Source: Deltaproteobacteria bacterium
GTDB lineage: Bacteria > Desulfobacterota > Syntrophia > Syntrophales > Smithellaceae
Direction: 5' to 3'
Assembly (NCBI GenBank): GCA_021372815.1
Contig: JAJFTS010000025.1
Span: 1-32,108, forward strand
Length of the DNA stretch: 32,108 nt
Notes under the pieces: model-generated
Seen by the model: the letters and a program-made list of their open reading frames with translations, nothing else
Databases searched by the model: none
Told to the model about the DNA's origin: nothing
In this document: positions 1 through 32,108 of the stretch, piece by piece
Position numbering within the stretch: the first letter of the stretch is position 1
How the letters are laid out: every line of letters starts with the position of its first letter
Made by a program: the position numbers and the translations under genes

Positions 1-6
1 TCTAAT

Positions 7-12
7 CCTCCT
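7..12 (-). promoter_or_regulatory. Ribosome-binding site of a minus-strand gene beyond the left edge
   Basis: On the minus strand this reads AGGAGG, followed by six bases up to the window edge. That is the usual distance before a start codon, so a minus-strand gene probably begins just outside the window. Nothing of its coding sequence is visible and its identity cannot be judged. Confidence 0.4.
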
Positions 13-44
13 TTCATAAATTTTTAAAAGTCGAATCAGCACGA

Positions 45-160
45 TGACCGAAGCCACGGGTATAATACCCTCCGCTTTGCGGGATTGTTCGACTTGCAAA
101 TTTCAATATACTTTGTTTTTGAAATTTGAGTCTCACAATAACAAATTTCACAATTTTATA
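45..160. repeat. Degenerate intergenic repeat, related to the one at 27055-27235
   Basis: This AT-rich, non-coding stretch shares a skeleton with the region at 27055-27235: a CTCCG...GCGGG block, then TTCG(G/A)CTT(A/G)CAAA, then a stretch ending AAATT(T)GAGTCTCA. The match is interrupted and was judged by eye. Nothing else recognisable lies between the left edge and the gene at 274. The function is unknown and this may be decayed mobile or intergenic repeat material. Confidence 0.35.
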
Positions 161-273
161 TTAACAATTATAAATGAAACAAACGATCGACTTTTTTTGT
201 AGTGTTGTTTTTCTGACTCTGCCAATTCATGGAGTATTTCAACAGCTATTGATTACTTTATATGAGATTCAAT

Positions 274-1047
274 ATGATGTGTAAATGGGTTTTATGTGGA
301 GTGGTATATTTTTTATTCCTACTCATCGCCTACCCGTCCTGGGCTGTCCGCCCGCTGATTACCGATAATACAGAGGTACATGGTCAAGAGATATGTCTGT
401 TGGAATTGAATGGTCAATCTGATTGGAATAGAGAAGATTTTTCTGTCAGAACCGCCGAAAATACGGCGTTGCCTACACTATCCGATGATATTGTGGAAAA
501 TGTTGACATGATTTTGAGACCACCCTGTCTTTGTGAAAAGAGTGAAGCAAGTGAAGTGACAATATATGATGGACAAGGATGCGATACCGCGTTGGAAACG
601 AAGGTGTGTTTACTCGAGAAAAATGGATTCTCCACCATGGCATTAAAACCGGAAATCGGTGTCTCTAATGGCAATGATAAAAAGGGCCCGGACATCGGGC
701 AACAGAGAGGGCATCTTTTTTTGACCGCTTTTCAAGAATGGAGAGCATGGGCATTTTTAGATAATTTTGGTTGCGTCATAAATAAAAACGAATCTGATGA
801 GCGCAGGAATATCTGGCATGCTTCGTTTGCCACCATATGGGAAGCTGTCATAAATTTTAAACTGGCTGCTAACGTTGACATTGAGCGCAATTGTGATGAT
901 GAAACAAACCATGATCACGCCTTTTCCATCGGCGGAATTATCTATCCCATAAACAAAAATTTTGACGTTAATCTCGGCGTTAAGCGCGGTTTAAGCATAT
1001 CCGCGACAGACCTCTCCCTGATGACCGGAGTTACTTTCCGGTTTTAG
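274..1047 (+). CDS. Outer-membrane beta-barrel paralogue, probably decaying
   Basis: This 257-residue product aligns over its whole length with the barrel protein at 8312-9094: shared signal peptide ending PSWA, the PLITD start, the NIWHAS/DIWHAS block, GGIIYPI/GGIIYSI and the terminal FRF. The homologous start is ATG 274; an in-frame ATG at 262 is also possible. The frame is open, but the signs are of lost function. The AAGGAG ribosome site of the intact copy is TATGAG here, and the NikR operators are missing. The mature part has gained about seven cysteines where the intact copy has none, for example PPCLC for MPYLW. A remnant of the next gene of the intact locus (nikM) follows at 1087. It is probably an old duplicate under relaxed selection rather than a working porin. 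An intact frame means expression cannot be excluded. Confidence 0.6.
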   Translation: MMCKWVLCGVVYFLFLLIAYPSWAVRPLITDNTEVHGQEICLLELNGQSDWNREDFSVRTAENTALPTLSDDIVENVDMILRPPCLCEKSEASEVTIYDGQGCDTALETKVCLLEKNGFSTMALKPEIGVSNGNDKKGPDIGQQRGHLFLTAFQEWRAWAFLDNFGCVINKNESDERRNIWHASFATIWEAVINFKLAANVDIERNCDDETNHDHAFSIGGIIYPINKNFDVNLGVKRGLSISATDLSLMTGVTFRF

Positions 1048-1086
1048 AGATAAATTATTAATCGTTATTCCAAAGCAAAAATTATT

Positions 1087-1230
1087 ATGCACATAGCAGG
1101 CACTATTCTCTCCCTGCGGCATGAGCATCATTTGAAAACAAAGAAGTCTAATAATATGCCCGCCATCATCGGCAGTGTAAGCAAAGCCGCACCGGGACGG
1201 ATCGTTCTCAAAACATCCATCGGCGGTTAA
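1087..1230 (+). pseudogene. nikM/cbiM remnant
   Basis: This 47-codon frame begins MHIAGTILS, against MHMADALLS in the intact NikMN at 9141. It sits at the same distance behind the barrel paralogue as nikMN does behind the intact barrel gene. Its end also matches: the bases coding for TSIGG followed by TAA align with the intact GHIGGGM region about 70 codons into NikM, so the middle carries deletions. The AAGGAG ribosome site of the intact copy reads AAAGCA here. No further transporter sequence was recognised before 1356. The locus at 262-1230 is therefore a truncated duplicate of 8312 onward. Confidence 0.6.
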
Positions 1231-1355
1231 TGTATGATTAATTCTCGACGGATGATTTGGTGCCGCGTACCTGTGAACAACAAATTATTTGTATCAATAC
1301 CTAAAACGGTCATCCGATCAAGGGTATGCTCCCCTTCCGGACACTCGCTGAAATT

Positions 1356-2072
1356 TTACGCCATAAGGATAAGGGGTTCTATATATGAGGGATCGGCGTT
1401 TTGCATAAGTTCCAGGATCCCTTTATGCAGACGCTTCTTGTGTTCCGCCATGATCCCCCGGGCCTTGTTAAAGGTTGCGGCATACGCCAGAGATTCACGC
1501 ATCAGTTCGTCTTCATCAGCACAGACTTTAAAAATGATGTGATGCTGTGCCAGTTCGAAAGCGTTCATTCTTTTTCCACTTAAGATCATTTCCTCCATCA
1601 GATAGGGAGGTATGACCTTCCGGATGATCTCCAGCATGGAGGGCATGAAGGGGATGTTGATATCCACCTCGGGAAAGCAGAAATAGCCTTTATCGGCCTT
1701 CATCAAACGAAAATCGCAGGCTAGAGCCAGCATGGCTCCGTCACCAAAGGCATGACCGTTCAGGGCAGCAATGACGGGCAGGGGAAAGGTAAGAATACGG
1801 GCCGAAAGCCTGTTTAATCCGTAGAGGAAGTCGCGTACTTCCTGGTTGTTGCCGGTTGACAAAACCTGAGTGATCCATTCGATGTCAATTCCCAGGGACC
1901 AGTATTTGCCGCCACCCCCGCGAAGCACGACCGCACTTATCGCCTCGTCCGATTCAATTTCATCCATGACATTTAACATCCTTTCCACAAATGCCGGATT
2001 ATGCCTGTTTTCACCATCATCCATGGTGATGACAGCCACTTTTTTTTCCTTGGTCCAATGTATTACTGACAT
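1356..2072 (-). CDS. Enoyl-CoA hydratase/isomerase family protein (crotonase fold)
   Basis: This is a 238-residue crotonase-superfamily protein. It shows the CoA/oxyanion-hole segments RGGGGKYWSLGID and NGHAFGDGAMLALACDFRLM. The acidic residue in FPEVDINIPF corresponds to the catalytic Glu of delta3,delta2-enoyl-CoA isomerases, so an isomerase role is slightly favoured over hydratase. It probably acts on an acyl-CoA in beta-oxidation or a related route; the substrate is not readable. The start at 2072 was chosen because GGAGGG lies directly upstream, although the frame stays open to 2258. It is the second gene of a pair with the flavoprotein gene at 2132-3181, 59 bases apart and co-directional. 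That pairing suggests a shared role in acyl-CoA or lipid metabolism, but does not prove it. Confidence 0.8.
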   Translation of the reverse strand: MSVIHWTKEKKVAVITMDDGENRHNPAFVERMLNVMDEIESDEAISAVVLRGGGGKYWSLGIDIEWITQVLSTGNNQEVRDFLYGLNRLSARILTFPLPVIAALNGHAFGDGAMLALACDFRLMKADKGYFCFPEVDINIPFMPSMLEIIRKVIPPYLMEEMILSGKRMNAFELAQHHIIFKVCADEDELMRESLAYAATFNKARGIMAEHKKRLHKGILELMQNADPSYIEPLILMA

Positions 2073-2131
2073 GTTCCCTCCTTTCACGATTGTATCTTTA
2101 AGACAGAGGGCCGAGAAAAACAACCGCTTTT

Positions 2132-3181
2132 TTACCCGGAAGTCTGTTGAGATACTTTTCCCGACACTTCTTCGGTCTGTGCCACCATACGCTGCATGAG
2201 TTCCTTGACAGTGGGAATATCTCTGACCAGACCGGTGACCTGCCCCACCGTGAGCCATCCGTGCTCAAGGTCGCCGTTCTGCGTTGCGCGGTTGAGGGAA
2301 TCGAAGCCATTGGCCATGTAGGCCAGCTGACGGGCTGTCTTCCAGCCGGAAAAGAGTACGCCGAAGAAGAGCTTCAAATAGGGCATGTGCATCTGCCTGG
2401 CGATAAAACGCGAATTCGGCAGGGCCTTGAAAAGCTGAACCGGATTGAGCCCGGCTCTGAGTTGACGGCGTGCTCCGGGTGAGTTGATGACCCGGCAATA
2501 AATGCCATCGAATCGTTTCGAAAAAAGTGTATCGTAGACGCTTTTTTGAACAGAAAGCTTTTTGTAATTTTCATGCAAGGGACTTTCCCTCGTAGCCATA
2601 AAACGCGTCCCCATGGCAATACCCTCGGCGCCAAGCGCCAAGGCGGCCACCAGTCCCCGTCCGTCGCCAAAGCCGCCGGCCGCGATCACGGGAATATCAA
2701 GGGCATCGGCCAGGGAAGGCACCAGCAGCAAAGAAGTAACCTCTTCGCCGTGCGCCGCCGCCTCATGTCCGGTGGCGATGACGGCATCGCATCCCTGTTC
2801 CTGAGCTTTTCGGGCATGTTTATCATTAACCACTGTGGCGATTACCTTGCCGCCGTACTTGTGGGCAGCCTCGCAAATCCAATCCCCCTTACCCAGAGCG
2901 AAATTAATAACCGGCACTTTCTCCTCGAGCAGGACCTTGGCGTTTTCCATGGCTCCCGGGAAGAGCAGTGTGGCGTTGGCCCCAAAGGGTTTGTCCGTAA
3001 GCTCTCGGACGCGCCGTATTGATGCTCGCGTTGCTTCCTGATTGAGCGGCCCGGTCGCCAAAATGCCCAGGCCGCCTGCATTGCAGACCTCTGCCACCAT
3101 CTCCGGCGTGCTAATCCAGCTCATCCCCGACATGATTATGGGATATTTGATGCCGAAAAGTTCTGTAATCCGTGTTTTCAT
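2132..3181 (-). CDS. Nitronate monooxygenase / 2-nitropropane dioxygenase-family flavoprotein
   Basis: This 349-residue FMN-binding TIM-barrel protein belongs to the NMO/FabK-like family. Family features visible are the N-terminal PIIMSGMSWISTPE, the GCDAVIATGHEAAAHGE segment containing the conserved His used by NMO-type enzymes, and the phosphate-binding IPVIAAGGFGDGRG followed by GAEGIAMGTRF. Members oxidise nitronates or act as enoyl-ACP reductases (FabK); many are annotated only by similarity and the real substrate may be an acyl compound. ATG 3181 is preceded by AAGGAG. It is the first gene of an operon with the crotonase-family gene downstream, and its promoter region holds a conspicuous inverted repeat (3393-3415). 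Confidence 0.8.
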   Translation of the reverse strand: MKTRITELFGIKYPIIMSGMSWISTPEMVAEVCNAGGLGILATGPLNQEATRASIRRVRELTDKPFGANATLLFPGAMENAKVLLEEKVPVINFALGKGDWICEAAHKYGGKVIATVVNDKHARKAQEQGCDAVIATGHEAAAHGEEVTSLLLVPSLADALDIPVIAAGGFGDGRGLVAALALGAEGIAMGTRFMATRESPLHENYKKLSVQKSVYDTLFSKRFDGIYCRVINSPGARRQLRAGLNPVQLFKALPNSRFIARQMHMPYLKLFFGVLFSGWKTARQLAYMANGFDSLNRATQNGDLEHGWLTVGQVTGLVRDIPTVKELMQRMVAQTEEVSGKVSQQTSG

Positions 3182-3380
3182 ATAATGCTCCTTCGATTTG
3201 ATTTAACGCATTTTTTGAAACGGGGGTATTTACCCGCCTCATGTCATGAGCGCATTCGCAGACGCCCATGACCACCTCAATGCCAGTCATGCTATTCGCT
3301 GCCAAGACATTGATAATGCTAATTATTTGTTCTTTAATAAGATACATGTAAGGCACTATGCGTTATCTTTTGTCTTATAC

Positions 3381-3434
3381 ACAACATATGTTGTGTTACA
3401 TATGTAATGTAACACATGTTATATATCATGTCAA
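3381..3434 (-). promoter_or_regulatory. Promoter with overlapping inverted repeats upstream of the flavoprotein operon
   Basis: On the minus strand, TTGACA (3434-3429), a 17-base spacer and TACATT (3411-3406) form a good sigma-70 promoter. Overlapping its -10 is the perfect repeat GTGTTACAT-N5-ATGTAACAC (3393-3415). Next to it is the 14-base palindrome ACAACATATGTTGT (3381-3394). The GTGTTAC/GTAACAC arms equal the NikR half-sites found elsewhere in this window, but the gap is 9 bases instead of 13. The binding protein is therefore uncertain: a NikR variant site or a TetR-like operator. The rest of 3182-3505 holds the 5' leader and an AT-rich tail with nothing else recognisable. Confidence 0.5.
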
Positions 3435-3505
3435 GCCATAATTCTGTCTGGATTTGTGGATTTTTATCTAAGATAACTTTCCAGGTTTAATTCTATTCTA
3501 AAATA

Positions 3506-3997
3506 TTAACTGATATCTATATTCAGTAATTCTATAATCTTTTCACTCGCTGGAATGAGCAAGGATTCAGTTTTTTTTGAAAAGGTTCTTTTAAAATCAA
3601 ATTCATGCGCGCTCACGGAAACAAGATAGGCTTCAGGCTTATGCCGATAAAGAGTTTGCAAAAATGCCAGCAGCGATTCCGGGGTCATGTGATGCGTGAA
3701 GGTTGAAGAAATATACTGCGGAGTCAGCCTGCTGCAATTCAATGCTTCCAAATCCTTTCCGGAATGAGCATCCACAAAAATAATCCGCTTATAACCTTTG
3801 AGCAACTCCATGATTTCCGGAACCAGTTGCGGTAGAAATATCGAATCGATTTGACCGCCCAGTTTTTCCAGACCGGTATCACCCTCTTCCAGAATTTTCT
3901 GGCCTAAACTCCGCCTTACAAGATTGATTACTTCGTAAGCAAGGCCGTCGTCCGAGCGGTCAATGTTGCCGTATCCGATTATAATCGTCCGGGGCAT
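3506..3997 (-). CDS. hoxW: [NiFe]-hydrogenase maturation protease (HoxW/HycI-like)
   Basis: This 163-residue endopeptidase belongs to the family that removes the C-terminal extension of the hydrogenase large subunit after nickel insertion. It begins with the family signature GYGNIDRSDDG and contains FVDAHSG and the HHMTPESLL segment whose His belongs to the metal-sensing site in HybD/HycI-type proteases. The likely substrate is HoxH, encoded just upstream on the same strand, which ends with 24 residues after the DPCLSCATH motif. ATG 3997 has only a weak upstream GGAA. A gap of 185 bases containing an intergenic repeat (4078-4165) separates it from hoxH, unlike the tight spacing of the preceding genes. 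Function is firm; the symbol is by analogy. Confidence 0.85.
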   Translation of the reverse strand: MPRTIIIGYGNIDRSDDGLAYEVINLVRRSLGQKILEEGDTGLEKLGGQIDSIFLPQLVPEIMELLKGYKRIIFVDAHSGKDLEALNCSRLTPQYISSTFTHHMTPESLLAFLQTLYRHKPEAYLVSVSAHEFDFKRTFSKKTESLLIPASEKIIELLNIDIS

Positions 3998-4077
3998 AAA
4001 TTATTCCATTAATAAAGAATACAGACCGGCAAAATACTGTCGGCATTCTTTATAAATTGCACAATTTCTTCATCAAA

Positions 4078-4165
4078 GATGATATTGAAGCGGCGAGGAG
4101 GAGAGCCCGCAGACGTATTACCAATACGTTGTGGAAGCCAACGACGCCAGCAAAAATAGCGCTTT
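4078..4165 (+). repeat. Copy 1 of a dispersed ~90-base repeat
   Basis: This copy matches, in inverted orientation, the sequence at 11828-11921. Shared blocks include GATGATAT, GCGGC.AGGAGGAG, CCGCAG.CGTAT, ATACG, GGAAGCC.ACGACG and ATAGCGCTTT. It lies between hoxH and the protease gene, inside the hydrogenase operon. It has no coding capacity and its centre can fold through the complementary CGTATTA/AATACG parts. It looks like a small non-autonomous intergenic element. Confidence 0.65.
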
Positions 4166-4182
4166 GATTTATAGACTGTGCT

Positions 4183-5610
4183 TTAGCGACTGATACGATC
4201 CAGTTCTCTACCGTCGGCAGCCAGCAGCCTTATCTCCAGAGGCATTTTCCCGATGGCGTGCGTTGCACAGGATAAACACGGGTCATAGCAGCGAATAGCC
4301 GCCTCCACTCTGTTTAACATGCCTTCCGTTAGCCGGTTTCCGACAACATAGGCTTTAGCTACCGCACCCGCCGCCGTGTGCATCGCCCAGTTATTATTTC
4401 CCGTGGCCACGATAAGATTTACTCTGGTCAGTAATCCATGCTCGTCAGTGCCGTAATCATGGAAAAGCGTTCCGCGTGGGGCCTCAATAACTCCGACGCC
4501 CTGCCCCGGCAACGCCTCCAGAGGCGGATAGTTTCTGACGTCATTGGACATAATATCCGGGTCGTCCAGCAACTGGCCTATTCTTTCCAAAGCATAAAGC
4601 AATTCAATCATCCGGGCATAATGATAGTAAAGGGAACCTTCCACCGGTTTTCCGTCATTGATTTGCCGGAACAGTTTGAATTCTTCCTGAGCCAGAGGCG
4701 TGCCGATTTTATCAATGACATTCAGCCGTCCCAGCGGTCCAACCCGGTAAAATCCTTTCGGCCAACCGAGCATTCGCAAATAAGGATGCTTGAGAAACGA
4801 CCATGGTTCCACATGCTCCGCAATATAGGATAGATAATATTCCGGCTTGAACTGTGCCAGCAATTCTCCATGGGCGTCTCTTACGCGAATTTCGCCGTCG
4901 TAGAGTTGCAGGCCGCCTTCCAGATCCACCAATCCCATATAATTGGAGGGAAATGAGGCAAAAGTCTCCGCTGTTTCCCTGTTGGCCTCCAGCCAGCCTT
5001 TGGCAATACTGATGGCCTCTTTTCCGATTAAGGTCATTACTTCCAGTTCAGCAGCAATCGCTTTATGATTTTCTTTGGTCAGCGGAGCATTGACACCGCC
5101 GGCCACAGCAAAATTGGCATGAATTCTCTTTCCGCCAAGTTTTTCGATGATCTGCTGACCGAAACGGCGCAGGTTGACGGCCTTCAGAGCCAGCTTCGGA
5201 TTTTCATCGATAATGCGAAAAACATTGCGCGTAGCCGGATCGGAATCGAAACCGAAGAGTAAATCGGGCGCGGCCAGATGGAAGAAGTGCATGCCGTGAG
5301 ACTGCACCATCTGTCCCATGTGCATCAATTCACGCAACAATTTGGCCGTGCGTGTCGCCTCGACACGCGCCACGGCATCGCAGGCTTTGGAAGCGGCCAG
5401 ATGATGGCTGATCGGGCAAATGCCACAAATGCGCTGTGTGATTTGAGGCATTTCATAGTATGGCCGGCCCTCGCAGAATTTTTCCAGACCGCGGAATTCG
5501 TCCACATGGAAAAAAGTCTGTTCGACTTCACCATTATCATTCAAATGAATGGTTACTCTTCCGTGCCCCTCAATGCGCGTCACTGGCTCAATGGTTATCT
5601 TTTGCCCCAT
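4183..5610 (-). CDS. hoxH: [NiFe]-hydrogenase large subunit, HoxH type (group 3)
   Basis: This 475-residue catalytic subunit reversibly oxidises H2 in the cytoplasm. Both nickel-binding motifs are present: RICGICP (Cys62, Cys65) and DPCLSCATH (Cys445, Cys448). After the terminal motif come 24 more residues, the extension expected to be removed by the protease encoded at 3506-3997. The N-terminal IEPVTRIEGHGRV is typical. Overall similarity is to HoxH of bidirectional NAD-linked hydrogenases (group 3d). ATG 5610 has AGGAG upstream, located in the last codons of hoxY, whose stop is 12 bases away, so the genes are probably translationally linked. There is no signal peptide. HoxE and HoxF are not encoded nearby, so the route to NAD(P) or ferredoxin is open. 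Confidence 0.93.
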   Translation of the reverse strand: MGQKITIEPVTRIEGHGRVTIHLNDNGEVEQTFFHVDEFRGLEKFCEGRPYYEMPQITQRICGICPISHHLAASKACDAVARVEATRTAKLLRELMHMGQMVQSHGMHFFHLAAPDLLFGFDSDPATRNVFRIIDENPKLALKAVNLRRFGQQIIEKLGGKRIHANFAVAGGVNAPLTKENHKAIAAELEVMTLIGKEAISIAKGWLEANRETAETFASFPSNYMGLVDLEGGLQLYDGEIRVRDAHGELLAQFKPEYYLSYIAEHVEPWSFLKHPYLRMLGWPKGFYRVGPLGRLNVIDKIGTPLAQEEFKLFRQINDGKPVEGSLYYHYARMIELLYALERIGQLLDDPDIMSNDVRNYPPLEALPGQGVGVIEAPRGTLFHDYGTDEHGLLTRVNLIVATGNNNWAMHTAAGAVAKAYVVGNRLTEGMLNRVEAAIRCYDPCLSCATHAIGKMPLEIRLLAADGRELDRISR

Positions 5611-5622
5611 AAAAGTTCTCCT

Positions 5623-6168
5623 CTAATCATAGGTGAATAATTCGGGCGGCAAAACCACCGGTGTGCGCCCGGCGAGAAGTTCCGTCAACGCGTAGAAAAA
5701 AGCATCCGCCCGCGGCGGACAGCCGGGAATGAAAAGATCAACTTTGACAACCTTATCCACTCCCACAACCATTTCCAGCGGTTTGCCCAACTCGGGAGAA
5801 TCCGGAATCAATCCGTCAACAACGGTTTCCGTGTCCAGATACGCTCTTTTCAACGCCGCGTCCGTACCGACCAGATTGCGCATCGCCGGCACACCGCCGA
5901 AAGTAGCGCAGTCCCCGACGGCAATCAATATGTCACAACGTTCGCGCATTTGTTTGGCGACTTCAATATTATGCGTATTACAGATCGCCCCTTCGAGGAT
6001 CCCCACGGTAACACCTTCTTTCGGGGGATGCTTGAGATCGGTTATCGGGCTGGAAGTAAATTCCACCAATCCTGATAATTTGACAATGCGCTCATCTATA
6101 TCCAGAAGTGACATGTGACATCCGGCACAACCGGCCAACCAGTCCGTCGCTACTTTTACTTTGGTCAT
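5623..6168 (-). CDS. hoxY: [NiFe]-hydrogenase small subunit, HoxY type
   Basis: This 181-residue small subunit carries the proximal [4Fe-4S] cluster that passes electrons out of HoxH. Ligand motifs visible are WLAGCAGCHMSLLDID near the N-terminus, GAICNTHN, VGDCATFGGVPA and FIPGCPPRAD. It has no twin-arginine leader and is short, as in cytoplasmic HoxY-type subunits rather than periplasmic uptake enzymes. ATG 6168 follows the stop of the upstream iron-sulfur subunit by one base, with AAGGAG inside that gene's last codons. Operon order is iron-sulfur subunit, hoxY, hoxH, protease. Confidence 0.93.
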   Translation of the reverse strand: MTKVKVATDWLAGCAGCHMSLLDIDERIVKLSGLVEFTSSPITDLKHPPKEGVTVGILEGAICNTHNIEVAKQMRERCDILIAVGDCATFGGVPAMRNLVGTDAALKRAYLDTETVVDGLIPDSPELGKPLEMVVGVDKVVKVDLFIPGCPPRADAFFYALTELLAGRTPVVLPPELFTYD

Positions 6169-6169
6169 T

Positions 6170-7963
6170 TTAGACTGCTCCTTTCAGTAATTTCTTCAAG
6201 CCGGCTGACACTTCATCCATGGAAAAAGCGATACCCCTGTTCAGTTTATCCGCCAGTATCCGGAGAATTTCCCAGTCAGACTTAGCTTGTCCTGCGGGTT
6301 GCACCGCACTGTTGATATTCTGAATAAAGCCTTCGGTATTCGTCAGACTTCCTGTTCTTTCCGACCATATTGCTGCCGGCAGCACCAAATCCGCACCCTG
6401 AGTCAGCTCCGACAAATAGCTTGACTGAACGATCTTGAAAGTGCTTACGGGTACTTTCACCAATAAATCTTTCCCTTCTAAATTTTGCTCCCCCTGCAAA
6501 ATGTATAAAAGCTTAACGCCCGCGGGGCTGAAGTTGCCGTTGATCCCAAAAGCTTTCGCCGCGCGCGTATTGACACCGGACTCAATAATGATAAACTGAG
6601 CCTGCTTTTTCAACTGTTTGATCGCGTTTGCCGAGTTTCCGGAAATTGCCGGACCATACAACACAATCGGATTTGACGCCCTGCCTGCGATTTCAATAGC
6701 CTTATTAATATCGCCCGTTTTCAGACTCAAAAAGGCAAATGGCGTCAAATCGTTTTCTTTATCATCAACGATTATCAGGCGTGCTCCTTTATTCAAAGCC
6801 TGCTTCACCAGGAAAGATGCTACCGGTTGATCTTTAGCCGGATTTGTGCTGACGACTAAAATAATGTCGCCTTTGGCGATTTCAGCAAGGGAACTTTGCT
6901 GTTTTTTGAAAATTTGCGGCGCTGCATCATTTAACAGACCGATATTGGAAACTTTTAATTGATCGCAGAATAATTTATGGAGCAGATAAAGCGCTTCATT
7001 GGTCGCGCAACTGGAAACAAGCACGCCTATTTCCTTTTCCTTAACGCCGTCGATTCGTTGGGCCATTATTTGAACAGCATTATCCCAGCTTATCGGTTCC
7101 AGTTTATCTTTATTTCGCAAAAGAGGCTCTTCAACTCTTTTCCGCTCATCATATAAAGGCTCAAAGCGCCCCATTTTGCACAGCAGACCGTGATTCACCG
7201 GCGCGTCCCAGTCTCCCCTGATCTGTAACACATTGCCGCCGCGCGTGACGACCTCCATCCCGCAGCCGATGCTGCATTGTCCGCAGACGCTTTTAATTTT
7301 ATCGGTGAGACTGTCTTTTCCCATGTAGGCGCTTCTTTTATAGAAGAGTGCTCCCGTCGGACATACCTGAACGCATGTGCCGCAGGAAATGCAGGTAGAT
7401 TCGCCCAGAGGCATATTGGCATCCGCGCGCACCATGCTTTCACTGCCGCGCTTACCCAAACCGAGGGTGTGATTGGCCGGCAATTCATCACAGGCGCGAA
7501 TACAACGTCCGCATAAAACACAACGATTGTGTTCCATTAAATAGTATTTATTGGTGGCATCGAGAGGAAATCGTTTTGTATAAGTCGGAAATGCCCAGTG
7601 GTCTATGCCGTAGCGGTAACCGAGTTCCTGGAGTTCGCAACTACCGCTCATTTCACAGTAGGGACAGAAATGATTTCTTTCGGAGAAAAGCAGATCGAGA
7701 ACCAGTTTTCTGGCTTTGATTACCGCGGGCGATTCCGTTTCTATTTCCATCCCGTCGGCAACCGGAAAAGTGCAGGCGGTTTGCAGATTACGTTGTCCTT
7801 TGATCTCGACGACGCAGATTCGGCAGGCACCTATAGCAGTTAAGGCCGGATGATCACAAAGTGTCGGAATGTCAATGCCCTCCCGCCGGGCAATTTTAAG
7901 AACCGCTGTTCCCGGCTCTGTGGTTATTTTCCGGCCGTTAATGGTAATATTCGCCGTAGCCAT
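6170..7963 (-). CDS. Iron-sulfur electron-transfer subunit of the hydrogenase (HoxU fused to a NuoG-like C-terminus)
   Basis: This 597-residue protein chains several iron-sulfur sites. A [2Fe-2S] domain uses Cys36, Cys47, Cys50 and Cys64. A NuoG/HoxU-type His-Cys cluster is NHFCPYCEMSGSC (His98, Cys100, Cys103, Cys109). Two [4Fe-4S] motifs follow (CVLCGRC and CISCGTC), then a molybdopterin-oxidoreductase-type Fe4S4 motif (CGQCSIGCG with a further Cys about 27 residues on). The last ~330 residues resemble a shortened NuoG/molybdopterin domain, with the typical SERTGSLTNTEG segment. Plain HoxU is about 240 residues, so this is a NuoG-like long form. It should wire HoxYH to a flavin NAD(P) module that is not encoded here. 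ATG 7963 is preceded by AAGGAGG. It is the first gene of the operon. Confidence 0.88.
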   Translation of the reverse strand: MATANITINGRKITTEPGTAVLKIARREGIDIPTLCDHPALTAIGACRICVVEIKGQRNLQTACTFPVADGMEIETESPAVIKARKLVLDLLFSERNHFCPYCEMSGSCELQELGYRYGIDHWAFPTYTKRFPLDATNKYYLMEHNRCVLCGRCIRACDELPANHTLGLGKRGSESMVRADANMPLGESTCISCGTCVQVCPTGALFYKRSAYMGKDSLTDKIKSVCGQCSIGCGMEVVTRGGNVLQIRGDWDAPVNHGLLCKMGRFEPLYDERKRVEEPLLRNKDKLEPISWDNAVQIMAQRIDGVKEKEIGVLVSSCATNEALYLLHKLFCDQLKVSNIGLLNDAAPQIFKKQQSSLAEIAKGDIILVVSTNPAKDQPVASFLVKQALNKGARLIIVDDKENDLTPFAFLSLKTGDINKAIEIAGRASNPIVLYGPAISGNSANAIKQLKKQAQFIIIESGVNTRAAKAFGINGNFSPAGVKLLYILQGEQNLEGKDLLVKVPVSTFKIVQSSYLSELTQGADLVLPAAIWSERTGSLTNTEGFIQNINSAVQPAGQAKSDWEILRILADKLNRGIAFSMDEVSAGLKKLLKGAV

Positions 7964-8092
7964 TTTACCTTGCCTCCTTATTATTTCCCCGATCTTCTTT
8001 ACATTATGCTAATTCTCCTACCCCTCTATTTTTTTGTATTATAAAGCCGTTTACGGCAAAAATCAATCGCACGCTACAAAACATATTAATCA

Positions 8093-8121
8093 ATAATATC
8101 AATAATATAATGGATATTCAA
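8093..8121 (-). promoter_or_regulatory. Promoter of the [NiFe]-hydrogenase operon
   Basis: Reading leftward: TTGAAT (8121-8116), a 17-base spacer and TATTAT (8098-8093). It lies 130 bases before the first hydrogenase gene, and the leader contains a small GCCGT-TT-ACGGC hairpin (8046-8057). No NikR half-sites overlap it. The region 7964-8311 is otherwise the divergent promoter region shared with the nickel-uptake locus. Confidence 0.5.
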
Positions 8122-8216
8122 AAGTATTTTGTGATATTGTCATTAGCAATTTTTGATGTATTTAAAAACGTCCGTCAGCTGCAAATTCGTATTTAATTTT
8201 TTTAATCAAAAATTAC

Positions 8217-8246
8217 TTGACAGCAAAATTCAATACGTGCTACGAA
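8217..8246 (+). promoter_or_regulatory. Promoter of the barrel-nikMNQO operon
   Basis: TTGACA (8217-8222) is followed after 18 bases by TACGAA (8241-8246). The -10 is weak by itself, but it coincides with the left arm of the first NikR operator. This is the same arrangement as at the promoters at 13510 and 13885. Bound NikR would occlude RNA polymerase. Confidence 0.5.
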
Positions 8247-8263
8247 TGCATAGCTAGTAACAC
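8237..8263 (+). promoter_or_regulatory. NikR operator 1 of the nickel-uptake operon
   Basis: GTGcTAC (8237-8243), a gap of 13 bases and GTAACAC (8257-8263), one mismatch to the GTGTTAC-N13-GTAACAC form used by deltaproteobacterial NikR. It overlaps the -10 region. The next operator begins 31 bases downstream, about three helical turns, so both lie on the same face of the DNA. Confidence 0.8.
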
Positions 8264-8267
8264 TATT

Positions 8268-8294
8268 GTGCCACTATTATGATTGCAGTAACAC
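8268..8294 (+). promoter_or_regulatory. NikR operator 2 of the nickel-uptake operon
   Basis: GTGccAC (8268-8274), 13 bases, GTAACAC (8288-8294). The right arm is perfect and the left arm has two mismatches. The site ends just before the AAGGAG ribosome site (8299-8304), downstream of the presumed transcription start. It probably binds cooperatively with operator 1. Confidence 0.72.
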
Positions 8295-8311
8295 TAATAA
8301 GGAGATTCAAG

Positions 8312-9094
8312 ATGACGTGGAAATTCTTTTTAAGGGGAATACTATATTTCATATTGCTACTCGTTGCCTGCCCTTCCTGGGCGGCCCACCCGTTGATTAC
8401 CGACGACACAGGCACTCAGGGGAAAGGCAAATTTCAGATGGAATTAAACGGACAATACGATTGGGACGATGAAGATAATGAAGGAGTGTCTGTCGAGGCA
8501 TATGGATGGGAAGCCGCGGCCACGCTGTCTTACGGTATTGCAGAAAATGTCGATCTGGTTTTGAGCATGCCTTATCTCTGGGGCAAGGCGGAAGAAAACG
8601 ACGTAAAAGTATATGATGAAAACGGTATCGGCGATCTGGTACTGGAAACAAAAATGCGGATTATCGAAAAAAACGGTTTTAGCCTAGCCTTAAAACCGGG
8701 AATAATCTTCCCCACGGGTGATGATGAAAAAGGGCTGGGTGTCGGTCAAATAAGCGGCCAGATTTTTCTAATCGCTTCCCAGGAACTGGGTTCATGGGCA
8801 TTTCACACTAATCTTGGTTATATCAGAAACGAAAACGACGCCGATGAGCACAAAGATATCTGGCACGCTTCTTTGGCCGGCACTTTTGAAATCATTAAGG
8901 ATTTGACGCTGGTCGCCAATATCGGCATTGAGCGCAATCCCGACGATGCAGTAAAAGACGACCCCGCTTTTTTAATCGGCGGGATCATCTATTCCATAAC
9001 CGAAAATCTGGATGTTGATTTAGGCGTCAAATTCGGCCTGACCGAACCGGAGACGGACATTTCCGCTCTGGCCGGAGTTGCCTTCAGATTTTAG
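8312..9094 (+). CDS. NikR-controlled outer-membrane beta-barrel protein, candidate nickel channel
   Basis: This 260-residue exported protein has a signal peptide (about residues 1-24, ending PSWA). The mature chain starts PLITDDTGTQGKGKFQMELN and shows alternating strands, ending in the outer-membrane C-terminal signature AFRF. It resembles the 'transporter' barrel family related to MetA of phenol degradation (PF13557-like). The mature chain has no cysteine, as is usual for outer-membrane proteins. ATG 8312 is chosen for its AAGGAG, though the frame is open from 8279. Two NikR operators precede it and nikMN follows 46 bases later, so it is likely the outer-membrane entry route for nickel. I know of no characterised family member with that role. 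A degraded duplicate lies at 274-1047. Confidence 0.75.
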   Translation: MTWKFFLRGILYFILLLVACPSWAAHPLITDDTGTQGKGKFQMELNGQYDWDDEDNEGVSVEAYGWEAAATLSYGIAENVDLVLSMPYLWGKAEENDVKVYDENGIGDLVLETKMRIIEKNGFSLALKPGIIFPTGDDEKGLGVGQISGQIFLIASQELGSWAFHTNLGYIRNENDADEHKDIWHASLAGTFEIIKDLTLVANIGIERNPDDAVKDDPAFLIGGIIYSITENLDVDLGVKFGLTEPETDISALAGVAFRF

Positions 9095-9140
9095 AAATAA
9101 ATTTTTTAATTATTAATTCATTTCTCAAGGAGAATTTCTT

Positions 9141-10163
9141 ATGCACATGGCAGACGCTTTACTCTCACCGGCAGTGGGAGCAACGATGTGGGCAGGGTCA
9201 GCGGCGGCAATCGGATATTCATCAAAGAAGCTGAAGGAAAATTTGGATAACAAAACGATCCCTCTGATGGGGGTGATGGCCGCGTTTGTTTTCGCGGCAC
9301 AGATGATCAATTTTACCATTCCCGGTACCGGATCGAGCGGACACATCGGCGGAGGAATGCTTCTGGCCATTATTCTCGGACCCTATGCAGCTTTTCTCGC
9401 CATGGCCTCAATACTGACGGTACAGGCGCTCTTTTTCGCCGACGGCGGATTGCTCGCCCTGGGCTGTAATATCTGGAATCTGGGCATTTACCCGTGTTTT
9501 ATTATCTATCCTCTGATATATAAACCTATAGCGGGTGACGGAAGGAACGTTCAACGAATATCCATTGCAGCAATTCTGAGTGTCATCATCGCCCTGCAAC
9601 TGGGCGCTTTCTCCGTTGTTTTAGAAACTCTTTTATCCGGCAAGAGTGAATTGCCCTTCAACACTTTTGTTCTGCTTATGCAGCCGATACATCTGGCCAT
9701 CGGCCTGGTGGAAGGAATTGTCACGGCCGGAATAATAAGCTATGTCCAGAAAGTCAGGCCGGAAATTCTTCAGGCACAGCCGCTTAATACCGGAACTTCA
9801 ATCAAAAATGTCCTGGTCGCTTTTGTTATTTTAGCTGTTATCACCGGCGGAGCATTTTCGTGGTTTGCTTCAACTCATCCGGACGGTCTGGAATGGTCCA
9901 TTGAGAAAGTCACCGGTAAAGGCGAACTGGATGAAGCAACGCAGGGCATAGCTCCTGCCCTCAAAGAAATTCAGGAGAAAACAGCTTTTCTACCCGATTA
10001 TAGTTTCAAACCCACAGCCAGCGAAGAAGCACCCGCGGATGAAGCACCTGTATGGCCGGGAATTGAAGCGGGAACTTCGCTTGCCGGTATTGTCGGGGGA
10101 ACCATTGTTCTGTTGTTTACTTTATTGATTGGTTTCGGCATCCGGCTTTTCAAAAAACAATAA
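9141..10163 (+). CDS. nikMN: Nickel ECF-type transporter, fused substrate-binding membrane subunit NikMN (CbiM family)
   Basis: This 340-residue integral membrane protein is the S-component of an energy-coupling-factor metal importer. It begins MHMADALLSPAVG; in CbiM/NikM the N-terminal residues including His2 form the metal site. About seven membrane segments follow. From about residue 225 comes a NikN-like part with HPDGLEWSIEKV (PDGLE domain), an outside loop with PDYSF, and a final membrane helix. The N part is therefore fused, as in NikMN. NikR operators upstream and nikR nearby argue for nickel rather than cobalt. AAGGAG precedes ATG 9141. A remnant of a second copy lies at 1087-1230. 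Confidence 0.9.
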   Translation: MHMADALLSPAVGATMWAGSAAAIGYSSKKLKENLDNKTIPLMGVMAAFVFAAQMINFTIPGTGSSGHIGGGMLLAIILGPYAAFLAMASILTVQALFFADGGLLALGCNIWNLGIYPCFIIYPLIYKPIAGDGRNVQRISIAAILSVIIALQLGAFSVVLETLLSGKSELPFNTFVLLMQPIHLAIGLVEGIVTAGIISYVQKVRPEILQAQPLNTGTSIKNVLVAFVILAVITGGAFSWFASTHPDGLEWSIEKVTGKGELDEATQGIAPALKEIQEKTAFLPDYSFKPTASEEAPADEAPVWPGIEAGTSLAGIVGGTIVLLFTLLIGFGIRLFKKQ

Positions 10164-10181
10164 TACTTCCTTTTTTCGCAT

Positions 10182-10225
10182 ATACGCCCCGGAAAAAAAT
10201 AACTGGAGTTATTGCCGGGGCGTAT
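10182..10225 (+). other. Strong hairpin between nikMN and nikQ
   Basis: ATACGCCCCGG (10182-10192) and CCGGGGCGTAT (10215-10225) form a perfect 11-bp stem. The loop itself contains AATAAC-TGGA-GTTATT, a further 6-bp hairpin. There is no T-tract after it, so it is not a typical terminator. It may protect the nikMN message or lower nikQO expression relative to nikMN. Confidence 0.6.
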
Positions 10226-10268
10226 GATATTCAACAAAGCTATAAAAGGGGTGTTGCCGGAAGGAATC

Positions 10269-11078
10269 ATGACTTTTGATGAAAAGTATTACAATATAGG
10301 ATTCATTGATCAGTTATCCTACAAAGATACCTTTGTTCATCGTCTGGACCCCCGGGCAAAACTGATTGCCACACTGTTTTTCCTCTTCACCGTTGTCTCT
10401 TTTTCCAAATATGAAATAGCCGCTCTGTTGCCTTTCTTTCTCTACCCCATGCTTTTGATGACGATCGGCGAAATTCCGTTTATGTTTATTTTTAGAAAAG
10501 TTATCATGGTTTCACCTTTCGCGATTTTTATAGGAATTTTTAATCCCCTGCTGGATTCGGCGCAGGTTGCCGTTTTCCCGGAACTGACGATTTCAGCGGG
10601 CTGGATTTCTTTCTTATCCATCCTGATTAAGTTCACACTTACGGTCAGCACTGCGTTGTTGCTTATTGCCACAACATCCTTTCCGAACGTCTGCCATGGA
10701 CTCCGGCAACTGGGACTCCCTTCCCTGTTCGTCTCGCAACTTTCTTTTCTCTACCGTTATATTTTCGTTCTTATGGAAGAAACCATGCGCATCGTGCGCG
10801 CGAGAAACATGCGCTCCTACGGAGAACGCGGCAAAGGCATCAGAATCTTTGTACGCATTGTCGGAACACTTTTTATCAGAACGGTGGAAAGGGCGGAAAG
10901 GATTTACTTTGCGATGCTTTCCCGGGGATTTCAGGGAGATATGCCGTCCCTTAAACGTTTTCATATCGCAACCGGCGACATTGTTTTTGCCTTATCCGTT
11001 GGGGTTTTTCTTTATGTCTTCCGGCTCTATCCGGCAACGCAAATCCTGGGCCGATTTGTTCAGGGAGTATTTTCATGA
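10269..11078 (+). CDS. nikQ: Nickel ECF transporter transmembrane coupling subunit NikQ (CbiQ family)
   Basis: This 269-residue T-component couples the ATPase to NikMN. It shows the family pattern: an early HRLDPRAKLIATLFF segment, several membrane helices, and the cytoplasmic coupling helices with the Ala-Arg-Gly-like motifs RARNMRSYG and AMLSRGFQG. ATG 10269 is chosen for its GGAAGGA ribosome site; the frame extends back to 10212 through the hairpin region. The stop overlaps the nikO start by four bases (ATGA). Confidence 0.88.
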   Translation: MTFDEKYYNIGFIDQLSYKDTFVHRLDPRAKLIATLFFLFTVVSFSKYEIAALLPFFLYPMLLMTIGEIPFMFIFRKVIMVSPFAIFIGIFNPLLDSAQVAVFPELTISAGWISFLSILIKFTLTVSTALLLIATTSFPNVCHGLRQLGLPSLFVSQLSFLYRYIFVLMEETMRIVRARNMRSYGERGKGIRIFVRIVGTLFIRTVERAERIYFAMLSRGFQGDMPSLKRFHIATGDIVFALSVGVFLYVFRLYPATQILGRFVQGVFS

Positions 11079-11809
11079 GCCATCACATTGTAGAGTTTAA
11101 AAATGTTTCTTTCCGCTATCCGGACGGTACTGAAGCCCTGCGGGATATTTCCTTCCGCATCACGCACGGCGAATCTGTGGGGATCATCGGTGCCAACGGT
11201 GCCGGTAAATCCACCCTGCTCATGCACATGAACGGTTATCTCATGCCGACATCGGGAACGGTCAACATCGGCGATCTTTATCTAACCCGCCAGACACGGC
11301 AGGAAATCCGCCGGAAGGTCGGCATTGTTTTTCAAAATCCGGACGATCAATTATTCATGCCGACCGTTTTTGAAGACGTGGCATTCGGACCTCTTAATCT
11401 CGGTATGGACGAAACGGCCGTTAAGGAAAGAGTGGACTACGCGCTGAATCTGGTAAACGGGCTGGAACTGAAGAACAAACCGCCGCACCATCTTTCCAGC
11501 GGTCAGAAAAGCGCCGTCGCGATTGCTTCGGTTATCGCGGTCGAACCGGATATCCTTGCGATGGACGAACCGGCAGCCAATTTGGATCCCCGGTCAAGGC
11601 GTCTGCTTATTAATCTTCTCAAAACATTCGAGCATTCGAAAATCATCGCCTCGCACGATCTTGATCTGATTATGGATGTCTGCCACCGCTGTATCGTGAT
11701 CAAGGAAGGCATCGTCATCGCCGACGGCCCGGTTTCGGAAATACTTACCAACAAAATACTTCTCGAAGAAAATAATCTGGAACTGCCGCTGTCATTGCAA
11801 CGGAATTGA
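11075..11809 (+). CDS. nikO: Nickel ECF transporter ATP-binding subunit NikO (CbiO family)
   Basis: This 244-residue ABC ATPase powers nickel import. It shows Walker A GANGAGKST, the Q-loop FQNPDDQLF, the signature LSSGQKSAVAIA, Walker B ILAMDEPAANLDP and the H-loop ASHDL. The signature Ser-Ser-Gly-Gln is the common ECF variant. The start codon overlaps the nikQ stop, so translation is coupled. It is the last gene of the nickel-uptake operon and is followed by the inverted copy of the dispersed repeat. Confidence 0.9.
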   Translation: MSHHIVEFKNVSFRYPDGTEALRDISFRITHGESVGIIGANGAGKSTLLMHMNGYLMPTSGTVNIGDLYLTRQTRQEIRRKVGIVFQNPDDQLFMPTVFEDVAFGPLNLGMDETAVKERVDYALNLVNGLELKNKPPHHLSSGQKSAVAIASVIAVEPDILAMDEPAANLDPRSRRLLINLLKTFEHSKIIASHDLDLIMDVCHRCIVIKEGIVIADGPVSEILTNKILLEENNLELPLSLQRN

Positions 11810-11814
11810 CCCTA

Positions 11815-11936
11815 TTCCATTCTAAAAAAGCGCTATCTTTGTTGGCTTCGTCGTCGGCTTCCTCGACGTATTTTCATATACGCCTGCGGAGCCTCCTCCT
11901 AGCCGCCTCGATATCATCATTGATTTAAAATGGAAT
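11815..11936 (-). repeat. Copy 2 of the dispersed repeat, MITE-like, bounded by inverted ends
   Basis: This is the reverse-complement match of 4078-4165. It is bordered by ATTCCATTCTAAA (11815-11827) and TTAAAATGGAAT (11925-11936), which are imperfect inverted repeats of each other, giving an element of about 120 bases. It has no open frame. It begins six bases after the nikO stop. Some 150 bases of AT-rich sequence follow to the HNH gene; a short frame (VVGFTIAKNNARHEP, about 12003-12050) could be a gene scrap but was not identified. Confidence 0.62.
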
Positions 11937-12083
11937 GATAATGAGTTTTAATACGAGAATACTTTCTGGATGTTATTTTAAGTTATACCCTGTCTTTTGA
12001 GGGTCGTGGGCTTTACAATTGCGAAAAACAACGCTCGGCATGAGCCAACGCCGCAACAAATCATCGCGGAAATAGCCCCCACG

Positions 12084-12878
12084 TTATTCGGAGTCGTCTT
12101 CATGCTGTTGATGAACATTTTTTTGTTTTAGATCATCTGCCGAAATATAAATTATCTCCTCATTGCTTTGACGGATAACCCTTAAAATGACAACAGGCCA
12201 AGCCGAAGGACTTGCAACACCGCCTTCGATTCTTTGAACCTCTCTTGCACCAAAGACATAGAAACCAGCCCCTTCAAGTTCTTTTATGCTTTGAGAAAGA
12301 TCGAAAGCCATGCTGACTCTATCGCCAGGACCAAGATCAGAACCAATGTCTATCCAATCGCCAATAACTTGAAAAAACCCTCCGACAAGGTCTACTTCCT
12401 CTTGATTATGCAATTCATCGTGAGTAAAAGAAGACATACAACAGCCATGAACAATATTTAGAATTTCAGTTCCAGTCGTCAGTCGATTTAAAAAAGATGG
12501 GATGTTGCTTTTGATTCGTTTTATCTTGACCTGTTCCTGGATATTGCATTGATTAAGTTTCTCTGTTACCCAATTCTCGTGATTTGTTTTCATTTGTCTG
12601 AGAATGTCCGTCGTATAAGTCTCAGATTGATCATCTACCATCTTATGATGTATACGACATAACAGCATCAGATTTTCGTATGAATCGATCTGCCCTTGTG
12701 GATAAGTTGGATCGTGTCTTGGTCCATTAGGGCTACCCGAAACAATATGACATTCTTCGCCTACAATTGATTCATCATTATTTAACGTTGCATCAATGAC
12801 GAGATCATGTTTGCAGATAGCACACTTATTGCCGGATCGGCCCCATAATATTTTTCTATTTCTGTCCGTAATATTCAT
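12084..12878 (-). CDS. HNH endonuclease-domain protein
   Basis: This 264-residue protein has an N-terminal HNH fold: zinc-type CAIC (about residues 17-20), the active-site-like EECHIVSG, and NLMLLCRIHHKMVD with the second Cys and paired His. The C-terminal half (from about residue 130) is unrelated to anything I recognise and shows no membrane segments. The enzyme could cut DNA, as in stand-alone restriction or phage-defence nucleases, but no partner gene is present. ATG 12878 was preferred over TTG 12887; no clear ribosome site is visible. It sits alone, opposite to its neighbours, between nikO and nikR, flanked by a repeat element. It is probably an accessory insertion in the nickel region. 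Confidence 0.65.
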   Translation of the reverse strand: MNITDRNRKILWGRSGNKCAICKHDLVIDATLNNDESIVGEECHIVSGSPNGPRHDPTYPQGQIDSYENLMLLCRIHHKMVDDQSETYTTDILRQMKTNHENWVTEKLNQCNIQEQVKIKRIKSNIPSFLNRLTTGTEILNIVHGCCMSSFTHDELHNQEEVDLVGGFFQVIGDWIDIGSDLGPGDRVSMAFDLSQSIKELEGAGFYVFGAREVQRIEGGVASPSAWPVVILRVIRQSNEEIIYISADDLKQKNVHQQHEDDSE

Positions 12879-12932
12879 TGTGTCCAATCTTGTTTATATA
12901 GGAATTGGTATATACCACCTCATATAACTGGC

Positions 12933-13349
12933 CTAAGATAAGTCTGTGCCTTTCGTCGCCATCATGAATCCCGCATGCTTCACGCTCTTGATGGATTTCA
13001 ATTTCTGATAGAGTTCCTCGATCTCTTTTGATTTGCCCTTGGTCACAATAATTTCAAAACAGTTGTGGTGGTCGAGATGGATATGCTGGGTGGAAAGAAT
13101 GCAGGCGTGATAATCATGTTGAACATCCAATACTTTGTTCACCAGTTCCCTGGTGTGGTGATCGTAAACCAGCGTTATCGCTCCGGTTACCTCTTTGTTC
13201 TCCGTCCATTCCTTTTTGACCAGTTCATCGCGGATCATATCGCGCAGGGCTTCGGAACGGTTGGTGTACTTTTTTTTTCTGATCAAACGGTCGAATTTGA
13301 TCAGCAAATCTTCTTCCAACGAAACACCGAATCTTATAAGTTTGGACAT
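12933..13349 (-). CDS. nikR: Nickel-responsive regulator NikR
   Basis: This 138-residue protein has an N-terminal ribbon-helix-helix DNA-binding domain (residues 1-45, SKLIRFGVSLEEDLL...RSEALRDMIR) and a C-terminal ACT-like nickel domain. The four E. coli ligands are all present with a uniform shift of two: His78, His89, His91 and Cys97, in VQHDYH and QHIHLDHHNC. It should bind DNA as a Ni-loaded tetramer and repress. ATG 13349 is preceded by GGAGGTGAT. Its own promoter (13384-13411) is more than 110 bases from the operator at 13529, so autoregulation by that site is doubtful. Predicted targets in this window are the nickel-uptake operon, the small RHH gene and the [FeFe]-hydrogenase operon. 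Confidence 0.95.
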   Translation of the reverse strand: MSKLIRFGVSLEEDLLIKFDRLIRKKKYTNRSEALRDMIRDELVKKEWTENKEVTGAITLVYDHHTRELVNKVLDVQHDYHACILSTQHIHLDHHNCFEIIVTKGKSKEIEELYQKLKSIKSVKHAGFMMATKGTDLS

Positions 13350-13383
13350 GGTTATCACCTCCATAAATTTTAAGAGTTTCAAA

Positions 13384-13411
13384 TTTATAAAAATAATTAT
13401 CAAAAGGTCAA
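13384..13411 (-). promoter_or_regulatory. nikR promoter
   Basis: Minus-strand TTGACC (13411-13406), 16 bases, TATAAA (13389-13384). The predicted transcript starts about 28 bases before the nikR ATG. No NikR half-site overlaps it, which suggests constitutive nikR expression. Confidence 0.5.
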
Positions 13412-13528
13412 GACATTTCTCTCTGTTATTTCGAGATATTGAACATCACATGAAATATTTAACAAATCGTGGCTCATACCGATATCCGTCTTGATATTTA
13501 AATATTTAGTTGACAGAGCCAAATATAT

Positions 13529-13555
13529 GTGTTACATTATTTACAATAGTAACAC
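13529..13555 (+). promoter_or_regulatory. NikR operator over the promoter of the small RHH gene
   Basis: Perfect GTGTTAC (13529-13535), 13 bases, perfect GTAACAC (13549-13555). The promoter is TTGACA (13510-13515), 17 bases, TACATT (13533-13538), so the left operator arm covers the -10. This is one of two perfect matches in the window. The first gene downstream is the RHH gene at 13591. Confidence 0.87.
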
Positions 13556-13590
13556 GATTCATATGATGTTTTCACTTTTTGAGGCAAGCC

Positions 13591-13824
13591 GTGATAAAGA
13601 CAAAAAGGGCATACGGGTTAGGTAGTTCAACTTTAAGCATTGTCATACCGACCGAACTGTTACTGGAGCTGAATCATTTGGCAAGCATCAGCGGCACCAG
13701 CAGAAACAAACTTATAAAAAATGCCGTAGAAGATTTATTAAACAGGGAAAGAAGAAGCAAGACCAAATTAGATAAAGAATTTATCATTCATGAACAAATA
13801 CTAAATGCGCATCCCGATCAATAA
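13591..13824 (+). CDS. Small ribbon-helix-helix protein under NikR control
   Basis: This 77-residue protein has a ribbon (STLSIVIP, about residues 13-20) and two helices (TELLLELNHLASISG, SRNKLIKNAVEDLLNRE) typical of CopG/Arc-type DNA-binding folds. A charged tail follows. It lacks any nickel domain. GTG 13591 was chosen because GAGG lies seven bases upstream; TTG 13579 in the same frame is the alternative. It has its own NikR-overlapped promoter and is separated from hydA by a second NikR operator. It could be an antitoxin-like or stand-alone repressor acting on hydrogenase or other genes. No toxin gene is adjacent. Function unknown. Confidence 0.7.
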   Translation: MIKTKRAYGLGSSTLSIVIPTELLLELNHLASISGTSRNKLIKNAVEDLLNRERRSKTKLDKEFIIHEQILNAHPDQ

Positions 13825-13903
13825 TAATCAATATAATCCTATCGAGTATTTTGTCATTACTTAGAATTAAGCATTATGTTTATCTTGACATAATTGAAAT
13901 ATT

Positions 13904-13930
13904 GTGTTACATATTTTTTATTAGTAACAC
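13904..13930 (+). promoter_or_regulatory. NikR operator over the hydAB promoter
   Basis: Perfect GTGTTAC (13904-13910), 13 bases, perfect GTAACAC (13924-13930). TTGACA at 13885-13890 and TACATA at 13908-13913, 17 bases apart, form the promoter, again with the left arm on the -10. The distance from -35 to operator (19 bases) equals that at 13510. This places a nickel-free hydrogenase directly under nickel-dependent repression. Confidence 0.87.
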
Positions 13931-13975
13931 TATTAATCACTATCAGGTAAAAATAATTGATGCGGAGGATGAATA

Positions 13976-15253
13976 ATGAATGTCATTGCGAAAACTTATC
14001 AAAAAGGGGAAATCCCCGGTGTTATAGCCATCAATGCGTCCGTATGCAAGGGATGCGACGCCTGTAAACGGCACTGTCCGACCGGAGCGATTACAGGCAT
14101 GTTTGGCGCAACCCACAGTATTGATGTTGACCTTTGCCTCAGTTGCGGTCAGTGTCTCGTCAATTGCCCATTTGGAGCGCCCTATGAAACATCGGACGCC
14201 GTGGATACTGTCATTTCCAAGCTGAATGATGCAAACGTGACGGTTGTTGGAATTATCGCTCCCGCCGTCCGTGTTGCCATCGGCGAAGAATTCGGCATGC
14301 CTGCTGGTTCTCTGGTAACGGGAAAACTGTACGGCGCGATGAAAAAAGCCGGAATAGAAATTTTCGATAATAATTTCACAGCCGATTTAACCATTATGGA
14401 AGAAGGATCTGAATTTATTTCAAGAGCGCGTCACGCCGTTTTCGGTGAAAAAGGTGAAAACGGCGAACCCATCGGTCCCCTGCCCCAGTTCACGTCCTGC
14501 TGTCCGGCATGGGTTCGATTTGTGGAAACACAGTATCCGTCGCTGATTCCTCATTTATCGTCAGCGAAATCTCCTCAGCAAATGGCCGGAGCCGTCGCCA
14601 AGACGTATGGAGCGAAAGTCTGGGGAAAACCAGCTGAACAGATTTACACTATCGGCATCATGCCCTGCACAGCCAAAAAATTCGAAGCGTCGCGTCCCGA
14701 ATTCAAAAGCGCTTTCGAGTACCAGACACATATCAATAAAGCAAAGAGCGAAACATACGCGGATGTCGATGTCGTCTTGACTACCCGGGATCTCGCCCGT
14801 CTTTTTAAGAAGATGAAAATCGATCTGGCTAAAGAACAGGATTACACGCCTGAAATTCTTTTTGCGGAATACTCGGGTGCCGGAACCATTTTCGGCAATA
14901 CGGGCGGTGTGATGGAAGCCGCTGTCAGAACGGCGTATGCTGTCATCACGGGTAACGAACTTACGGACGTCGAGTTCAAACCGGTGCGCGGATTAAAAGG
15001 TGTCAAAAGCGCATCGGTGACACTCAAGGACAGCAAATATGACAAGGAGGTAACCATTAATCTAGCGGTGGTTCACGGTATTGCCAGAAATCTGAAACCG
15101 GTCATCGATCAGGTTCTCGCGGGAACTTCCCCCTATCACTTTATCGAAGTTATGAATTGCCCGGCGGGATGCATTAACGGCGGCGGACAGCCCATACAAA
15201 AAAACGGCTCTTCCTGGATCGAAGCCATTCGTCCATGGTTTGCCTGGAAATAA
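13976..15253 (+). CDS. hydA: Periplasmic-type [FeFe]-hydrogenase large subunit HydA
   Basis: This 425-residue catalytic subunit, like the Desulfovibrio HydA in length and layout, reversibly makes or oxidises H2. Two [4Fe-4S] clusters are bound by CKGCDACKRHCP (Cys24, 27, 30, 34) and CLSCGQCLVNCP (Cys54, 57, 60, 64). The three H-cluster motifs are complete: TSCCPAW (Cys175-176), MPCTAKKFEA (Cys231) and EVMNCPAGCINGGGQP (Cys395, Cys399). It is therefore probably active and not a sensory variant. There is no signal peptide; export is expected by riding with HydB, which carries a twin-arginine leader. GCGGAGGA precedes ATG 13976. A perfect NikR operator covers its promoter. Confidence 0.95.
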   Translation: MNVIAKTYQKGEIPGVIAINASVCKGCDACKRHCPTGAITGMFGATHSIDVDLCLSCGQCLVNCPFGAPYETSDAVDTVISKLNDANVTVVGIIAPAVRVAIGEEFGMPAGSLVTGKLYGAMKKAGIEIFDNNFTADLTIMEEGSEFISRARHAVFGEKGENGEPIGPLPQFTSCCPAWVRFVETQYPSLIPHLSSAKSPQQMAGAVAKTYGAKVWGKPAEQIYTIGIMPCTAKKFEASRPEFKSAFEYQTHINKAKSETYADVDVVLTTRDLARLFKKMKIDLAKEQDYTPEILFAEYSGAGTIFGNTGGVMEAAVRTAYAVITGNELTDVEFKPVRGLKGVKSASVTLKDSKYDKEVTINLAVVHGIARNLKPVIDQVLAGTSPYHFIEVMNCPAGCINGGGQPIQKNGSSWIEAIRPWFAWK

Positions 15254-15273
15254 CTATCTAAAGGAGAATGATT

Positions 15274-15594
15274 ATGTCTGAACAAGATTACAAATATATC
15301 GAAAACCCGCTTCATATAACCCGAAGAGAGTTCATTACCATTACAGGAATCATTACCGCTTTTCTGGCTCTCCCCTCAATATGGATCAGATCGGTGGCAA
15401 CGGCAAATAACGATTACATCAAAGCGCGTACCAAGAACCTTTATCAGGATGATGTTCAATCGAAAATTCGTGTCAGCCACGCGAACAAATCCGTAGCCCG
15501 GTATTACAAGGAATTCGGCGGTAAACCCTTAAGCCGTTTGTCCGAAGAATTATTGCATACAAAATACATCAACAGAACGAAAGCTCTTTCTTAA
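15274..15594 (+). CDS. hydB: [FeFe]-hydrogenase small subunit HydB with Tat signal
   Basis: This 106-residue protein has the twin-arginine motif TRREFITITG followed by a hydrophobic stretch. A small-subunit domain (Fe_hyd_SSU type) follows, recognisable by VSHANKSVARYYKEFGGKPLS and SEELLHTKY. In Desulfovibrio this subunit wraps the large subunit and supplies the export signal for the whole folded enzyme. ATG 15274 is chosen over ATG 15268 because AAGGAG (15261-15266) is then at a normal distance. It starts 20 bases after hydA, in the same operon. Confidence 0.9.
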   Translation: MSEQDYKYIENPLHITRREFITITGIITAFLALPSIWIRSVATANNDYIKARTKNLYQDDVQSKIRVSHANKSVARYYKEFGGKPLSRLSEELLHTKYINRTKALS

Positions 15595-15609
15595 TATGGA
15601 GGTTTACTC

Positions 15610-16263
15610 ATGCACAGCAAGAATATGATTTTAAAGCACCCTTTAAGCGTAAGAATTTTTCATTATCTGCTGGTTATCAGTTTTGTGCCGCTGGCGGTAA
15701 CCGGTTTGATACTTTATTTTAAACCTTTTTCGGAAAGCACAATGAATTTAACCATACGGGTTCATGTGATTGCCGGCATTTTATTGACATTTGACGCCTT
15801 ATCCTTTTTTATGATCGGCTATAAACGTGTCGTGCTGTTTCTCAGCAGAGTTTTCTCCATCTCTGGCAACGATTTCAAGTGGTTTGCCGTTCTCGGAGGA
15901 TATCCCCAAAAACTGCTTTTACACAAGAAAGTTCCCGTACCTCCGATGGGAAAATACAATTCGGGACAAAAACTTTTCGGCGTATGTGTCTTCATCGGAG
16001 GCGTTATCTTAATTTTTACGGGTCTGGCGCTCTGGGCATTTCCGCATAATCTGCCCCGCGGAACAGTTGCTCTGCTGGGACACCTGCACACCATCGCCGC
16101 CTGGGCGCTGACGCTGTTTTTGTGCGTTCATATTTTTCTCGGAATTTATATGTTCGACGATTTCAAAGCCATGTTCCTCCATGGTAAAATTCCCTATGAA
16201 GAAGCCAAAGAAATGGCCCCTCTTTGGGTGGAAAAAGAAATTATTCCTTTGCCAAAGAATTGA
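15610..16263 (+). CDS. Membrane b-type cytochrome subunit for HydAB (FdnI/HyaC-like)
   Basis: This 217-residue protein has four membrane helices and the haem-b ligand pattern of the formate dehydrogenase gamma / hydrogenase cytochrome b family: His18 (FHYLL), His52 (VHVIAG), His158/His160 (GHLHT) and His174 (VHIFLG). The MGKYNSGQKLF segment is typical of FdnI-type anchors. It should link periplasmic HydAB to the quinone pool. In a syntroph this could work as quinol-driven H2 release, with proton consumption outside, or as H2 uptake; direction cannot be read. GGAGG precedes ATG 15610, which is 15 bases after the hydB stop. Confidence 0.87.
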   Translation: MHSKNMILKHPLSVRIFHYLLVISFVPLAVTGLILYFKPFSESTMNLTIRVHVIAGILLTFDALSFFMIGYKRVVLFLSRVFSISGNDFKWFAVLGGYPQKLLLHKKVPVPPMGKYNSGQKLFGVCVFIGGVILIFTGLALWAFPHNLPRGTVALLGHLHTIAAWALTLFLCVHIFLGIYMFDDFKAMFLHGKIPYEEAKEMAPLWVEKEIIPLPKN

Positions 16264-16265
16264 TA

Positions 16266-16295
16266 TTGACAAAAATTTATAAATGTAGATATTAT
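16266..16295 (+). promoter_or_regulatory. Promoter directly after the cytochrome gene, upstream of the maturation genes
   Basis: TTGACA (16266-16271), 18 bases, TATTAT (16290-16295), starting three bases after the cytochrome b stop codon. No NikR half-sites are present. A transcript from here would begin near 16302 and meet the terminator at 16393-16427 before any start codon. Confidence 0.55.
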
Positions 16296-16300
16296 AGAAA

Positions 16301-16427
16301 CAGGTAAGTTGTTGCCTGAGAGAGAGGTTCATCTTCTGATCTCGAGGGAAGTTTGAAGTCTTTTATTAATATATAGTTATTTTATTAATGCCAAAGGTTT
16401 GATTCTTCCCGAATCAAACCTTTTTTT
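16301..16427 (+). ncRNA. Candidate leader or attenuator RNA of the hydrogenase maturation operon
   Basis: About 127 bases between a good promoter and a strong terminator. A 5' hairpin CAGGTAA-GTTG-TTGCCTG (16301-16318) has seven pairs. A looser GAGA...TCTC hairpin (about 16322-16343) follows, then an A/T linker and the terminator. The segment GTTTGA (16351-16356) could pair with TCAAAC (16414-16419) in the terminator's 3' arm and compete with it. It matches no riboswitch class I can recognise. It could equally be a stand-alone small RNA. Confidence 0.4.
16393..16427 (+). terminator. Intrinsic terminator 11 bases before the TM1266-like gene
   Basis: AAAGGTTTGATTC (16393-16405) and GAATCAAACCTTT (16411-16423) form a perfect 13-bp stem with a five-base loop, followed by a run of T to 16427. 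The next start codon is at 16439, leaving no room for another promoter, so expression of the maturation genes must involve read-through. Confidence 0.85.
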
Positions 16428-16438
16428 GTGAGGAAATT

Positions 16439-16687
16439 ATGGATAAACGCATCGGTACGGTCACCATTATTATTACCGACAGAACCAGCCAGGCGCAGAA
16501 GGTCAATCAGATTCTCTGTGACTTCGGAGAAATAATTATCGGACGTATGGGTTTGCCTTACACACCCGGCAATTTGCATATCATCGCGCTCATCGTTCAC
16601 GCCAGCAATGATGAAATCGGTGCGTTGACCGGAAAACTGGGCGCATTGCCCGGCGTCTCGGTCAAATCATCTCTGACAAAAATTTAA
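16439..16687 (+). CDS. TM1266-like iron-only hydrogenase system regulator (ACT-like)
   Basis: This 82-residue ACT-like protein belongs to the family called 'iron-only hydrogenase system regulator', whose members sit next to [FeFe]-hydrogenase maturation genes. Recognisable are the N-terminal KRIGTVTIIITDR, the central FGEIIIGRMGLPY and the final GVSVKSSLTKI. Biochemical role is not established in the family; ligand sensing is inferred from the fold. AGGA at 16431-16434 serves as ribosome site, immediately after the terminator stem. It is followed 23 bases later by hydG. Confidence 0.85.
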   Translation: MDKRIGTVTIIITDRTSQAQKVNQILCDFGEIIIGRMGLPYTPGNLHIIALIVHASNDEIGALTGKLGALPGVSVKSSLTKI

Positions 16688-16710
16688 GCAACATTTAAAG
16701 GTAAAACACT

Positions 16711-18105
16711 ATGAAAGATTTTATTGACGACAATCATATTGAAAGCATTCTTGCGCAAGCTAAAAATCCCGAACCCAAACACGTCCGTGAGATTATCGAC
16801 AAGGCCTATGAATTAAGGGGCCTGTCTCCGGAAGATGTCGCCGCTCTGCTGCAAACGGAAGATGACGACCTTATCGGAGAAATTTTACAGGCGGCTCATA
16901 AAATCAAGAAAGATATTTACGGCAACCGTCTGGTTCTTTTCGCCCCGCTCTACATTGCCAATCACTGCTCCAACAACTGCCTGTATTGCGGTTTCCGCCG
17001 CGACAACAAGGAGCTCAACCGGGTTGCTCTGACCATGGAACAAATCAAAAATGAAGTGAAGGTATTGGAACGCGAAGGCCACAAACGCCTGCTGATGCTC
17101 TGCGGCGAGCATCCCGCCCGTTCTTCTCTGGAATATTTTATGGAAGCCATTGAAACAGCCTATTCCGTAAAAACCGAAAAAGGAGGAGAAATCCGACGGA
17201 TCAATGTGGAAATCGCGCCGCTGGAAGTGAATGAATACAGACAGCTGAAAAATACAGGCATCGGCACGGTTGTCCTGTTCCAGGAAACCTATCATCACGA
17301 GACCTACAAAATAATGCATCCCAGCGGCCCCAAGAAGGATTACGCCTGGCGCCTGACCGCCATGCATCGCGCGCAGGAAGGAGGCGTCAACGACGTGGGA
17401 CTGGGCGCTCTTTTCGGATTGTATGATTACAAATTCGAGGTTCTGGGCCTTCTTTTGCACGCCCTGCAATTGGAAAAAGACTGCGGCGTCGGCCCGCATA
17501 CCATTTCCATTCCCCGTCTGGAACCGGCGTTCAATGCTCCGGCAGCCATCAAACCGCCCAACCCGGTCAGCGACCATGATTTTAAAAAGCTCGTCGCCAT
17601 TATCCGTATGGCGGTTCCCTACACGGGAATGATCCTCTCCACCAGGGAAACTCCGGAATTACGTGATGAAGTTTTTGCTCTTGGCATTTCTCAGATCAGC
17701 GCCGGTTCCAGAACCAATCCCGGCGGCTATCAGGAAAACAACAGCGACGCTTTCCGCGCCGCGCAATTCAATCTTGGCGATACACGCACGCTTGATGAAG
17801 TCGTTCTGGATATTACCGAGCGCGGCCATATTCCCAGCTTCTGCACGGCTTGCTACCGTCTGGGACGCACGGGCAAAGACTTTATGGACTTGGCCAAACC
17901 TGGTTTGATCCAGAAATTCTGCCAGACCAACGCTGTTTTTACTTTTAAAGAATATCTACTGGATTACGCCAGTCCCGCAACACGCGAGGCAGGAGAGAAA
18001 TTAATTCAAAAAATGCTGGACGAAACTTTCAAAGCAAAAAGAAAGAAAATGGTAACCGACCGGCTGCAAAAAATTGAGGACGGCACAAGAGATGTCTATA
18101 TCTGA
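16711..18105 (+). CDS. hydG: [FeFe]-hydrogenase H-cluster radical SAM maturase HydG
   Basis: This 464-residue tyrosine lyase makes the CO and CN- ligands of the H-cluster. The radical SAM cluster motif is CSNNCLYC (Cys86, Cys90, Cys93). The C-terminal second-cluster motif CTACYRLGRTGKDFM with a further Cys about 22 residues on (KFCQTN) distinguishes HydG from ThiH and is complete. Length is normal for the family. The gene overlaps hydE by 14 bases. HydF, the GTPase scaffold that receives the product, is not encoded in this window. Confidence 0.95.
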   Translation: MKDFIDDNHIESILAQAKNPEPKHVREIIDKAYELRGLSPEDVAALLQTEDDDLIGEILQAAHKIKKDIYGNRLVLFAPLYIANHCSNNCLYCGFRRDNKELNRVALTMEQIKNEVKVLEREGHKRLLMLCGEHPARSSLEYFMEAIETAYSVKTEKGGEIRRINVEIAPLEVNEYRQLKNTGIGTVVLFQETYHHETYKIMHPSGPKKDYAWRLTAMHRAQEGGVNDVGLGALFGLYDYKFEVLGLLLHALQLEKDCGVGPHTISIPRLEPAFNAPAAIKPPNPVSDHDFKKLVAIIRMAVPYTGMILSTRETPELRDEVFALGISQISAGSRTNPGGYQENNSDAFRAAQFNLGDTRTLDEVVLDITERGHIPSFCTACYRLGRTGKDFMDLAKPGLIQKFCQTNAVFTFKEYLLDYASPATREAGEKLIQKMLDETFKAKRKKMVTDRLQKIEDGTRDVYI

Positions 18106-19159
18106 TAAAATTGATAATTTGCTGATTAAAGCTGAAATCGGCAGAAATTTGACACGTACGGATATTATCGCGCTTCTCAAAGCGCCGGGTGATTATTCCA
18201 CGGATATTTTCGATGTTGCCGACAGAGTTCGCAGACAACAGATGGGTAATGAGATATTTCTGCGCGGCATCATTGAATTTTCCAATTATTGCGAACGCAA
18301 TTGCCTCTATTGTGGCCTGCGCAAAAGCAATTCCAGCTTGAGCCGTTACCGGATGACTGAAGATGAAATTATCGCAACAGCAAAACAAATTAAAAAAACA
18401 GGCGTTCCGACTGTCGTTTTGCAATCGGGTGAAGATTCATTCTTTTCCACCGACAGGATTTGCCGTCTGATTGAGCAAATTAAAAATGAAACGGGACTGG
18501 TCATCACATTATCCGTAGGCGAAAGAAGCGCTTCCGACTTTCAGTCTTTTCAGCAGGCGGGAGCGAACCGTTATCTGCTCAAGCATGAAACCGCGTCCCC
18601 GGAACTATACAAATATATACGTCCCGGTTGTCATCTGGACAAACGAATGCAATGTCTGCGTTCACTGAAGCATCTTGGCTTTGAAACGGGAACGGGTAAC
18701 ATGGTCGGTCTGCCGGGACAAACAATGGAAATTCTGGCCGACGATCTGATTTTCATGAAACAACTTGACGCCGATATGCTGGGCATCGGACCGTTCATCG
18801 CTCATCCCGATACACCTTTCGCCGGCATTGATAATGACGATATCGAACTGACGTTACGGGTTGTGGCCGTAGCCCGGTTGCTTACACGCAATACGAATAT
18901 TCCCGCCACTACGGCCCTGGCCACCCTTCACCCCCAGGGTCGGCTTCTTGCTCTTCAGGCCGGCGCCAATGTTGTCATGCCGGATTTCACGCCGGAAATT
19001 TACAAATCCCGCTATGATATCTATCCTGGAAAAACCGACACCAACCCTGCGGAAGAAACCATTGAAAAACTAAAATCCGATATTCAATCAATAGGCCGTA
19101 CAATAAACTTCTCCGTCGGTAATCGCCAAATCAGACCATATCAGGGAATAACGCACTGA
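18092..19159 (+). CDS. hydE: [FeFe]-hydrogenase H-cluster radical SAM maturase HydE
   Basis: This 355-residue radical SAM enzyme takes part in building the dithiomethylamine bridge of the H-cluster. The cluster motif is CERNCLYCG (Cys67, Cys71, Cys74). Other family blocks are SGEDSFF, LKHETASPELY, GNMVGLPGQT and IGPFIAHPDTPF. ATG 18092 lies inside the end of hydG with GAGGA upstream, so translation is probably coupled; TTG 18074 in frame is less likely. It is the last gene of the regulator-hydG-hydE group. Confidence 0.95.
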   Translation: MSISDKIDNLLIKAEIGRNLTRTDIIALLKAPGDYSTDIFDVADRVRRQQMGNEIFLRGIIEFSNYCERNCLYCGLRKSNSSLSRYRMTEDEIIATAKQIKKTGVPTVVLQSGEDSFFSTDRICRLIEQIKNETGLVITLSVGERSASDFQSFQQAGANRYLLKHETASPELYKYIRPGCHLDKRMQCLRSLKHLGFETGTGNMVGLPGQTMEILADDLIFMKQLDADMLGIGPFIAHPDTPFAGIDNDDIELTLRVVAVARLLTRNTNIPATTALATLHPQGRLLALQAGANVVMPDFTPEIYKSRYDIYPGKTDTNPAEETIEKLKSDIQSIGRTINFSVGNRQIRPYQGITH

Positions 19160-19176
19160 CCGGAAGATATCAGGCC

Positions 19177-19365
19177 TCAAAAACCATTTTTTTCACTACT
19201 TATTTTCCTGAGTTTCTTTTCCATTGCCGGAATGTCGACTTCTTTACCGTAAGTATCAAGAATAAGAAAACCCACAAGTCTAATTTTTCAAATGCGGAAT
19301 TTATTTTTCAGGACAAGATAATCCCCTTTAACCATGGAATTATATAAGTTAGTGAACTTATTCAT
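19177..19365 (-). pseudogene. Possible short minus-strand gene remnant with an in-frame stop
   Basis: The minus-strand frame starting MNKFTNLYNSMVKGDYLVL (ATG 19365) reaches TGA at 19290-19288 and then stays open for 37 more codons (LVGFLILDTYGKEVDIPAM...) to TGA at 19177. The composition looks protein-like on both sides of the stop. No family was recognised and no ribosome site is evident. It may be a chance frame. It occupies most of the 417-base gap between hydE and the OFA transporter, which otherwise holds only the promoter at 19411. Confidence 0.25.
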
Positions 19366-19410
19366 GACTTGTAGTTCTCTTAATACATCAAACAAAACAT
19401 GACTTTATGT

Positions 19411-19439
19411 TTGACAAAATTTCATATTGCAGTTATAAG
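19411..19439 (+). promoter_or_regulatory. Promoter of the OFA-family transporter
   Basis: TTGACA (19411-19416), 17 bases, TATAAG (19434-19439). The leader to the start codon at 19577 is about 130 bases and includes a short CTGCGGCAG-type palindrome near 19440. Confidence 0.5.
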
Positions 19440-19576
19440 CTGCGGCAGTCTGCCGGTCTGTCCTGTTTTCGAACATGCAGGGGAAATTTCCAGATGAAAA
19501 GTCAACAATTCAGATTGTAAGCAGATTAAATATCCGAAAATCATAATAAATTTTAATGAAGAGAGGGAAGGAATTT

Positions 19577-20869
19577 ATGGCAAATGAAAATTTAGAAAGT
19601 AAGAGATGGTTGATTGCCATCGCAGCTGTGATCATTCAGTTGTGTCTTGGTACTGTCTACGCATGGTCGGTGTTTAAAATGCCTTTAATGAAGATGCACG
19701 GCTGGGATGGAAAATCAGTCCAATACACCTTCATGATTCTTATGGGCATTCTTGGATTAGCTGCTGCTTTCGGCGGTACTTTGGTTGATAAAAAAGGACC
19801 GCGTTTCGTAGCTACAATTGGCGGTATTCTTTTTGGTATCGGTACTTTAGTTGCCGGTTATGCTGATCAGGTTGGAAGTATTGCTCTTCTTTATCTTGGA
19901 TTCGGTGTAATTTGCGCACTGGGCAATGGTTTTGGCTACGTTACACCCATCGCCACGTTGATTCGCTGGTTCCCGGATAAAAGAGGTCTGGTGACAGGTC
20001 TGGCGGTTATGGGGTTCGGCGCGGGTGCCTTTTTCATGGGCAAAATAGCTCCCATTATGATCAAATCATATCAGCAGATTGATCCCGCCGGCACAATGAT
20101 CGCATCCGGTGTTTCCACAACTTGGTATATCTGGGGTGTTATATTCCTGGTTCTTGTAACCGGTTCCGCTCAGTTTTTTAAAAATCCTCCCGCCGGTTGG
20201 TTGCCGAAAGGATTTACACCTGCCGCCACTTCTGTTTCCGCAGCCGATTCTTTCACTCTGGGTGAAGCCGTGAAAACTCCCCAGTGGTGGATGCTCTGGT
20301 CCATGCTGTGCCTGAACGTTTCTGCAGGTCTTGGCCTTATTTCCCAGCACTCTCCGCTGGCTCAGGATATTTACAAAAAAACCTTTGGCCTAACCGGTGA
20401 ATTAACTCCGGAACAGGTAGCCATTGTCGCCGCTGCCGGTGGTGCTGTTGTGGCTTATGCTGCTATATTCAATGGTCTGGGAAGACTTTTCTGGGCCAAA
20501 ATTTCCGATAATATCGGCCGCAAAATGGTTTTCTTGATCATGTTTGCGACACAGGCAATTTTGTATGTACTGGTTGCCAAAGGATTCATCGCAACCTATT
20601 GGCCTTTCATTTTTGTTTCCTGCTATCTGTTAGCCTGCTACGGCGGCGGCTTCGCTACTATGCCCGCTTTTGCCGCGGATTCCTTTGGTCCGGCCAATAT
20701 CGGTAAAGTATATGGCTTCATGCTGACCGCTTGGAGCGTCGCCGGTATCGTCGGTCCCTTTGTTTTTGAAGCATTCAAACCTCAGGCTTTATTTATCGCG
20801 GCAGGACTTCTGGTTGCCGGTTTCTGCATTACCTTGGTGTTCAAGGCGCCTAAAGGTAAAAAAGCTTAA
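19577..20869 (+). CDS. MFS transporter of the oxalate/formate antiporter (OFA) family
   Basis: This 430-residue protein has twelve membrane helices. OFA-family features include the N-terminal RWLIAIAAVIIQLCLGTVYAWSVF, the loop motif RWFPDKRGLVTGLAVMGFGAGAFF and NGLGRLFWAKISDNIGRK. Members exchange carboxylates such as oxalate/formate or carry pyruvate and similar monocarboxylates; the substrate cannot be read. In a fermentative or syntrophic cell formate or another small acid is plausible. ATG 19577 was chosen for GGAAGGA just upstream; ATG 19556 has none. It is a single-gene unit with its own promoter and a strong terminator. Codon use is somewhat richer in T-ending codons than its neighbours, as in highly expressed genes. 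Confidence 0.85.
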   Translation: MANENLESKRWLIAIAAVIIQLCLGTVYAWSVFKMPLMKMHGWDGKSVQYTFMILMGILGLAAAFGGTLVDKKGPRFVATIGGILFGIGTLVAGYADQVGSIALLYLGFGVICALGNGFGYVTPIATLIRWFPDKRGLVTGLAVMGFGAGAFFMGKIAPIMIKSYQQIDPAGTMIASGVSTTWYIWGVIFLVLVTGSAQFFKNPPAGWLPKGFTPAATSVSAADSFTLGEAVKTPQWWMLWSMLCLNVSAGLGLISQHSPLAQDIYKKTFGLTGELTPEQVAIVAAAGGAVVAYAAIFNGLGRLFWAKISDNIGRKMVFLIMFATQAILYVLVAKGFIATYWPFIFVSCYLLACYGGGFATMPAFAADSFGPANIGKVYGFMLTAWSVAGIVGPFVFEAFKPQALFIAAGLLVAGFCITLVFKAPKGKKA

Positions 20870-20891
20870 ATACTTTTTCTTATCTGAAAAC

Positions 20892-20928
20892 AAAAGCCCC
20901 TTCAGTCAAAGAACTGAAGGGGCTTTTT
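20892..20928 (+). terminator. Intrinsic terminator of the OFA transporter gene
   Basis: AAAAGCCCCTTCAGT and ACTGAAGGGGCTTTT form a 15-bp perfect stem with loop CAAAGA and a T-run. The flanking A-run makes it bidirectional in principle. Confidence 0.92.
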
Positions 20929-21164
20929 AATGACCATCTTTTTTACATTCGCCATTACAGGTTTTTCGTTTATTGACGAAACAACCCAATATAGTAACCT
21001 TGTTTTGGAGCATTCAAACCGCAAGAACTTATGATCGCCTGTCTCTCAACATCCGGTCTCTGTACGGCACTGGCTTACTATCACCCACCAAGCAAAATTA
21101 TTATTTACTTAATAAATACAATTATTTAAATCCAATAAAACAAAAATTGTCACTAATAATTTAC

Positions 21165-21192
21165 TTGACTTTAAAATAAATAATTCAATACT
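21165..21192 (+). promoter_or_regulatory. Putative promoter of the acetate transporter
   Basis: TTGACT (21165-21170), 16 bases, AATACT (21187-21192), about 30 bases before the start codon. The rest of 20929-21224 is AT-rich; the only open frame there (TTG start at 20973) has no ribosome site and no recognisable family. Confidence 0.4.
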
Positions 21193-21224
21193 GAATATTA
21201 AAAATTTTAAAAGGAGGTTTTCTT

Positions 21225-21788
21225 ATGTCTGACAATCTTGCTAACCCTGCACCGCTTGGGTTGATGGGTTTTGGAATGACTACCGTTCTTTTAAACATTC
21301 ATAATGCCGGCTTATTCGAAATAAGCGCAGTTATTATGGCAATGGGTATTTTCTATGGAGGAATTGCCCAGATCATCGCAGGATGTATGGAATTTAAAAA
21401 AGGTAATACCTTCGGAACAACAGCCTTTACATCCTATGGGCTCTTCTGGTTAACACTCGTATTTCTTATTTATTTTAACGGAAAATTCGGCATGCCGGCA
21501 AACAATGTTGGATTCGTCGCCTGCTATCTTTTTCTGTGGGGGGTGTTTACATTTTTCATGTGGATAGGCACATGGAAGGCCAACCGTGGACTTCAGGTGG
21601 TCTTTTTGACGCTGACCATCTTGTTCTGGATGCTGGCTACGCGTGATGCATTCGGTTGGACCGGGATGTGGGCTGTCTTAACCGGATGGGAAGGAATCTT
21701 CTGCGGCGCTTCGGCTATTTACTGCGCAATGGCTCAAGTCCTTAATGAAAGCTATGGAAAAGTAATTTTACCGCTGGGGCAGAAATAG
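21225..21788 (+). CDS. satP: Acetate/succinate uptake transporter, SatP (GPR1/FUN34/YaaH) family
   Basis: This 187-residue protein has six membrane helices. The family signature NPAPLGLMGFGMTT is near the N-terminus (residues 7-20), and ASAIYCAMAQVLNE lies in the last part. Members carry acetate or succinate with protons. In an acetate-producing anaerobe it could also serve efflux. AAGGAGG lies just upstream of ATG 21225. It is flanked by its own promoter and a terminator, adjacent to the OFA carboxylate transporter, so the two probably handle metabolic end products separately. Confidence 0.88.
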   Translation: MSDNLANPAPLGLMGFGMTTVLLNIHNAGLFEISAVIMAMGIFYGGIAQIIAGCMEFKKGNTFGTTAFTSYGLFWLTLVFLIYFNGKFGMPANNVGFVACYLFLWGVFTFFMWIGTWKANRGLQVVFLTLTILFWMLATRDAFGWTGMWAVLTGWEGIFCGASAIYCAMAQVLNESYGKVILPLGQK

Positions 21789-21855
21789 CTTTAACAGTAA
21801 TTTGCTGAAGATTTAAATGGTAAATCAGCTTAACTTTTTTGCTCATTAAATCCAG

Positions 21856-21892
21856 AGTCCCCTTCGAATCTCTATTCGAAGGGGACTTTTTC
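21856..21892 (+). terminator. Intrinsic terminator of the acetate transporter gene
   Basis: AGTCCCCTTCGAAT and ATTCGAAGGGGACT form a 14-bp perfect stem with loop CTCT, followed by TTTTTCT. It lies 68 bases after the satP stop. Confidence 0.92.
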
Positions 21893-22038
21893 TCAGAATT
21901 TTAAAAATTCAAATATCCGGACAAAGCGACATATGGCAGCTAATGGATTTCATTCTTCAATGAATAGATCCAAATAGAATTTTTATAGAATAATTTTCAA
22001 AATATGGTAACAAGGAGAAAAAAGTTTATTTTTTCCCT

Positions 22039-22983
22039 ATGAAGTACTTTATTAATTCTACAGCAGATTATCATCAGCATGACCTGACTTCGCTGGGATG
22101 GGAACTCACCGTCTGTAATTCTCTGGAGCCGCTCAACAGCCCCTGCCGCAAGATACTTTCATCACCGGGTTCGTTCGGCGTTCATCTTTATAATTTTCTG
22201 AAAACAATAGTTCCTTTTAATGACGTCCACTCTATCCTGGAAATCGGCGGCGGCATGGGCTATCTGATGTGCGATTTTCTGAATTTAAATCCACAATTGA
22301 AGTCCAAAATGATCGATATCTCTCCTTACCTTCTGAACAAGCAAAAAGAAACCTTACAATCCTTTGATGTTGCTTTTGAACTCGCCGACATATTGACGGT
22401 TCCCTTAAAATCCCTCGCCGTTTTTGATTTGGTTATAATGAATGAAAACCTGGGCGATCTGCCGACATGGGTCGCCGGTCCAGAAAAAGAAAGTGACACC
22501 GCGCCGGGAAACGAACATATGACCGGGAAGCTGAAATATTTCAATACAAAATATAATTTGCCGCTGGGTTTGAGTGAAAACGAACATATCAATATCGGCG
22601 CCATAGAAACAGTGGAAAAACTTTGTCTTGCCGGAATCAAGTACATTTATTTAAGCGAGCATAGCTGTGAAGCTGTTGTTCCCGAATACATTAAACCTTT
22701 TATATCGCTCGTTCCTTCCGGTTCTCCGGAGATGATTTCTCTCAAAGGCCACAAAGAATTCACTGTTAAATTTTCTTACTTGCAGAAAATAGCCAAAGTG
22801 TTAAAGTACAACACGTGGCGCGGACCATTTGCCGATTTTCTCCCTTTAAATTTCAGCGACAAGGTAAAAACAGCACTGAGGCTCAAAACACCCTTTACTG
22901 ACGAGCAGGAAATTATCCGGCAGTTTGTTTACGACCTTTTCAAGTACGAATATTTAGTTTTGACTAAAGGAGATAAAAAATGA
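22039..22983 (+). CDS. Class I SAM-dependent methyltransferase-like protein
   Basis: This 314-residue protein has a Rossmann SAM-binding motif ILEIGGGMGYL (about residues 66-76), an acidic second-strand motif MIDISPYLL (about 91-99), and MNENLGDLPTW (about 134-144). The last resembles the NE..DxLP motif of the MidA/NDUFAF7 protein methyltransferases. A protein or small-molecule methyltransferase is likely; the substrate is unknown. ATG 22039 has an AAGGAG about 20 bases upstream, further than usual, but no nearer start is available. The stop overlaps the start of the DUF2845 gene (ATGA), so they form an operon. Confidence 0.6.
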   Translation: MKYFINSTADYHQHDLTSLGWELTVCNSLEPLNSPCRKILSSPGSFGVHLYNFLKTIVPFNDVHSILEIGGGMGYLMCDFLNLNPQLKSKMIDISPYLLNKQKETLQSFDVAFELADILTVPLKSLAVFDLVIMNENLGDLPTWVAGPEKESDTAPGNEHMTGKLKYFNTKYNLPLGLSENEHINIGAIETVEKLCLAGIKYIYLSEHSCEAVVPEYIKPFISLVPSGSPEMISLKGHKEFTVKFSYLQKIAKVLKYNTWRGPFADFLPLNFSDKVKTALRLKTPFTDEQEIIRQFVYDLFKYEYLVLTKGDKK

Positions 22984-23318
22984 AATCAAACATGACGATT
23001 ATTTTTCTGGCATCCATTTTCTTTTTATCTTTTACGGCAGGAGAAGCTTCGGCTTTCCGTTGCGGCAACGGTCTGGTCGGCACCGGCGATACTAAAGCGC
23101 AAGTGCTTAACACCTGCGGCAAACCGACATCACAGGAAAAAAGATGCAAACAGAGTTGGACGACAAAGAAACAAAAATGCGATAAAAAAGTTGAGGTCTG
23201 GTATTACAATTGCGGCGACAACGATTTTATTTACGCCCTTACTTTCGAAAATAATACCTTAACCGGCGAAAACACCGAAGGCCGCGGCAGCGGCAGATCG
23301 GGCTGCATGGGAAAATAA
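22980..23318 (+). CDS. Secreted DUF2845-family protein
   Basis: This 112-residue protein has a signal peptide (about residues 1-25, ending ASA) and the DUF2845 pattern FRCGNGLVGTGDTKAQVLNTCGKPT, then WYYNCGDNDFIYALTFENNTL. Six cysteines in the mature part suggest disulfides in the periplasm. Function of the family is unknown. Translation is coupled to the methyltransferase gene by a four-base overlap. Confidence 0.8.
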   Translation: MKSNMTIIFLASIFFLSFTAGEASAFRCGNGLVGTGDTKAQVLNTCGKPTSQEKRCKQSWTTKKQKCDKKVEVWYYNCGDNDFIYALTFENNTLTGENTEGRGSGRSGCMGK

Positions 23319-23415
23319 TTTATTTCCGGTTCGATAACTGAAAATAATAATCATTAAGGTTCCCGGAAATTGTCTGATCAATGTAATGAAAAGGTTGATA
23401 ACCAGGGAGGTAAAA

Positions 23416-24015
23416 ATGCATAAATATAAATTAATCATTTTTGCTTCTCTGGCAGCATTGATGTTTGACGGAATTAACGCCAATTATTCATTGGCAACAG
23501 ACCTGACATCTTTATGTTCAGCAGGAGACAGCATTCTTTCCGCTTGGGAGAAAATGCTGTCCAAGGGATATCTTGAGGTATCACAGGACAAGAGAGGGGG
23601 CTGGAAAGCAACAAAGCATCTGTGGGTTCCCGGATCGGGCAGCTTCGATATCAGCAAGTCGGATTCCATTGAGTCGCCCTATGTTTTAATTATTAAATTC
23701 AAAACAAAGCATTGCGGCAGTAATTTTTTCAGCCCAAATGCAAATGGTCCTTATTATCAAGTTTTTGACAGGAAATGCGGATTTGTCAGCGTTGAAGAGG
23801 CGTTAACCAATTGTCAGGATAATGATTTCGTTGATTATAATAATCAACCTCATGCGGGAAACATATACGATATAATGGTAAATTATTTATATCAAAATGG
23901 ATCATGGATCATAAGTCAGGGAAATGATAATTTTATGATATTTTTTAGCGACGGTTTAAAAAATAATCTGAACCGTGAATATTTTAGGGATCTGCTTACT
24001 ATCAAGGCTAAATAG
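23416..24015 (+). CDS. Secreted hypothetical protein
   Basis: This 199-residue protein has an N-terminal signal peptide (KYKLIIFASLAALMF...). The mature part is rich in Asn, Ser and aromatic residues, with four cysteines after the signal (LCSAG, KHCGS, RKCGF, TNCQD). No family was recognised. ATG 23416 was chosen for GGGAGGT directly before it; ATG 23386 lacks one. It lies 97 bases after the DUF2845 gene in the same direction and is AT-richer than the metabolic genes nearby. Confidence 0.6.
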   Translation: MHKYKLIIFASLAALMFDGINANYSLATDLTSLCSAGDSILSAWEKMLSKGYLEVSQDKRGGWKATKHLWVPGSGSFDISKSDSIESPYVLIIKFKTKHCGSNFFSPNANGPYYQVFDRKCGFVSVEEALTNCQDNDFVDYNNQPHAGNIYDIMVNYLYQNGSWIISQGNDNFMIFFSDGLKNNLNREYFRDLLTIKAK

Positions 24016-24111
24016 AATTTTTAATAAAGGCGAACACGCCTTACCGCAGCTTATCGCGTATTTCCGTCAGCAATAAAATCCGTCTCATTTTTTTTGTTTT
24101 CGACAATCCGT

Positions 24112-24813
24112 CTATTTGCCGTCCTTTATCAGCATCGTCGCCGGATCAAGCAGCAAATCGTTTTTCGCGGAGTCGTCAGCTTTGCCCTTGAGGGATTTTA
24201 TATAAACCTCATCGCCTTTGGTTGCCAACTGAACCATCACATCGAACAAATCGGCGATATGCAGGAAAGACAGAGGAAGGCCGTTTTCCTGCGGCGGCTC
24301 ATGTCGGTGCGTGTGCACCGTAAACCACATGCGCATGGCATATTTCCGGGTCAGTTCCTTTAACTGAACAAGCTGGCCGCGTCCCGCGTCATCGAATCTG
24401 AAACCGTCAATGATTATGGTGTGCGGCTTGAAAATATTCTGCTGCATCAAATCATTCAAACGTTCTTCCAGCTTCGGCGCGCTGAAACCCTCCACCTTGA
24501 AGGTCATGATAAAACGATACGGCTGGATTTTATCCCAGTAATCATTGATTCCTGTAATTCCGAATTTTTCGGCGATGTCGTGAAACAATTCCTGATACCA
24601 CAGATCAACCTTGCTTACCGCGTCATTGAGGCTGACATGCAGGACGGAATTTTCCCTCAGCATCATATTTAAAGCCAGTTGAACAAGCAGGGCGGTTTTT
24701 CCAACGCCTGCGTAAGCAAGCACAGCGCCGAAACCTCCGGCGGGTAAAATATCATCATTGTCATAACCAAGATTGACGAGCGGATTACGGTAAATCATTT
24801 CTTTTTTTATCAT
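24112..24813 (-). CDS. RecA-fold ATPase of unknown role
   Basis: This 233-residue protein has Walker A AYAGVGKTA (about residues 33-41) and Walker B TIIIDGF (about 132-138), with the strand order of RecA/KaiC/DnaB-type ATPases. A WFTVHTHRHEPP segment after Walker B could be the sensor strand. There is no DNA-binding domain or membrane segment. It may be a small KaiC-like or helicase-core regulator; no partner is evident except the EF-G gene 77 bases upstream on the same strand. ATG 24813 has AGGA about ten bases before it. Confidence 0.6.
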   Translation of the reverse strand: MIKKEMIYRNPLVNLGYDNDDILPAGGFGAVLAYAGVGKTALLVQLALNMMLRENSVLHVSLNDAVSKVDLWYQELFHDIAEKFGITGINDYWDKIQPYRFIMTFKVEGFSAPKLEERLNDLMQQNIFKPHTIIIDGFRFDDAGRGQLVQLKELTRKYAMRMWFTVHTHRHEPPQENGLPLSFLHIADLFDVMVQLATKGDEVYIKSLKGKADDSAKNDLLLDPATMLIKDGK

Positions 24814-24889
24814 GAGAATATCCTTATAAACTAAATAATTATCATTATTTCCCTTTTCAGGGCAGCACTGACTGTGAACATCATTTTAT

Positions 24890-26977
24890 TTACGCGGCTG
24901 ATTTCTTATTTTGAGCCACTTCCAAAGCTATTTTTTCCGCGATGGATTGCGGCACCTGCCGGTAAAGGGCAAATTCCATTGTGAACTGCGCCTTCCCCTG
25001 TGTGGCCGAACGAAGAATCGTGGAAAACCCGAACATCTCCGCCAGCGGAACCTGCGCTTCAATCACGCACATGACATCTTCATCCTGAGAACCGATAATC
25101 ATGCCGCGGCGCTGGTTCAAAAGCCCCATCACCGATCCCTGAAACTCCGCCGGGGTTTCTACAACAACTTTCATTATCGGTTCATGGATAACCGGCTTAG
25201 CCCGCAGGTAAGCTTCTTTGAAAGCGCCGCGCGCCGCCGCCTGAAAGGCCATATCCGAAGAATCTACCGCGTGCGATGCGCCGTCGTTAATAACAACCTT
25301 CACGCCGGTAACCGGAAACTCCAGTTTCGGCCCTTTGGCCATACTCTGTTTGAATCCTTTTTCGCAGGCGGCAATATATTGCGTGGGAATCGCGCCGCCG
25401 AATATTTTATTTTCAAAAACAAATTCGGCATCGCTGATCGGCTCCAGATAACCGGCAACACGTCCGAACTGACCGGCGCCGCCGGTTTGTTTCTTGTGCG
25501 TGTAATTGAAATCGGCGCGCTGGGTGATCGTTTCGCGGTAAGCGACTCGGGGATTGCCTGTTGTAACATCGGCGCCGTACTCACGACGCATTCTTTCCAC
25601 GTAAATATCCAGATGCAGTTCGCCCATGCCTTCGATAATCGTGTCGCCGGTTTCGTTATCGACAAAAGTCTTGAACGTCGGATCTTCCTTTGCAAATCTG
25701 TTCAGAGCTTTGGCCATCGCCAACTGCGATTTGTTGTCTTTGGGCACGATCGCGAGCGAAATAACCGGTTTGGGAACATACATCGAAATCATGGTTAAAT
25801 TTATCTCCGGAGAAGTGAAAGTATCTCCTGAAGAACATTCGATTCCGAATAAAGCGCCTATATAACCGGCCCGTAAATGCTCAACATCCTCCATCTGGTC
25901 GGCGTGCATGCGCACAACACGGCCCACTTTCACTTTTTTACCGTTGCGGATATTAACGATCGTCGAGCCTTTCGACAGTGTTCCCTGATAAACGCGAATA
26001 TAAGTTAACTGCCCGTACTGTCCGTCTTCCAGTTTAAAGACCAGCGCGACAATCGGCTTTTCGGTATCGTTGCTCAGCACGACTGTCTCTTCATTATGGT
26101 CCATATCAATCGCTACATTTTCTATTTCGGACGGACAGGGAAGAAGATAAGTTACCCCGTCAAGCATCGGCTGAACACCTTTATTCTTATAAGCCGACCC
26201 CATATAAACGGGAGTGATTTCCCTTTTCAGAGTTCCCTTGCGCAAAGCGACATAAATCAAATCGGAGCTGATTTCACGTTCCTCCAATATCGCTTCCGTC
26301 AATTCATCGGAGAACAGCGACGCGGCATCAATCAATTCTTCCCTTTTTGCCTTTGCTTCTTCCAGAAGATCGGCTGGAATTTCCGCCTCACGGACAATCT
26401 CGCCGTTATCGCCGTCAAAATAAATAGCCTTCATACCGACCAGATCTACTACACCCTCCACATCATTTTCGAGGCCGATAGGAATCTGCATCGCCACAGC
26501 ATTATGCCCAAGTTTTGTTCTTAACTGATTGATGACACGGAAGGGATTGGCTCCGCTGCGGTCGCATTTATTGATAAAAGCGATGCAGGGCACTTTGTAT
26601 CTTTTCATCTGTCGATCTACCGTAATGGACTGCGATTGTACTCCTCCAACAGCGCACAAGACCAAAATGGCTCCATCCAGAACACGCAACGAGCGTTCCA
26701 CCTCGATAGTAAAATCAACGTGACCCGGTGTGTCGATTATATTGACCTCATGGCCTTTCCATTCACAATAAGTCGCCGCCGAAGCGATGGTGATGCCGCG
26801 CTCCTTTTCCAGTTCCATGGAATCCATCGTGGCTCCCACGCCGTCCTTGCCCTTGACATCATGGATGGCATGAATTCTTTTTGTGTAATAAAGAATTCTT
26901 TCGGTTAATGTGGTTTTGCCGGAATCAATATGAGCGCTTATTCCGATATTGCGAATTTTTTGATCATCGATTTTCAT
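24890..26977 (-). CDS. fusA: Translation elongation factor G, mitochondrial/spirochaete-like type
   Basis: This 695-residue GTPase drives ribosomal translocation. G1 is AHIDSGKTT, followed by [29 protein letters not shown]3 is DTPGHVDF and G4 NKCD. The later EF-G domains are full length. HIDSGKTT with KGKDGVGA and MDSMELE is characteristic of the EF-G1 group shared by mitochondria, spirochaetes and some deltaproteobacteria, rather than HVDAGKTT of the str-operon enzyme. It stands alone, with no rpsL, rpsG or tuf, so the genome probably has another EF-G. AAGGAT lies before ATG 26977. Confidence 0.93.
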
Positions 26978-27054
26978 TATCCATTATCCTTTTTTAAAAC
27001 CCTTCTTTTCTAATTATACTTAATTTGTTTCTCATTATCCCATTTATTTTGCTG

Positions 27055-27235
27055 CAGGGATCGTTCCATCGAGCGGTGTCACTAATCCCACTCCGTTGCG
27101 GGGATAATTCCCAATAGCCTCTGACTATTGGATAATTCGGCTTACAAAATTTAGTTCACTACGCTCCTAAATTATGAGTCTCATTACGACTAGCGTCTTA
27201 AACTTCGCTACGCTTGTTTTCAGCGAGTCTCATTA
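27055..27235. repeat. Degenerate intergenic repeats with GAGTCTCATTA units
   Basis: Two imperfect direct units, each ending GAGTCTCATTA, occur in a row: AGTTCACTACGCTCC...GAGTCTCATTA (about 27153-27185) and ACTTCGCTACGCTTG...GAGTCTCATTA (about 27201-27235). Upstream is a CTCCGTTGCGGGG block with TTCGGCTTACAAAATTT, shared with 45-160. No coding capacity. The 467-base gap between fusA and the hydrolase gene is filled by these repeats and the small-RNA candidate. Confidence 0.45.
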
Positions 27236-27237
27236 AT

Positions 27238-27278
27238 AAAAAAACCCCACACTTGTTAGAATCTCTGCAAGATGGGGT
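27238..27278 (-). terminator. Terminator of the minus-strand small RNA
   Basis: On the minus strand ACCCCA (27278-27273), CTTG, a 12-base loop, CAAG and TGGGGT (27249-27244) form a stem with a small asymmetric bulge, followed by TTTTTTT (27244-27238). It is oriented for minus-strand transcription. Confidence 0.65.
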
Positions 27279-27306
27279 ATCCACCGTAAACGAGCTTATT
27301 TGTGAG
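27238..27306 (-). ncRNA. Candidate ~70-nt small RNA
   Basis: On the minus strand a full sigma-70 promoter (27341-27313) is followed by about 70 bases without an open frame, ending in a terminator hairpin with seven T. The RNA would start near GCCTCACAAATAAGC and contain GTTTACGGTGGATACC before the hairpin. It matches no RNA family I can recognise. It could alternatively be an attenuated leader of fusA, whose start lies 260 bases further on. Confidence 0.45.
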
Positions 27307-27312
27307 GCTGGC

Positions 27313-27341
27313 TTAATACATTTTGCGTCGCAATATGTCAA
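27313..27341 (-). promoter_or_regulatory. Promoter of the minus-strand small RNA
   Basis: TTGACA (27341-27336), exactly 17 bases, TATTAA (27318-27313) on the minus strand. It is one of the best promoter matches in the window, and the adjacent protein gene points the other way. Confidence 0.62.
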
Positions 27342-27444
27342 GTTATTCTTTTTAAACAAAAAACTTTAAGAAAACTTGTCTCTTAAAGTTAAACGTGATA
27401 ATCATCATTCAACCTTAATTAGTTGAATTACAAAGGAGTTTATA

Positions 27445-28413
27445 ATGCCTGAAGAAATCATGCCCCGCCTCTACCGGATTATCATACCGTTGCCGAACAG
27501 CCCGCTGAAAGATCTTAATTCGTATGTAATTAAATCGGATGACCGGAATCTGATTATCGATACCGGGTTCAACCGTAGTGTCTGTTTTGAGGCCATGGAT
27601 AAAGGCCTGCGTGATCTGGATATCGATTTGACCAAGACGGATTTCATGCTCACCCACATGCACTCCGATCACACAGGGCTGGTTTCCAGATTTTTCACCG
27701 ATACAAGCAAAGTTTATATCAGCAGAATTGACTCTATGGTATTTAACGAAAACATCGATTGGCAGGCTATGCTGGACTATGCGTTAAGCAGCGGTTTTCA
27801 ACTGGAAGAACTTGTTAAGGCGATGGAAAGCCATCCGGGGTTCAAGTACAGTCCGAAAAAAATCCCGGAATTTACTCTCCTTGACGACGGCAACATTATT
27901 CACATCGGCGACTATAAACTTAAATGTCTTTTGACGCCCGGACATACCGAAGGACATATGTGTCTTTATGAAGAGGAAAAACAAATTCTTTTTTCCGGAG
28001 ACCACGTCCTCTTCGACATTACGCCACATATCGAGTCCTGGTCTTATGAAGTGAATTCTCTCAAAAATTATATGGAAAGTCTGAATAGAACCAGAAACCT
28101 TCCCGTTAAACTGGCCCTGCCCGGACACCGCAATTTCTTTACCGACCTTAAAGGAAGAATAGACGAGTTGAAAGAACATCACGAAACAAGAGCTAATGAA
28201 GTACTTGAGGTATTGGGGAATAATACAATGAGCGCATACGATATTGCCGCAGGAATGACCTGGGATATCGATTGCGAAAACTGGGAGCAATTTCCCACTG
28301 CCCAGAAATGGTTTGCTGTCGGCGAAGCTATTGCGCATTTACGTTATCTGGAAAGCGAAGGACGAATCAAAAGGAACACCGGGCATAAAATCGTGACTTT
28401 CTCGGCGCCTTGA
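27445..28413 (+). CDS. Metallo-beta-lactamase-fold hydrolase
   Basis: This 322-residue protein has the metal-binding motif THMHSDHTG (His71, His73, Asp75, His76), then TPGHTEGHM, FSGDHVLF and LPGHRNFF, giving a complete two-metal site. The last ~90 residues form a helical, winged-helix-like tail (LEVLGNNTMSAYDIAAGM ... EAIAHLRYLESEGRIKR), as in the glyoxalase II-like hydrolases carrying a C-terminal domain. Substrate unknown: a thioester or similar ester is plausible. AAGGAG precedes ATG 27445. It is monocistronic by spacing. Confidence 0.82.
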   Translation: MPEEIMPRLYRIIIPLPNSPLKDLNSYVIKSDDRNLIIDTGFNRSVCFEAMDKGLRDLDIDLTKTDFMLTHMHSDHTGLVSRFFTDTSKVYISRIDSMVFNENIDWQAMLDYALSSGFQLEELVKAMESHPGFKYSPKKIPEFTLLDDGNIIHIGDYKLKCLLTPGHTEGHMCLYEEEKQILFSGDHVLFDITPHIESWSYEVNSLKNYMESLNRTRNLPVKLALPGHRNFFTDLKGRIDELKEHHETRANEVLEVLGNNTMSAYDIAAGMTWDIDCENWEQFPTAQKWFAVGEAIAHLRYLESEGRIKRNTGHKIVTFSAP

Positions 28414-28505
28414 GGATTATTTAATAATCGGCTTTCTCTTTTGAAGTTTATCTGTTTTTTGTTCCTTAGATCAGCGCTCGTTCTTTTCTTTTATTTTTAG
28501 AACGA

Positions 28506-28895
28506 TCAGACTTCTCCCAGGATTTTCATAATCATTTTTATCAATTTTTTTGTCGTAATCGGTTTGGGGAGGATATAGTTATTTCCGATTTGATTTTTTT
28601 CTTCGTCATCACCGATATCATCATTTGTAGCCAGTGCCGTAACATAAAGAATTGGAATATTTGCCGTAGCGTCATTTTCCTTCAAAGCAGCCGCAACATC
28701 CTCGCCTGGCATATCCGGCATGAACAGATCAAGCAGAATGATATCCGGTTTTTCTTCTTTGGCCAGTTTTATTCCCTCCTTGCCGTTTGTCGCAATAATT
28801 ACATCAAACAACCCGGAATGCATAAGATTCTTTTTGACGAAGTAACAAAAATCAGCTTCATCATCTATAGTTAAAACCCTAATATTATCTGCCAT
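28506..28895 (-). CDS. Single-domain response regulator (CheY-like)
   Basis: This 129-residue receiver domain has no output domain. The acidic pocket is Asp11-Asp12, the phospho-acceptor Asp56 lies in ILLDLFMPD, the switch Thr is in YVTALAT and the conserved Lys in LPKPITTKK. GEDVAAALKEN resembles the second receiver at 31030-31401, so they are probably related. No kinase is adjacent. AAGGAGG precedes ATG 28895. Confidence 0.88.
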   Translation of the reverse strand: MADNIRVLTIDDEADFCYFVKKNLMHSGLFDVIIATNGKEGIKLAKEEKPDIILLDLFMPDMPGEDVAAALKENDATANIPILYVTALATNDDIGDDEEKNQIGNNYILPKPITTKKLIKMIMKILGEV

Positions 28896-28966
28896 ATTGT
28901 ACCTCCTTAGTATCCGTCATTTCGCCGGTGGGCAGAAGGATGCTGTCGCATAGAATAAAACCGGAA

Positions 28967-29896
28967 TCAGATGTGTTTATCCATCCACGCGATCACGTCG
29001 CTGAAGACTTCTTCACGGTTAATTTCATTGAGTGATTCGTGACGGCCATCTTTATAAAATTTAAGAGTCACATCGTTGATGCCAATGCTTTTTAATGAAT
29101 TATAAACCTGAGTCACACCTTTTGTATTTGCACCAACGGGGTCTTTCGCGCCGGAGAAAAGATAGATGGGCAGGTTCTTCGGAATTTTCATAATATTTTC
29201 TTTTTTGTTGATGTACGCAAGTCTCCCCAGCATGTCGCAGAAAAAACCAGCCGTAAAAACAGCGCCGCACCAGGGATCGTTGATATACTTATCCACCTCG
29301 GCGTTATCACGTGAGAGCCAGTCGTAATCGGTGCGGTTCGGTTTGAAAGCGTTGTTGAAAGCGCCGAAGGAGAGCTTGTTCATTATCTCGCTTTTTGCTC
29401 TTTTCCCGTGAAGCTTCGCGTCCATTTTCGCTATCAAAAGACCCACTTTGCCGATAGCGCCCGGATCACCACCGGTACCTGAAAGAACAAGACCGGAAAG
29501 TTCATTGGCGTAAAGCATCGAATAGTGCCGGGAGAGGAATGAGCCCATACTGTGACCGAAGAGAAAAAACGGTTTATTCGCATTTTCCTTTTTGATGATA
29601 CCGGTTAAGGTATACATGTCGTTTACGACTTTTTTCCAGCCGTTTTCATCGGCGAAATAACCGACATTTTCCAGAGATCCGGCGGTCTTGCCGTGCCCCC
29701 GATGATCGTTCGCATATACGATATATCCCGCTTTTGTCAATGCAGCGGCAAAGCGTTCATAACGCGCGGCATGTTCCGCCATTCCATGGGCTATCTGAAC
29801 GGCACTCTTGACCGCAGATGCGTCATCCGGCATCCATTTATAAGTAAATATCTGAATTCCATCCGACGCTTTGAAAGTAAAGGTATCGATCTTCAT
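28967..29896 (-). CDS. Alpha/beta hydrolase, monoacylglycerol lipase / lysophospholipase type
   Basis: This 309-residue serine hydrolase shows the nucleophile elbow FGHSMGSF (Ser about 117), an N-terminal IAHGMAEHAARY oxyanion region typical of the serine aminopeptidase S33/monoacylglycerol lipase group, the acid in LFSGAKDPVG and the His in KDGRHESLNE. There is no signal peptide. It probably hydrolyses acylglycerols or lysophospholipids. GGGAG precedes ATG 29896. It is followed by a response regulator and preceded by another esterase in the same direction. Confidence 0.83.
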   Translation of the reverse strand: MKIDTFTFKASDGIQIFTYKWMPDDASAVKSAVQIAHGMAEHAARYERFAAALTKAGYIVYANDHRGHGKTAGSLENVGYFADENGWKKVVNDMYTLTGIIKKENANKPFFLFGHSMGSFLSRHYSMLYANELSGLVLSGTGGDPGAIGKVGLLIAKMDAKLHGKRAKSEIMNKLSFGAFNNAFKPNRTDYDWLSRDNAEVDKYINDPWCGAVFTAGFFCDMLGRLAYINKKENIMKIPKNLPIYLFSGAKDPVGANTKGVTQVYNSLKSIGINDVTLKFYKDGRHESLNEINREEVFSDVIAWMDKHI

Positions 29897-29993
29897 CTCA
29901 ATCTCCCTTTGTTTATCTGATTGAAACTCTTTTTAATCCTGAAACTTACTGTTCTTAATGCTTTTATGGAAATAACAAAATTTAAAACTATCT

Positions 29994-30893
29994 TTAATCT
30001 TTATCAATATTTTTTTTGATAAAGTCAGCGATTTCTTCAGTGGCTCTCCTGGCTTCGGGAATTCGCACAACTGTGTGAAAAACATGGAAGAGATCTTCCC
30101 ATTCCTTAAACTGGCAATCAACGCCCGCCCGTTTGAGGGCATCGGCTATGCGCCGGGAATCGCTGAGCAACATTTCGCACGTCCCCGCATGAATCAACAC
30201 CGGCGGAAGACCGCTCAAATCCGCATACAATGGAGAAATAAGCGGCGCACATACATCGGCATTGTTGGCGTAAAGTTCAGACATATAATAAAGACCGGAC
30301 AAAGTTATCATGGGATCAATATCGGCTTTTGTGGCAATCGTTTCTCCGGTAATGGCCAGATCAACCCATGGCGAGATGGCAAAAGCCGCAGCAGGAAGCG
30401 GGTCTCCACTATCTTTCAGCGCAATCAACGTCGCGAAGGTCAACCCTCCTCCGGCTGAATCTCCACCCATAACGATGGATTTCGCCGGCACACCCTGATG
30501 CAAAAGCCAGCAATAAGCGTTAACCGCGTCCTGCACTGCGGCGGGATGCGGATCTTCCGGCGCCAGACGGTAATCCACGGATAAAACTCTCATCTGAGAT
30601 AAATGACTTAATACTCCGGTAAAACCCGTGTATGCTTGAGGAGAGCCGAGCGCATATCCCCCGCCATGGAGATAAAAAATTGTTGCCTGACGATTGTTTT
30701 CAGCAGCGTTTATCCACAAGGCCTCCGGTCCTCCGGCATTGACCTTTTCAATTTTACATCCCGCCGGCGGCTCGGAAAAGGCCATCATATCCGCCAATCC
30801 CTTACGACACAGATCTATAGGCAGTTCTCTGATATTCGGCAGTTTAAATTTAGCCATAAAGGCCATGACATTTTTCGCTTCCCGGCTAATCAT
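29994..30893 (-). CDS. Alpha/beta hydrolase of the hormone-sensitive lipase family
   Basis: This 299-residue esterase has the HSL-family oxyanion motif FYLHGGGYALGS (HGGG) and nucleophile motif GGDSAGGGL, with the catalytic His in LFHVFHTVV. These are the marks of bacterial family IV carboxylesterases. Short-chain acyl esters are typical substrates; the natural one is unknown. GAGGA lies before ATG 30893. It may be co-transcribed with the lipase-like gene downstream, 97 bases away. Confidence 0.85.
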   Translation of the reverse strand: MISREAKNVMAFMAKFKLPNIRELPIDLCRKGLADMMAFSEPPAGCKIEKVNAGGPEALWINAAENNRQATIFYLHGGGYALGSPQAYTGFTGVLSHLSQMRVLSVDYRLAPEDPHPAAVQDAVNAYCWLLHQGVPAKSIVMGGDSAGGGLTFATLIALKDSGDPLPAAAFAISPWVDLAITGETIATKADIDPMITLSGLYYMSELYANNADVCAPLISPLYADLSGLPPVLIHAGTCEMLLSDSRRIADALKRAGVDCQFKEWEDLFHVFHTVVRIPEARRATEEIADFIKKNIDKD

Positions 30894-31029
30894 TATTTTT
30901 CCTCGTTTCTATTGTCCCGGAATAATCATTTATTATGGCATTTCGGATTTTACCACAGTTTCTCAGGTTCAAAGTCTAATGCAGGTTCAGGATGGACTTC
31001 AAGAGGGAACATTTTAAATGCATAACGGC

Positions 31030-31401
31030 CTAAATATACTTATCAATCTCCTCCAATAATCTTTCTAACTTATACGGTTTGGAAAAAAACGAATGTTTAC
31101 CCATCATATTCTTACGTCTTTCCTCTTCCTGTTTGGTTAATAGTGCCGTAACAAAAATTATCGGAATGTTTTGTGTCTGGGGATTGTCCTCCAGTATGGC
31201 GACAACATCTCCTCCTTCAATATCAGGCATATTGATATCCAGTAATATCAGATCCGGATGTTGCGTTTTTGCCAGCAATATTCCCATTTCTCCATCCGGA
31301 GCGGTGATAACATCAAATCCGTTTTTGTTCAGATCATATTCTACCATCCGGAGAAACACCTTATCATCGTCAACTACCAGAATTTTTTTGGATTCAACCA
31401 C
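31030..31401 (-). CDS. Single-domain response regulator, partner of the Hpt protein
   Basis: This 123-residue receiver domain has the acidic pocket Asp11-Asp12-Asp13, phospho-acceptor Asp55 in LILLDINMPD, switch Thr in FVTALLT and Lys in FSKPYKLERL. GTG 31401 is chosen because AAGGAG (31414-31409 on the minus strand) stands seven bases before it; an in-frame ATG at 31428 is the alternative. The start lies within the stop region of the Hpt gene (8-base overlap), so the two are translationally coupled and probably form a phosphorelay pair. Confidence 0.87.
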   Translation of the reverse strand: MVESKKILVVDDDKVFLRMVEYDLNKNGFDVITAPDGEMGILLAKTQHPDLILLDINMPDIEGGDVVAILEDNPQTQNIPIIFVTALLTKQEEERRKNMMGKHSFFSKPYKLERLLEEIDKYI

Positions 31402-31723
31402 GGGCGATCTCCTTCTTAACTTCTTCAAAAGTCATTCTTAACTTTTCTATATTGCTTTTTAAAATTTCAATATCCTGTTTTTGCGATGCCCCCAGTTCTA
31501 TCTGTTTGGCTATCGTTTGAATTCCTTCGATGCGCAGATTTCCCGCCGAGCCATTAATCAAATGCGCGCTCTTCCGGATTTCTTCGTAATCCGTACCGCG
31601 TGTGATTTCTTCCAGCATTTTCATGGCCGGTTCGGTCTGCTCGATAAACATGTCCAGCAGTTCATTGAACAACTCTTCCGGCATATCCAGTTCCCGAAAA
31701 GCCTTTTCTCTGTCAATCAGCAT
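31394..31723 (-). CDS. Histidine phosphotransfer (Hpt) domain protein
   Basis: This 109-residue all-helical protein has the Hpt signature KSAHLINGSAGNLR, with His54 as the phospho-carrier. It passes phosphate between a hybrid kinase's receiver and another receiver; the likely recipient is the regulator encoded immediately downstream. No kinase is present in the window. GGGAGG precedes ATG 31723. Confidence 0.87.
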   Translation of the reverse strand: MLIDREKAFRELDMPEELFNELLDMFIEQTEPAMKMLEEITRGTDYEEIRKSAHLINGSAGNLRIEGIQTIAKQIELGASQKQDIEILKSNIEKLRMTFEEVKKEIARG

Positions 31724-31891
31724 GATGCCTCCCTTATATCTGATAAACTTTTCCGTCAGCTTTCAGAATCTTTTGACCGTTCATCACTGGCGGCTGACAG
31801 CCTTTGAATTTCGTGTTTAATTATATGATAAGCTTGCCTAATTGTATAGTCTTTCTTTAGAGCCTGTCTGAATTGAACGATCAATTCGCCT

Positions 31892-32108
31892 TTACTTTTT
31901 TAAAGAGGTTAAATGCTGCACGGCTTTTTCCAGGCCGTCAAGGGTCAGTTCGAACATGGGAAAAATTTGCCGGATTGCCTGCGTCGTCCTGGCATAATCC
32001 CATTCGTAAGACGGCATGGGATTCCTCCAAACGGCATAGCGGAACGTTTTGGCCAGGAATCGCAGTCGTTCAATACTGGCGCCTGTGGGTGTTGCATCTA
32101 TATAGATA
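31892..32108 (-). CDS. C-terminal end of a CoxE-like VWA-domain protein (partial)
   Basis: The last 71 codons of a minus-strand gene that continues beyond the right edge. The peptide contains ATPTGASIERLRFLAKTF, then VWRNPMPSYEWDYARTTQAI and FELTLDGLEKAVQHL, resembling the tail of the CoxE/VWA family, where the W.NP....WDY...T and PLTLDGL.RAV blocks recur. Such proteins often pair with MoxR-type ATPases in enzyme maturation; no partner is visible here. Identification rests on the C-terminus alone. Confidence 0.6.
   Translation of the reverse strand, partial: IYIDATPTGASIERLRFLAKTFRYAVWRNPMPSYEWDYARTTQAIRQIFPMFELTLDGLEKAVQHLTSLKK

Follow-up and report, generated by a model that had tools for sequence, protein, structure and literature searches.

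In the genome of a Smithella-like, syntrophic deltaproteobacterium (3.26 Mb in a fragmented assembly, 91% complete), the gene for the nickel-responsive repressor NikR is found next to the genes of a nickel-free [FeFe] hydrogenase, whose promoter is overlapped by a perfect NikR-type operator. It is probable that nickel-loaded NikR represses this hydrogenase operon (hydA-hydB-cytochrome b), a small ribbon-helix-helix (RHH) gene and nickel uptake, so that low nickel would turn on metal import and the nickel-free enzyme together. The stretch of DNA analysed here, referred to as the window, comprises 32,108 nucleotides (contig C227), and the genes, the sites, the geometry of the promoters and two types of hydrogenase can be read directly from it. 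According to the proposed mechanism, Ni-NikR would bind both perfect operators (13529-13555 and 13904-13930) and block two sigma-70 promoters, each with its -10 element within an operator, thereby shutting off the RHH gene and the periplasmic, quinone-linked hydrogenase, while the same repressor would silence nickel uptake through tandem operators located before the porin-cbiM-Q-O genes. When nickel is scarce, apo-NikR would release the DNA, both import and the [FeFe] enzyme would be expressed, and nickel would be spared for enzymes that have an absolute need for it.

The window is arranged in the order of [NiFe] hydrogenase genes, porin gene, cbiM-Q-O, an HNH-type ORF, nikR, the RHH ORF, hydA-hydB-cytochrome b and TM1266-hydG-hydE. 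The product of nikR (12933-13349, minus strand; 138 amino acids from the ATG at 13349, with a longer TTG-started ORF extending to 13403) contains the Pfam domains NikR_C (8e-29) and RHH_1 (3.9e-7), matches the NCBIfam NikR equivalog over its cut-off (1.6e-53) and matches NikR 2bj1 in the PDB (5e-38). The first-pass annotation had stated that all four nickel ligands are retained, and this was borne out by alignment to solved NikR chains, in which a His is followed by His at +11, His at +13 and Cys at +19 (His, His-X-His, Cys). The HNH-endonuclease-like ORF between cbiO and nikR (12084-12887, minus strand) is of atypical codon usage and has no match at this place in those cassettes of relatives that were examined.

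A perfect palindrome GTGTTAC-N13-GTAACAC covering the -10 element of the hydA-hydB-cytochrome b promoter had been reported in the first-pass annotation, and both its sequence and its position proved exact. The predicted operator, O-hydA (13904-13930), lies on a plus-strand promoter (13885-13913) composed of TTGACA at 13885, a spacer of 17 bp and TACATA at 13908-13913 preceded by TGT. The view that this is the single operator 5' of hydA did not hold, however, as an overlooked site of equal quality, O-rhh (13529-13555, predicted by the same pattern search), overlaps a second promoter, TTGACA-N17-TACATT (13510-13538, plus strand, TGT before the -10), with the small RHH ORF lying between the two promoters. 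Both -10 elements are formed in part by the left half-site of the operator. No terminator was detected between the rhh promoter and hydA. Outside the -35 elements and half-sites the two promoters are identical at 27 of 82 positions (shuffled mean, 27.5), which is no more than chance, and a recent duplication was rejected on this ground.

Weaker tandem sites before the nickel-uptake operon had also escaped the first reading. The predicted operator 1 (8237-8263) has one mismatch and a TTGACA 14 bp upstream, and the predicted operator 2 (8268-8294), 31 bp from it centre to centre, has two mismatches; the motif of the deltaproteobacterial NikR regulon is thus present in exact form at hydA and rhh and with one or two mismatches before porin-cbiMQO. 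The operon encodes a porin-like outer-membrane protein (8279-9094, plus strand; Pfam PF13557, 4e-25; true start probably at 8312) and a nickel ECF transporter of the CbiM-CbiQ-CbiO type (9141-10163, 10212-11078 and 11075-11809, plus strand; Pfam CbiM, CbiQ and ABC_tran). Some 8 kb away, an ORF at 262-1047 resembles the N-terminal and C-terminal parts of this porin and, by eye, looks like its diverged paralogue.

Exact N13 sites are expected by chance about 0.014 times in 3.26 Mb and about 2e-6 times in the gap between nikR and hydA, yet two were observed there within ∼400 bp, and 100 shuffles of the window yielded no perfect palindrome. When up to two mismatches were allowed, the site was found at five places in the genome, four of them in the window, with no other convincing NikR-type site anywhere in the 3.26 Mb; the reversed control pattern gave nine matches at the same stringency. 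Likewise, with one mismatch allowed, the pattern occurs 14 times in the family as against 17 for the reversed control. Since mismatch-tolerant counts do not exceed the control, weaker sites alone carry little weight and the case rests on exactness and on position over promoters.

The identities of hydA, hydB and the cytochrome b gene were confirmed by Pfam. The product of hydA (13976-15253, plus strand) is the large subunit of a group A [FeFe] hydrogenase of the periplasmic type (Pfam Fe_hyd_lg_C, 5e-80, and Fer4; TIGR02512 over cut-off), with a PDB match to the periplasmic [Fe] hydrogenase (1.8e-107), the nearest named sequences belonging to Smithella and other deltaproteobacterial MAGs. The H-cluster motifs TSCCP, MPC and EVMNCP, sought as TSCCPxW, MPCxxK and ExMxCxxGCxxGG, are present in the translation, as are the two 4Fe-4S clusters of periplasmic group A HydAB enzymes. 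HydB is a separate small subunit (15268-15594, plus strand; Fe_hyd_SSU, 1.2e-19) with a twin-arginine (Tat) signal, TRREFITITG, read from the translation, and is followed by a cytochrome b561-type membrane subunit (15610-16263, plus strand; Ni_hydr_CYTB, 4.5e-18).

The genes for a TM1266-like regulator and the H-cluster maturases HydG and HydE (16439-19159, plus strand) probably form their own transcription unit. They are separated from the cytochrome b gene by another TTGACA promoter (16266) and by a conserved leader with a terminator, given which hydG and hydE are probably outside the NikR-controlled unit. Because a second [FeFe] hydrogenase, of the NuoF/HydA type, is encoded elsewhere in the genome (contig C211), the cell would require the maturases HydE, HydF and HydG at high nickel as well, which fits the separate promoter.

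The leader itself (16303-16428, plus strand; ∼100-125 nt) contains a strong terminator hairpin (z -3.7) and was found at every one of the 22 TM1266 loci in the family; 18 of these were shown directly, and the others were recognized with a model or by eye. Hardly any variation is seen in the blocks CCTGA and CTGATCT or in the terminator, and GGGAAG could pair with CUUCCC of the terminator loop. The covariation is slight; no Rfam family was matched at cut-off, and the model of the leader retrieved no well-scoring loci outside the family. We regard it as a candidate cis-regulatory RNA in the maturation of [FeFe] hydrogenases.

As for the enzyme that serves when nickel is present, the first-pass annotation had pointed to the cytoplasmic [NiFe] hydrogenase encoded at 3506-7963 (minus strand; protease, large, small and NuoG-like subunits), with a large subunit named HoxH. 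These genes are real, but neither the Hox identity nor the role of an obvious replacement was upheld. The large subunit reaches 562 bits to 7t2r (8e-168), the electron-bifurcating NiFe HydABCSL hydrogenase (PMC8880783), as against 417 bits to the NAD-reducing (Hox) hydrogenase, and an enzyme nearest to the bifurcating type is not an obvious functional substitute for a periplasmic one. Judged from its sequence, it is cytoplasmic and has a job other than that of the Tat-exported, cytochrome-b-linked HydAB. Meanwhile, a second, group-1-like [NiFe] hydrogenase is encoded on contig C142 (NiFe_hyd_SSU_C, a large subunit of full length and a cytochrome b of its own; hydF adjoins), where no NikR site was found. 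The nickel counterpart of HydAB is most likely this cytochrome-b-linked enzyme, and not chiefly the bifurcating type of the window.

NikR is encoded in 32 of the 51 family genomes. The porin-cbiMQO-nikR cassette is common in relatives, where larE-, larB- and larC-like genes (names read from the translations, the larC-like one also matching Pfam Ni_insertion) often come next; in one genome (G015) these are followed in turn by TM1266-hydG-hydE. Perfect sites in the family mostly precede porin/cbiM or TonB-receptor genes, the expected targets of nickel-uptake control, and the porin gene follows a NikR-type site in relatives as well. The site is therefore conserved at porin-cbiM, but not at hydA. 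Closely related hydA genes occur in nine of the 51 genomes, namely the window's own and eight with 77-92% identity, and a NikR site before hydA is absent from all eight, one of which (G023) shows just 127 bp upstream. The closest relative (G008, 92% HydA identity) possesses nikR and still has no such site. The comparison of operators in related genomes, suggested by the first-pass annotation as a check, hence locates the hydA operator in the window genome alone, and 80 named public contigs contained no convincing NikR site near hydA. In six relatives (L013, L015, L016, L017, L018 and L019) the hydA promoter is covered instead by a tandem palindrome of the ATATGYC-N5-GRCATAT type, with TTGAC upstream. 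Within this sample the NikR link at hydA appears local to the window genome, and it looks like a replacement of one operator by another.

The RHH ORF downstream of O-rhh (13591-13824, plus strand; 77 amino acids, GTG start) scores 0.0037 against Pfam RHH_1, which is below cut-off, and lacks a metal domain. Its AlphaFold model is a strand-helix-helix (pLDDT 66), for which a fold search returned weak matches alone (E above 1), an Arc variant being the top one. The ORF was found in the window genome alone among the 51 family genomes and its codon usage is not decisive as to coding; given the sub-cut-off score, the codon usage and the lack of a family relative, it may be silent. An origin as a mobile-element gene was discarded, there being no match in plasmids or phages, and a role as a mini-NikR acting on the same operator was judged unlikely, since its strand TLSIVIP (compared by eye only) lacks the residues that NikR has at its DNA-contact positions.

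This ORF is central to the rival explanation that survives best, in which NikR does act at these sites, but mainly to control rhh and perhaps nikR itself, while hydA answers mostly to another signal, e.g. the RHH protein, and NikR provides fine-tuning. The upstream operator does sit on the rhh promoter, the predicted product is of the DNA-binding type and is placed between nikR and hydA, and the different palindrome over hydA in six relatives indicates that other regulators can own this gene. We nevertheless consider such an arrangement rather improbable, as hydA has a perfect operator of its own on its own promoter and the RHH ORF is an orphan of undecided coding quality. A more elaborate, two-layer nickel circuit, in which NikR governs the hydrogenase together with a dedicated small RHH regulator that adds a feed-forward or delay step at nickel shortage, the whole module having been recently assembled in one Smithella-like lineage by replacement of an older hydAB operator, is a speculative and somewhat unlikely elaboration.

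Direct repression of hydA by Ni-NikR is favoured by the way in which operator and promoter are fitted together. A perfect TTGACA is situated 12-14 bp upstream in 11 of the 14 NikR-type sites of the family (0.15% with shuffled flanks), and the hydA site obeys this spacing, so that its promoter is a standard one of the NikR type; the nickel-uptake promoters of G011, G012, G014, G016, G017, G020 and G021 exhibit the same geometry. Repression is therefore the natural reading. We infer NikR binding, its nickel dependence and the physiological switch from these features, and repression rather than activation from the promoter geometry. The opposite sign, i.e. activation or a response to nickel excess by which hydA would be raised in nickel-replete cells, seems very unlikely: NikR activates some promoters in Helicobacter pylori, but here the operator covers the -10 element, so that a protein bound to it blocks polymerase, and nickel-uptake promoters, which need repression, share this geometry. 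That the palindromes arose by chance, or are those of a different regulator whose motif is similar, is hardly credible either, since, although the abundance of the reversed control with mismatches allowed implies that some such palindromes arise without NikR, two exact copies adjoin nikR over promoters, exact sites of the family lie mostly at nickel-uptake loci, and the sole paper found to contain the half-site together with NikR links the one to the other.

Repression of an [FeFe] hydrogenase by NikR gains support from its apparent recurrence in an unrelated, Desulfovibrio-like genus of the same phylum (g116). In a set of 395 genomes from the phylum, several families have exact sites before cbiM, and five genomes of this genus have them before hydE-hydA or hydG. 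With one mismatch allowed in 61 sampled genomes of the genus, 56 of which encode nikR, 9 of the 13 site-bearing genomes have a site before hydE or hydG, and altogether ten sampled genomes carry sites before hydE(-hydA) or hydG. The start of HydA from this genus has the Desulfovibrio-type periplasmic [Fe] hydrogenase as its closest solved structure. The reversed control is frequent here too, and thus the evidence is placement, not count; read in this way, the recurrence supports a real connection between NikR and [FeFe] hydrogenases. The loci in question (L188, L189, L191, L195/L196, L160-L164 and L192) have their sites before hydG or hydE-hydA clusters, and in L195/L196 these form a tandem pair.

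Nickel supply is limiting in many anaerobic consortia. If the proposed switch is true, a syntrophic fatty-acid degrader can replace a nickel hydrogenase by one that is free of nickel, a matter of relevance to H2 transfer in digesters and to the dosing of trace metals. Rewired and not-rewired relatives offer a natural comparison.

The concept resembles the response of methanogens to nickel limitation, in which [NiFe]-hydrogenases give way to the [Fe]-hydrogenase Hmd (PMC12350162). In both cases a nickel-free hydrogenase takes over at nickel shortage; Hmd, however, is an enzyme of another class from another domain of life, and in the passages of that paper that were searched no statement was found of a NikR operator controlling hmd. 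Much closer is the NikR-nikMQO nickel-uptake regulon of deltaproteobacteria described by Rodionov et al. (2004, Genome Biol 5:R90, PMC545781), who derived the motif GTGTTAC-N13/14-GTAACAC for NikR, the very form that had been attributed to deltaproteobacterial NikR in the first-pass annotation. The porin-cbiMQO genes with their NikR-type sites and nearby nikR are a local version of this regulon, with which the hydA promoter shares its geometry, but the window genome adds a hydrogenase to it. The surmise that NikR sites near hydrogenase genes might have been predicted before in sulfate reducers was also correct: PMC545781 lists a site before hydAB of D. desulfuricans and predicts repression of the nickel-independent isozyme by excess nickel. 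No experiment testing this control was found in the open-access literature searched. The same predicted wiring in separate lineages makes the 2004 prediction testable in several hosts. Motif, target (a periplasmic iron-only hydrogenase) and proposed logic are the same in D. desulfuricans and in the window; yet the former has one imperfect site (GTaTTAC) at -83, whereas the latter has two perfect ones, and, unlike in the listed case, nikR neighbours hydA, the cytochrome b gene is part of the operon and an RHH ORF is interposed. In view of the different bacterial order and of the close hydA relatives without a site, the window site was probably gained independently. The concept is thus already published; the window contributes a new locus, distinguished by its two operators, a neighbouring nikR and the RHH ORF.
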